A stretch of 64,000 nt of DNA from Xenopus tropicalis (lineage: Eukaryota; Chordata; Amphibia; Anura; Pipidae): positions 26,897,712 through 26,961,711 of the forward strand of contig NC_030679.2 in the NCBI RefSeq assembly GCF_000004195.4. Direction: 5' to 3'. The position numbers were made by a program, and so were the translations under genes. Of this stretch, positions 1 through 64,000 are shown piece by piece (the first letter of the stretch is position 1; each line of letters starts with the position of its first letter). Below the pieces are notes generated by a model, which saw only the letters and a list, made by a program, of their open reading frames with translations, was not told the DNA's origin and searched no databases.

Positions 1-379
1 TATAATTACCCCTTATTGGGGGCAGAACAGCCCTATTGGGTTTATTTAATGGTTAAATGATTCCCTTTTCTCTGTAATAATAAAACAGTACCTGTACTTG
101 ATCCCAACTAAGATATAATTACCCCTTATTGGGGCAGAACAGCCCTATTGGGTTTATTTAATGGTTAAATGATTCCCTTTTCTCTGTAATAATAAAACAG
201 TACCTGTACTTGATCCCAACTAAGATATCATCCTTATTGGAGGCAGAACAGTCCTATTGGGTTTATGTAATATTTAAATAATGTTTTTAGCAGACTTTAG
301 GTATGAGATCCGAATTACGGACCCCTTACCTGGAAAACTCCAGGTCCCGAGCATTCAGGATAATGGGTCCCATACCTGT
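1..379. repeat. hAT-like non-autonomous element, 3' part with 113-bp internal tandem repeats
   Basis: The window opens inside this element. Units begin with TATAATTACCCCTTATTGG at positions 1 and 114, a period of 113 bp, and a degenerate third unit starts near 225. The right end reads GGGTCCCATACCTG near 366-379. This mirrors the CAGGTATGGGA start seen in related copies at 33793 and 49057. The same 113-bp units recur at 49199-49445. hAT affiliation is inferred from the CAGG...CCTG ends; no TSD can be checked because the left end is outside the window. Confidence 0.7.
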
Positions 380-1576
380 ATATTAAAATCAATAGCTACT
401 CAGACCTGCAGTATGAGGATTATATAGGTGTTATTTGATTTTAAACAAAATGAAGTTGTATAGCAGATTAGTCATATGCCAATTCAGTCTACAACATTCT
501 TCTGAAAAAGAAATGCACCAAATCTTTGACCGAATTGGAGCCTTTGTTAACAGGATTTGGCTGAATCCAAGAGAATGGCTGAACCGTATACAAACCCTAC
601 ATGAAGTAAAAAAATGCTTGATTTTTAGTTTGTGAATTTGAGCATGCAAGGTTCAAATTTGGTTTGGTATTTGCCCGAATCCCTTGAGGATGATCCGTGT
701 AATGGGCCAAACACCAAGTCGAAGGGTTTGGTGCATCCCTATTCTGAACACATTAATAGCATTCATTTAGAAAACGGGACCCTGACAGCAAGGGGGCACT
801 CAGTAACACAAGGGGAAAAGGATGATTTAGTCATGGGGAAGTGCAAATGACATTGAAGTGGGTGTGGGTGGAATTGCCTTAAGGGGGCAAGATAATAGGA
901 AGGCAGATTGGTCATGCCAAGAGTTTTGTCCAGGTTGTAGAACTTTAAAACCCAGACAGTCAATTTTGTACTGGGTTGCGACTGGGTTGTCTGGTTCCAG
1001 ACTGGACAGCTGGCAACTATAGATCTAGGTTAAATTGGATGGAGCCTTCATTGAGTTTTGTTGAGGCCTAAAGTTTTCTAATTTTCTTTTTTGTAGTGGT
1101 GGAAAGTTCATTGCAAACGCAATCCAAATTAGTAACCAAGGCTCTCATTACTCTAATTGGATTAGGCTAGGCAGTGTTAATTGTTGTGTATCACTTGTGG
1201 AAGACTGAACTATCTAAAGTACCCAGTAATTTCCCTCACTGCAGTAGGTTAAAGCAATCAGACTTCTGTCAAATGTCTAACTTTCAGTAGACTAATTGGT
1301 TGCTATGGGTTACAACCTGTTGCCCTATTTAGTATGTAATTTGCCTCTGTTTTAAGTCAGTTAGAGTGCTAATGTTAATCCTACATTAGTTAAGGAAGAG
1401 TATTTACATTAGGAGAAGATTTTCTTACATTTGGAGTATGTAGTTTACCCTATAGCTCAGTGATTGTCACATAGTGGTTGTTTTCATTCCAAGCCCCTCC
1501 TTGCAAGTTCAGTCTTTAGTCAAGTCCCCCCTTCAGGTGCCCAAGGCTACAGGTATAGGGAAACATTGATGTCAAT
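380..1576. other. Apparently single-copy non-coding stretch
   Basis: I see no gene here. Short open frames exist on both strands, but none has a recognisable domain. About 1290-1345 contains ATTGGTTGCTATGGGTTAC, a fragment of the foldback family also seen at 23263-23407 and 50408-50568. Confidence 0.5.
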
Positions 1577-2170
1577 CATGGGCCCTATGGGAGACTTTCA
1601 TTGGGCCAGGTTGGAGCTGCAGAGTGCCATTGAGCCCTATGGGAGGCTTTCCTTGGGCCAGGTTGGAGCTGCAGAGTGCCATTGAGCCCTATGGGAGACT
1701 TTCCTTGGGCCAGGTTGGAGCTGCAGAATGCCATTGAGCCCTATGGGAGACTTTCCTTGGGCCAGGTTGGAGCTGCAGAGTGCCATTGAGCCCTATGGGA
1801 GACTTTCCTTGGGCCAGGTTGGAGCTGCAGAGTGCCATTGAGCCCTATGGGAGGCTTTCCTTGGGCAGGGTTGGAGCTGCAGAGTGCCATTGAGCCCTAT
1901 GGGAGACTTTCCTTGGGCCGGGTTGGAGCTGCAGAGTGCCATTGAGCCCTATGGGAGACTTTCCTTGGGCAGGGTTGGAGCTGCAGAGTGCCATTGAGCC
2001 CTATGGGAGACTTTCCTTGGGCCAGGTTGGAGCTGCAGAGTGCCATTGAGCCCTATGGGAGACTTTCCTTGGGCCGGGTTGGAGCTGCAGAGTGCCATTG
2101 AGCCCTATGGGAGGCTTTCCTTGGGCCAGGTTGGAGCTGCAGAGTGCCATTGAGTCCTATGGGAGGCTTC
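1577..2170. repeat. 52-bp tandem repeat array, about 11 copies
   Basis: The unit contains TGAGCCCTATGGGAG, then ACTTTCCTTGGGC and GGTTGGAGCTGCAGAGTGCC. Successive GAGTGCC words lie 52 bp apart (for example 1622 and 1674). Units differ at a few positions: GAGACTTT versus GAGGCTTT, and GGCCAGG versus GGCAGGG versus GGCCGGG. The array ends abruptly near 2170. Short frames across it on both strands are repeat artefacts. Confidence 0.95.
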
Positions 2171-2179
2171 CAAAGTCAT

Positions 2180-2400
2180 GCATTGAAGTTTCAAAGTGAG
2201 AAAGGTTTTTGCGCCGTTTTCGATCGCATGGATACGAATATTTTGTAACTTTTGGATCGTAACCATGATATTTTCGTACGTCCAAGTAATAAATTTTGTG
2301 ACATTTTCGAACATCAGAAATTATCATGGTTACTCCGAATTTTTTCCAATCGTACTTTCCAATCGAACAATCCGAAATTCGTGCTTTAATGAATGGGCCC
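2180..2400. repeat. CGAA/TTCG-rich dispersed repeat, probable
   Basis: AT-rich sequence studded with TTCG, CGAA and CGTA words. It resembles the stretch at 60606-60900 in composition. It abuts the 52-bp array. No terminal repeats or TSD were identified, so the boundaries are approximate. Confidence 0.35.
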
Positions 2401-5000
2401 CATAGTGTCTAGAACATAATGATAGTGGGGGGGGGGCACTAGGTCCAAACCTGTTCTGTCTCCCTGCCTGTCTGCGAGGCGGCCAGCAGGGTTGCTCTGG
2501 GCAGGGTTGGACTGGGATGATGTGACACCAGGAAAAAACCAAGCAGGTCGGGTCCTCCGGCCCCCTGTGGGCACTCCCTCCACCCTTGATCGTCATAGCC
2601 ACATGGAGGATGGTACATGGGGTATGTGGCTTTGGGCTGGCATAAGCTGGCAGCCCCTGGTGGGCCCTGGACACCTCAATCTAACACTGGCCTAGGGTAC
2701 ATGGCCAGGCCTGGCACTGCCTCCTCTTGCCTCTGCTCAAAGCCACTCAAGGGGTGCCAGCGTTCAGAAACCACTGCTAAAGAACCTGGTATGTAAGGAG
2801 GAACTGACACTGCCATTCAGTATCTTAACTAACCTAAGCAGGGCACTCAAGTGAGTAAGCAGTGGCCTACACTCTCGTTTACATTTACGGTATAATTAGT
2901 GCACTTACAGTCTATACTTGTAGTGGCAATTTTTCCAGAGAAAGAACAAGGAGGGGGACTAGGGATGTCGCCACAAAACACAGGCCGAAAAATTCTAGGT
3001 AATTAAAGTACATTTCATCTTCTTTCAACCGGAATATGAGATGAAAGCAAAATTTGCGCCTTTGACGGCAGTACGATATGTGATCTATCTGTCAAACGCA
3101 TAAAGACAAGTATAACTAAAATACATCCTGATTTTTTTCCCCATATGATTTCCAAAGTGATACATCTGCTATCGGTTATTTTTACTGCCATAAACGGAAA
3201 TAAATACATTTATTGAAAATGTCACCGTTTGGAGGCCAAGCTGTATATGAATGAATGTGTACATCTGTCTAATGCTGATTTCTGAAAATCTTCATCCGCC
3301 CCCCCCCTACCTCCGATGCAGTCATTTAAAATCCTGTAATTTATGTTTTTTAGCCACAGCAGTGGAGATGAGCAGCTGGAATGCATTAGATGGAGAAAGC
3401 GGTGGCCTTATCACATAAATGAAGGACACTATGTTCACAAGCATCCTACAAATTGTTTTCATTTATGCTCTCTCTTAACTAAATCCATATCCTCAGCCTC
3501 CTATTTGCCCAAGGTCATAACAGGACATTTGAAATTAAATTTCCTTTGTTCTGACAGCCTGAAATGCAATTGTTGTTTTCCCCCCTTTATTCTCCCTCTC
3601 TCTTTCTCTGTATAAACAAATATATCTCCTAAAGACAAACTGTGTTTGTGACATGTTCATGGGAAGCACTTTTTTTTTTTTGGAATCCGCCTTTGGTGGT
3701 ACATCCACGGGCAGGAATACATCAGCCACCCATCCTGCTTGGAATAATGTTTGTTGGAAACATGACAAACGCTGTTCTGAATGAACCGCTGTGCTGCCAG
3801 GATATCTAAATTGTCATCTAGGGATTTTTTTTTTTTGTAATATTTATAATAGCGTTTTCTTTCTTCCGCTATAATGGATATAATTTCTCTCTAGAGGTTA
3901 TTTTTTTCCCTCCCTTTGACATAGCAACATCACTGGCTTCTGTTTCACGGCTATCGTCATTGCTGGGAGCAACTAGATTTTAATAGCAGAAAAGGTAGTT
4001 ATTGCAGAAACGCTTCACAATTCCCATCAGGAACAAAATAGCTATTGGATATCTGACTATAAGAGCAGTGAAGGAGAGACAGAATTGCGCCTTAAGGTTG
4101 CACGCAATAAACACCCAAGTGGACGCTTTCTGACTGATATCTTCTATTGAAGCCAGAACGGAAGCCGTCCTTGATTATTTCCAGATAGCACAGCTTCGCC
4201 AAGAGAGCTGCTGGATCAGTCTTAGCAACATATAGTCAAGTTAACCCCTTGCATCCCGTAGCCAGCTTTATCACTAATGTAATCTGTTATTTTAAACTGG
4301 TGAAACAGCTATGAGCTTCTCTCTTTGCCTGTAAATAAGCCGCTGATTTTCTTGGATTTACAAACACAGCTTACTGCCGGCTCAAAGCCTCCTTTCCTTT
4401 CATCAATACAGTTTATCTCCTATTTGTTTTGCCTTAACTAGAGGGAACGGGATGAAGGGTATAGCTGATCTTGTACAAAGATCAATCTCTTACAAATATG
4501 AATTTATACATAAGAAGAGTAGATGCCATATTGCTTTTATGTATTGAGGCATTCATCATACATTATTATAGAGTGCATGTAGTGACCTGTTTCATATCTG
4601 CCCCGGCCAAAAGACAGCTTTTTTCCTCCTGCCCTTTATTTGTTGATGTATTTAATACCTACTTGCATTATTATTCTTATTGTCTGTTCTTTGACTTAGG
4701 CCAGTGGCACACTAGGCTTTTTCTCCAACTGTGTTTTTACCCACGCATAGAAAAAGCCAGTACCCTCCATTTCGCAAACACAGGAAAAATGTTGGCAAAA
4801 ATTCATATTTTCCATGCCAAAATCTGCTCCCTTCATCCGCAGCCTTGTGCGCCACACGTCACAACAGTTGGGCAAGTTAGTAGTCCTTGGCAAACACAGT
4901 TTACTGCAAGTTTTATTCACAACCACATAGCACAGTGCAATGGCTGGCATCTGCCCATGAGCATTTAGCTAAGATTTGTAGTTTAAATGTCAGTGGTTAT
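2401..5000. other. Non-coding stretch; degraded repeat on the left, then apparently single-copy
   Basis: 2480-2700 has the GGTTGGACTGGGATGATG and GGGCCCTGG style of the dispersed family also seen near 56308 and 63205, but its ends are unclear. From about 2764 I see no repeat family. A 165-codon open frame at 4471-4968 (+) has no recognisable domain and I do not call it a gene. The part at 3840-4200 is listed separately as a possible conserved element. Confidence 0.45.
3840..4200. other. Candidate conserved non-coding element
   Basis: This is complex sequence with none of the repeat families recognised elsewhere, no tandem structure and no long open frame. It contains AT-rich motif clusters (ATATTTATAATAG, ATTTTAATAG, GATTATTTCC). 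That texture is typical of vertebrate regulatory conserved elements, but conservation cannot be judged from one sequence. Low confidence. Confidence 0.2.
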
Positions 5001-5711
5001 TGTGGGCAGAGATCATGGGGCCCAATGAACCGGAACGCAGTATAGGGAAGCAGGGCATGACGGGGCTAGGAGGGCAGCCCTTCCCCCCTCCTGTTTGGGT
5101 TTTTGTTTGATCTGGCCAATGAGACTACTGGATGTTTCCCGGGCTTAGCAAGGGGAGGAGCGAGCGAGGACAGCTTACCTGCCATTCGGTTCCAGGCAGC
5201 AGGAGGATCAACAGCTCGCAACGTCCCACCCTCCCTCCCTTTAATAGGGGGTTGTTGTCGTCGCAGTTAGCGGAGGGTACCTTACTCCGTGCCCCCAGGG
5301 GGAAGTTTAAAGGGGGGTACTTGTCAAGCAAGGAGAGTGTAGCCCGGTTGGCCTGGGGTCCTGAGCGGCAGTTAGCCTCGGTTTAGGTCGGGCGAAAAGG
5401 AGGCAGGAACCAGGCGTTAAATTCGGGCGCAGGGCCAGCCCCTTGGAGGCGAGTAAGGGATTGTTGTTTATGTAAATTGTTGGTTACTTAAAATGTTTGT
5501 TATACAAACGGTTTTGTCAAGTTAATAATGTTACAAATGTTAACTAATGTTAAGTTATTGTTAATAAATAAATAACTGCGGCCTTCTCTTCCCAGCTACG
5601 GTGTCCGAGTGTGTTGTTCGGGGAAAAGGTTAGGGGGTTAAGACGGGGGGAGGGGTAAGGGTTGCAGACTCGACGCTGCACCTGTCATGTGTCGTACCTG
5701 TTGAGTTCTCA
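5001..5711 (+). mobile_element. Probable solo LTR with 5-bp TSD
   Basis: The segment starts TGTGGGCAG and ends TTGAGTTCTCA, giving the TG...CA ends of an LTR. It is flanked on both sides by GTTAT (4996-5000 and 5712-5716), a 5-bp TSD. It is much more GC-rich than its surroundings. It contains a CCAAT word near 5116 and an AATAAA signal at 5563-5568, about 145 bp before the 3' end, which suggests plus orientation. No primer binding site, polypurine tract or internal coding region adjoins it, so recombination to a solo LTR is inferred. A caution is that TTATTGTGGG occurs near both ends, which could make part of the boundary match coincidental. Confidence 0.5.
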
Positions 5712-6950
5712 GTTATTTATTGTGGGAATGGTTTAATTTTCTGTTTAGGGGTTACTAATAATGAGGGGAGTGGGGCGGCCAGTGTTTGCAACACTCTAGG
5801 CTTTATGCAGGCAAACAAAATTAACAGGAGGTCGGCGGCCAGATCAACATTACTGGGGTGAGGAAATTAAATTGTTACCAACATGTGAAAGCAATGTTCC
5901 ATTACCTAGGAAGAATGTAGAATATAAAAAACTTCATATACTAGGATCAATCAATACTTCCTTGCACTATTAGAAGTGGAGAAAGTGTTCAGGGAATGCT
6001 TAGGAGGAGAAGGACAAGGGCAATTTATTATTGACATTGCATAGTTCCCGAGGGGTTAATTTTCTTCTCTAACATCAATTAATGTTTTTCGGTGCATTAT
6101 TTTTTTCGTATTTACATATATATGTATATACACATTTTTTAACACTCTTTTATTCCTTCCCTTTCCTTGGCAGCGACTCCCTATGCAGAATGTATACATG
6201 TTAAACCAATCATAAGCTTTAATGCTTGCTTAATAGGAAACAGCAGCCCTGTTCTGCCTTTATAGTTGAGCTGTCACTGCTCGCGGCTTTTATCTGCACC
6301 GTAGGACTGGTACTGTGTGTCTTTTCTATCCTTCATATTCTCTTAGTTTTACTTTAAAAGAGCCGAAACTGTCCATCATCTTTCCTGTGAGCACAAATGT
6401 GAATGTACAGGTATTAAGGATAACTGGCTGGCTGCTACACAGCAGATGTTGGACAGGTTCCTTATCTAGCTGTAATTCTGTAATTCTGTGAGAGGGTGAG
6501 ATTGCCTGTTCCTGTTTCATTTTTATAAATGCCCAAACTGTATCTAAGGCACGTAAGCATCTGGTTTGCATAGAGATGGGGCTATGCAGGATCATAAGGA
6601 ATCATACGCCAGTGTTTTCCCACAACTGACATGGTACAGACACACAGATTGCAGTCAGTTTGATCAGAAGCCAGCATGTGGAACGTGGGAGAAGATGAGA
6701 GGACACCCACACAAACTCCGTGTAGAGAGCGTGCTTATAGAGCCAAACCCCAGTCCCCAAGGCAGCAAGGGGGCAGTGCTAACCCCCCCCCCCCCATTTG
6801 CAGTCATCTTGATTCAGAATAATATATAATCACAAAATCTAGGCATATGCAGGAGGTAAAAATGCAAAATACCTAATTAAATCAACTGTTGATGTGGGAC
6901 ACTGTATTGTTACAAGCCCAAGACAACAGTAATATTCATCAATATATGTA
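5712..6950. other. Non-coding stretch before the minisatellite
   Basis: No gene was recognised. There is a TA-rich microsatellite near 6112-6135 and a run of about 14 C at 6782-6795. Short open frames at 6326-6595 (-) and 6566-6829 (+) have no domain features. Confidence 0.45.
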
Positions 6951-9900
6951 GATAATAGCCTCTGGGAAGGGACTGGGGCTGTGGAATAGCAGGTATAGTA
7001 GGGAGAGATGGTGCCTATAGTAGCAGTGGGGGGATAATAGCCTCTGGGAAGGGACTGGGGCTGTGGAATAGCAGGTATAGTAGGGAGAGATGGTGCCTAT
7101 AGTAGCAGTGGGGGGATAATAGCCTTTGGGAAGGGACTGGGGCTGTGGGATAGCAGGTATAGTGGAGAGAGATGGTGCATATAGTAGCAGTGGGGGATAA
7201 TAGCCTCTGGGAAGGGACTGGGGCTGTGGGATAGCAGGTATAGTGGAGAGAGATGGTGCCTATAGTAGCAGTGGGGGGATAATAGCCTCTGGGAAGGGAC
7301 TGGGGCTGTGGGATAGCAGGTATAGTAGGGAGAGATGGTGCCTATAGTAGCAGTGGGGGGATAATAGCCTCTGGGAAGGGACTGGGGCTGTGGGATAGCA
7401 GGTATAGTAGGGAGAGATGGTGCCTATAGTAGCAGTGGGGGATAATAGCCTCTGGGAAGGGACTGGGGCTGTGGAATAGAAGGTATAGTAGGGAGAGATG
7501 GTGCCTATAGTAGCAGTGGGGGGATAATAGCCTCTGGGAAGGGACTGTGGCTGTGGGATAGCAGGTATAGTGGAGAGAGATGGTGCATATAGTAGCAGTG
7601 GGGGGATAATAGCCTCTGGGAAGGGACTGGGGCTGTGGGATAGCAGGTATAGTGGAGAGAGATGGTGCCTATAGTAGCAGTGGGGGGATAATAGCCTCTG
7701 GGAAGGGACTGGGGCTGTGGGATAGCAGGTATAGTAGGGAGAGATGGTGCCTACAGTAGCAGTGGGGGGATAATAGCCTCTGGGAAGGGACTGTGGCTGT
7801 GGGATAGCAGGTATAGTAGGGAGAGATGGTGCCTACAGTAGCAGTGGGGGGATAATAGCCTCTGGGAAGGGACTGTGGCTGTGGGATAGCAGGTATAGTA
7901 GGGAGAGATGGTGCCTATAGTAGCAGTGGGGGTATAATAGCCTCTGGGAAGGGACTGGGGCTGTGGGATAACAGGTATAGTAGGGAGATATGGTGCCTAT
8001 AGTATAAGTGGGGGGATAATAGCCTCTGGGAAGGGACTGGGGCTGTGGGATAGATGGTATAGTGGAGAGAGATGGTGCCTATAGTAGCAGTGGGGGGATA
8101 ATAGCCTCTGGGAAGGGACTGGGGCTGTGGGATAGCAGGTATAGTAGGGAGAGATGGTGCCTATAGTAGCAGTGGGATAATAGCCTCTGGGAAGGGACTG
8201 GGGCTGTGGGATAGCAGGTATAGTAGGGAGAGATGGTGCCTATAGTAGCAGTGGGGGTATAATAGCCTCTGGGAAGTGACTGGGCCTGTGGGATAGCAGG
8301 TATAGTGGAGAGAGATGGTGCCTATAGTAGCAGTGGGGGGATAATAGCCTCTGGGAAGGGACTGGGTCTATGGGATAGCAGGTATAGTAGGGAGAGATGG
8401 TGCCTATAGTAGCAGTGGGGGGATAATAGCCTCTGGGAAGGGACTGTGGCTGTGGGATAGCAGGTATAGTAGGGAGAGATGGTGCCTATAGTAGCAGTGG
8501 GGGGATAATAGCCTCTGGGAAGGGACTGGGGCTGTGGGATAGCAGGTATAGTAGGGAGAGATGGTGCCTATAGTAGCAGTGGGGGTATAATAGCCTCTGG
8601 GAAGGGACTGGGGCTGTGGGATAGCAGGTATAGTGGAGAGAGATGGTGCCTATAGTAGCAGTGGGGGGATAATAGCCTCTGGGAAGGGACTGGGTCTGTG
8701 GGATAGCAGGTATAGTAGGGAGAGATGGTGCCTATAGTAGCAGTGGGGGGATAATAGCCTCTGGGAAGGGACTGGGGCTGTGGGATAGCAGGTATAGTAG
8801 GGAGAGATGGTGCCTATAGTAGCAGTGGGATAATAGCCTCTGGGAAGGGACTGTGGCTGTGGGATAGCAGATATAGTAGGGAGAGATGGTGCCTATAGTA
8901 GCAGTGGGGGGATAATAGCCTCTGGGAAGGGACTGGGGCTGTGGGATAGCAGGTATAGTAGGGAGAGATGGTGCCTACAGTAACAGTGGGGGATAATAGC
9001 CTCTGGGAAGGGACTCTGGCTGTGGGATAGCAGGTATAGTAGGGAGAGATGGTGCCTATAGTAGCAGTGGGGGGATAATAGCCTCTGGGAAGGGACTGTG
9101 GCTGTGGGATAGCAGGTATAATAAGGAGAGATGGTGCCTACAGTAACAGTGGGGGGATAATAGCCTCTGGGAAGGGACTGTGGCTGTGGGATAGCAGGTA
9201 TAGTAGGGAGAGATGGTGCCTATAGTAGCAGTGGGATAATAGCCTCTGGGAAGGGACTGTGGCTGTGGGATAGCAGGTATAGTAGGGAGAGATGGTGCCT
9301 ATAGTAGCAGTGGGATAATAGCCTCTGGGAAGGGACTGTGGCTGTGGGATAGCAGGTATAGTAGGGAGAGATGGTGCCTATAGTAGCAGTGGGGGTATAA
9401 TAGCCTCTGGGAAGGGAATGGGGCTGTGGGATAGCAGGTATAGTAGGGAGAGATGGTGCCTATAGTAGCAGTGGGGGTATAATAGCCTCTGGGAAGGGAC
9501 TGGGCCTGTGGGATAGCAGGTATAGTAGGGAGAGATGGTGCCTATAGTAGCAGTGGGGGGATAATAGCCTCTGGGAAGGGAATGGGGCTGTGGGATAGCA
9601 GGTATAGTAGGGAGAGATGGTGCCTATAGTAGCAGTGGGGGGATAATAGCCTCTGGGAAGGGACTGGGGCTGTGGGATAGCAGGTATAGTAGGGAGAGAT
9701 GGTGCCTATAGTAGCAGTGGGGGGATAATAGCCTCTGGGAAGGGACTGTGGCTGTGGGATAGCAGGTATAGTAGGGAGAGATGGTGCCTATAGTAGCAGT
9801 GGGATAATAGCCTCTGGGAAGGGACTGGGGCTGTGGGATAGCAGGTATAGTAGGGAGAGATGGTGCCTATAGTAGCAGTGGGATAATAGCCTCTGGGAAG

Positions 9901-12900
9901 GGACTGTGGCTGTGGGATAGCAGGTATAGTAGGGAGAGATGGTGCCTATAGTAGCAGTGGGATAATAGCCTCTGGGAAGGGACTGTGGCTGTGGGATAGC
10001 AGGTATAGTAGGGAGAGATGGTGCCTATAGTAGCAGTGGGATAATAGCCTCTGGGAAGGGACTGTGGCTGTGGGATAGCAGGTATAGTAGGGAGAGATGG
10101 TGCCTATAGTAGCAGTGGGGGTATAATAGCCTCTGGGAAGGGAATGGGGCTGTGGGATAGCAGGTATAGTAGGGAGAGATGGTGCCTATAGTAGCAGTGG
10201 GGGTATAATAGCCTCTGGGAAGGGACTGGGCCTGTGGGATAGCAGGTATAGTAGGGAGAGATGGTGCCTATAGTAGCAGTGGGGGGATAATAGCCTCTGG
10301 GAAGGGAATGGGGCTGTGGGATAGCAGGTATAGTAGGGAGAGATGGTGCCTATAGTAGCAGTGGGGGGATAATAGCCTCTGGGAAGGGACTGGGGCTGTG
10401 GGATAGCAGGTATAGTAGGGAGAGATGGTGCCTATAGTAGCAGTGGGGGGATAATAGCCTCTGGGAAGGGACTGTGGCTGTGGGATAGCAGGTATAGTAG
10501 GGAGAGATGGTGCCTATAGTAGCAGTGGGATAATAGCCTCTGGGAAGGGACTGGGGCTGTGGGATAGCAGGTATAGTAGGGAGAGATGTTGCCTATAGTA
10601 GCAGTGGGGGGATAATAGCCTCTGGGAAGGGACTGGGGCTGTGGGATAGCAGGTATAGTAGGGAGAGATGGTGCCTATAGTAGCAGTGGGATAATAGCCT
10701 CTGGGAAGGGACTGTGGCTGTGGGATAGCAGGTATAGTAGGGAGAGATGGTGCCTATAGTAGCAGTGGGGGGATAATAGCCTCTGGGAAGGGACTGTGGC
10801 TGTGGGATAGCAGGTATAATAAGGAGAGATGGTGCCTACAGTAACAGTGGGGGGATAATAGCCTCTGGGAAGGGACTGTGGCTGTGGGATAGCAGGTATA
10901 GTAGGGAGAGATGGTGCCTATAGTAGCAGTGGGATAATAGCCTCTGGGAAGGGACTGTGGCTGTGGGATAGCAGGTATAGTAGGGAGAGATGGTGCCTAT
11001 AGTAGCAGTGGGATAATAGCCTCTGGGAAGGGACTGTGGCTGTGGGATAGCAGGTATAGTAGGGAGAGATGGTGCCTATAGTAGCAGTGGGGGTATAATA
11101 GCCTCTGGGAAGGGAATGGGGCTGTGGGATAGCAGGTATAGTAGGGAGAGATGGTGCCTATAGTAGCAGTGGGGGTATAATAGCCTCTGGGAAGGGACTG
11201 GGCCTGTGGGATAGCAGGTATAGTAGGGAGAGATGGTGCCTATAGTAGCAGTGGGGGGATAATAGCCTCTGGGAAGGGAATGGGGCTGTGGGATAGCAGG
11301 TATAGTAGGGAGAGATGGTGCCTATAGTAGCAGTGGGGGGATAATAGCCTCTGGGAAGGGACTGGGGCTGTGGGATAGCAGGTATAGTAGGGAGAGATGG
11401 TGCCTATAGTAGCAGTGGGGGGATAATAGCCTCTGGGAAGGGACTGTGGCTGTGGGATAGCAGGTATAGTAGGGAGAGATGGTGCCTATAGTAGCAGTGG
11501 GATAATAGCCTCTGGAAGGGACTGGGGCTGTGGGATAGCAGGTATAGTAGGGAGAGATGTTGCCTATAGTAGCAGTGGGGGGATAATAGCCTCTGGGAAG
11601 GGACTGGGGCTGTGGGATAGCAGGTATAGTAGGGAGAGATGGTGCCTATAGTAGCAGTGGGATAATAGCCTCTGGGAAGGGACTGGGGCTGTGGGATAGC
11701 AGGTATAGTAGGGAGAGATGGTGCCTATAGTAGCAGTGGGGGGATAATAGCCTCTGGGAAGGGACTGTGGCTGTGGGATAGCAGGTATAGTAGGGAGAGA
11801 TGGTGCCTATAGTAGCAGTGGGATAATAGCCTCTGGGAAGGGACTGGGGCTGTGGGATAGCAGGTATAGTAGGGAGAGATGGTGCCTATAGTAGCAGTGG
11901 GGGGATAATAGCCTCTGGGAAGGGACTGTGGCTGTGGGATAGCAGGTATAGTAGGGAGAGATGGTGCCTATAGTAGCAGTGGGATAATAGCCTCTGGGAA
12001 GGGACTGGGGCTGTGGGATAGCAGGTATAGTAGGGAGAGATGGTGCCTATAGTAGCAGTGGGATAATAGCCTCTGGGAAGGGACTGGGGCTGTGGGATAG
12101 CAGGTATAGTAGGGAGAGATGTTGCCTATAGTAGCAGTGGGGGGATAATAGCCTCTGGGAAGGGACTGTGGCTGTGGGATAGCAGGTATAGTAGGGAGAG
12201 ATGGTGCCTATAGTAGCAGTGGGATAATAGCCTCTGGGAAGGGACTGGGGCTGTGGGATAGCAGGTATAGTAGGGAGAGATGGTGCCTATAGTAGCAGTG
12301 GGGGGATAATAGCCTCTGGGAAGGGACTGGGGCTGTGGAATAGAAGGTATAGTAGGGAGAGATGGTGCCTATAGTAGCAGTGGGGGATAATAGCCTCTGG
12401 GAAGGGACTGGGGCTGTGGGATAGCAGGTATAGTGGAGAGAGATGGTGCATATAGTAGCAGTGGGGGGATAATAGCCTCTGGGAAGGGACTGGGGCTGTG
12501 GAATAGAAGGTATAGTAGGGAGAGATGGTGCCTATAGTAGCAGTGGGGGGATAATAGCCTCTGGGAAGGGACTGGGGCTGTGGGATAGCAGGTATAGTGG
12601 AGAGAGATGGTGCATATAGTAGCAGTGGGGGGATAATAGCTTCTGGGAAGGGACTGGGGCTGTGGGATAGCAGGTATAGTGGAGAGAGATGGTGCCTATA
12701 GTAGCAGTGGGGGGATAATAGCCTCTGGGAAGGGACTGTGGCTGTGGGATAGCAGGTATAGTAGGGAGAGATGGTGCCTACAGTAGCAGTGGGGGGATAA
12801 TAGCCTCTGGGAAGGGACTGTGGCTGTGGGATAGCAGGTATAGTAGGGAGAGATGGTGCCTATAGTAGCAGTGGGGGGATAATAGCCTCTGGGAAGGGAC

Positions 12901-15900
12901 TGTGGCTGTGGGATAGCAGGTATAGTAGGGAGAGATGGTGCCTATAGTAGCAGTGGGGGTATAATAGCCTCTGGGAAGGGACTGGGGCTGTGGGATAACA
13001 GGTATAGTAGGGGAGATATGGTGCCTATAGTATAAGTGGGGGGATAATAGCCTCTGGGAAGGGACTGGGGCTGTGGGATAGCAGGTATAGTAGGGAGAGA
13101 TGGTGCCTATAGTAGCAGTGGGGGGATAATAGCCTCTGGGAAGGGATTGTGGCTGTGGGATAGCAGGTATAGTAGGGAGAGATGGTGCCTATAGTAGCAG
13201 TGGGGGTATAATAGCCTCTGGGAAGGGACTGGGGCTGTGGGATAACAGGTATAGTAGGGAGATATGGTGCCTATAGTATAAGTGGGGGGATAATAGCCTC
13301 TGGGAAGGGACTGGGGCTGTGGGATAGATGGTATAGTGGAGAGAGATGGTGCCTATAGTAGCAGTGGGGGGATAATAGCCTCTGGGAAGGGACTGGGGCT
13401 GTGGGATAGCAGGTATAGTAGGGAGAGATGGTGCCTATAGTAGCAGTGGGGGGATAATAGCCTCTGGGAAGGGACTGGGGCTGTGGGATAGCAGGTATAG
13501 TAGGGAGAGATGGTGCCTATAGTAGCAGTGGGGGGATAATAGCCTCTGGGAAGGGACTGTGGCTGTGGGATAGCAGGTATAGTAGGGAGAGATGGTGCCT
13601 ATAGTAGCAGTGGGGGGATAATAGCCTCTGGGAAGGGACTGGGGCTGTGGGATAGCAGGTATAGTAGGGAGAGATGGTGCCTATAGTAGCAGTGGGGGTA
13701 TAATAGCCTCTGGGAAGGGACTGGGGCTGTGGGATAGCAGGTATAGTGGAGAGAGATGGTGCCTATAGTAGCAGTGGGGGGATAATAGCCTCTGGGAAGG
13801 GACTGGGTCTGTGGGATAGCAGGTATAGTAGGGAGAGATGGTGCCTATAGTAGCAGTGGGGGATAATAGCCTCTGGGAAGGGACTGGGGCTGTGGGATAG
13901 CAGGTATAGTAGGGAGAGATGGTGCCTACAGTAACAGTGGGGGATAATAGCCTCTGGGAAGGGACTCTGGCTGTGGGATAGCAGGTATAGTAGGGAGAGA
14001 TGGTGCCTATAGTAGCAGTGGGGGGATAATAGCCTCTGGGAAGGGACTGTGGCTGTGGGATAGCAGGTATAATAAGGAGAGATGGTGCCTACAGTAACAG
14101 TGGGGGGATAATAGCCTCTGGGAAGGGACTGTGGCTGTGGGATAGCAGGTATAGTAGGGAGAGATGGTGCCTATAGTAGCAGTGGGATAATAGCCTCTGG
14201 GAAGGGACTGTGGCTGTGGGATAGCAGGTATAGTAGGGAGAGATGGTGCCTATAGTAGCAGTGGGGGTATAATAGCCTCTGGGAAGGGAATGGGGCTGTG
14301 GGATAGCAGGTATAGTAGGGAGAGATGGTGCCTATAGTAGCAGTGGGGGTATAATAGCCTCTGGGAAGGGACTGGGCCTGTGGGATAGCAGGTATAGTAG
14401 GGAGAGATGGTGCCTATAGTAGCAGTGGGGGGATAATAGCCTCTGGGAAGGGAATGGGGCTGTGGGATAGCAGGTATAGTAGGGAGAGATGGTGCCTATA
14501 GTAGCAGTGGGGGGATAATAGCCTCTGGGAAGGGACTGGGGCTGTGGAATAGCAGGTATAGTAGGGAGAGATGGTGCCTATAGTAGCAGTGGGGGGATAA
14601 TAGCCTCTGGGAAGGGACTGTGGCTGTGGGATAGCAGGTATAGTAGGGAGAGATGGTGCCTATAGTAGCAGTGGGATAATAGCCTCTGGGAAGGGACTGG
14701 GGCTGTGGGATAGCAGGTATAGTAGGGAGAGATGTTGCCTATAGTAGCAGTGGGGGGATAATAGCCTCTGGGAAGGGACTGGGGCTGTGGGATAGCAGGT
14801 ATAGTAGGGAGAGATGGTGCCTATAGTAGCAGTGGGATAATAGCCTCTGGGAAGGGACTGGGGCTGTGGGATAGCAGGTATAGTAGGGAGAGATGGTGCC
14901 TATAGTAGCAGTGGGATAATAGCCTCTGGGAAGGGACTGGGGCTGTGGGATAGCAGGTATAGTAGGGAGAGATGGTGCCTATAGTAGCAGTGGGATAATA
15001 GCCTCTGGGAAGGGACTGGGGCTGTGGGATAGCAGGTATAGTAGGGAGAGATGTTGCCTATAGTAGCAGTGGGGGGATAATAGCCTCTGGGAAGGGACTG
15101 GGGCTGTGGGATAGCAGGTATAGTAGGGAGAGATGGTGCCTATAGTAGCAGTGGGATAATAGCCTCTGGGAAGGGACTGGGGCTGTGGGATAGCAGGTAT
15201 AGTAGGGAGAGATGTTGCCTATAGTAGCAGTGGGGGGATAATAGCCTCTGGGAAGGGACTGTGGCTGTGGGATAGCAGGTATAGTAGGGAGAGATGGTGC
15301 CTATAGTAGCAGTGGGATAATAGCCTCTGGGAAGGGACTGGGGCTGTGGGATAGCAGGTATAGTAGGGAGAGATGGTGCCTATAGTAGCAGTGGGGGGAT
15401 AATAGCCTCTGGGAAGGGACTGGGGCTGTGGGATAGCAGGTATAGTAGGGAGAGATGGTGCCTATAGTAGCAGTGGGGGGATAATAGATGCTGGGAAGGG
15501 ACTGGGGCTGTAGGATAGCAGGTATAGTAGGGAGATATGGTGCCTATAGTATAAGTGGGGGGATAATAGCCTCTGGGAAGGGACTGGGGCTGTGGGATAG
15601 CAGGTATAGTAGAGAGAGATGGTGCCTATAGTAGCAGTGGGGATAATAGCCTCTGGGAAGGGACTGTGGCTGTGGGATAGCAGGTATAGTAGGGAGAGAT
15701 GGTGCCTATAGTAGCAGTGGGGATAATAGCCTCTGGGAAGGGACTGTGGCTGTGGGATAGCAGGTATAGTAGGGAGAGATGGTGCCTATAGTAGCAGTGG
15801 GGATAATAGCCTCTGGGAAGGGACTGTGGCTGTGGGATAGCAGGTATAGTAGGGAGAGATGGTGCCTATAGTAGCAGTGGGGATAATAGCCTCTGGGAAG

Positions 15901-18900
15901 GGACTGGGGCTGTGGGATAGCAGGTATAGTAGGGAGAGATGGTGCCTATAGTAGCAGTGGGGGGATAATAGCCTCTGGGAAGGGACTGGGGCTGTGGGAT
16001 AGCAGGTATAGTAGGGAGAGATGGTGCCTATAGTAGCAGTGGGGGGATAATAGATGCTGGGAAGGGACTGGGGCTGTAGGATAGCAGGTATAGTAGGGAG
16101 AGATGGTGCCTATAGTAGCAGTGGGGGGATAATAGCCTCTGGGAAGGGACTGGGGCTGTGGGATAGCAGGTATAGTAGGGAGAGATGGTGCCTATAGTAG
16201 CAGTGGGGGGATAATAGCCTCTGGGAAGGGACTGGGGCTGTGGGATAGCAGGTATAGTAGGGAGAGATGGTGCCTATAGTAGCAGTGGGGGGATAATAGA
16301 TGCTGGGAAGGGACTGGGGCTGTAGGATAGCAGGTATAGTAGGGAGAGATGGTGCCTATAGTAGCAGTGGGGGGATAATAGCCTCTGGGAAGGGACTGGG
16401 GCTGTGGGATAGCAGGTATAGTAGGGAGAGATGGTGCCTATAGTATCAGTGGGGGGATAATAGCCTCTGGGAAGGGACTGGGGCTGTGGGATAGCAGGTA
16501 TAGTAGGGAGAGATGGTGCCTATAGTAGCAGTGGGGGGATAATAGCCTCTGGGAAGGGACTGTGGCTGTGGAATAGCAGGTATAGTAGGGAGAGATGGTG
16601 CCTATAGTAGCAGTGGGGGGATAATAGCCTCTGGGAAGGGACTGTGGCTGTGGGATAGCAGGTATAGTAGGGAGAGATGGTGCCTATAGTAGCAGTGGGG
16701 GGATAATAGCCTCTGGGAAGGGACTGTGGCTGTGGGATAGCAGGTATAGTAGGGAGAGATGTTGCCTATAGTAGCAGTGGGGGGATAATAGCCTCTGGGA
16801 AGGGACTGTGGCTGTGGGATAGCAGGTATAGTAGGGAGAGATGGTGCCTATAGTAGCAGTGGGATAATAGCCTCTGGGAAGGGACTGGGGCTGTGGGATA
16901 GCAGGTATAGTAGGGAAGATGGTGCCTATAGTAGCAGTGGGGGGATAATAGCCTCTGGGAAGGGACTGGGGCTGTGGGATAGCAGGTATAGTAGGGAGAG
17001 ATGGTGCCTATAGTAGCAGTGGGGGATAATAGATGCTGGGAAGGGACTGGGCTGTAGGATAGCAGGTATAGTAGGAGATATGGTGCCTATAGTATAAGTG
17101 GGGGGATAATAGCCTCTGGGAAGGGACTGGGCTGTGGGATAGCAGGTATAGTAGAGGAGATGGTGCCTATAGTAGCAGTGGGGATAATAGCCTCTGGGAA
17201 GGGACTGTGGGCTGTGGGGATAGCAGGTATAGTAGGGAGAGATGGTGCCTATAGTAGCAGTGGGGATAATAGCCTCTGGGAAGGGACTGTGGCTGTGGGA
17301 TAGCAGGTATAGTAGGGAGAGATGGTGCCTATAGTAGCAGTGGGGATAATAGCCTCTGGGAAGGGACTGTGGCTGTGGGATAGCAGGTATAGTAGGGAGA
17401 GATGGTGCCTATAGTAGCAGTGGGGATAATAGCCTCTGGGAAGGGACTGGGGCTGTGGGATAGCAGGTATAGTAGGGAGAGATGGTGCCTATAGTAGCAG
17501 TGGGGGGATAATAGCCTCTGGGAAGGGACTGGGGCTGTGGGATAGCAGGTATAGTAGGGAGAGATGGTGGCCTATAGTAGCAGTGGGGGATAATAGATGC
17601 TGGGAAGGGACTGGGGCTGTAGGATTGCAGGTATAGTAGGGAGAGATGGTGCCTATAGTAGCAGTGGGGGGGATAATAGTCTCTGGGAAGGGACTGGGGC
17701 TGTGGGATAGCAGGTATAGTAGGGAGAGATGGTGCCTATAGTAGCAGTGGGGGGGATAATAGCCTCTGGGAAGGGACTGGGGCTGTGGGATAGCAGGTAT
17801 AGTAGGGAGAGATGGTGCCTATAGTAGCAGTGGGGGGATAATAGCCTCTGGGAAGGGACTGTGGCTGTGGAATAGCAGGTATAGTAGGGAGAGATGGTGC
17901 CTATAGTAGCAGTGGGGGGATAATAGCCTCTGGGAAGGGACTGTGGCTGTGGGATAGCAGGTATAGTAGGGAGAGATGGTGCCTATAGTAGCAGTGGGGG
18001 ATAATAGCCTCTGGGAAGGGACTGTGGCTGTGGGATAGCAGGTATAGTAGGGAGAGATGGTGCCTATAGTAGCAGTGGGGGGATAATAGCCTCTGGGAAG
18101 GGACTGTGGCTGTGGGATAGCAGGTATAGTAGGGAGAGATGGTGCCTATAGTAGCAGTGGGGGGGATAATAGCCTCTGGGAAGGGACTGGGGCTGTGGGA
18201 TAGCAGGTATAGTAGGGAGAGATGGTGCCTATAGTAGCAGTGGGGATAATAGCCTCTGGAAGGGACTGTGGCTGTGGATAGCAGGTATAGTAGGGAGAGA
18301 TGGTGCCTATAGTAGCAGTGGGGGGATAATAGATGCTGGGAAGGGACTGGGGGCTGTAGGATAGCAGGTATAGTAGGGAGAGATGGTGCCTATAGTAGCA
18401 GTGGGGGGATAATAGCCTCTGGGAAGGGACTGTGGCTGTGGGATAGCAGGTATAGTAGGGAGAGATGGTGCCTATAGTAGCAGTGGGGGGATAATAGCCT
18501 CTGGAAGGGACTGTGGCTGTGGGATAGCAGGTATAGTAGGGAGAGATGGTGCCTATAGTAGCAGTGGGGATAATAGCCTCTGGGAAGGGACTGTGGCTGT
18601 GGGATAGCAGGTATAGTAGGGAGAGATGGTGCCTATAGTAGCAGTGGGGATAATAGCCTCTGGGAAGGGACTGGGGCTGTGGGATAGCAGGTATAGTAGG
18701 GAGAGATGGTGCCTATAGTAGCAGTGGGGGGATAATAGATGCTGGGAAGGGACTGGGGCTGTAGGATAGCAGGTATAGTAGGGAGAGATGGTGCCTATAG
18801 TAGCAGTGGGGGATAATAGGCCTCTGGAAGGGACTGTGGCTGTGGGATAGCAGGTATAGTAGAGAGAGATGGTGCCTATAGTAGCAGTGGGGATAATAGC

Positions 18901-19176
18901 CTCTGGGAAGGGACTGTGGCTGTGGGATAGCAGGTATAGTAGGGAGAGATGGTGCCTATAGTAGCAGTGGGGATAATAGCCTCTGGGAAGGGACTGGGGC
19001 TGTGGGATAGCAGGTATAGTAGGGAGAGATGGTGTCTATAGTAGCAGTGGGGGGATAATAGCCTCTGGGAAGGGACTGTGGCTGTGGGATAGCAGGTATA
19101 GTAGGGAGAGATGGTGCCTATAGTAGCAGTGGGGGGATAATAGATGCTGGGAAGGGACTGGGGCTGTGGGATAGCA
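6951..19176. repeat. 12.2-kb minisatellite, about 150 units of 77-82 bp
   Basis: The typical unit starts GATAATAGCCTCTGGGAAGG and continues through ATAGCAGGTATAGTAGGG and GATGGTGCCTATAGTAGC to a G run of variable length. GATAATAGCC at 6951 and 7033 gives an 82-bp period; units ending in a short G run are 77-79 bp. Units fall into classes marked by ACTGGGG versus ACTGTGG, TAGTGGAGAG versus TAGTAGGGAG, ATAATAAGG, and TAGATGCTGGG. Ordered sets of variants recur, so the array has higher-order structure. The left end is at the boundary with TATATGTA; the right end fades after the last GGGATAGCA. A 127-codon minus-strand frame at its right end is an artefact of the repeat. Confidence 0.98.
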
Positions 19177-20339
19177 TGGTTTAGGTAAAGCTGACTATAC
19201 ACAGATAGATCATTTGATTGTCGTAGATCTTTACCTGATTTGACCACTGACTGAACCATAATTGTGGCATAGTCAGACCCTTTTGTAGAGGACTGAACTA
19301 AGATGTTGATGCAGTTCTTTTGAGAAATACCTGCCCGACTGATATCTGGTCAGTTCTCACACAGATATTGGCTGGGCAGGACATTGGTTTGTGTCTACTC
19401 AAGGGTTTATAATCTAATGACTGAATCTGGAGGGCAGTATCATATTGACCATCTCATGGCTAGCTTAAGATGGTGTCTACGATAGAACTTTCAGCAGTCT
19501 GTGAGACTTTGTAGTAATGGGAATAATAGCCCTGTAGGGACTGTATAGGAGACTCTGGGTGTGCAATTGCAGTACAGCAGTACAAGGTGGCGCCACTGAG
19601 ACAACATGGTAACACTGTATCAGCACTGCCAAACCTCAGAACTTTAAAGTACAGTTTCCATCATCACTGTCAACTGATGAAAGTTGGAATTCAATAGCAC
19701 CAGAAGGGCCACAGACTAGGCAGTCCTACTCTATAAACACAATGGGGCCTGCAAACTGGCAAGGCATTAGTTATATAAAGATGGTCTCCCTTTGTCTGTG
19801 TTCATACCCCCAGACCTGAATCCTGGGTTAAAAATTCCTTCCAGCAATCTGCTCGGAGCCGGTGGAAGAGAAAAGACTATTACCTCCAGAATGTTTTTAC
19901 TCGCTGCAAAGCAGTAATGCAGAATAGCTACGGTTTAATTTCTGTTCAGTGCACTGTGGATAATTACAATGGTTTACTTTATGCTCAGTGTAGCTAATTC
20001 CAGCATAGGTATGGGAGTGGGAGCGTGTGATTGCAGAGAGCAATCGTGAATGAGAAGGACTGTGCAATACTATTTTCCTCCTATGGCATTAATTCTATTT
20101 TAGTGCTGCATATTTTTAGTTGGATTGCAGCAAAGTGTTGAGCAATGTGCTGTTGTTCCGCTAGCAGGATCTGAAGCTGAACAGTAGTGAGGGTGCTTGT
20201 GTTTCTCCAACTCACCCAGCACCCTTTGGCTAGGGGGCATGCCCAATACCATTGCCAGTAGATATCCCTGCCATCTCTGCTGACTCCATCCATCCCATGT
20301 ATATTGGATCCTATTTTCTCCCTGGCACAAAACATCATC
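19177..20339. other. Apparently single-copy non-coding stretch
   Basis: No repeat family, RNA gene or convincing coding region was recognised. Two overlapping minus-strand frames at 20081-20353 show no family signature. Confidence 0.45.
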
Positions 20340-20770
20340 TCATTACAATCCAAGCGAAGAGAAAAAAATGCTGAGATTTCTTAATTTCTCTCTACCGTCT
20401 AATTAGAACTTTCAAATGATGGCCAGAAGGATATGGAAGGCAAACCGCATTTTGCAGATAATTGCCGTAATGCATAAAACCACATTATTTTGATCATATC
20501 AACGTAGCTGCAAATGACAGATATTCCTCTCCTTTGTTAATTAAATAAATGAACGAACATGTTTATTAAAATGACTTTCTCGATTTCTAATTGTCGTTAT
20601 GCGATAGTGCCGGTAATGTGCTATATTACAGATAGGCCATTGCAGAGAGGTGTTAATTGCACATATAGTGCTGTATGTAAAATCATTTGCAGGCCTTAAT
20701 AAGGAGCTAATTGGCAATTAAATATTGGTGTCTTGCATGCAAATGATTAAAGGAACAGCTTAATATCAAA
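20340..20770. other. Candidate conserved non-coding element (possible enhancer)
   Basis: Roughly 430 bp free of recognised repeats and rich in homeodomain- and POU-type words: TCTAATTAG, TTAATTAAATAAATG, GAGCTAATTGGCAATTAAAT, and ATGCAAATGATTA (octamer-like ATGCAAAT). The density of TAATTA/TAATTG words with little simple repetition is what deeply conserved vertebrate enhancers look like. Conservation itself is untested, so function is inference. Confidence 0.3.
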
Positions 20771-21119
20771 AGTTGTGCCGTAAATATTACTGCTGGTAGG
20801 GGGGCTTAAGTCAGTTATCTAATACCTTTAAAGGGTAAATTTGGGTGCCGACAGATCTTTTTACCAAATCCTTTTGCATGGTTACAGTTTTATTCATAAT
20901 CCAGTTATATACATATTATTAATAAGATCACTTGAGGTTTCTATCTGTGCTGCCAATGAATCATGCACAGGGAGCAATACACATATGTACTGAATGCCAT
21001 TGTTGGTTAATAGGTGCTCTCCTTGGGCGGGTTCTGCATTTGTTAAGAATTGGCTTTTGTGTTATTTTTATCATGTTTGATTCAAGGATAAATCCATATT
21101 TTCAGATATACATGACTAT

Positions 21120-21310
21120 GAAGCAACATACATTTTATTATTACTTTTATAGCACCTGCATATTCTGTAGTGCTTTACAGAGATTCTCTGCCCCTGTGGA
21201 GCTTACTATCACATTCGAGTCAATTCTATCAGGGACCTGTTTTTTTTTGTAGAGTGGGAGGAAACCCATGCAGACACAGGGTCTTGGCAGGAATCAAACC
21301 TAGGACCCCA
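21120..21310 (-). repeat. L2-like LINE 3'-UTR fragment
   Basis: The plus strand reads TATAGCACCTGCATATTCTG, then TAGTGCTTTACAGAGAT and GGAGCTTACTATC. This is a diverged version of the 3' UTR at 43894-44120, where GTAGAGCTTACAATCTAA follows a LINE coding end. It then continues GTGGGAGGAAACCCATG and AATCAAACCTAGGACCCCAG. Orientation is taken from the better copy. Family assignment rests on that copy. Confidence 0.55.
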
Positions 21311-21354
21311 GTTAGGGTTGGCACCTCTGCCGGCTTTTTTCGTCGGGCAAGGGA

Positions 21355-21635
21355 AAGGCAGTGACTTCACAGGGGCAGGGAAGAGGCGGAGCTGTGAAAT
21401 CACAGGGCAGGGAAGAGGTGGGGCAGTGAAATCACAGGGCAGGGAAGAGGTGGGGCAGTGAAATCACAGGGCAGGGAAGAGGTGGGGCAGTGACATCACT
21501 GGGCAGGGAAGAGGTGGGGCAGTGACATCACGGGGCAGGGAAGAGGTGGGGCAGTGACATCACGGGGACGGGAAGAGGTGGGGCAGTGACATCACGGGGC
21601 AGGGAAGAGGTGGTCAGTGACATCACAGAGGGGAT
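21355..21635. repeat. 32-bp tandem repeat array, about 8 copies
   Basis: The unit contains GGGCAGGGAAGAGGTGGGG followed by CAGTGACATCAC. GCAGGG words at 21375, 21407 and 21439 give a 32-bp period. Left copies carry GTGAAATCACA and right copies GTGACATCACG, so a variant has spread along the array. The right end is at CAGAGGGGATTTAAAC. Confidence 0.92.
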
Positions 21636-22039
21636 TTAAACTTAAGCTGCACGGGGCTGCTATTAGCTCATAAAATGGTTAAAAATGTATAAATACATTT
21701 CTGCATCAGTTTTCAGCCACAGTTTCTAGAATAGAAAATAAATGTTCAACCCAAATCTGACCATAACTGGTTGGCACTCTGTACTTTTAGCAGTATGTAG
21801 CAGGCAAAATGGGCATTCTCCCCAGATCCAACCCTTCAGGCCCCCCAGCCCCTGCTCCAGGCACCCCTATGGGCCAGCCCCACAGGTTGGGAACCGCTGC
21901 TCTAAGGTGCCACTGAGCTTAGAGAGAAGGGTTGTGTCACTGTGGCACAAACCCATTGATGATGGAACTGTCAAGAGACGAGAGTTTGGCTCCATCAGTA
22001 TATTTTATTTTGTTTATAAACACATCAGGGATTTATATA
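21636..22039. repeat. Degraded hAT-like end within non-coding sequence
   Basis: GCCCCACAGGTTGGGAACC then GCTG near 21874-21900 resembles the inverse of a hAT CAGCGGTTCCCAACC terminus. The opposite end and a TSD were not found, so only the right end is supported. Confidence 0.35.
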
Positions 22040-22420
22040 TTTTTTTCTTTCAAAGTCGCCAAGCTCGAGTTTTCCTAATTCCCACTATGCATTCAGTGAT
22101 ATATTGCACATATAAATACATCGGGCAAACAAACATTCTGTCTCTATTCTGGAAGGTGCATTAAGCCATTAGTGCGGTAAACATATAAAGCGGGGAATGA
22201 GAAGGGTTTTATACTCCCGTTTTATGGGGTATTAAACATAACAACCGCAGGAGCAGCGCACAAGGCGTCACTTTTGTCAGTAGTCGCTATTTTCGAATGT
22301 ATTGAGATGAATGTTTGTCACAGAGGGCTGTTGACTTGCAAATGTACATTCTGCGGCTTAGAGATACAATAACGCTATCTTGCTTTTCGGGGGAACAATT
22401 GTGGTTTCTTTGCAGAAAGA
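22040..22420. other. Candidate conserved non-coding element
   Basis: No recognised repeat or coding region. The stretch has a mixed AT-rich composition with words such as CTAATTCCCAC, ATGCATTCAGTG, TTGCAAATGTACATTC and CGCTATTTTCG, and unusually many CpGs for its AT content. It looks like constrained single-copy DNA, but that is an impression only. Confidence 0.22.
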
Positions 22421-23262
22421 CTGGGTATCCAGAAAGACTTTCCTGAGCGCTATAAGAAACAAAAAAAGCATACTTAATATTGAATATAATCTATTAAACT
22501 GATCTGAACAGAATGTTCTTTTTAAAAAAAAATGCAATTTCTTTTACACACAAAGAGGCACACAATTGCTCACATGCAGTATGGAAGCCTTTTAACTTGG
22601 AAGCCTTTGTGCTTTATTGCTATTCAGTGTAGTCTAATGTCTGCCTGACAGAAGAGCAGTCAATAAGCATAAATTAGATCTCAGTCATACTACATCAAGG
22701 GCTGATGTAAATTAGAGGCTTTTTTCAAACCTTTAGTGATTTTGTGTTTGTTCCCATAGTTCCATCTTCATACATTTGCTTGGGAACAACAGCCAGTGAT
22801 TACCTTGTGTTTCCTGAACTATTGGCGCTTGGATGAGAATATAACTGAAGCACACAATGCAGAGATTTGATCGCTGATTAAAATACAATATATATTTGAA
22901 AAAATGTAGTGGCACATCTTGTCTGTTCTTGCGCTTGCTGGAAAATTCTTCTCTGCAGACTTGGATTTTTCAAGGGCACAGAAAAGCTTAAAATCTGTTC
23001 CAGGCTCCCGCTAGTTCTTTGATGCCTCTGTTTTATTTGCCGTTATACTGTATATCTGTGTATAATGCAAACAGCACTATGGGCAGAGTCATTATCCCTA
23101 CACCAATAAAGTCCCGGAACCTACCTTACACCAATAAGCCCTTTGACTTATGTTCCCTTTTCATCTGACAATGACCATAGGTTAACATTTTTTTAAAATC
23201 CTACTTCAAAGCAGGGGGACTTGCATTGGCTGAACCTGGAAACTGTTAAACTAACCCCTATA
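22421..23262. other. Apparently single-copy non-coding stretch
   Basis: Nothing beyond poly(A)-rich simple sequence near 22524-22540 was recognised. A 60-codon minus-strand frame at 22733-22915 lacks any family feature. Confidence 0.45.
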
Positions 23263-23407
23263 TGTAATAAAAGGCACTAAGTTTGCCCAGGAGCAGTAAC
23301 CCATATCAACCAATTAAATGTTTGCTTTTAAACAGGCGACCAGTAAATGCTACCTGCTGATTGGTTGCTATGGGTTACTGCTCCTGGGCAAAGTTCCTAC
23401 TATTACA
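23263..23407. repeat. Foldback MITE
   Basis: The left arm starts TGTAATAAAAGGCACTAAG and includes GCCCAGGAGCAGTAACCCAT. The right arm is its inverse, ATGGGTTACTGCTCCTGGGC and then TATTACA. The arms are separated by about 60 bp, giving a stem-loop MITE. Relatives lie at about 31290-31435, 45020-45130 and 50408-50568. No long open frame is present. Confidence 0.8.
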
Positions 23408-23553
23408 CTTACTCTTATAACAAAATGTTCCAAAATCTCAAAAGTACTACATGGAAACTTATTGTAGCAGTGGAATATGTATTCACAAAGTACTCTGCTT
23501 TCTTCCCTACATTAAAATCATACCAGCAAGTTAATTGGTTTCTGGTAGTGGAG

Positions 23554-24549
23554 TGTAGCCCACCTGTGCAGACACTGTGGTACTACTTGCTTACTTGGCG
23601 CTACAGGAGCCCTGAGCCCCCGCTTACTGTGGGGGACAGGCGTTTCCCAGCAATGGCGTGCCTCCACCCAGGGATGATGTTGTGGAACTATATCCACCCC
23701 CTGGGAACTTAATAGGTTTCTATGCCCCTCTTGGGACCCACGTACCCCTGGCAGATGTACCCCTCCCTGGGGTTGTTTCTTACCAACGTGGTAGTGGTCC
23801 TCTGGGCTTGGCAGATGCTCAGGTACACAGACACAATAGTTGTAGTTGAACTAGATGCACGGTTTATTAGGCAGGGTCCTCTCCAGGAGTGGCAAACATA
23901 GTATTGGTACACAGTGCAGGGCATATCTCCTTACTACTCATTGATACTCATTTTCTGTTGGACTACTTCACGGTACTCCCGCCACATGCTCCCATCTAGG
24001 AAACCTTCCCGGTACTCTCGGCAGAGGCACCCCCTCTTGGAGCCCTCCCCGGTACTCACGCTAGAAGCATTTCCACAAGGACCCATACCGGTACTCACAT
24101 GAAGCATCCTCAAATCCGAGATCCTGGACTAGTGGTGCCTTGGTACACCTTCCCTAGCCACTTGTGGCCCTGCACTCCAGCAGATGTAACGCTGGGAGGT
24201 CATAACCTCACTACCACTCCTGGAGGGGTCATGTCTGCCCATTCTAACCTACTTTGTTCTACATATTACTCCTAGAGCAATCTATTACCAGAACTTCTAA
24301 CTAAGCAGTACCTGGGGTACTCCTGCCTGGAGCAGTGCCCAAGATGTCTGCCTGACTGACCCTCAGCACATGGCTGCTATCCCTTATATGGGCCTATGCA
24401 CCACCCTGTGGCCATAACCCGAACTACAGGTGTACACCCTATTAACTATTGACAACCCAGTCATCCCAGTGTCCCTGTTTCCCAGCACCACCCTGTGGTC
24501 TGTCCTAGGGGTTCCTGTCCTAAGGGCCCGTTTTTGGTAAACCCCTACA
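23554..24549 (-). repeat. 3' LTR (996 bp) of the retroelement
   Basis: The ends are TGTAG...CTACA on either strand. Every checked landmark is offset by exactly 3,378 bp from the other LTR, and I saw no difference between the two. On the minus strand, CATATAAGG at about 24382-24390 is a plausible TATA box and AATAAA at 23863-23868 a plausible poly(A) signal. That implies a short U3 of about 160 bp, an R region of about 500 bp and a U5 of about 300 bp. Confidence 0.93.
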
Positions 24550-24561
24550 TTCTCCCCCTAC
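24550..24561 (-). other. Polypurine tract
   Basis: On the minus strand the 12 bases directly before the 3' LTR read GTAGGGGGAGAA, 11 of 12 purines. This is the expected site for plus-strand primer in an LTR element transcribed leftward, and it independently fixes orientation. Confidence 0.75.
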
Positions 24562-24631
24562 AAGAAAATTGTCACCTCCTGGCTGACACACATTCTACTA
24601 AATACAATACATTTACCATGTTGTTTTCACA

Positions 24632-25111
24632 TCACGCTTCACAGCTCCTCCAGGAGACTGCCAGGGTACAATGGATGACTGAAAAGGAAAAGTGAGACAT
24701 AACACATTCCCACCCTCCAAAGTCTTTGTGAAAGTCCCCACAAGAGTCTCTGTCCCTTAGACATTTCACACTGAAACAAGAGAAAGGACAACTTATTGCC
24801 CAAAAAATCAAAACAATTTCTTTATTTTTCAGCAAAGAAAATAATAGAAAGACTTTCTTTTCCTGGCCCTCCCCTCCTCCTTGAGGGAGTCCAAGATCCC
24901 AAGGTGCTCCCACCTTGGGCCTGCATATCCACCGATTGTGGTAACTTGCAAACTGGAGCCCTCCTGGGCTAACTTTCACAGCTCCCCTATGGGAATCAAC
25001 TGGAGCAGTCCTCACTCCAGGCCATCCGGCTGGCTGCGGTGTGGGTTTCCTTTCCACCCCCAACAGTTCCTTCCTTGGGAAAGTGAGTCTCTCCTTGAGA
25101 GTACACCCCAA
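24632..25111 (-). other. Minor open frame downstream of the main retroelement ORF
   Basis: A frame of up to 159 codons lies between the main ORF stop and the polypurine tract, in a different frame from the main ORF. I recognise no Env, accessory or enzyme signature. It has one hydrophobic stretch (VLIFWAISCPFSCF) and several cysteines. It may be 3' untranslated sequence that is open by chance; a spliced or frameshifted product cannot be excluded. Confidence 0.2.
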
Positions 25112-25178
25112 CTGTGGGTGCTGCTCCCTTTAACTGAAAACTCCCCGCATGGGGTTGATGGATGCCTCCTGAGGCTAC

Positions 25179-26594
25179 TCACACCATGTATCCAAACCGC
25201 AATTTAATATCTTCATACGGTGCGTAGTAGTTAGGATGGGGTTTCTCTACCCGCTCCCCATTTGGCAAATCTACTTCCACACTGAAGTACCTGGACTCTG
25301 GGTGCTTGCGCCCACAGCTGTGGACAGTATGGCGCAGGACTGTGCGCCCCCACCACCACTCTTTCTCTATTGAGCGGATGAATCTTTTGGCAGCCATCCT
25401 CTTTCCCTCATCTGGATGTAACAAGGCACGGCCTACCTTTTTCTCTTTAGAGGTGATTTCTGCTTTCACCCAATCATCCATCATGGATTCCATCTTGTCA
25501 TATACCCACAGTGGGGCATATGGCATAAAATACCCCCATAGGCGAAAGATTTTATAGTTCATGACCCTCTGGATTCTAGAAACTCTGCAGAATATATCAG
25601 GGTCAGCTTTCCCTGGAAGAACCCAAAAGTCTTTTTCTTCCTCTTTAGGGATCTTTCTTGGGGCATAACATGGGTCAGGTAATTTAAACAACTGAGGGCT
25701 ATAGACATCCTCCTCTTCAGGGTCATCCCCTTTCTCATCCACTCTGGAAGTATTGCTGCTGGCAGACCCACGGGCCCCCACTGATGGCTTAGCCCCTACC
25801 CTGATAACCTCTCTGTAGGCTGGGGGTTCCGGAGTCCCTGGGGACTTCTCTCCGGTTTGGGCTGCGGTGGCCTCACTCTCCACCTGAGCAGAAATGGGCA
25901 GCTCCCTCTGGGGTGTGCTATCCGGGCCCTGGGGCATAGGTATGGCACCTTGGATGACAGGCAAGCCGGGCGCAGGCCCGCTCCCTTCTCCCTCCCCTTC
26001 TGGAGTAACTGGCCGGGACCCCTCTTTCACCCCCTCCGGGGCTACAGGGCTCTCATCCCTTGTGGGCACATTATCAGTAACCGCCTCTAACTCGGGTACT
26101 AGCACGGGTATCACGGGGGCCTCCGCCGCTTGGGCGTCATCACTCACCTCCGAGTGCCCGCTGTGCTGTGAGGAGCTGAACTTTCCATTGCTCAGTTGGA
26201 ACAGCAGCGCCAGCGTCGCGCTGTGCCCATGGCTCTTGGCTTCATCTTTAAAGGGGCCCATCCAACATCGATGGCCGCAGTGGTCACAGCGCCCTGTGGG
26301 GTGAGTCAAGGCCATGCGCGCCTCCTCTCCACACTCGCCGCATAGTGGGACCATTTGGGGCTCCCCCCTTGTAGTGGTCTGTTCAGCAAAGGACCCGAGC
26401 CACACATAGCGAACGCCGCCGTCATAAGCTAGCTGGTAAGTAAGCTGCACCGGTAGGGACTCAAGGCCCGCGCTACCGCACACTTTTGGCACAGGTGTCT
26501 CCATGGTATCATACAGCAGCCAGTCGCACACCCTGCTCACGCTGTGTAGTACTTGGAACTGATCCAAAATGGCCCCCGTGACGTCAGGTCGCAT
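25179..26594 (-). CDS. Single retroelement protein, 471 aa, Gag-position, unknown function
   Basis: This is the only substantial ORF of the LTR element. The frame is open from 26612, but that first codon is GTG. The first ATG is at 26594 and has A at -3, so I start there. Domains in order: a hydrophobic N-terminal part (about 1-80); a zinc-ribbon-like C-x2-C-x14-C-x2-C motif (Cys85, 88, 103, 106); a Pro/Glu/Gly-rich, low-complexity acidic linker (about 145-300) carrying PPAY at 257-260; and a basic, Trp/Tyr-rich C-terminal part (about 320-471) with a WWWGR stretch. PPxY is a known late-domain motif of retroviral Gag proteins that recruits Nedd4-type ligases, and the ORF sits in Gag position. 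However, there is no CCHC knuckle and I recognise no capsid or matrix fold. It could be a diverged Gag, an accessory protein or captured host sequence. No premature stop is seen. Confidence 0.75.
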   Translation of the reverse strand: MRPDVTGAILDQFQVLHSVSRVCDWLLYDTMETPVPKVCGSAGLESLPVQLTYQLAYDGGVRYVWLGSFAEQTTTRGEPQMVPLCGECGEEARMALTHPTGRCDHCGHRCWMGPFKDEAKSHGHSATLALLFQLSNGKFSSSQHSGHSEVSDDAQAAEAPVIPVLVPELEAVTDNVPTRDESPVAPEGVKEGSRPVTPEGEGEGSGPAPGLPVIQGAIPMPQGPDSTPQRELPISAQVESEATAAQTGEKSPGTPEPPAYREVIRVGAKPSVGARGSASSNTSRVDEKGDDPEEEDVYSPQLFKLPDPCYAPRKIPKEEEKDFWVLPGKADPDIFCRVSRIQRVMNYKIFRLWGYFMPYAPLWVYDKMESMMDDWVKAEITSKEKKVGRALLHPDEGKRMAAKRFIRSIEKEWWWGRTVLRHTVHSCGRKHPESRYFSVEVDLPNGERVEKPHPNYYAPYEDIKLRFGYMV

Positions 26595-26911
26595 CGTCAC
26601 TCCCTGGCTCACTGGCGCCCTTTCTAAGGCTTCTTATTGGCCGGCCTCACGGGGCGGTCAATAGGCAAATCAAGGGCGCGTCACCCTCTGGCACGCCCCT
26701 ATTTCACGTGTCTTCCCCGGCTCTCTCTTTGGCGCCCACTTGCCTGCAATCCTATTGGCAGGAGCTGCCTTGCTCCTCTTTGGCGCCAAATCCCCCCTTG
26801 GGGATGCGGATCAGGGTGGCCCAAATCTAGCCCGGTCGGGAAAAAGGGTTTCACAGACACACTAGGCCTCAGTTCCTTTAGAGCCCGGTCTGCTAAACGG
26901 TTCCTGCTCTC

Positions 26912-26929
26912 ATCTCAGCAGTGCCTCCA
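26912..26929 (-). other. Primer binding site, tRNA-Thr type
   Basis: Two bases inside the 5' LTR the minus strand reads TGGAGGCACTGCTGAGAT. From memory, the 3' end of vertebrate tRNA-Thr (ending GCGGTGCCTCCA) would give TGGAGGCACCGCTGGGAT, a match at 16 of 18 positions. Position, spacing and TGG start all fit a retroelement primer site. tRNA identity should be confirmed against the frog tRNA set. Confidence 0.75.
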
Positions 26930-26931
26930 AA

Positions 26932-27927
26932 TGTAGCCCACCTGTGCAGACACTGTGGTACTACTTGCTTACTTGGCGCTACAGGAGCCCTGAGCCCCCG
27001 CTTACTGTGGGGGACAGGCGTTTCCCAGCAATGGCGTGCCTCCACCCAGGGATGATGTTGTGGAACTATATCCACCCCCTGGGAACTTAATAGGTTTCTA
27101 TGCCCCTCTTGGGACCCACGTACCCCTGGCAGATGTACCCCTCCCTGGGGTTGTTTCTTACCAACGTGGTAGTGGTCCTCTGGGCTTGGCAGATGCTCAG
27201 GTACACAGACACAATAGTTGTAGTTGAACTAGATGCACGGTTTATTAGGCAGGGTCCTCTCCAGGAGTGGCAAACATAGTATTGGTACACAGTGCAGGGC
27301 ATATCTCCTTACTACTCATTGATACTCATTTTCTGTTGGACTACTTCACGGTACTCCCGCCACATGCTCCCATCTAGGAAACCTTCCCGGTACTCTCGGC
27401 AGAGGCACCCCCTCTTGGAGCCCTCCCCGGTACTCACGCTAGAAGCATTTCCACAAGGACCCATACCGGTACTCACATGAAGCATCCTCAAATCCGAGAT
27501 CCTGGACTAGTGGTGCCTTGGTACACCTTCCCTAGCCACTTGTGGCCCTGCACTCCAGCAGATGTAACGCTGGGAGGTCATAACCTCACTACCACTCCTG
27601 GAGGGGTCATGTCTGCCCATTCTAACCTACTTTGTTCTACATATTACTCCTAGAGCAATCTATTACCAGAACTTCTAACTAAGCAGTACCTGGGGTACTC
27701 CTGCCTGGAGCAGTGCCCAAGATGTCTGCCTGACTGACCCTCAGCACATGGCTGCTATCCCTTATATGGGCCTATGCACCACCCTGTGGCCATAACCCGA
27801 ACTACAGGTGTACACCCTATTAACTATTGACAACCCAGTCATCCCAGTGTCCCTGTTTCCCAGCACCACCCTGTGGTCTGTCCTAGGGGTTCCTGTCCTA
27901 AGGGCCCGTTTTTGGTAAACCCCTACA
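26932..27927 (-). repeat. 5' LTR (996 bp) of the retroelement
   Basis: Direct repeat of 23554-24549 with the same length. It starts TGTAGCCCACCTG on the plus strand and ends CCCCTACA, followed by the TSD GGAG. It drives minus-strand transcription into the ORF. The predicted TATA-like word and poly(A) signal lie at the same relative positions as in the other copy. Confidence 0.93.
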
Positions 27928-27931
27928 GGAG

Positions 27932-28378
27932 TAATTATAGAGGACGGGGGACAGGGAAGGCTAGATGCAGGGTCTGCCTCCTCTGTAGTTTAGAAATCCC
28001 CCCACCCCTGCTGCTCTCCTACCTACCCTGGTGCTAGCACCCGTGGAGCAGGAAGCACGTGGAGGGGGGGCGCCCTACAGTGGGGATGGGAGGGGGTCAA
28101 AACACTTGAAATTTTTCACATGATATGAAATGCAGCTGTCAAGTACCTGTGCTGTCAAGTGATAGTTGTGCCTTGCTCAAAAATGCAGCACCAGCAATAA
28201 GAACCTGTCACTTGACAGCACCAGATACTAGCAGGAATTCATATTCATTTGGAATGGGGACAGTTTGTAAGTGTTTTGGCTATATAATGCTCAAAATTAG
28301 CCTGTCTGCCATTAACCTTAGGGTACAGTATGATCAGGTACAAAAGAGGGGATTGATCAATGCACACCTGATTAGGAA
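27932..28378. other. Non-coding flank of the LTR element
   Basis: GC-rich at 27950-28100 (GGACGGGGGACAGGG, CCCCACCCCTGCTGC). A diverged relative of this piece lies at about 28810-28960 (GTCTGCTTCCTCT, GAAATCCCCCTCCC), suggesting an old repeat. No gene was seen. Confidence 0.4.
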
Positions 28379-28530
28379 ACTTCGGACGAAGTGACACTTA
28401 TGCCATTCCACCTGGCGATTCACATTCTTGTCGGTTGAAAGGCATTTTGGGGAGAGTAGTTGCCCGCAGTAGTAGTAAGATTTATTACAGGCGACTAATC
28501 TCCCCATGTGTCTGTACCCTTCCACGGGAT
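28379..28530. repeat. Degraded foldback MITE of the CTAATCTCCC family
   Basis: Contains ATGCCATTCCACCTGGCGAT, GGCATTTTGGGGAGAG and GGCGACTAATCTCCCCATG. These are diverged matches to the better-preserved copies at 35417-35681 and 59914-60176. The left terminus is not clear. Confidence 0.6.
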
Positions 28531-29359
28531 TTTAGTTACAAAGTTATGATCATAAAATGGACAAACCACTATACCAGGGCAAAGCAAACATATGGTGGTC
28601 CTAAACCTTAATTCAAAGGTGAACTCAACCTTTAATTGTCTTAACGTTACATGTCAGAATGGAATGTCTCTTTGGACATCTCAAGTGAAGGTTTTTAAAG
28701 TTACATAGAATATGTTAGAATTGTATTGTACAAAAGTGGACAAGTCAGGCAAATATTTAGTGCATACAGGTATGCAGTGGTGAGCAGACCGTGTGGTCCT
28801 GGGGGGCGGGGGGGGGCCCAGACTGTGGATGTCTGCTTCCTCTATTGCTGCAGAGAAATCCCCCTCCCAACCAGTCTCTTAATAGCGAGTGGGCAGTGAA
28901 CAGTGGGTACTACAGGATACAGTGAGCGTTGGGCCCCTTCGAAGCGATGGGGGGTGGGGGGGCTTGGAGTTGTGTACATCAGGGCAGAATTCTAGCCCAG
29001 GAAATGACTGTGCTAGTGGAAAACAAATAAATGTAGATCTCTACAGATAAAAGCTGCATTAATTCATTTAAAAATACACATTTACAAAATGCAATTTGGC
29101 ATAATTTGGCTAGCGAGCCCCCACAGAAGGGCTTATTCAATAAATCGCATGGAAGAGGAACTGCTGGATTGTGTGCAGGAACATCAGCCAGTGCAGGCAG
29201 CGCCGTTACCCCCTGAATAGCAGCAGTAACTTCTATACTTCAGAATCATACTTCTACTTCATTTTGCTTTCCTCTATTTTAGCTAATATTAGGCAAATAC
29301 CCCTACGCACAGGATAACCAACTCAATTCTGTTTTATGGCAGTAAATTAGATCAAATAA
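28531..29359. other. Non-coding stretch
   Basis: No gene. A G-run-rich patch near 28798-28820 and 28945-28965 belongs to the degraded repeat also seen at 27950-28100. The remainder appears single-copy. Confidence 0.4.
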
Positions 29360-29590
29360 ATGAATGGAAGGGGCAGAAGGAAGGGAGGGATAAAGAAAAG
29401 GGAGGCATCTAGAGAAAGAACAGGAACAGAAAGTGCATAGGAAAAAGTAAGAAAGGAAACAAAATAAAAGAAACTGCAAGATGCAATGAAGAAAGAATGG
29501 GAGAAAAAGACAAGTAGAAAAGGGAAGGAGCAGAATTAGAAGGTATGGGGGGAGAAGGAATGAACAGGGCATAGGAAGGAAAGAGACAGG
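29360..29590. repeat. Polypurine tract of about 230 bp
   Basis: The plus strand is overwhelmingly A and G (for example GGAAGGGAGGGATAAAGAAA), with only scattered pyrimidines. The minus strand therefore translates into a Leu/Phe/Ser/Cys-rich 89-codon frame, which is a composition artefact. Such tracts can form triplex or other non-B DNA. Confidence 0.85.
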
Positions 29591-30556
29591 ACCATATTAT
29601 ATTATTAATGAACAGATGCAGAGATGCTCAGACTGGTTTGTCTACAAGCTCATAGCAGGACTTTCTATTTGCAGGAACTTCAGCAAAACATAGTTCTGTC
29701 AGTATGAAAGGACCCAGAGGCTCAGATTCACTAAATAGTGGGAAAAACTTTGCTTTTAAGAGCTATTAACATTATACAGAAAGAATATAAGTTCACACAT
29801 AGAGAGAGCAATATATGGCTTATGTACAATATAGGTGCCAGTTTTTTTAACGAAATTGGTTGATATTTATGCATTTTTAAGTGTTCATTTGCAAACTTAG
29901 ATGCATGCGTAGTAGTGTAGAGTCCAAGGTAAGTGAGATAGCGGTGCTGCACTGTGGTTGTTTTTCTCCAACTCGATGCATTTTTTCCTTAAGCAGCATG
30001 AACCCAGGGAAAATATTAGCGATTACATTCATTGTGTGTGCATAACATATTCCTTGTCCTTTAAATTAACGCTTAAAAATGTGGAAATACCGGCTTTTGC
30101 TGAATGTGGGCCAGTGCTGCAACTTTGGCCTGATAGTCCAAGCTGGATCACATTGTCTAGTGTGCACACCTCAGGCAGTAACTGACCAAGCAGACACCCC
30201 TAGGCCAGAAGGCCCTCGTCATCTCTTGTAACCACACCCCCACTTTGCATACAGGTTTCACTGGTCCACAGCACTGAGGCTTTAGTTCACAGGAGATTCA
30301 AAGAGATATCAAGTCTTCTGCATGTACTCAGTGCTTCAGGAACCAATTCAGATGCAGCTGGTCTGCATGCTGCCCTAGGCCTTTGCCATAGTGAGCTTCC
30401 TACAAATCCAGGCCTGCAACCAGCCTGGAATCCCTCTGCCTGTAATTCAGCAAGATATGTCAGATTCCATATTTGTAAGGCTAGTGCCACACAGGGCTGA
30501 TTCTTGGCCTGCAGAAAAACACAGGCAGATATAGCAAAAAAACATATGAGCTCACA
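29591..30556. other. Apparently single-copy non-coding stretch
   Basis: No recognised repeat family, RNA gene or coding region. Several 65-75 codon frames on both strands carry no recognisable signature. Confidence 0.4.
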
Positions 30557-30875
30557 TTTTACAGCAGGGGTAGGGAACCTACGGCTCGGGAGCCAGATGT
30601 GGCTCTTTTGATGGCTTCATCTGGCTCGCTGCCAAATCTTTAATAAAAAAAATAATGGGGGCGTGGCCTGCGCTCGGCGGATAGAAGACGTGTTCTAAGC
30701 CTTAGAACACGTCTTCTATCCGCCGAGCGCAGGCCATGCCCTCCTCCGCATCGCATACCTTGCCCCACAGCATCCGCAGCCAAACATATTGTATGGCTCT
30801 CACGGAATTACATTTTAAAATATGTGGTGTTTATGGCTCTCTCAGCCAAAAAGGTTCCCGACCCCTGTTTTACAG
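30557..30875. mobile_element. hAT MITE with perfect 8-bp TSD and internal palindrome
   Basis: The element spans 30565-30867. It starts CAGGGGTAGGGAACCTACGG and ends AGGTTCCCGACCCCTG, a hAT-type inverted repeat. It is flanked by TTTTACAG on both sides (30557-30564 and 30868-30875), a perfect 8-bp TSD. Inside is a palindrome with 39-nt arms (30661-30699 and 30701-30739), one mismatch and a 1-nt centre. No transposase is present. Confidence 0.93.
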
Positions 30876-32359
30876 GGTAGCAGGCTGGTATCACATAGGG
30901 TCTGACGCTCAGCTTGCATGTTTGTTCAGGCCGAGAACTGGGCAAATAGCACCATAGCAGCAACCCATGACAAGATCCAAATGAAAGAGAGTTAGTTATT
31001 AAAAATAAAAATGTATTTATTGGGACATAGAATACTGGCCTATGTAAGGCCTATTTCCTAATAAATGAATTTTCATTTTTAATTACTTCTCCTTTATATT
31101 TTTGGAGACGCCACACAATTTTTTTTGTATTTGGATTATGTACCATGCAACCATACACTGTGGGACATTCCCTCAAGTGTTTTCACTGACTAAATGAACC
31201 ACACATAGTTAATTATAATTATATCTAAATATATCAAATCATAAGTCTATGTATTATCTAACTTTCTGAACATTTGACAGAGCTTAATTATTTTTGCCAT
31301 TGGCTACAGTCTGAAAGTAACCATACCAACCAATCATATGTTTGCATATGTTTGGCTGTAAAAAGCTAATCACTAATTGATTGCTATGAGCTACGGTGCA
31401 GGTGCAAATTTGCCAAGTGTTAATAAATGAGCTCCTGTGTGTATTTCCTGGCATATTCTTCTATATTAGTAGGAGCTTTCTATTACACATTGCATTCTGT
31501 AAGAACACTGTGTATAAATGTAAACAACATAACCTTTCTCAATTCTGTATCCTATTTTCATGGATACAATAAGAGGGCACTTTCAAAGTAGGGGTTATAA
31601 TAGTACTGCAGTCTGCATTTCCATTCATTCAACAGGAACATGTGCCTGACTAGGCCTTGCCTTGATATCCTCTTGCTGTGACTGCTACCTTGATTCCTGT
31701 AGCATTTAACATGAATTAGTGTGGCCCATTGTTAGCACAGCAATGCTTTTGTATTTCATTGAGTTAATATAATGAGAATACATTTTCTTTGGCAATGCAT
31801 TCTGTTTCTTAGGGTTTCTTAGGGTGCCCTAGAGAGGTGGCTTTGCAGCCCCAGACTTATCTTGAAATTTAGAGAGAGGCCTATTTGCTCTTCTAAGCTC
31901 TGCTGCACTTATCCATATAACCTTGTTATTAGCCAAGGAGGTTCCTGAAGAAAGTGGCTTGAACCAAAAAGTGGGACCTCAACACTTTTGGAGCAACTGT
32001 CACAATTGGTGTGCATGCAATATGGTGCCTTGGTCCCAGGAATCAGGGGCCCATAGCTGCCTTTGCTATTCTGGGTACTGCTACCATAAGGCAAGGAGCA
32101 AAAAGCAGTACTGGTAACTTTACAAGCTGATATCCAGATATTAAATGTAGTGCTATTTGTTTGTAGGTACTAGATCATGAGACTTTATAGCAGCTTCCTA
32201 GTATGTAAGAACTACAGGAGGGCACAGGCCAATCCAGAACTAGGCAGTTTGCAGCATGAAATAGCACAGCTATCTGGGCAGGACCATTACTGGCTCTGTG
32301 CATTTGTCATGGCAGAAATTCAGGCTTGAAAATTGTATTTTGCAAGAAAAAGAGCGTAT
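30876..32359. other. Non-coding stretch with one foldback MITE relic
   Basis: About 31290-31435 carries inverse words (TACCAACCAATCATATG, AATTGATTGCTATGAGC) of the foldback family seen at 23263 and 50408. The rest appears single-copy with no gene. Confidence 0.4.
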
Positions 32360-32765
32360 TTAAAGGGTTGGTTCACCTTTATATTAACTTTTAGTATGCT
32401 GTAAGAGTACTATTTTGAGAAAATTTGCAACTGGTCTTTATTTTTTTTATTATTTGCCGTTTTTGAATTATTTTGTTCAGCAGCTTTCCAATCTGGTTGC
32501 TAGGTTCCAATTTATCCTAGCAACCAGGCAGTGGTTTGAAGGAGAGACAGGAATATGAATAGAGGAGGGCCCAAATAAAAAGATACGTAATAAGATGTAA
32601 TAACTGCAATAATATTTTATTGCAACCTCACAGAACAATAGTTTTTTTGGTGGAAATAGGTGGAAGAGGAAGGCAAATAATAAAAAAAAAGCTATAAAAG
32701 ATGAAGACCAACTGAAAAGTTGCTAAGAAAAGACCATTCTATAACATACTAAAAGTAAACCTGAA
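32360..32765. repeat. T2-like MITE (TTAAAGG end), AGTTAACTTTTAGTATG family
   Basis: Begins TTTAAAGGGTTGGTTCACC, TTAA at 32360-32363, then AACTTTTAGTATG. It ends with the inverse words CATACTAAAAGTAAACCTG. The centre has the paired GGTTGCTAGG and CCTAGCAACCAGG words typical of the family. Relatives are at 37134, 38871, 39470, 46850, 55204 and 58524. The right TTAA is degraded. Confidence 0.8.
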
Positions 32766-32889
32766 TATTTCAATATCAGAGGACTTGAGACTGAACTGAG
32801 CTGCCAGCCTGTGTTACCAAATAGAATATAGTCATTTCTTTGCCTTCCTATTGTAACGTGCAGTTTGTTGTTAGCTGGCTTATGGCAGA

Positions 32890-33310
32890 GGGCAGCTGAA
32901 GTATACCCGGCACCTATATGTCACAATGCTATTGCCATTCCTGCTGGCTGTACTGAAGCTACGGTAACTGCACACAGGCAGTCTCTGCTGAGCTGAATGA
33001 GAGCCAATCAGATTTCAGTGATGTCACTGCCTGTGCCGGATCCTCTTACAGCTCAGATAGAGAATATGCAGCACAGTCATGCGGGCTGGCCATATAGCTC
33101 AGCGGTTCCTTCTCAAAACTCTGATTTAAACAGACCAATCCTCTCGGGGGTTTGAAACCCGCGGGCGCTATCCAGCCTTTTTACATTTATTTTGCTCACT
33201 TATGTTTTGTAAATAAATATTTTTACTAATACAGTGTCAGCCTGATTAGTACAAAAAATCAAGCTGCCAACTGAGGCTGTTTAGCCAAATATGCATTCTC
33301 TGTAAAGCAA
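32890..33310 (+). repeat. Dispersed repeat carrying a tRNA-like cassette, copy 1
   Basis: Shared with 56590-56990 over both flanks of the cassette: GCTATTGCCATTCCTGCTGG upstream and GTCAGCCTGATTAGTAC downstream. The tRNA-like part sits in the middle rather than at the 5' end as in a standard tRNA-derived SINE. Exact element ends were not found. Confidence 0.7.
33083..33177 (+). ncRNA. tRNA-like cassette with A and B boxes, copy 1
   Basis: It starts GGGCTGG and ends CCAGCC, which pair as an acceptor-like stem. TATAGCTCAGCGG matches an A box and GGGTTTGAAACCCG a B box and T-arm. A T5 run follows directly, as in pol III terminators. It is about 95 nt, longer than most tRNAs, and I could not build a convincing anticodon arm. 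I call it tRNA-like rather than a functional tRNA gene. Confidence 0.65.
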
Positions 33311-33475
33311 GGCATATATGAATATGGTCTATAGGTCATTTTTCCTTATACTGAGCAGAGAAGCCAGTAGTCTGTATAAATATACTGAGGAATAAGACAC
33401 ATGCCAGTATGTGTGACTAAACCTATAGGAACTGAATTAGAAAGTGAAGTAGAAGTACATATGAGATTTAAGTAC

Positions 33476-34204
33476 AAGTATCAGACCTGTTATCCAGAAT
33501 GCTGGGGACCTGGGATTTTCCGAATAAGGGATCTTTCCGTAATTTGGATCTGCATAAACTTAAGTCTGCTAAAAATCATTTAAACATTAAATAAACCCAA
33601 TAGGCTTGTTTTGCCACCAATAAGGGGTAATTATATCTTAGTTCAAATAAATTAGGTTGAGGAGACTGCCTCATACAGACAAAAGCAAACAAAAGGAATT
33701 CTGGGAGTGAATTCCAAACTCGAAGAGTTTGGAATTCACTCCCAGAATTCCTTTTGTTTGCTTATATCTTAGTTGGGATCAAGTACAAGGTACAGGTATA
33801 GGACCTATTATTCAGAATGCTCGGGACCAAGGATATTCCGGATAAGGGGTCTTTCTGTAATTTGGATCTCCATACCTTAAACCTACTAAAAAATCACTAA
33901 AACATTAATTAAACCCAATAGGATTATTATTATTTACCTTAAGTTTGGATTTTTTTTAAATTCTAAATGATTTGATTAAAATTGAGTCTATGTGAGACGG
34001 GCTTTCAGTAATTCGGAGCTTTCTGGATAATGGGTTTCTGGATAAGGGATCCCATACCTGTACTCTTATATTATTACAGAGAAAAAGGAAATCATTTTTA
34101 AAAGTTAGAATTATTTGCTTATAATGGAGTCTATGGGAGATGGCCTTTCCGTAATTCAGAACTTTCTGGATACCGGGTTTCTGGATAAGGGATCCCATAC
34201 CTGT
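33476..34204. repeat. Nested hAT-like elements (CAGGTATGGGA ends)
   Basis: The outer copy begins near GTATCAGACCTGTTATCCAG (33476). A second copy begins CAGGTATAGGACC at 33793 and ends GGGATCCCATACCTG at about 34060. A second right end, GGATCCCATACCTG, falls at 34204. So one element sits inside another. A further foreign insert lies at 33644-33761, listed separately. Confidence 0.75.
33644..33763. repeat. Insert with perfect 39-bp palindrome, flanked by 13-bp direct repeats
   Basis: Arms 33683-33721 and 33725-33763 are perfect reverse complements separated by 3 nt. The segment interrupts the hAT-like sequence: TTATATCTTAGTT occurs at 33631-33643 and again at 33762-33774, where the host element resumes. 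The 13-bp flanking repeat looks like a TSD longer than those of DNA transposons. Confidence 0.85.
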
Positions 34205-35416
34205 AGAGCAAATTATTTCCATTTCTGCCCACTGTGCTGAATAGAACTCTGCTCAACAGAATGAGCCCAATCAGTACTCAGGGATAACAGCACTGCCTCT
34301 ACTGAATCCTGTTATAACTCATAAAATGACATCCAAATGAAATAAATTTGTTCCCTGCCACAGAGTCAGCCTGTGTTAGATCTGTGTGCTGTCCCCGAGC
34401 AAGGCATGGAATCTTATCCACTGCCATGTTCCAGTCTTGGAGAAGAAAATTACAGTAAGTAGGATTTTCTGCTGTCTTAGTCTTACACATAGTAGTGGGC
34501 ATCAGTGGGACCATACCAGGCTGTAAATGACTAAAGAGGGAGGGATCTGAAGAGTTAGAAGACCACACAGCTAATTTGTAAAACTTGATGGACATCTTTA
34601 GTGAGGACCAAACTGCCTCTCTACAAAATCATATGCTGACACCTGGACCTCAGATGCCTGGGACACTGCAACAGAGGGGGCTCTCATGTCAGAAGGGACA
34701 GTCACTGCACATACTGTATAGGCCCTCAAAATACACGTCTTGATCATGTACATTGAAGGCCTGGTGCCCGCTGGGATTATCAGAATAGTATCATCTTTCC
34801 TAATATTTTCCACTTCCAGAAGGTTTAGCTTAAGTCTAGAAAAAGGAAAAGAGACTGAAAAATAATATCCTTATTTCTATTGAATTCTGATCAATTCTTG
34901 ACCACCCAAGTTTCTTCTTCATACAAAGCAGAAAGTGTTAAAGCTTTTAAGGGTTTTAGGGCTTATCACTTTGTCAAGCCTGTCTTGTAGAAATTCCACA
35001 ATATCTTTCTAAGAGGCAGACACATATATGTCCTAAGTGTAATATAGGCCATTCTTTAACATACCGGTACTAAAAGTTACATTTTAGCCATTTGACTTCA
35101 TTTTCTTTTGCAGCATTGTCAGATACCAGTTAATCTGGTCATACACTTAAATCCCAGCTCATTTGTCGAGGTCGCTAAACTAGCAGATCTATCACCGATA
35201 TTCTCACCTTGAGGTGGGCAATATCAGATTGATCTGATCATTCATCCCTTGGGCCAAATGATCATATTACATTGATGGGACACAGGCCACCCAGGTGAGA
35301 ACCACATTAATTTGCTGTTGCTCTCCTCGCTCCTCAGTCAGACAGACCCATTTGAGGGCCCCATACCTGGGCATATAAGATGCTGACTCTGTCCATCAGC
35401 CTGTGTATTGCCACCT
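34205..35416. other. Non-coding stretch
   Basis: 34220-34325 contains a fragment of the sequence that lies upstream of the tRNA-like cassettes (GCTCAACAGAATGAGCCC, CCTGTTATAACTCAT). The remainder appears single-copy; no gene was recognised. Confidence 0.4.
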
Positions 35417-35681
35417 TTAGGGCTGTGACAGACAGGGAAATTAGTCGCCGCGTCACAAATCTCCCTTGTCGCGGGCGACAAATCTCCCCATCTGTCACAG
35501 CCCTAAAGCCTTGCCTTGAGAGGAAACTTCCGCGGCTTCGGCAAATCGCAGTGCCGCATATGCCATCCTACTGGCGATTTACATTCTAGCCGGTCAGATG
35601 GCATTTCAGGGAGATTTAGTCGTCCGCGACAAGGGAAATTTGTTGCGCAGCAACTAATCTCCCCGTTTGCCACAGCCCTTA
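35417..35681. repeat. Foldback MITE, CTAATCTCCC family, TTA ends
   Basis: It starts TTAGGGCTGTGACAGACAGG and ends TTGCCACAGCCCTTA, near-complementary ends flanked by TTA. Internal inverse blocks CATCCTACTGGCGATTTAC and ATTCTAGCCGGTCAGATGGC fold back. The TTA flank would fit a PIF/Harbinger-type MITE, but that is inference. No ORF is inherent to it. Confidence 0.82.
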
Positions 35682-35865
35682 GGGGTGAAGACACACTGAG
35701 CTACTAAGAGCAGCTACTTTTTCACAGCTACTAAACTCCAGAAAATACCCTGCCATAGACAGTACTGAGAATGGCCTCTGCTGAAACACATATAGAGACA
35801 ATTATCAGTATATGATCAGCATTGTCTGTTTTAGCTGCTACTAGTAGCTCTGTGTGTCTTTACCC

Positions 35866-35955
35866 TAAGGGCTGTGGCACACACTGAGATTAGTCGCCCG
35901 CGACAAGGGAGATTTTGTCGCGGGTGACTAATCTTAGCGTGTGCCACAGCCCTAA
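35866..35955. repeat. Minimal 84-bp foldback element flanked by TAA
   Basis: 35869-35952 is almost wholly palindromic: GGGCTGTGGCACACACTGAG at the left and GTGTGCCACAGCCC at the right, with GCCCGCGACAAGGGAG near the middle. TAA lies on both sides. It is the shortest member of the family in the window and marks the left side of the duplicated block. Confidence 0.75.
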
Positions 35956-35977
35956 AGCTCTGATGAGGGGCTCTACC

Positions 35978-36337
35978 TTAAAGGGGAAGGAAAGGCTAAG
36001 TCACTTGGGGTTGCCAAATAGTTAGGTACCCCCAAGTGACTTAGATCGCTTACCTTGTACCCTGGGCTGGTGCCCCTGTTAGGAGAAAAAAGCACCAGCC
36101 CAGGGTACCTGTAGGAAGCGCTTCCTCCTTCCTCTCTCTTCTGCCGGCGAAATCCGTTGGCCCGCGCATGCGCAGTAGAGTGAAAAGAAGGAGGAAGCGC
36201 TCGCTGCTACCCCGGGCTGGTGCTGTTCTCTCTGTACAGGGGCACCAGCCCGGGGTACAAGGTAAGCGATCTAAGTCACTTGGGGGTGCCTAACATTTTG
36301 GCACCCCCAAGTGACTTAGCCTTTCCTTCTCCTTTAA
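35978..36337. mobile_element. TTAA-targeted MITE with nested palindromes
   Basis: It starts TTAAAGGGGAAGGAAAGGC and ends GCCTTTCCTTCTCCTTTAA, a near-perfect inverted repeat. The TTAA is duplicated at 35978-35981 and 36334-36337. The paralogous block at 37801-37804 has a single TTAA at the same point, so it is the empty site. Inside are further palindromic pairs (CCCAAGTGACTTAG; GCACCAGCCCAGGGTAC versus GTACCCTGGGCTGGTGC). Consistent with the T2/Kolobok-like MITEs described in Xenopus. Confidence 0.95.
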
Positions 36338-36724
36338 ACCCCCCAGTGACTCTAATCTCTTATCTCCACCCTCAGGCTTCTGCTCCTTCGCTTTAAAGCA
36401 GAATGCACCTGCCCAGGGTGTTTCCTGTAGAACAGGCTGGCACCCTCTTGCCCTAAACTCCCAGGAATCCTCTGAGTGAGTTCAGACTTGACATGTACAT
36501 TTTCTGTCCTGGGAGCCCGGGCAAGATGGCAGGAGCCTGCTCTGCAGGACAGTACCCTAACACTTTTTATAAAAGAGGATCTCCAGCTCAAATTCTCTTG
36601 CCTGACTTTTCTGAAGAATGAAGTTTGAATAAACTTCCCCTTAGACATGGCAGGACCAAGGTTCTAATAAATCAGCTAACACTGTTTTTACTGGATTTAC
36701 AAAATGCAACAGGAAAAATAAAAA

Positions 36725-36819
36725 GGCTGGATAGCGCCCGCAGGTTTTGAACCCCCGAGAGGATTAGTCTGATAAATCAGAGAGCCCGTGAAGGAACCGC
36801 TGAGCTACAATGCCAGCCC
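36725..36819 (-). ncRNA. tRNA-like cassette, copy 2
   Basis: On the minus strand it begins GGGCTGGCATTGTAGCTCAG and ends in GCTATCCAGCC, followed by TTTTTA. The B box is GGGGGTTCAAAACCTGC. The A box carries TGTAGCTCAGCGG. Same architecture as copy 1. Confidence 0.6.
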
Positions 36820-37017
36820 GTATGTTGTGCCAGAATATTCTCTATCTGAGTTATAACAGGATCCCATACAGGCAGTGCCGTACTAACTGGGCTTATTCTG
36901 TTTAGCAGAGGCTGCCTGTGTACTGGGAAGTTATGTTTAATTGTACATATCGGCATAGGTCTCTTTGCATATGGTGCTTAATTTATGTTTGTGTGTTAGA
37001 AATACATTCTAAATAAA

Positions 37018-37130
37018 CTTTCCCTTATATGTGGCAGGAACAAGGCTTTAATAAAGAAGCTAACACTGTAAAAATGTGGATTTACAAAATGTAATAGGAA
37101 AAATAAAAAGGCTGGATAGCACCTGCGGAT
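37018..37130. repeat. Truncated third copy of the tRNA-like repeat
   Basis: AAATAAACTTTCCCTTATATG to AAAAAGGCTGGATAGCACC matches 36620-36745, then stops inside the B-box region where the MITE at 37134 begins. This suggests the MITE inserted into, or recombined with, the cassette. Confidence 0.6.
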
Positions 37131-37133
37131 TTG

Positions 37134-37415
37134 TTCACCTTCAGATTAACTTTTAGTATGATGTAGACAATGATATTCTGAAGCAATTTGCAATTGGTTG
37201 CCATTTATTTATTTTTGTGGTTTTTCAGTTATTTAGCTCTTTGTTCAGCAGCTCTCCAGTTTGGAATTTCAGCAGCTATCTGGTTGCTACGGTCTTATTT
37301 ACCTCAGCAACCAGGCAGTGAGAGACTGAAATATGAATAGGAGAGGGTCTGAATAGGAAGATAAGTAAAAACAAAAAGTAACAATATTAATACATTTTGT
37401 AAGCTCACAGAGAAA
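37134..37415. repeat. T2-like MITE, AGTTAACTTTTAGTATG family, truncated
   Basis: Starts TTCACCTTCAGATTAAC then TTTTAGTATGATGTAG, with GGTTGCTACGG and CCTCAGCAACCAGG inverse words in the middle. It is highly similar to 38871-39215. Confidence 0.75.
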
Positions 37416-37497
37416 TAGTGTTTGGCTGTTGGGCCCCTGCTGTGGCAGACCCAGTCCAGCCCTGCAGAGCAATCAGAATATGTTTCTTAGGGTTTCC

Positions 37498-37776
37498 CTT
37501 AGGGTTCCCCATCAGTTGCCATCCCACCGCCAAAAATGTAAGTCGCCGGTGGGATGGCATACGCAGTGGCACGATTTTGGCAAATCGCCGAAAATGCCTC
37601 GCGAGGCCGAAATTGCTGAAGTTGCCTTGAGAGCCAACTTCCGCCGCAGTGCCGCGGATGCCATCCCACCGGCGATTTACATTCTTGCCGGTGGGATGGC
37701 ATATCGGGGAGATTAGTCGCCCGCGACAAGGGAGATTTTGTCCCGGGTGACTAATCTTAGTGTGTGCCACAGCCCT
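37498..37776. repeat. Foldback MITE, CTAATCTCCC family
   Basis: Contains GCCATCCCACCGCCAAAAAT at the left and its inverse CCGGTGGGATGGCATATCGG at the right. It ends GTGTGCCACAGCCCTAA. Short frames here (up to 121 codons across 37405-37770) derive from this repeat. Confidence 0.75.
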
Positions 37777-38450
37777 AAAGCTCTGATGAGGGGCTCTACC
37801 TTAAACCCCCCAGTGACTCTAATCTCTTATCTCCACCCTCAGGCTTCTGCACCTTCGCTTTAAAGCAGAATGCACCTGCCCAGGGTGTTTCCTGTAGAAC
37901 AGACTGGCACCATCTTGCCCCAAACTCCCAGCAAACCCTCTGAGTGAGTTCAGACTTGACACGTACATTTTCTGTCCTGGGAGCCCGGGGCAAGATGGCA
38001 GGAGCCTGCTCTGCAGGACAGTACCCTAACACTTTTTATAAAAGAGGATCTCCAGCTCAGTTCACTGCTCCTGTTAGTGTACAAATTCTCTTGCCTGACT
38101 TTTCTGAAGAATGAAGTTTGAATAAACTTCCCCTTAGACATGGCAGCTAACCCTGTTTTTACTGGATTTACAAAATGTAATCGGAAAAATAAAAAGGCTG
38201 GATATCGCCCGCAGGTTTTGAACCCCCGAGAGGATTAGTCTGATAAATCAGAGAGCCCGTGAAGGAACTGCTGAGCTACAATGCCAACCCGTATGCTGTG
38301 CCAGAATATTCTCTATCTGAGTTATAACAGGATCCCATACAGGCAGTGCCGTACTGACTGGGCTCATTCTGTTTAGCAGAGGCTGCCTGTGTACTGGGAA
38401 GTTATGTTTAGTTGTACATATCGGCATAGATCTCTTTGCATATGGGGCTT
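37777..38450. repeat. Duplicated block, right copy (empty site for the MITE)
   Basis: Collinear with 35956-36950 but lacks the 35978-36333 insert: GGCTCTACC is joined directly to TTAAACCCCCCAGTGAC at 37792-37815. Small differences include an extra CAGTTCACTGCTCCTGTTAG near 38058. It retains its tRNA-like cassette at 38196-38290. Confidence 0.8.
38196..38290 (-). ncRNA. tRNA-like cassette, copy 3
   Basis: The minus strand reads GGGTTGGCATTGTAGCTCAG to GGCGATATCCAGCC and then TTTTTA. The A box is present (TGTAGCTCAGCAG, one change from copy 2). The B box is GGGTTCAAAACC. Parallel to copy 2 within the duplicated block. Confidence 0.58.
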
Positions 38451-38870
38451 TATTTATTATTATGTGTTAATATTGTGAGATGGCACTGCCATACTGATTT
38501 ATATATGGAAATATATATATAGACTTTATTCCACTCACACATGTTTTGCATAATGAAAGTAAACACAATTCCAAGTAACGTTCCAACATGCATTCATTCA
38601 AAGTACTACTTTCCCTATTTACATAAGTTAAAATATCTCAGTTTTTTTAATGTTGCTTGCAATTGCTGTTGAAATCTGTGTCTGGCCGTTCATGTGCTCT
38701 GTTTCCTGGTTTTGAGTCCTGAAACAATGTAGCAGAAGCCAGCCAATTAAAGAACTTACATCCGCTACATTGTTTCATGAGTCAGAATGAGAGAGCAGAA
38801 GGGTATAAACAAATACTGCTTTTAGGTGCAATTACAAACAGCGCCGGTTTCTACTGGGGGCGCCCCAAGG
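38451..38870. other. Non-coding stretch
   Basis: An ATATATATA run lies near 38507-38520. 38690-38780 includes inverse words around TGTTTCCTGGTTTTGAGTCC and TACATTGTTTCATGAGTC, a weak foldback. No gene. Confidence 0.35.
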
Positions 38871-39215
38871 AACTTTAGTATGATGTAGACAATGATATTC
38901 TGAAGCAATTTGCAATTGGTTGCCATTTATTTATTTTTGTGGTTTTTCAGTTATTTAGCTCTTTGTTCAGCAGCTCTCCAGTTTGGAATTTCAGCAGCTA
39001 TCTGGTTGCTGTGGTCTTATTTACCTCAGCAACCAGGCAGTGAGAGACTGGAATATGAATAAGAGAGGGTCTGAATAGGTAGATAAGTAAAAAAAAAAAA
39101 GTAACAATATTAATACATTTTGTAAGCTTACAGAGAAATAGTTTTTGGCTGTTGGGGGGTGTGGGGCCCCCGCTGTGGCAGACCCAGTCCGACCCTGCAG
39201 AGCAGTCAGAATATG
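38871..39215. repeat. T2-like MITE, near-duplicate of 37134-37415
   Basis: AACTTTAGTATGATGTAGAC followed by the same order of blocks as at 37134, with GGTTGCTGTGG and CCTCAGCAACCAGGC. It ends in GGCAGACCCAGTCCGACCCTG, the end word of the hAT-like family at 56308. Confidence 0.75.
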
Positions 39216-39469
39216 TTTCTTAACCAATTAACATCTATCTTTTCGGTACAGTGTACAGAAACATAACTTTTTACAGGCACTTGGATGGTGTCAATCCCTG
39301 CTCGCCCTCTTTTTGAAGTGCTGTAGTTGGCGATCACTACTTGCAGGCATGTGAATTCTGTACCCAACATTCATTAATAGGGCTTTTCTTTCACTGGGCA
39401 CCCCATCTACTTGTATTTAGGGCCCACCACCTAGGAGGCCCTTGTGACCTATGGGTATATTATACTATA

Positions 39470-39898
39470 GTATATTATAGATCGGACAATTCTAAGCAAC
39501 TTTTCAATTAGTCTTCATTATCTGTTTTTTATAGTTTTTTAAATATTTGCCTTCTTTGCAACTTTCAAATGGGGGACACTGACCACAGCACCCAAAAAAC
39601 TATTGCTCTTAGAGGCTACATTTTTATTGTTATTGTTACTTTTTCTAACTTATTTTACTATTCAGGTCCTCTCCTATTCATATATCAGTCTCTTATTCAA
39701 ACTGCTCCCTGGTTGCTAAGGTAATTTGCACCCTAGCAACCAGATAACTGCTGACACTCTGGAAAACTGCTGAACAGATATTGAAATAATTCAAAAACTA
39801 CAAATAATAGAAAATGAAAACCAGTTGCAAATTGCCTCAGAATATTACTCTCTACATCATACTAAAAGTTAACTCAAAGGTGAACAACCCCTTTTATA
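39470..39898. repeat. T2-like MITE, opposite orientation
   Basis: Starts AATTCTAAGCAACTTTTCAA, with CTGGTTGCTAAGG and ACCCTAGCAACCAG in the centre. It ends TACTAAAAGTTAACTCAAAG then GGTGAACAACCCCTTTTA. The right terminus is the family's TTAAAGGGG inverse. Confidence 0.8.
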
Positions 39899-42800
39899 CC
39901 GGCTGTGGTGGGGCCTGCTGCCTCTATAGTGACGCCACTGCAACTACACAACTCCTGACCTGGAGGAGAATTCACTTCTGCTCCAGTGTTAAACCAGTCA
40001 GGCCCAGAGAACAGAAAACGATGCACAAATAACTTGAAAACTAGTTAACTACCTAACAACGAATTAATGTATGTCGGAATGTTGCATAGAACATCATTTT
40101 TTTATTATGGAAAAAGCCTTTATTTGTTCTTTGGAAATACTGATACACAAAGTAACACATATATAGTATATTAAAAGCAAACAGGGGCTCAGACTTCTTC
40201 CCTAATCTCTTGGAACCGTTCCAGTGTTCTCACATTATTTGTTCTTCTTCACTAAATTTGTTAAATATTTGCTATATAGATGGGTTCATAGTGGCCGCGG
40301 GCTCGGTCCCAAGCCTGAAACAGATGAATGACTCACACTATTTTCAGCAATCAATACTGGCAGCAATCCAGCAGCCTTGGATGCACAGTCTCTTGTCATT
40401 CTCCTCTGCCGTCTGAAGCAGAGGGTATGCTACCGTGACATTGCCTTGCGTTGCCTCATAATTGACTCTAGACATATATCCACAGAACTGATGCTCCATA
40501 CAATTCTATGTATAGTAAGAGCCTCAACCGAAGGCTTGATAAAAAAAACAGAACTTTGTACCACTCACATAAGTTATAAATCTTCTAGTCCAAAAATATA
40601 GAATATTGTTTACCAGGACACATGCCTGGACAGCTTTGGCCCCGGGGTGTGTATTAAATAAAATGTATTGCATCATGAACACAAAGTAGATTTTACCTTC
40701 CCCTTAGCTACTGTTAATCATGTGACTTGTAGCCAGATCCCATTTATCAAAACTAGCAGCCTCTCCTTGCTGTATGTCAGAACTAGGATCAGTCAATCAA
40801 TCTTATCCTAAAGATATAAGCCTTGCATTATTCATGGTAATATGGTTGGATAAGGCATTTTGTTGAGCGATTTGTCAACTAAGCAATAAAACATCTTAAG
40901 GAGTTGCTGTCATTGTTTTGTTTATTTAAATATTAATTCTCTGTCCCATAGCAGTTGGGGAGGTGACCGGTTCCAGACTCCGTCCTTCCTTTCTCATTGT
41001 AGCACAAAAAAAACAGTATCATTTCCTCTGAAGACAATAGGGCTCATTTACCAACAATACTGGCACAGCACTAAGTGGCAAAAACTGCCTATACTGCTGG
41101 CATATGCTAGGTGCAGCTCATGGGTGCAAGGGTCCTCTCAAGGCATTGCATCCCCCAGGTGATTCCTTGCACGTGACAAGCAAGCTAGGGACGTTTCAAG
41201 GGACACCTGTGTGCTTTCCACCTGTAAGCAGCTCTGCAAATAGGTGCCCCTTGCCTTTATGCTGGGTGCATTAAAGATTTGTAATGGTCCTTTCTGGATG
41301 GTGCAAGAGTGAAGTCTACTGAACAATATCATTCCCATGGGATAGGGAACATCACAGATATCTTTCAATTCTTTGAATTCTAAAATTGGCTACGCACCGG
41401 CAAATAAAAGTTGCCAGCTTGGCCCCTTCAGACTTATGGGGAGGTCCGGCACATCTGAGCAAATGTGGTCCTGTCCCGATGGGTCTCCATAGGCCTCCAT
41501 AACTCTTTCCTTGACCCTAGGAGCAAATGATTTGATCATCCCAATTTGGCCATGTTCGTGGCCAAGATCCATGAATAGCCAGTGTGTGTGTGTGTGGAGG
41601 TCTATTGAGAATGGCAGGGCATGCTCTATTAGAATTCTCTAATTGTATTTCTGGTTGCATTCACTAAGCCAGGAATAAAATTATGGAATCCTTGGGTATT
41701 TTTTTGAGATTTATCCCTGGTTGCACAAATCTTATCTATTATTTCCCTAACTTATCAACCTTCTACTTCTTGTACTGTTGCTCAACCTGTCCTTGTCTAC
41801 TACTTACCTGGACCTTTGGACTGTATCCCTTTGTGAACCATTAGAGTCTGCTCTGACATTGTGGTCTGTATTTAGTCCAGTCCTTAGAACTTGCTATAAG
41901 CTTACTTTCACTTTGCCTAATGCACTTACATGCTTTAACTTTAGAGATACATGTCTCACTGGAAGAAGCATCCTTGTTCACCATTAGTCTTATATTGTGC
42001 CACAACAAATACTCTGCTGAGTGCTCTCAGCAAAACATCCATTCCATAGTGCAGAACAGTCGTCTCATAGATATGCAAACTACAGCTATGCTACTTATTG
42101 ATTTTCTTTGGTTCAGCAGAAAAGAATTAAAGTGGGTAATTACATATCAGCTTCACTAAATAATAGAACACACCCAGTTAGCAGAACTGCCACAGACACA
42201 GCGGGCATGTCTGATTGCTTCCTCTGTTCTCCGTCTCTGCCCGATTTGTGTGGCTGATCACAGATTGGATGAACAACAAGGAGAGTGTAGTACATCAGAA
42301 CCTGTGAATGACACTTATTATTTGAGGGATGACACTTTTCTGTTGTCACACAGGTGCCCTTGACATTATTTGCTATGAATAGTATTCTTGTTTCAAAGGG
42401 GGCTCTATGCAATGCAACTGGAACCATATTCCTCCCATTCATTGACAGGCTACAAATTGTAAGCAGGTCCATCCTGACATGGGGGTTATATGTTGATTAT
42501 AATCTGCTCTAGTACCTTAGGAGCTGAGGGTTCATGAAAATGATCCAAAGGAAGTTCATACACCAATGAACATATTTCTTATTTTATTTAGGTTTGGTCA
42601 CCTAAAAATTGCACCCACAATGGATCAATGGGCCCACTCTCCATTGGTTTGATAGTGTCTGGTAATGAGCTACCATACTTTTTGGCACTGAGCTGACAAG
42701 TTACACTTGTGCTCATTAAATGTGGATATTGCTGCCCCCGGGCTTCAGTTGGAAGTTGATTTGGTAAAGAAGCAAGGTATTAAGAGTTTGGACAGTTGGA

Positions 42801-43890
42801 TAAAAAGGAAATATGGAGTCTTTAAAATTGTGTAACATCTTCAGAATGAAAATCTTCATAGACATCTTCAGAACATTTTCATTAACCCTCACCTCTCATG
42901 CTACTCTAGCAGAATATGGAATGCACTGATTCTTGACTCGATTAAAATTATCGCACCTATATTAAGAGAGGTTATTGTCTCTTAATATAGGGGCAACTCT
43001 TCAGCCTCATCACTATGTTGGGTGTCAGGGATCTTAAGCAGTTTCTTTTTATTTGAACACAAATTAGCCACATTAAATCAAATAGTTGCCTTATAGGCTT
43101 GATCACTATGGCTCTGAGCAGACTGATCAACCAATGAAAGCATAACCAGTGGCCCCTGTTAACTGGTCCTCCTTGAGGCTTGAAGCCCAGTTACTCCTTC
43201 ATCCATGCAAACATATAATGCAGTGCCCTGTCAGGCTTGCCTAGCTGTTCGCTGCCTACCCAGGAGATGATGGCAAATGGCTGGCAACTTGCAGTGAATA
43301 GGGCTGACTGGTACCAGTCCTCCTGCACAGCCTGGGAAAGCAGACAGCAGGACACAATGTAACTTTTATAGGCACATTCCTTCTATTTTTAGAGGTGTAT
43401 AATGCAACAGCAAGTACTTGCCTTGACAGCGTCTCATCCAACCCAGTAATTAATAGTATCAAGTAATACACCACCCTCCGTTATAATCAATGCAGTGATT
43501 ATAGAATTAAATTACAGTCAATGTAGGCGCTGCTCAGGAGAGCAACATACTGTAAATATGCCAAGAAACAAAATCCAAAATCAAACCGAGCTTTCATTAA
43601 CAAGAATACGGAACTGATTTATTACAGGGGGAACTGACAAAGAATGAAGACACTAATGCAACAGATGCATATTTTCACCTTCAGATGCTATTCTTTTGTT
43701 TGAATATTTTCATGCTATTATTTTCCTTTTTTCTGTCCTTGAATCCCCTACCCTACAGACTATTGTATGTATCATACAGGTAATGTTTAGAATTGCAGAT
43801 GTTACAGAATCCATTCTCTCTATCCAATGAGCTATTGAAGGAATACTGTGGCTCTGCAGCATCTGCCTATTCCTGGTACAAGTTGCTACT
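39899..43890. other. Apparently single-copy non-coding region
   Basis: About 4 kb with no gene or well-preserved repeat that I recognise. A (TG)n run lies at about 41581-41594, and a short perfect hairpin at 42957-42990 is listed separately. Open frames of 60-110 codons on both strands, including 42140-42472 (-), show no domain. Confidence 0.4.
42957..42990. other. Perfect 13-bp hairpin
   Basis: CTATATTAAGAGA and TCTCTTAATATAG are perfect reverse complements with an 8-nt loop. The element is isolated, with no repeat family recognised around it and no obvious terminator or regulatory context. Confidence 0.6.
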
Positions 43891-44423
43891 CATATGTATG
43901 TATGTATGTATGTATAACTTTATTTATAAAGTGCCACAAGGGTACGCAGCGCTGTACAGTCTTACAGAATACAAAATTACACACAGGGAGGACAAGTGAT
44001 ATAATAAATAAATACAATAAATACATATATGTATATATATATATAAGTGCCATGTGGTATGAGACACAGTAGGAAGGAGGTCCCTGCCCTGTAGAGCTTA
44101 CAATCTAAGTGGTTGGGTAACATTCAGGCACAAACTGGAAGGTAAGAGTGCACCAGGTATGGGCATTTGCCCTTAAGCGCAGGACTGGGCAAAATAATGT
44201 TTTAGTGCTCCAGAAGGTAACAGCTGAGCTTTTTCTTAAAGAGAGGGAGTGAGTATTCCCTACGGAGGGATTCAGGGATAGAGTTCCAGAGGTAAGGAGT
44301 AGTGAGATAGAAAAGTTTAAGACGAGAGAGCGCAGTGGGTGTGGATGGTGTAAAAAGACGGAGGCTCTGAGAGGAGCGGAGGAGACGACCAGGAACATGT
44401 AGGGAGACTAGTGAAGAAACCAA
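43891..44423 (-). mobile_element. 5'-truncated L2-like LINE with RT C-terminus and 3' UTR
   Basis: The minus strand codes for the C-terminal end of a non-LTR reverse-transcriptase polyprotein and then a 3' UTR containing TTAGATTGTAAGCTCTACAG and GGCAGGGACCTCC. The UTR runs to CACTTTATAAATAAAG and a (TACA)n-type microsatellite at about 43891-43915. The microsatellite tail is typical of CR1/L2-type LINEs. Everything upstream of 44423 is missing, as expected from 5' truncation. Confidence 0.8.
44202..44423 (-). pseudogene. LINE reverse-transcriptase C-terminal fragment
   Basis: A 73-codon open frame with no ATG at its start. It ends in PYLWNSIPESLRREYSLPLF followed by a Lys-rich FKKKL-type segment and a stop. 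This is the conserved LWNSLP...FKKxLK C-terminal block of CR1/L2/Rex-type LINE ORF2 proteins. It follows a region with several Arg/Ser and no catalytic YxDD, which would lie far upstream. It is a dead fragment, although no stop interrupts it. Confidence 0.8.
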
Positions 44424-45889
44424 GAAGATATGGACCCATATCTTGGAGGTTCACTCCCTAGGCCTCCCCCATGCACCTCTCCACTGGCACCAACCCTTCC
44501 CTGTCCCACTCACAACCCAAACAGGGTCACACTGAGAGCTTGGGGTGGGATATTTAAACAGCTCTCAAAATCTCCTGCCCACAATTCTTGACACTGAAGG
44601 TCCAGGCCTTTACAGCCTTCCCACAAATGGAAACCTGTCCATGTACAGTCAGTATAATGGCGCATATCCTGCTTCTTGGCCTGTACTACATGTATTAAAC
44701 ATACCATCTGTCATTATCTCATGCCAGCAATATCTGGTCCCTGCATGGCTTGGGTTATGGAAAGCTGTTACTGATTGGGTGCTCACTGAATGTTACTCTA
44801 TTACTATGTTTTGGAGAACACAAAAAATGTGGCAACCATCAGCATTCAATACAAAAGATGAAATAGGAGAAAGCCCCTCCCCAACACCATGTGACTCAAT
44901 ACCATGTGACACTTAAAAAGCCGAAATTCCGATTTTTTTATCAGAATTTTGACTCTTCTAGCAAAAGCGTCCTGTGCACTAGTGATGCATCCCCCCCTCA
45001 CCCCACTGTGATGCAAGGGTTGCAGTAACCAATAGCATCCAAATACCAGGTAGCATTTACTGGTCACTACTTTAAACATCTTATTGGTTGCTATGGTTTA
45101 CTGCTGCTAGGCAAACTAAGTGTCTTTTATTACATATTAAGGATAGTCATGCTTTCTAAAAGTAAATAGAAAGTATTTACCCTGTTATAACAAAGACAAC
45201 GTTTCTTTCATAATTCTAGTTATCCTCTTTGGATCATCTCATTCACTTTATCATCTATCCCAAAGCCCCAGTCCTTTCTTTACAATCTATAGCAGCCTGT
45301 GGGCCTCCATGTGATCCTAATGTACAACTCCAAGCCTCAGCCAGAGACAACTGCTGGCAGCTTGTTTCCCTTCCATATATTCTTTGGTACTTAACCCCCA
45401 GTGTTTTAGTTCTAGGGGAATGCTAGAAGTTGTTGCCAATATCAGGTTGCCCGTCTTGATCCATAGAGATAAACACAGCAATCTTACATTATCCGATAAT
45501 GCATAACAAACAATCAGGATGTTGATCTGCCCTTCTGGTTTAAAAGCAAACATTATATATATATATATTGTTGTGAGCTACCGGACATTCAGCAAACTTT
45601 GCACTTCTTCTTTCATCGCCTCATTATTATTGCATATCAGCTGGCAATCTGATCTGGGCAGCCTGGTTGTGCAGGACAAGCATGTAATGTGCAGTAGCAA
45701 GTGACAATATATCACGGGGGACTTGGAGAGAGGAACGAAGTACCCAGGCCCTTGGGGATTTGCATGAAAGCCAAGAGTCTGACGGTCACATTCATCAATG
45801 TCCTACTGATCAGTACATGGGGAATCTAAGTAGGTTGCAGAAAAGACACGATTAGGCCAGATAAAGCTCGTCCTTTTTAGTAGGCTGAA
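44424..45889. other. Non-coding stretch with a foldback MITE relic
   Basis: 45020-45130 carries CAGTAACCAATAGCATCC and TTGGTTGCTATGGTTTACTG, inverse words of the foldback family at 23263. (AT)n occurs at about 45555-45569. No gene was recognised; a 123-codon frame at 44545-44916 has no signature. Confidence 0.4.
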
Positions 45890-46210
45890 CTGAGCCTCAT
45901 GAGGTTAATTCTCAAGGGCGCTCTCTGCCTTGTATCTTAGCAGTCACTAACAACGATGATAGCAACTTGTCAGCAAACATTAAGCCCCATGTATATGTAA
46001 GATTTAGCAAGGATTAATATTTTCATCTTGTATTTAAACCATATTCTACCACCTGTCTGTACTTTTTCATTATTCCTGCATTCTTTTTCTGATTGTCTCT
46101 GTAATTAGACTTCTCACTACATGCAGGTATGCCTGAGATGGGCAATCCCCAACAGGCCAATAAATGTGTAGCAGTTACTCTCTTTTCTTCAGTCTATAAA
46201 TCCAACCCTC
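45890..46210. other. Candidate conserved non-coding element
   Basis: Repeat-free AT-rich sequence with words such as CTCATGAGGTTAATTCTC, CACTAACAACGATGATAGC, TAGCAAGGATTAATATTTTC and CTGTAATTAGAC (homeodomain-type TAATTA/TAATTAG). It resembles constrained regulatory DNA, but conservation is untested. Confidence 0.22.
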
Positions 46211-46849
46211 GGGGGCTCGCTTCCCACAGGAACTCATTCGCTTCTTGTTTGGCAGAGCTCTGTTAGACAAAAGGACTTGTCACAGGAAGTCTAATAACAC
46301 CAAAGCACACTGATTGGACCATGAAACAAAACCACACATATATAAACTTGTTTAATTACGTGTTACTAAGGTAAACGACAGATAACAACAACAAAATATG
46401 ATTATGTTTTCTTGTATATGCAAAAAAAATTATTTGAAGCAGAAATCCTGTTTTTTTTTATAGCAGCAAGTCTTTAATCAGTTATGGTGCACATATAAAC
46501 ACAATAAATAGGATTTGTCTTAAAATTACATTTTGCCTATTGTTATAGATTAAAAATACATAGTTTACTATTTTTTGCCATTATAAAGCACTAATTTGCA
46601 AGTTGGGTCATTTTTACTGAACCCTCCTCCTCTTTTACTTTATAAACAGGGCAATTTGTTCTGAGCTCCTGATCCAACCCCTCCCTTCTGTAAGCAGCTG
46701 TCTTTGAGCAGCTCATTATCAATGGCATCTCAGTGGACTGGTAGTTAATTTTATCAACTCCTCTGAAGTTCTGCGGGATGAGGAAGTGCTAAAGTGAAAC
46801 TGGTTTTATATTCTTGTTTAGTGACAGAAATAACAGAGACCAAAGATAT
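46211..46849. other. Non-coding stretch
   Basis: No gene or identifiable repeat family apart from AT-rich simple sequence around 46430-46470. Confidence 0.35.
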
Positions 46850-47290
46850 TCATATTCAATGGGTAATTTAGCATCTTTTCAAGTGGTCTTCATTACTTAT
46901 TTGCTATAGTTTTTAAACTATTTTCTTACTTCTTCCAATTCTTTGCAGTTTTTAAAATGGGGGTCACTGACCCCAGAAGCAAAAAAACTATTGCTCTGTG
47001 AGGCGACAGTTTTTATTGTTATCGTTACTTTTTGTAACTTTCTTTTCTGTTCAGGCCCTCTCCAATTCATATACCAGTCTCTTATCCAAACCACTCCCTG
47101 GTTGCTAAGGTAACTTGGACCCTAGCAACCAGATAGCCGCTTAACCGCCAAACTAGAGAGCCCCTGAACTGAAAATGAAATAACAAAAAAACTACAAATA
47201 ATAAAAAATGAAGACCAATTGCAAATTGTCTCAGAATATCATTCTTTACATCACACTAAAAGTTAACTCAAAGGCAAATAATATCCTTAA
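46850..47290. repeat. T2-like MITE, AGTTAACTTTTAGTATG family
   Basis: Starts near TTAGCATCTTTTCAAGTGG and includes GGGGGTCACTGACCCCAG, a palindromic word shared with 58644-58665. The centre has CCCTGGTTGCTAAGG and ACCCTAGCAACCAG. It ends CACACTAAAAGTTAACTC and AAAGGC. Confidence 0.78.
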
Positions 47291-47554
47291 AGAGGAATCC
47301 TGAATAGCAGACTATACAGTGCTGGCACCATGTAACGTGAGTGCTGGAGATCATACAACCTGGGGTTTTTGTAATTATATAAGGCAATATATATCAATAT
47401 ATATGGATGGAAGATGCTATAGTGCTTGAGTAGGCAGAAACACAAACGGGAATAGTCTAGCATCTCTAATGATAATAGATATACAGAAATTGCCTTTGCA
47501 GAGGAGTGTTATGTAGCTCTCCCCTGTATTCCATGCTGTCTCATTCTGTATTTT

Positions 47555-48078
47555 TTAAAGTGGACCTGTCACCCAGACATGAAAATCTGTATAATAAAAG
47601 TCCTGTTCAAATTAAACATGAAACCCAAATTCATTTTTATATTAACACATCCAAACCCATTATAAAGGCATTTAAAAATCACAGCTGTCAATCATATATT
47701 GCTTGCCCCGCCTCTATGCCTTAGGCATAGAGGCGGGGCAGACAGTAACTTTAGCTTTCCATTCAGCACTTCCTAGATGTTACTGCACATCTCACTTCTC
47801 CCCTCCCTCCTCCTTATCTAACTGTGTAGCCAGTGCATGGGCATGGGTATCAGGTCCCCCATTCTATTACATAAACAAGATTTTGGCACGATACAAAGCT
47901 TGCCTTAATAACAGTGCCCACAAAATGGTGCCTTCCTGCTTGCTTTGATTGAGTAATTCCAAGACGGAAGGAAACAAGATTTATATTATTTATATAGAGT
48001 AAGTAAAGTTTATTTTGCTCAACTAACAATATAGAAAATAATTTGGACTTATTTCTTAGGGTGACAGGTCCGCTTTAA
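47555..48078. mobile_element. TTAA-flanked MITE with 20-nt terminal inverted repeats
   Basis: It starts TTAAAGTGGACCTGTCACCC and ends GGGTGACAGGTCCGCTTTAA, inverted repeats with one mismatch. The TTAA is at 47555-47558 and 48075-48078. The core holds a palindrome, GCCCCGCCTCTATGCC and its inverse at 47707-47741. Consistent with T2/Kolobok or piggyBac-type TTAA targeting. No transposase is present. Confidence 0.93.
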
Positions 48079-48882
48079 GGTAAAAAATAAATTCCCTGTT
48101 TAAAAAAAGCGTACATTTCCCCTTTAAATGTGCTTTTGAAACGCTGGCTATAATACTTCTTTCAACTTTCCATACTGATCCATTTCTTCTTCATTCTTTT
48201 GAACCAATATCTTTGCTTGATCTGAAGATGCATGATGTACTATCTTGTCTCTTTCTGTAATATACTAATATACACGCAGAGATAGGAAGCGCTCACCAAA
48301 CCTTCGCCTTACATCAGAGCAGAACGACGTGGTAATGAAGAGCTCCTTAGATAAGACCCATCATAATATGCTCTGAGGAACACATTGCTGGAGGTTTACT
48401 TTCCCCCCGTCTTGTCCTTACAATAGTTATTGTGGTCTTGAATACAGGAATGTAATAAAAAAGAAATCCCTGTGATCACAAAGCCTGACTGACTGAAGGG
48501 CAACATGGAGATATTAAGCAGAATAAGATTTTGTGTCCCAGTGAATAACCTGCAGGGGTCTTGTGTGAATATATGGCTGTTCCTCATAACTAAATCAGAC
48601 TGCTGTAAAAGTCAGCCTTCTCTGATTTCCTTACAGCAGACTAACTGAATTATGAGACACGCCATAGACATATATTAACCCTGTAGGACATGCTCCTGGT
48701 GTCTCCGGATTCTATTTATTCCCTCCATTCTGCCATTGTAAATTATGTTTTATTGTTTATTTGTTGTAGAAGATGGTACAGCACCTAAATTGGCATTATG
48801 TCTGTGTATCTGTAATATATAAAATGCTGAAGGCCTGAGGCACAGCATGGATAGGACTACATAACAGAATGGCAACTATATA
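48079..48882. other. Apparently single-copy non-coding stretch
   Basis: No gene. An imperfect hairpin-like pair, GACTGCTGTAAAAGTC and CTTACAGCAGACT, occurs near 48598-48645. Confidence 0.35.
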
Positions 48883-49705
48883 CAGGTATGGGACCTGTTA
48901 TCCAGAATGCTCAGGACCTGGGGTTTTCCAAATAAGGGATTTTTCGTAATTTGGATCTCCATACTGCAAGTCTGCTAAAAAATCATTTAAAATGTCAAAA
49001 GGATTGTCTCCAATAAGGATTAATTATATGTTAGTTTGGATCAAATACAATTTACAGGTATGGGATCTCTTATCCGGAAACTCATTATCCAGAAAGTTCC
49101 GAATTACGGAATGACCATCTCCATTATAAGCAAATAATTCAAAATGTATTTTCTTTTTCTCTGTAATAATAAAACAGTACCTTGTACTTGATCCCAACTA
49201 AGATATAATTACCCCTTATTGGGGGCAGAACAGCCCTATTGGGTTTATTTAATGGTTAAATGATTCCCTTTTCTCTGTAATAATAAAACAATACCTTGTA
49301 CTTGATCCCAACTAAGATATAATTACCCCTTATTGGGGGCAGAACAGCCCTATTGGGTTTATTTAATGGTTAAATGATTCCCTTTTCTCTGTAATAATAA
49401 AACAGTACCTGTACTTGATCCCAACTAAGATATAATTACCCCTTATTGGAGGCAAAACAATCCTATGAGATTTATTCAATATTTAAATGATTTTTAGCAG
49501 ACTTAAGGTATGGAGATCCAAATTACGGAAAGTCCCCATATCCGGAAAACCCCAGGTCCCGAGCATTATTATTAAGGAGAAAGGGGGAACTATTATTTTT
49601 TAAAAAAATTTGAGTTATTTGATTAAAATAGAGTCTATGGGAGGTGATATACCTGTAATTAGAAGCTTTCTGGATAATGGTTTTCTGGATAAAAGATCCA
49701 GATCT
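48883..49705. repeat. Compound hAT-like elements, one with 113-bp internal repeats
   Basis: A copy starts TACAGGTATGGGACCTG at 48883. A second starts ACAGGTATGGGATCTC at 49056 and carries three 113-bp units (AGATATAATTACCCC near 49199, 49314 and 49427). Its right part, GAGATCCAAATTACGG to CCCAGGTCCCGAGCATT, is fused to another right-end segment running to AAAAGATCCAGATCTGTA. The inner repeats are nearly identical to those at 1-230. Confidence 0.75.
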
Positions 49706-49861
49706 GTACAGTACAGCTAGGGAAACTGACTGTGAGGTACGATCAAAAAAAGGGGAAGGTATCAGAGGCACCTGCCTAGAGAGCTGCCATTTTTGCAATG
49801 GGGGCAACAATTGCAGAAAAAGTTTATTGCGGTTTGAATGTCAAAACCTAATTAACTATAA

Positions 49862-50151
49862 TTAAAGGAGAACTAAAGGTATAATCACTGAAGTGTACCA
49901 AAATAGCCGATACCTCAGGGTATTTCTGTAGAAGCTCATCGTCGCCATCTTCGGCTTCTTCCGTTATCTTTCATTTTGGCTGGGCAGGCACACGTACAGC
50001 AGAGTACAAGCCTTACACCTTAGATGCATAAAATTGGCTTTTCCACTCTACTGTGCATGTTTCTGAGACAAGGAGACAGTTGAGGAAGATCATGGTAAAT
50101 GGGCTACTACATAATTACCCCTCCAGTGATTATATGTTTAGTTCTCATTAA
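49862..50151. mobile_element. TTAA-flanked MITE, AAAGGAGAACTAAA family
   Basis: It starts TTAAAGGAGAACTAAAGG and ends TTTAGTTCTCATTAA, with TTAA at both ends (49862-49865 and 50148-50151). No coding capacity. Confidence 0.85.
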
Positions 50152-50407
50152 GAACTATTTGTCTCTCCACTCCCTTCTTGTATAAACAGGCTGGTGCCAC
50201 TAACTCGCCAGACAGATATTAATGGAGAGGTAGGCCAGGGATGGGAGGGGGGAGTCACATAGTTGGCAACCATTGTATAGGGTGCGCTAATTCTCCTAAC
50301 TCTGCTGTGCAGGTACAGTGCGACTTGAGAATCTGGATGTTAAAGTAGAATGGATATAGGTTCCTACTTGTCCATTTCTGAACCAGGGGGCTGGAGAAAC
50401 TAACTGC

Positions 50408-50568
50408 TGGGGCTCATTTATCAACCCTGGTCAAATTTGCCTGTGGGCAGTAACCCATAGCAAGCAATCAGTGATTTGTTATTTTCAGCCAGCTGCAGGT
50501 AGAACAATGAATGCAACAATTTGATTGGTTGGTTGACATGCTTCGCCAGTGTTGATAAATGACCCCCC
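50408..50568. repeat. Foldback MITE, GGGGCTCATTTATCAAC family
   Basis: Left GGGGCTCATTTATCAACCCT and right GTGTTGATAAATGACCCCC are inverted repeats. Inside, GCAGTAACCCATAGC and TTGATTGGTTGG recall the family at 23263. A separate 10-bp perfect stem, TTTGCCAAGC/GCTTGGCAAA, lies just outside at about 50674-50700. Confidence 0.8.
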
Positions 50569-52929
50569 TAATTGCTGCCTACTTTGCCTTCCCTTTAATA
50601 CCAGCCTTGGTGCAAATACAGAGCCAGGCATAGAACCTGACTAGGAAGGCAGAGAGCTGTTCAAACCATTACTTTGCCAAGCAAAAAAAGGCTTGGCAAA
50701 ACTTTATCAGAATACATTGTCCTGATAGGTAGACATGTAGGAATTTAGCGGGTCACTGATATGCCCAACCAATCGTCCTACAAGCTGACTCGCTGGACAT
50801 TGTACAAACAACCTAATTCTCACTGAATCACTGGCAACTTCATAGTGCTCCAGGCCAGCAGACAATCCCATGGGCTACATTTTCAGAAGAGAGTTCCTTG
50901 GCAATGGCTTGTTCTGGCTTCATCATGAAGTTCCTACAAGGAGTAAAGGAATGTGATAATGGGTTTTTGAGACAAATTATTAGCAAGGAAGAAACACAAT
51001 ATGCAGAAATGCCAAAATTACCCTGTCTGGCATTGCCGAAAGTGCTAATAATGCAGTATACATTCCAGTTATGGATTTAGGTAACACATGTTTTTTATTT
51101 TTCCTTGTAAACAACCCTATTCTACATTTTGGTCCAATGTAAAGCCCCAGGCTGTGGATGAGATTTCATATTTGCCTGCCAAACTCTATGGTAGATCCCA
51201 CTTATATAGGAAAGTGTGCATATAAATATAACCACTCTGTGCTACAAAGGTTTATTTACAATAATGTATATAGAGTATATAGGGTATATATTTCTGCTTT
51301 AATTGAAACCAGGGATGGGCAGCTAAACTAAGGAGAACTAAAGCCCACATACTCCAATCCAGAGCCAGTTCTGCCTAATTCTAGCAACGCAGCTGCATCA
51401 TCTGGCATCGCATTTTGTACGGCACAGTCCATTGTTGATTCCTAATGAAGACAAACCTGATTCATTTGTCCGAACGACACAAGGTCACTTGCAATATAAA
51501 CAGGTAATAAAAATGCTGGCAGGTGAAATTGAATGGAACCATCAAATGATGTTATATAAACACAGGGAACGAAATGCTTTGAATATGTAAATGGAAAAAA
51601 AAAAGCTTAGTATTGTATGGAATTAAGCAATCAAGAGTGATCTGGTTTTATTCTAAAAGCACAAAGAGATGGTGCCTGTGTGACAACGGTGCCTTGGCCT
51701 GCAATTGTTTTCTCTTTCCTAAAAGTATATTAGCTCTTACACAAATGCAGGCTGAATGGGGAGAGAACATTGTGCTGCTATGGAGATCAGAGGCAGGAAA
51801 TGAAAATATACTAAATGTTCACTGAGCCTTTTAAATATTTATTATCCAAACCAGTGGTATAACTATAAGGCACCAGGCCCCCCACAAAAAAATTATTTAC
51901 AGGTGCCCACCCTTCTCTGTACCCCCTGCCACTGGCTCACGTTTCTGGTCCCCACCAGGTAGGAGACTGGCTGGGGAGGGTGGATTTTTTCAAGTATAGA
52001 GGAAACATACCCCACAGCCCAACCCCCCCCCCCCCCATTTTGATGTACACTGGGTTTAAGTTGCTTCTATTTTCAGTGTGGAGGTTGCTTTCAAAATGGC
52101 GTTTGCATTGGATTCATTGGGCACAAGTCTGATGCCCAACTAGGGTCTTTGTTATTTACTTTGCACCTCTTGCACTTTTAATCCTTTTTATTAAGACCCT
52201 TCATTGTTATCCTACTCAGTAAAGGACTGCAGGAGATGATAGGGCTATAGAAAGACTAATAATACATTTGTAGCTATGGTTTTTATAGTTGGTGACCTCC
52301 CAACCTGTAATTAGCAGCCCCTTATATTGCTCTTAGAGCCTGCTCTGATCCTATATTGTAAGGGAGATGGACGGCACAATCATGTGGTTCCAAATGCAGT
52401 ATAAACTGATGAGTTTAATAAAGACATTTTTCAGAAGTGTTGTCGAGCTTGACCTTTCTCTCTTAATTATTCTTGTGTGAGGCTGGAGCTACATGTGGCT
52501 TGGGAGCTGCATGAAGGATGGCAGGCAGGTTTGATCGGCTGACATTGCTTGTTGCCCTTTAGCAGCTCTCCATTACAAGTTCACAGCTTCCAGCTCTCCT
52601 GTTTGGCATCCTAAACAGCTTCACATTGAATGGGGCGAACACGTGTGTTCAGAACGACATGACAGTCACAAAAAAAGATTAATGTCTTTTCTACAAGTGA
52701 TTGGTCACAATTAATTGTAACCAATAAAACATTTCTTTTCATTATTTTAATGGGGCTAGAATAATCATTGGTAATTGCTGATTAGTGCTGATTAGCACCA
52801 TGTTGCAACAAAGGTCATACAGTGTTACTGATAAAATAGGTGCTAGGTGCTTAGTGATTGTCTCTTTCCCTCGGGTGCAATTTAAACATGGTCTAAATTG
52901 TTTTCTTTAGTTTTCAAACTTTGGGAGGC
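50569..52929. other. Mostly single-copy non-coding region
   Basis: No gene was recognised. 51850-52040 has a repeat-like, C-rich segment with a run of about 16 C at 52022-52037. The remainder, including 51390-51540, shows no repeat family. Frames of up to 70 codons are featureless. Confidence 0.4.
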
Positions 52930-53187
52930 AAGGGCCAGTGTCATGGGCAACAAATCTCCCTGATATGCCATCCCACCCGCTAGAATATAAATCACCGGTG
53001 GGATGGCATACGCGGCGCAGTGATTTGCCGAAATCGGTTGCCTTGAGTGGAAGCATCCGCAGCATATGCCATCCCACTGCCGTTTTACATTCTAGCGGGT
53101 GGGATGGCATATCAGGGAGATTAGTCGCCCGTGATAAGGGAGATTTGTCCTGCAGCGACTAATCTCCCCCATCTGTCACAGCCCTAA
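52930..53187. repeat. Foldback MITE, CTAATCTCCC family
   Basis: Left block TGATATGCCATCCCACCCGC and right block GCGGGTGGGATGGCATATCA are inverse. It ends CATCTGTCACAGCCCTAA. The short frames on both strands here come from this repeat. Confidence 0.82.
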
Positions 53188-54239
53188 AGGGTCACTATCT
53201 TTTCACTTTAATTTCCCTTTGAATTCACCACATTCCCTTTATACTTGGTAAATCTTTAACTATTTTCCTTTTGCAATTTCTCACAGCGCTCTCAGTGCTA
53301 TCTTTCAGCTTGCCTTGCCTAATTACTTGTTTATTTGGCTGGCTACCACCTTCTTTTTACCTGCTATTGCCCTCATAGAAGGGGGAATGGCCTGTTTTCA
53401 CTGGGATCATGGCCAGCTTGAAATGGCCCTCCCCAACTAGGACAAATCCCAAGGTTGTGAGGAGATACCAAAAAACTACTGAGCTCAAGTCTTCAGGAAA
53501 ATATGAAGCTATGGATCCCTTTACTTATCACTAATAATGCCACGCAAAACATATTATTATATTATATAATAAAAGATTGTCACAAACATATCTTATACAT
53601 GTGACGCTATCTATGTACTCTGTACAAATGTCATATATGTATTATAGGGGAAACCCCAATAAAAGAAACCAAAGCACCAGACTGCAAACACAGTCTTTAT
53701 TTACTAAAGTATATTGTCTGGTGAGTTTGCCAACATGTCAATTTTTGATTGGCCATCCCAAGCGGAGCTGATCTGATTATTTAGACCCCTTTTCATTTGT
53801 CAATGATTAAATCATATGGTAGGGCAGTACGGCCCCCATGGCACAGAACCAAATTTACAGATTGGATAAATCTGAATGAAACCCAATCATAGGTTATCCT
53901 TTTGGCACCATACACAGCCCAACAGACTGCCGACTAAGTCAATCCACTGGGTGCAGGACTGTAGACAACAGATAAAACCAGCGCCCGGCTCTAGGCTACC
54001 CAGCCAACCACCTTGCCCACACCTAATGCACACAAGGTATAGAGCATGCACACTTGCACAAAAGATACATCTGTTAGAATGCATATTTTTATTTTGATGT
54101 TTTTGTAATACATGCATATAATACATTTTTTTTTCTGAATCGAGTAGTGTCTGGAGAAGTAGCCCCTTTCTTTCTTTGCCACAGATAATAAATAAACCCT
54201 AATGTACCCCTAATGAAATGGTGAATTATTATTACACAT
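53188..54239. other. Non-coding stretch
   Basis: No gene or repeat family was recognised. There is a T-rich run near 54126-54134. Confidence 0.35.
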
Positions 54240-54740
54240 CACCGTGTCATTCCATGACCTGCATTACAGACCCTTGTCTTTATGTGGTCGCAGAAATCCT
54301 TGGCGACTTGTAATAGCCATATAATTTATGGCAGAGAGTGAATAATCCTATATATATTATGCACTTTCATAATGAACATGAAATCCTTCATCTATCATCC
54401 TGTCTGCGGGCAAGAAAGAGGAGTGCCGGCTCTTCCTTGGCTCAAAGGTCATTTGTTTCAGATCTGAGATAGTCATTACGTTTCTGCTTGCCTGTCCCCC
54501 GCAGGTGTTACCTAACCTTTCTAACCCTCCTAAATGTTACCGTCTTATTTCTTACTGAACACAGACATATTTTTAGCTAATGCCACTGAAGTGCGGATGA
54601 CAGCTGCTGAAATACCAAGTGGATTTTTCGGCCTGCAATACTGCCTACTCCACACAGTCAACTGAATTAATGAAGCGCCATTTTGCTCTAAGAATGACTT
54701 TATTCCTGTGGGTGAAACTAGACCTAATTGTCCACAAAGG
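54240..54740. other. Candidate conserved non-coding element
   Basis: About 500 bp of repeat-free, mixed-composition DNA with clustered words such as CATATAATTTATGGCAGAG, CACTTTCATAATGAACATG, CAACTGAATTAATGAAGCGCC and GACCTAATTGTCCAC. No coding frame. The texture fits constrained vertebrate regulatory DNA; alignment is needed. Confidence 0.28.
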
Positions 54741-55203
54741 CTGAAGCAAAGCTCATCTCTTTTCTTTACAAGCAGTTCGGAAAAAACAGAGGAATTACTC
54801 GCTCCTTAACTCTGCATGTGTTCAAACAGTAGTAAAACTGATATCACCATAAGGTGTCATAATACAGCTCTGCAATGAGCCATCAAATTGGCTGAGTACA
54901 CTCTCTGCCTCCAACCACTTAGGGGAGCACATTTGCTCTATTTGCTTAAAACCACTAGAGAAAAAGGAGAGATGGAGCCAGTAAAATTTGTAAATATATA
55001 TCCATTCTCTAATGAACTTCTGGATAAACAATGGAAAGTACAGTGCATACTCAGAACTTCCTGTTATATTTTGTTATGAAAATGTAATATATATATATCA
55101 TTTTATTATATATGTATAGGCTACAGCATACCTCGCCTACTGTTAATATAAAGGCATCAAGCTGCAAGGCATGTGATTTTATATAGGTCACAAAATTATA
55201 TTT
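54741..55203. other. Non-coding stretch
   Basis: No gene. Short (TA)n at about 55088-55098. Nothing else was recognised. Confidence 0.35.
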
Positions 55204-55660
55204 TAGTTGTTCACCTTTGAGTTAAGTATTAGTATGATGTAGAAAGTAATATTCTACGACAATTTGCAGTTGGTCTTCATTTTTTTTATTTGTGTTTTTT
55301 AATTATTTTACTCTTTGTTCAGCAAATCTCAAGTTTAGAATTTCAGCCGTTATCTGGTTGCTAGACTTCAGTTATCTTAGCAACCAGGTATTGGTTTGAA
55401 TGAGAGATAGGGATAGGAAAGGACCCAAATTGAAAAATAAGTAAAGAAAATAATAATAACAATAACATTGTAGCCACTCAGAGCAATAGTTGGCTGCTGG
55501 AGTGACCCCTATTTGAATGGTAGTAGAGTCAGAAGAAGAAGGCAAATAATTAAAAAACTATAAAAAAATAAATAATAAAGACCGATTGAACAGTTGCTTA
55601 GAACTGGATATTCTATAACATTCTAAAAGTTAACTTAAAGGTGAATCACCCCTTTTAATA
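55204..55660. repeat. T2-like MITE, AGTTAACTTTTAGTATG family
   Basis: Starts TTGTTCACCTTTGAGTTAAG then TATTAGTATGATGTAG. It ends CATTCTAAAAGTTAACTTAA and AGGTGAATCACCCCTTTTA. It has the central GGTTGCTAGAC and CTTAGCAACCAGG pair. Nearly full length. Confidence 0.85.
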
Positions 55661-56223
55661 ATGAGATTTGATACAATTACCTAGGCATGGCCCCCCAGTT
55701 CTCCCGCTGATCTGGCTACTTTGAGTTTCAAATACAATGTAACAGTAGTCGACTGTCCTCAGCCTGCATCCTCCAAATCCCTCAATTCCCTACATATGGG
55801 ATGACAATAAGGAAAGGAACATCACAGTGCAATGCATTGTGGGTTATGTAGTTCCTGCATGCTGTCTGTAAGCTGTGGATAAGTTGTTTCAATTTGTAAC
55901 ATCAGTGTTTTAGTCTCTCCTCCCCTGTCAGGATTTTAAATGATGCAGAAAGAAAACTATTTTTCAGCATATAAAATGGTATCTATTCATACTTTTTAAA
56001 GGAACAGATTACAGTGATAAGTATATTAGGGGTTTCTGTGTTGTGTGGGGCTCGTTAACTAATTTTGGTTCGGAAGCCACTTTAAGCCAAACATTCTTTT
56101 CATGACAATTTGGTCACTTGAGAGTAACTATTCTCAACAAGTCTATAGATTTTCATATACTAGCCAGAGAAATCAGTATGGCAGTTCTGTCTGATGAATA
56201 AAAAGTTATATACAGTCTAGCCA
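55661..56223. other. Non-coding stretch
   Basis: No gene was recognised; no clear repeat family. Confidence 0.35.
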
Positions 56224-56541
56224 ATCCCCAGTATGATTAGAATTGTTCCTTAGAATTATTTTTGTTTCTGCTCTATTTTTGGGCTTGATCCTGTGCTTTC
56301 CTATTGTCAGGGTCAGACTGGGACACCGGGGAAAAACCCGGTGGGCCTTGGCGGCCCAGACCCAACCCTGGCCGACCGTTCCTCTCCTGACACGTTATAT
56401 CGTGGGCGGCAGGGGCACCTGCAGGGCTCCTGAGGCGGCAGCCATAAGCAATCCCCAGTATGAATAGAAATGTTCCTTAGAATTGTTTTTGTTTCTGCTC
56501 TATTTTTGGGCTTGACCCACCAGTCCGACCCTGCCTATTGT
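56224..56541. mobile_element. hAT-like MITE with 8-bp TSD and a duplicated flank segment
   Basis: 56308-56533 starts CAGGGTCAGACTGGG and ends CACCAGTCCGACCCTG. CCTATTGT flanks it at 56300-56307 and 56534-56541. Unusually, the left flank 56224-56290 (CAATCCCCAGTATGA...) is repeated almost exactly inside the element at 56450-56517, next to its right end. The same terminus word recurs near 39183 and 63208. Confidence 0.75.
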
Positions 56542-56589
56542 ACTGAGCAGTTTGTCGTTACAATTGCTTATGGCAGAAGTATGTATGAC

Positions 56590-56990
56590 TGAAGTTCACA
56601 ATGCTATTGCCATTCCTGCTGGCTGTACTGAAGCTACGGTAACTGCACACAGGCAGTCTTTGCTGGGCTGAATGAGAACCAATGAGATTTCAGTGATGTC
56701 ACTGCCTGTGCCGGATCCTCTTACAGCTCAGATAGAGAATATGCAGCACAATCACATGGGCTGGCCATATAGCTCAGCGGTTCCTTCTTGAGCTCTCTGT
56801 TTACTACCAGACCAATCCTCTCGGGGGTTTGAAACCCGCGGGCGCTATCTAGCCCTTTTAACATTTCATTTTCCCACTTCTATTTTGTAAATACATATGT
56901 TTACTAATACAGTGTCAGCCTGATTAGTACATAAAATCAAGCTGCCAACTGAGGCTGTTTAGCCAAATATATATTCTCTGCAAAGCATGC
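56590..56990 (+). repeat. Dispersed repeat with tRNA-like cassette, copy 4
   Basis: Closely matches 32890-33310 on both sides of the cassette: GCTGTACTGAAGCTACGGTA, GAGATTTCAGTGATGTCACT and GTCAGCCTGATTAGTAC. It is immediately followed by a second, more diverged cassette-bearing copy. Confidence 0.75.
56758..56855 (+). ncRNA. tRNA-like cassette, copy 4 (best acceptor pairing)
   Basis: It starts GGGCTGG and ends CTAGCCC, giving a 7-bp acceptor-like stem with one G-U. The A box is TATAGCTCAGCGG and the B box and T-arm GGGGTTTGAAACCCGC. TTTT follows directly. About 98 nt long. Same family as copies 1-3 and 5. Confidence 0.65.
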
Positions 56991-57084
56991 AAGAACACAT
57001 TTTATATGGTAAGTATAGCAAGTAATGGAATTTCCCAGCACCTGGAACCTGTTATAACTCAGAGAATATCCTAGCATGCTGTAC

Positions 57085-57177
57085 GGGCTGGCAATATAGC
57101 TCAGCGGTTCCTTCACATGCTTTCTGGTTTCAGAATAATCCTTTTGGGGGTTCAAAACCCGCGGGTGCTATCCAGCC
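57085..57177 (+). ncRNA. tRNA-like cassette, copy 5
   Basis: GGGCTGGCAATATAGCTCAG to GGTGCTATCCAGCC, then TTTTTA. The B box is GGGGGTTCAAAACCCGC. Its downstream flank (ATTTTTCCTATTACATTTTG) matches copies 2 and 3, while its neighbour copy 4 has the flank of copy 1. Confidence 0.62.
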
Positions 57178-57270
57178 TTTTTATTTTTCCTATTACATTT
57201 TGTAAATCCACATTTTTACTGTTACCGTGTTAGCTTATATAATAGAACCTCGGTCCTGCCGTGTCTCAGG

Positions 57271-58200
57271 GAAGGTTTATTCTCAGGAAAGCTATGGAGG
57301 TATTCTTGTTAGGGGATTTGCGTGAGCTGAAATTGGCTCAGGGCTGCCTTCTTTCTCGGGGAGAAGGGTATCACATGTACTCAGGGAAGGGCACCCAGGG
57401 TATAGGTTTCTTGGAAGATATATCTAACTTTCAAGAAAAAAAGACATCTCTTCAACAGACGTTGTTATGATGTTTCCTACACTCACTTGTCAAATATTTG
57501 GTGGGCTACTTAGCAAAATGTGAGTTTGCGTTTTTTTAACATTCGAGAAAAATACTTAAGAATATTCTTCTGAACCTTATATAGTCGGTATTTAAGAAAA
57601 TTTTTACAGCTTAATAGCTGTTTTCTTTATATAATAAGAAACAAAAAGAGTCCAATTCATTCTGGCTCTCACCAAAGATGAAAAGACACACTCAACTGCT
57701 GAACTAAAGAACACAGCTTTGCCTGGGACACATGCACAAAGCACAATGACACTATACACACCCAGCCGTGTAACCAAACAACCACACTCATAGCTGCTAT
57801 CCTGCACATACCCACAACATTCAACAACCCACTCAGAACAGCGACTTATCATCGGTACAAGATGTGTGCTAATGCTATCCAACACAACAGAAAGCACCTG
57901 CACCCTGTGTGCACACTGTCTTGCTTATACAATTATAATACACAAGAGCCATGAATGTCATGTAAGTTATATCCTTATAAATGGAGCTTAGCAATGTCAC
58001 TTCTGTCACATGACTCACTGAAACTTTTATATGGTCATGGAAACTTCTTGGTGACGAATACTATGCCTGTAACCCTGTATTTTACAACAGGTGGTACATT
58101 ATTTGCTATATAATTATACAGTGGCCCACTGTATTAAATGGTACAGACCATAAAACAACATGGTGATCCCCAGAAAAAATCGTCCAGTGACCTAAAACAT
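57271..58200. other. Non-coding stretch
   Basis: No gene. A 99-codon minus frame at 57604-57903 shows no family signature. From about 58090 the text begins to resemble degenerate units of the array to the right. Confidence 0.35.
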
Positions 58201-58201
58201 T

Positions 58202-58500
58202 AACTGGTACAATGGCTCACACATTAAATTACAGAGACCCCCAGAAATAAATGGTACAGAGACCTACAGTGTTAAATATTACAGTGACCCCCAGAAATAA
58301 ATGGTACAGAGACCTACAGTGTTAAATATTACAGTGACCCCCAGAAATAAATGGTACAGAGACCTACAGTGTTAAATATTACAGTGACCCCCAGAAATAA
58401 ATGGTACAGAGACCTACAGTGTTAAATATTACGGTGACCCCCAGAAATAAATGGTACAGAGACCTACAGTGTTAAATATTACAGTGACCCCCAGAATGGA
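58202..58500. repeat. 50-bp tandem repeat array, about 5 copies plus diverged edge
   Basis: The unit contains GACCCCCAGAAATAAATGG, then TACAGAGACCTACAGTG and TTAAATATTACAGT, for a 50-bp period. Left-hand sequence (58100-58220) holds older, diverged half-units (TTAAATGGTACAGACC, TAAAACAACATGGTGATCCC), so the array grew from an older degenerate one. Confidence 0.93.
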
Positions 58501-58523
58501 ATGATACAGCGACTCACAACATT

Positions 58524-58810
58524 AAAGGGGTGGTCCACCATTATATCCTATTCCTAGCAACTTTGCAATTGCTCTTAATTATTTATTTTTTTTATAGTTT
58601 TTAAATTATTTGCCTTTCTCTTCTATATCTTTCCAGCTTTCAAATGGGGGTCACTGACCCCAGCAACAAAAAAAACTATTGCTCTGTGAGGTTACAATTG
58701 TATTCCTATTATTACTTTTTATTACTTATCTTTCTATTCTGTCTCTCGTATATTCATTGTCCAGTCCCTCTTGTAAACCACTGCCTGGTTGCTAAGGTAA
58801 ACAAGGGCCT
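58524..58810. repeat. T2-like MITE, truncated
   Basis: Begins TTAAAGGGGTGGTCCACC and carries CAAATGGGGGTCACTGACCC and CCTGGTTGCTAAGG. The sequence breaks off into unrelated DNA near 58810, so the right half is missing. Confidence 0.75.
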
Positions 58811-59913
58811 AGGAAGTATTCCCAGGTGTCCAAGGACTAGCTAGAATGTTTCAGAACGATTTAATCAGTTCCTCTGTGGTAAAACCGTACTCCCTTCAGT
58901 GGTTTGAAACCAAATGGCATTATCCATCTTTTTTTAATACAGTTGTGTTAACCATGATTTTTATGATTTCAATTATGTTCTGTCTTCTGAGGTCAGGATA
59001 TTAAAAGACAATTAAATTAGCGTATTTCTGATTTGTGCTGATGCAGCAAGCATTATACAGATTTCCAGGCACAATGTCTGCCCAGAGGGGATGAATCCAC
59101 TGAGCCAGTGCCAGTCTGTCGCTGCCAACATAAACAGAACACCTGTTGTTTTCCACAAAAACACCCGGCACGTGCAGCGTATGGCACATAGGTACACTAC
59201 AAGGAGATACAACTCTATGAATACATTTTATTTTTCACTTGGCTTTGTCTAATGAAAATACAAAGCCATGAATGTATATTTGTATGCCTCTCCCCCTTGG
59301 CATCTGTAAAGGTGTCAGTGGCTAATCTTGCAGTGTGAGGTTTGTGTAAGCTGCTATTATGTCACTGGGTGGCTGGCCACAAGCTTCCTTATTACTGTAC
59401 TTGGCCTCATATTGTGTTATAACCCCCTAATAAGAAGCCATAAGTGGATCTCTCCCAGTAATGTAGGGGTGTTACGATGTAGCAGAAAAGCAAACTCCTT
59501 AGGGTGCTATACTTTACAGTATCCCCATTTGCCTGCTATTTCTCTGGACATACCAGCAGTTCTGTGCAGTGTTGTTATAGCCCACTGTGACACTGGGAGA
59601 AATCCTGGTGGGCCTCTGTGCTCCGGGTTCGTGCAGCAGGTATGTGCAGGCCCGCCATCAGAAACTCTGGGGCCCCACACAGGTTATTTATATGGGGCCC
59701 CCCCATGAACAAGCGCATAGTACCAACATTTTAGCCACACCTCTTGTGTGCGCAATATCATACACCCGTGGGACAGTCCCTCTATTGACAGTTCAACCCG
59801 CAGTCCAGGATCCTTACTGAAAAGTCCCTCATTTCCATTTGATCTCCTGCACTGAAGCTAAAAAAGATACATATTTAATTAAAAAGTAGCTTTTGGCAGA
59901 GAGCCCAGAAATC
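58811..59913. other. Non-coding stretch
   Basis: No gene. 59640-59705 contains CAGGCCCGCCATCAGAAACT and GGGGCCCC words of the dispersed family seen on the opposite strand at 61910-61975. A 126-codon frame at 59328-59708 has no recognisable domain. Confidence 0.35.
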
Positions 59914-60176
59914 TTAGGGCTCTGGCACACGGGGAGATTTGTCGTCCGCGACAAATCTCCCTGTTCGCGGGCGACTAATCTCCCCAAAATGCCATACAAG
60001 GCAGCCCGGTTTCACTGAAATCGCGCAAGTTTCCTCTCAAGGCAACTTCCGCCGCGTATGCAATCCCACCGGCGATTTACATTTTTGCCGGTGGGATGGC
60101 ATTTTGGGGAGATTAGTCGCCCGCGAACAGGGAGATTTGTTGCGGCGACTAATCTCCCCGTGTGCCAGAGCCCTTA
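59914..60176. repeat. Foldback MITE, CTAATCTCCC family, well preserved
   Basis: Starts TTAGGGCTCTGGCACACGGG and ends CGTGTGCCAGAGCCCTTA, perfect inverse ends with TTA on each side. Long inner arms: GCGGGCGACTAATCTCCCC versus GGGGAGATTAGTCGCCCGC; CCCACCGGCGATTTAC versus GCCGGTGGGATGGC. Its short open frame is repeat-derived. Confidence 0.88.
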
Positions 60177-60325
60177 AGGAGCTTCAGCTGCACTTGAATA
60201 CATTGTTTCTCCCTTTTAATTAAATAAGTGGGCTTAAAGAAAGTTAAAAAGCCCCCCTGCACTGAGATACAATTGTAACTAATAAGCTAAACAGGTCTCT
60301 TGGGGGAACTGAGACTTGCAGCTTA

Positions 60326-60550
60326 AAGGACAATTTCACCTTTTTCAGCAAAACTGTAATAACACATAAAACAGGACCCCAAAACCCCAAGAAATGTGTT
60401 CAAACTTTAAATAACCCGCCAAATTTAGTCAAATGGGAGTGGTATTTAGGGGGTGTGGTCGAAAAAAATAGGCGTGGTCAAAAAATGTTGCTGCGCTGCA
60501 TTTATTTTTGTCCCTCTTTCCATTTTCAAAATGTTGGGAGGTATGCAATA
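60326..60550. repeat. Dispersed TTAAAGGAC-start repeat
   Basis: Starts TTAAAGGACAATTTCACC and carries GGGGGTGTGGTCGAAAAA, GGCGTGGTCAAAAAATG and AATGTTGGGAGGTATGC. It looks like another TTAA-type MITE, but the right end was not paired. Confidence 0.5.
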
Positions 60551-60605
60551 TAAACAGCTGATGTTACTCTCTAATAAACAATTCATACAAGGCTGATGCC
60601 ACACT

Positions 60606-60900
60606 TAGGGGGAGATTTACTAATCCACGAACGGTCCGAAGGCGTCCGAATGCGTTTTTTTCGTAATGATCGGTATTTTTGCGACTTTTTAATCGCCGTC
60701 GCGACTTTTTCATATGTTCTGCGACTTTTTCGTCACCGTCACAACTTTTTCGTATATTTTCCACGACTTTTTCGGCACCGTCTCGAAAAAATCAGATTGG
60801 TTTTTCTGCCGTTTACAATCACTCAATATGAAAAAATCGCTACATGTGCCTGCACCCGAGCGTATTTGATTCGTATACATTCAGTTTATAGGGGGTCACT
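60606..60900. repeat. GACTTTTTCG-rich repeat
   Basis: GGGGGAGATTTACTAATCC is followed by repeated GCGACTTTTT words (about 60680, 60700, 60720, 60768) with CGTCACCGTCAC and GGCACCGTCTCG. The internal repeats make a CpG-rich, low-complexity frame that is not a gene. Confidence 0.6.
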
Positions 60901-60959
60901 GGAGTTTTCCCTAAGTTTAACCCCTTCCCACCTACCTGCCCCTGCTCTGCACTGTCATT

Positions 60960-61975
60960 GCTTGATATGAAAGTAATGTAAGTTTTTGCATTAGTTATGT
61001 AAATTGCATAAGCTTAGGGGCCCCAATGATCTTGCTGTGGGGCCCAATAACCAGTCAGTAGTAGTTCATAAAAATAGTAAAAATAATTATGTCAGTATTT
61101 TAATTGGGGGAGGGGGGGTCGGTGGAGTTTATATGTACGTTATGTGAGTTTCTTTGAAAGTAGCGTAAGTTTTTGCACAAGTTACTTAAATTGCGTAAGT
61201 GTAGGGACCCAGAGATGATGCTGTGGGGCCCAATAACCAGTCATTTTACTGCTGGAAAGTAGGAGACACTAATAAAATTCAGTAAATAGCTTCCAAAATT
61301 AACAGTTGGTGTTTCACTATAATAAGCCATAACAGTTTAAATCAGTGTTTTTCAACCTTTTTTGGGCAAAGGCACACTTGTTTCATGAAAAAAATCACGA
61401 GGCACACCACCATTAGAAAATGTTAAAAAATTTAACTCTGTGCCCAGCAGCAGTGCCCCCCTAGTACATTGGTGCCCAGCAGCAGTGCCCCCCTAGTACA
61501 TTGGTGCCAAGAGCAGTGCCCCCCTAGTACATTGGTGACCAGCAGCAGTGCCCCCCTAGTACATTGGTGCCAAGAGCAGTGCCCCCCTAGTACATTGGTG
61601 CCCTGCCTACGGCACACCAGGCAACACTAGTGTGCCGCGGAACAGTGGTTGAAAAACGCTGGTTTAAATAAATAATAAATGTGCTTATAAGTCAGTCAGT
61701 TCCTTGGGGGGAAGTAGAATTTACCTTAAGTTGTTTAAATCATGGTGGTGAATTGTGCCTGCATTGTCCTTTGCTTGTACGCAAGTTACCTAAGTTTCTA
61801 GGTAAGTTACATCAGTGTCTTAAGTTTCTTGGCAACTTTTGTGAAAGTTACGTAAATTGCGTAAGTTTTAGTGCAACCTTATGCAATTTATGTAACTTTT
61901 GCGATGAGTCCGGGCCCCCTTCCGAAATTTTCATTGGGCCATGCACAACAGTAGCCCCCCGATGGCGGCCCTGGG
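60960..61975. repeat. Repeat with AAGTTACGTAAATTGCGTAAG sub-repeats, interrupted by a hAT element
   Basis: Related blocks occur at 60975-61030, 61160-61215 and 61790-61910 (GTAAGTTTTTGCA, TAAATTGCGTAAGT). GTGGGGCCCAATAACCAGTCA occurs twice (about 61038 and 61223). The right end, GATGGCGGCCCTG at about 61961-61973, looks like a terminus. The hAT element at 61343-61661 sits inside. Confidence 0.55.
61335..61669. mobile_element. hAT MITE with perfect 8-bp TSD and an internal 32-bp minisatellite
   Basis: 61343-61661 starts CAGTGTTTTTCAACC and ends GGTTGAAAAACGCTG. GTTTAAAT flanks it on both sides (61335-61342 and 61662-61669). Inside, 61440-61605 is about five copies of a 30-32 bp unit (GCAGTGCCCCCCTAGTACAT). 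The minus-strand frame across it is a repeat artefact. Confidence 0.93.
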
Positions 61976-62121
61976 TATGTGCGTGATGGATAAAGGGTTG
62001 CGGAGGTGAGCAGGAGGCTGAGATGGGCAATGGTGAAATAGGCCAGTTTCTGTGACAGACCACCATTTTCTCCAAAAATATATATATACAAAGACAATTT
62101 GCTGTACAGGTTTCTGACACC

Positions 62122-62704
62122 CTATTCCAATTTGCTCTAGTCCAGTGGAAGTCATGCCATCTGATCCTAATATGCGCAAGGGGGAATGTTTGCCCTGAAC
62201 TTGTCCTGCAGAATTAGCCAGCAGATCAGACACAACCAAAGGGCTCATTTAGAATGTGGAAGGGCCTTTCTAAATCTCAGACCTTTCATGGTTCAACCAT
62301 GGAACTTTACCAGTGTATAAAGTTTTGACTTAAATGGCCTATGACCTTTTTAGACCATTTAGAGCCTTTACATACAAATTCACACACTGATTAGGAAGCT
62401 TGTGTTGGTTTATATTTTGCAGTTATAATCTTATCCTAAATGTTAACATTTTTGGAGGGTAAATTGTGTCTTTTATAATACTGTCCTGTAGCACTACAAC
62501 GCCAGCTCTTTTAATTGTTGTGATATTCAGTGATAAAACTTGGAACTCAAAATGGTTGGAATATGAAAATATATTTTCTTACATGAGAGCCATAAGCTAT
62601 AGGATTCATATACAGCTCAATAAATATTAGCTTCAAATGTTTCAAGGTCTTCAGTTACTATTAAGAGGGTCCCTAATCATGCTGTAGCACGCGGGTGCAT
62701 TGTA
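62122..62704. other. Apparently single-copy non-coding stretch
   Basis: No gene, repeat family or RNA gene was recognised. Confidence 0.35.
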
Positions 62705-63100
62705 CACAAACCTGATGATTTATTTATAAATCAGCAACATATTCCTCAGTGCTATACATAAGGGTAAATAGTATTTGACATACAGACAGACCAGTTCAAT
62801 AGGTAATGAGGGCCAAAGGTTTCCAATCTATAGGGGTGGGGATAAATGAGACACAATATATAAATATATGTTGCTGAACGGGTAAGTTGATGTTGCAGAA
62901 ATATTAGCGCTAGTGGTATGGCTGTTATGGGGGGGGATAATGAATCAGCAGGATGTGATGTGTGATAAGTTATGTGAAGAAATGACACCTTAGTGTAAGG
63001 GAGCAGGTAGAGGTTGGTGGGTTGGTGCATACGCTTGATGGATGAGGTATTTTTTAAGGGAACATATAAAAGTCTGAAAGTAGGTCAATGTCTAGTTTCC
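62705..63100 (-). repeat. L2-like LINE 3'-UTR fragment
   Basis: The plus strand reads ATTTATTTATAAATCAGCAA, CATATTCCTCAGTGCTATAC and CAGTTCAATAGGTAATGAGG. It parallels the 3' UTR at 43900-44110 (TTTATTTATAAAGTGCC, GCAGCGCTGTACAG). Coding sequence is absent. Confidence 0.5.
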
Positions 63101-63204
63101 CTAGGGAATCCTTATTTGATGATGATGAACCTTGTGGTGCTCACAAACAAACCAATACCTGTTACAGGGAATATCATTTATCTGTCATGCCATTTGTATA
63201 TATT

Positions 63205-63440
63205 GCACAGGGTCAGACTGGGCTGGTGGGACACTGGGGAAAAACCCGGTGGGCCCGGCCCTCATCGGTCCCCACCAACCCAGCCCACTCCCATGCCTAC
63301 ATTAGGGTATACAGTAAGGAGCCAGAAGTTGCAAAAGAGCATGCACTTGTACTCTCAATCACACCCGGGGGGTTGCGCACATCGGGGTCCTGGAGACGGA
63401 GGGGGCCCTTCAAGTTGTAGCCCTGGTGGGCCACCACTGC
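63205..63440. repeat. hAT-like repeat fragment (CAGGGTCAGACTGGG start)
   Basis: Begins CAGGGTCAGACTGGGCTGG and contains GGGGAAAAACCCGGTGGGCC, as in 56308-56360. The opposite end and TSD were not found. The 149- and 110-codon frames that cross it are not supported as genes. Confidence 0.6.
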
Positions 63441-63784
63441 CCCAGTACAATTCTGATTTCTAGGCTGTAGTTAATTAACCAGTAGGTCCTTCTAGCAGAC
63501 AAGGGTTACTATTCAGATTAGAAGCAAGGAGGTTCTGCCTTAATATTTGATTCTGTGTGAGCTGTCGAGTTGTAGAATTCTCTCCCTGAAGTGTTTGTAC
63601 TGCCAGATACATTAGACAGCTTTAACAAAGAGTTGTATGCTTTTTTACCAAGAGAATAAAAATAAAGGATTACTGAAATTAACTCTTAGTACAAGTTGAC
63701 CCATGAAAAGTCCATAGTGGATAAAACTAGGGGTGGGGAAGAAGGGTTGGCCAACACAATGAAGAAAAACATGTAGAAACACAG
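63441..63784. other. Intergenic sequence downstream of the minus-strand gene
   Basis: No repeat family was recognised. It lies just beyond the predicted transcript end of the gene at the right edge. Confidence 0.35.
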
Positions 63785-63897
63785 ACCCTATTTTTGAACA
63801 ATATTTATTTTTCAGAACAGTAAATAAAGTTATCTATTGCCATGCCCATGTAACATCCTTAATAAGAGCTTGAAGACCCAAACTGACGTCTTGGTCC
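63785..63897 (-). other. 3' UTR and poly(A) signal of the right-edge gene
   Basis: On the minus strand, AATAAA lies at 63804-63809, about 90 nt after the stop codon. A cleavage site near 63785 is a guess from usual spacing. The UTR is short and repeat-free. Confidence 0.6.
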
Positions 63898-64000
63898 TCA
63901 AATATCAAACATCCTTGTCATTTCTTTTTGGCTCTCAGTAGGTTCATCAGCATAAGGGAAATCCTTCAATCCCAGGATATCTTTTGCAGCTTCACCAGCA
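63898..64000 (-). CDS. Terminal coding exon of an unidentified host gene (partial, C-terminal 33 aa)
   Basis: On the minus strand an open frame enters from the right edge (first complete codon 63997-63999) and runs 33 codons to a TGA at 63898-63900. The peptide begins AGEAAKDILG and ends EMTRMFDI. It is hydrophilic and looks like a real protein C-terminus: balanced composition, no repeat match and a poly(A) signal at proper distance. I cannot name the family from 33 residues. The upstream part is outside the window, and whether the exon boundary or the window edge comes first is unknown. This is the only host coding sequence I can support in the window. Confidence 0.65.
   Translation of the reverse strand, partial: AGEAAKDILGLKDFPYADEPTESQKEMTRMFDI

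What the first reader, a model, noticed from the sequence alone, without database searches (positions are those of the whole stretch)
23550..27931. Intact, very young compact LTR element lacking pol
Both LTRs are 996 bp and read as identical. The TSD is GGAG on both sides, and a tRNA-Thr-like primer site and polypurine tract agree on minus orientation. The only long ORF is not pol. A recently mobile element that keeps an open non-enzymatic ORF implies it is mobilised in trans and may have selection on that ORF. I recognise no described family.
Basis: partly seen in the sequence, partly recalled or inferred. Interest (0 to 1): 0.85.

Follow-up and report, generated by a model that had tools for sequence, protein, structure and literature searches.

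The report
Pol-less frog LTR element, conserved ORF
A very young jumping element in a frog genome carries no copying enzyme of its own, yet belongs to a large family whose single unfamiliar protein is kept intact by strong natural selection, which suggests a long-lived "satellite" element that borrows enzymes but depends on its own protein.

Summary
Confirmed. Window 23554-27927 is an intact minus-strand LTR element: two identical 996-bp LTRs, 4-bp TSD (GGAG), a primer site that looks like tRNA-Thr, a polypurine tract and one 471-aa ORF. The genome is a 1.45-Gb, 167-contig assembly, by size most likely X. tropicalis. It is not a one-off deletion. Relatives with ORFs down to 53% identity share the same 3.4-kb pol-less layout, with LTR pairs mostly 98-100% identical. 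An X. laevis homolog as query found 97 further places; none of the 39 checked has this primer motif. The ORF is under strong purifying selection: pN/pS 0.12 and 0.18 in two subfamilies, about 0.04 in the C-terminal domain. It joins a zinc-ribbon-like motif, a variable linker and a conserved domain; every named homolog is from X. laevis. Subfamilies are mosaics: B and C share LTR and leader at 92-95% although their ORFs have dS 1.27-1.45. Best reading: a long-lived satellite retroelement, moved by another element's enzymes, whose own protein acts mainly on its own RNA. No partner was found; the search was partial. Pol-less LTR elements are already described in X. laevis.

The parts
23550..23553 (.). 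target-site duplication GGAG, left copy
23554..24549 (-). 3' LTR, 996 bp, TGTAG...CTACA
   Evidence: identical to the other LTR
24550..24559 (-). polypurine tract AGGGGGAGAA next to the 3' LTR
24550..24760 (-). conserved block of about 210 nt at the 3' end of the internal region; 90-100% identical per 50-column stretch between subfamilies A, B and C
   Evidence: 94-95% in L057 and L058; 95-100% in 40 scored places
24550..25178 (-). 3' untranslated region, 629 nt
25179..26594 (-). ORF, 471 aa from the first ATG plus stop; under purifying selection
25182..25694 (-). conserved C-terminal domain, residues 301-471, pN/pS 0.036-0.039
25815..25826 (-). PPAY (PPxY-type) motif in the variable linker; a late-domain role is only a guess
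   Evidence: PPxY in 20 of 25 ORFs examined, absent in the 3 of subfamily C
26265..26342 (-). zinc-ribbon-like region, Cys 85, 88, 103, 106 (and 110)
   Evidence: (weak Pfam match, below cut-off)
26595..26931 (-). leader between 5' LTR and first ATG
26912..26929 (-). primer-binding site TGGAGGCACTGCTGAGAT (tRNA-Thr match recalled)
26932..27927 (-). 5' LTR, 996 bp; TATAA at LTR base 162 and AATAAA at 682
27928..27931 (.). target-site duplication GGAG, right copy

Best explanation
This is a recently inserted copy of a long-lived, pol-less ('satellite') LTR retroelement lineage of Xenopus. Shown: intact element, very recent insertion, a pol-less layout shared by divergent subfamilies, strong purifying selection on the one ORF, and a mosaic pattern of backbone and ORF between subfamilies. 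Inferred: its RNA is reverse-transcribed and integrated by enzymes supplied in trans by an autonomous element that uses a tRNA-Thr primer and makes 4-bp duplications. The ORF product works mainly on the RNA that encodes it, as a Gag-like or RNA-binding packaging or adaptor protein, so copies with a broken ORF leave fewer descendants. Co-packaged RNAs recombine by template switching, which spreads LTR, leader and the 3' block among ORF lineages.
For: Identical LTRs, TSD, primer site and PPT. Pair spacings: among the 40 best matches to this LTR, 15 neighbour spacings; one (4690) joins a separate LTR fragment, the other 14 run 2191-3385 bases. Among the 40 best matches to a subfamily-C LTR, 11 pairs at 2182-3374. 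One unpaired hit of that list, sampled downstream, has its second LTR about 3.36 kb on. ORF loci: direct repeats flank the ORF in 29 of 30, at 98.3% identity or more in 27 of 30, and the primer motif is in 30 of 30. Selection: pN/pS 0.116 (7 copies, P 3e-9) and 0.177 (12 copies, P 2e-28); by part, for 10 A and 12 B copies, C-terminal domain 0.039 and 0.036, zinc ribbon 0.11 and 0.073, linker 0.49 and 0.45. It holds outside CpG contexts, 0.078 and 0.166. Diversity in the 7 copies is 5.1% in the LTR, 4.9% in the leader and 2.0-3.7% in the 3' UTR, against 7.2% at synonymous and 0.8% at nonsynonymous sites. Mosaic: L044 and L056 share LTR at 92-94% and leader at 95%, but ORF parts at 53-77% with dS 1.27. 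The last 211 nt are 95-100% identical in the 40 scored places, including elements whose ORFs match at 51-53%. Homologs in X. laevis, 30-46% identical for the seven aligned, suggest an old lineage.
Against: No autonomous partner was found. The LTR searches scored 40 of 1962 and 40 of 2049 candidates; searches with the leader and a subfamily-B LTR did not complete. Structure models of the ORF are poor (mean pLDDT 51.9 and 57.4) and match no solved fold at E below 0.001, so 'Gag-like' is a guess, and no Pfam gag or zinc-knuckle match was found. Conservation of the ORF could also come from a few source copies or a host role. Of 97 primer sites listed on C1-C3, 74 are not near an ORF listed; two were sampled: one showed unrelated sequence 2.1 kb downstream, one a second LTR. 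The P values treat changes in related copies as independent.
Confidence: 0.7

Rival explanations
1. Simple internal-deletion derivative of an autonomous retroelement: the ORF is that element's gag and pol was lost recently.
For: Shortened copies do exist in the family (L009, L019). The ORF sits where gag would sit.
Against: Three subfamilies whose ORFs differ at dS 1.3-2.0 share the same layout without pol, so the pol-less state looks old. None of ten X. laevis homologs scanned has a pol domain in Pfam.
Confidence: 0.12
2. Host co-option: the conserved ORF serves the frog embryo at a few source loci, and the copies are recent offspring of those loci.
For: Xretpos(L), a pol-less X. laevis LTR element, is embryonically expressed and is reported to have posterior-ventralizing activity (PMC4585706, passages).
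Against: Selection is visible among many dispersed copies in two subfamilies, and many divergent frames are open at once, which fits selection on the element better than on a single host gene.
Confidence: 0.08
3. The ORF acts in trans for a whole class of elements (a shared helper protein), with no preference for its own RNA.
For: Leader and 3' block are nearly shared across some ORF subfamilies, so one protein could serve many.
Against: Without some linkage to its own RNA, broken ORFs should spread as well. 77 of 89 rows and 88 of 108 have no stop inside; but only the best candidates are scored, which favours intact frames, and fragments count as rows.
Confidence: 0.1

Closest known systems
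[quoted passage not shown] the primary papers were not read)
   Same: LTR elements of Xenopus without pol; as cited there, 15-30 ORF copies and about 200 to hundreds of LTRs; 1a11 is said to encode a 71-kDa Gag-like protein, and 71 kDa roughly fits the 529-676 aa group of X. laevis homologs
   Different: xretpos(L) is said to use a tRNA-Arg primer; no sequence of these elements was available here, so homology of the ORF is untested
Non-autonomous LTR retrotransposons (LARD, TRIM, BARE-2, MaLR, ETn; recalled)
   Same: LTRs, primer site, PPT, TSD, no pol, moved in trans
   Different: this lineage keeps an ORF with no recognised gag domain, under strong purifying selection, in divergent subfamilies with exchanged backbones
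XtERV-S of X. tropicalis (PMC8278194, passages)
   Same: young LTR element of the same frog, with TGT...ACA ends
   Different: 8 kb with gag, pol and env; 705-bp LTRs, tRNA-Ser primer, 5-bp TSD in related copies

Membership tests
LTR retrotransposon (any) | paired LTRs TG...CA, TSD, primer site, polypurine tract | tested here: met
Non-autonomous LTR retrotransposon | no protease, RT or integrase in the element | tested here: met
   Pfam on the two longest internal minus-strand frames: only a sub-threshold zinc-ribbon match; same layout in relatives
Non-autonomous LTR retrotransposon | an autonomous element that supplies the enzymes | tested here: inconclusive
   two LTR searches, 40 of 1962 and 40 of 2049 candidates scored, no pair wide enough for pol
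X. laevis xretpos/1a11 family | homologous ORF and LTR | not testable with these tools
   their sequences are not held; one published primer from the lambda-olt 2-1 LTR does not occur in the loci then held, which says little across species
X. laevis xretpos(L) | tRNA-Arg primer | tested here: inconclusive
   primer site here is TGGAGGCACTGCTGAGAT, tRNA-Thr-like by recall; tRNA identity could not be checked; the Arg assignment is
XtERV-S / ERV-L-like (class III) | 5-bp TSD and gag-pol-env | tested here: not met
   4-bp TSD and no pol; features of XtERV-S
Retroviral or Ty3 Gag | capsid fold or CCHC knuckle | tested here: inconclusive
   no Pfam gag match, no PDB fold match, but the models are poor

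The most novel reading that the evidence does not exclude
An ancient, self-sustaining class of satellite retroelements: pol-less LTR elements, probably hundreds of copies in one frog, whose orphan zinc-ribbon protein is not derived from a known gag. It captures the enzymes of unrelated retroelements for its own RNA, and its lineages persist by swapping LTR and 3' cassettes, much as satellite viruses depend on helpers.
Probability: 0.35. Interest if true: 0.85.

Novelty: new variant of a known kind. Interest (0 to 1): 0.66.

Why it matters
Non-autonomous retroelements are usually seen as decaying passengers. Here a pol-less lineage keeps one protein under strong purifying selection in two subfamilies tested, and homologs of it stand open in many more places of the same genome and in a second frog species. 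That makes testable how a parasite of a parasite keeps its own protein working on its own RNA. An earlier census of LTR elements in this frog was classified by reverse-transcriptase domains (PMC4131045, part of the Results), so such elements would tend to be missed.

Tried and rejected
Old or decayed element: rejected, LTRs identical. One-off deletion: rejected, same layout in divergent subfamilies. XtERV-S as partner: different TSD length and, by the paper, primer tRNA. Selection as a CpG artefact: rejected. A second coding frame in the 3' UTR: shorter in the five relatives checked. RNA fold of the 3' block: no better than shuffles, z 0.21. Fold searches: no match with E below 0.001. Viral contigs: 20 stretches matched a pattern, none a relative. 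Long X. laevis homologs: no Pfam domain in 7 of 7. The N-terminal part of one of them (P0034) finds only X. laevis proteins and one record from a frog parasite. PDB by sequence: nothing convincing. My note says 28 of 30 loci with flanking repeats; the output gives 29 of 30.

Full report
OBSERVATION. The LTRs (23554-24549, 26932-27927) are 996 bp and identical, the TSD is GGAG, and the internal region is 2382 bp. The element reads on the minus strand: TT, primer site TGGAGGCACTGCTGAGAT, a leader, the ORF (first ATG at 26594, 471 aa), a 629-nt 3' UTR and a polypurine tract. The tRNA-Thr assignment is recalled. Within the window the LTR and internal region match nothing but themselves.

COPIES IN THE GENOME. 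The window lies in a 1,451,301,209-base, 167-contig assembly. By size I take it for X. tropicalis; this is recalled, not shown. The search with this LTR scored 40 of 1962 candidates. Among these 40, 15 neighbour spacings occur: one (4690) joins a separate LTR fragment, and the other 14 run from 2191 to 3385 bases; 13 hits have no neighbour in the list. The search with a subfamily-C LTR scored 40 of 2049 candidates and gives 11 pairs at 2182-3374 bases and 18 hits without a neighbour. One of those 18, on C3 at 97.41 Mb, was sampled: a 3' LTR starts about 3.36 kb after the first. So no pair seen is wide enough for pol, but most candidates were not scored. I fetched 18 regions from the hits. Twelve have LTR pairs: 11 are 99.1-100% identical within the pair and one (L022) is 86%. 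Four-base TSDs are present in 11 of 12 pairs, and in 5 of 5 solo LTRs by their printed flanks. Two loci are LTR-internal-LTR-internal-LTR tandems (L021, L026).

THE ORF FAMILY. The ORF as query gave 89 matches scored of 1178 candidates, including open frames at 48-55% identity that fall into several subfamilies. All 30 loci brought in carry the primer motif; 29 of 30 have flanking direct repeats, cut by the ends of the loci, at 98.3% identity or more in 27 of 30. Several of these 30 are loci also fetched, one is the window's own copy, and the two tandems count twice. Two further loci, L057 and L058, have the same layout with LTR pairs at 99.4% and 99.7%. The X. laevis homolog P0019 as query gave 108 rows at 97 places, from 1113 candidates; none of these lies within 5 kb of a place. 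On contigs C1-C3, 23 of 24 ORF places, but 0 of 39, have the exact primer motif upstream. So the ORF family probably spans more than one primer type. The motif occurs 242 times genome-wide, its reversed control 0 times. Whether the places have LTRs or pol was not examined.

PROTEIN. Residues 85-110 hold a CxxC...CxxC motif; Pfam's zinc ribbon PF03604 matches at E 0.018, below its cut-off. A variable linker follows, with PPxY in 20 of 25 ORFs examined, then a conserved C-terminal domain of about 170 residues. Database relatives: 24 and 29. Pfam found no retroelement domain in ten scanned (four matches, all below cut-off). AlphaFold models are weak and match no solved structure.

SELECTION. Pairwise, the window ORF differs from five young copies (L010, L012, L013, L015, L016) by 7-9 synonymous and 1-3 nonsynonymous changes; from L017 by 9 and 6, and from the older L021 and L026 by 20.5 and 12.5, and 26 and 21. 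Pooled: subfamily A, 7 copies, 24 synonymous and 9 nonsynonymous, pN/pS 0.116; with three older copies 0.245; subfamily B, 12 copies, 108 and 62, 0.177. By part, for 10 A and 12 B copies: N-terminal 58 residues 0.34 and 0.25, zinc ribbon 0.11 and 0.073, linker 0.49 and 0.45, C-terminal domain 0.039 and 0.036. Leaving out CpG contexts gives 0.078 (A, 7) and 0.166 (B, 12). L037-L043 (broken or altered frames) and L056 (the one copy of subfamily C among L027-L056) were left out of these counts. Keeping open frames only biases the sample, but by itself should not produce this deficit of amino-acid changes (inference). The binomial P values treat changes as independent.

MOSAIC HISTORY. Between subfamilies A, B and C the ORFs have dS 1.3-2.0 and dN 0.33-0.37. 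Yet B and C (L044, L056) share LTR at 92-94% and leader at 95%, while ORF parts are 53-77% and the 3' UTR 82%. A and C (L027, L056) share 87% of the 3' UTR with ORF parts at 55-71%. The last 211 nt before the 3' LTR are 95-100% identical in the 40 places scored of 208 candidates. In trees the B-C distance is about 0.08-0.12 for LTR plus leader, against about 0.65-0.7 for the ORF. Template switching between co-packaged RNAs explains this best. Constraint on non-coding parts is also possible: in B the LTR varies at 13% of columns against 33% of synonymous sites, a difference far smaller than that between B and C. The fold of the 3' block is unremarkable.

LITERATURE. PMC4585706 (passages) describes three X. 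laevis LTR elements without pol, expressed in the embryo. PMC4131045 (abstract and part 1 of the Results) classifies X. tropicalis LTR elements by reverse-transcriptase domains. PMC8278194 (passages) describes XtERV-S. PMC11980090 (passages) has no mention of 1a11 or 'non-autonomous' in its main text. PMC9210276 was seen in the search listing only. The listings of searches showed no paper on this ORF family in X. tropicalis; the longer listings were cut, and Repbase itself was not available.

LIMITS. No partner was found. Searches with the leader and with a subfamily-B LTR did not complete. Of 74 primer sites on C1-C3 without a listed ORF, two were sampled: at one, 671 bases from 2.1 kb downstream match none of the seven family loci compared; at the other, a second LTR shows the usual 3.36-kb layout.

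Noticed in passing
window 33083-33182 (+), 56758-56859 (+), 57085-57182 (+), 36720-36819 (-), 38191-38290 (-): Five Rfam vault RNA matches, all above the gathering score: a vault RNA cluster on both strands.
   Followed up: no
window 6951-19184: Satellite array of an 82-bp unit, about 150 copies, 95% matches, with strong GC skew.
   Followed up: no
L021, L026: LTR-internal-LTR-internal-LTR tandems of the same family, neighbouring LTRs 99.5-99.8% identical, probably by unequal recombination.
   Followed up: partly
L009: LTRs 99-100% identical to this element but internal region only 81-85% identical and shortened: a likely recombinant.
   Followed up: partly
L059 (G000:C1:3948330-3949000): Open frame that looks to me like the ligand-binding part of a V2R or calcium-sensing-type receptor (recognised by eye, not tested).
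   Followed up: no
protein P0035: A record named Protopolystoma xenopodis (a parasite of Xenopus, by recall) is 88% identical to the N-terminal part of the X. laevis homolog P0034: probable host contamination, or transfer.
   Followed up: no
P0025, P0026, P0030, P0034 (X. laevis): Longer homologs of 931-1041 aa with about 400 extra N-terminal residues that recall PNMA-like sequences to me, but no Pfam match at E up to 1.
   Followed up: partly
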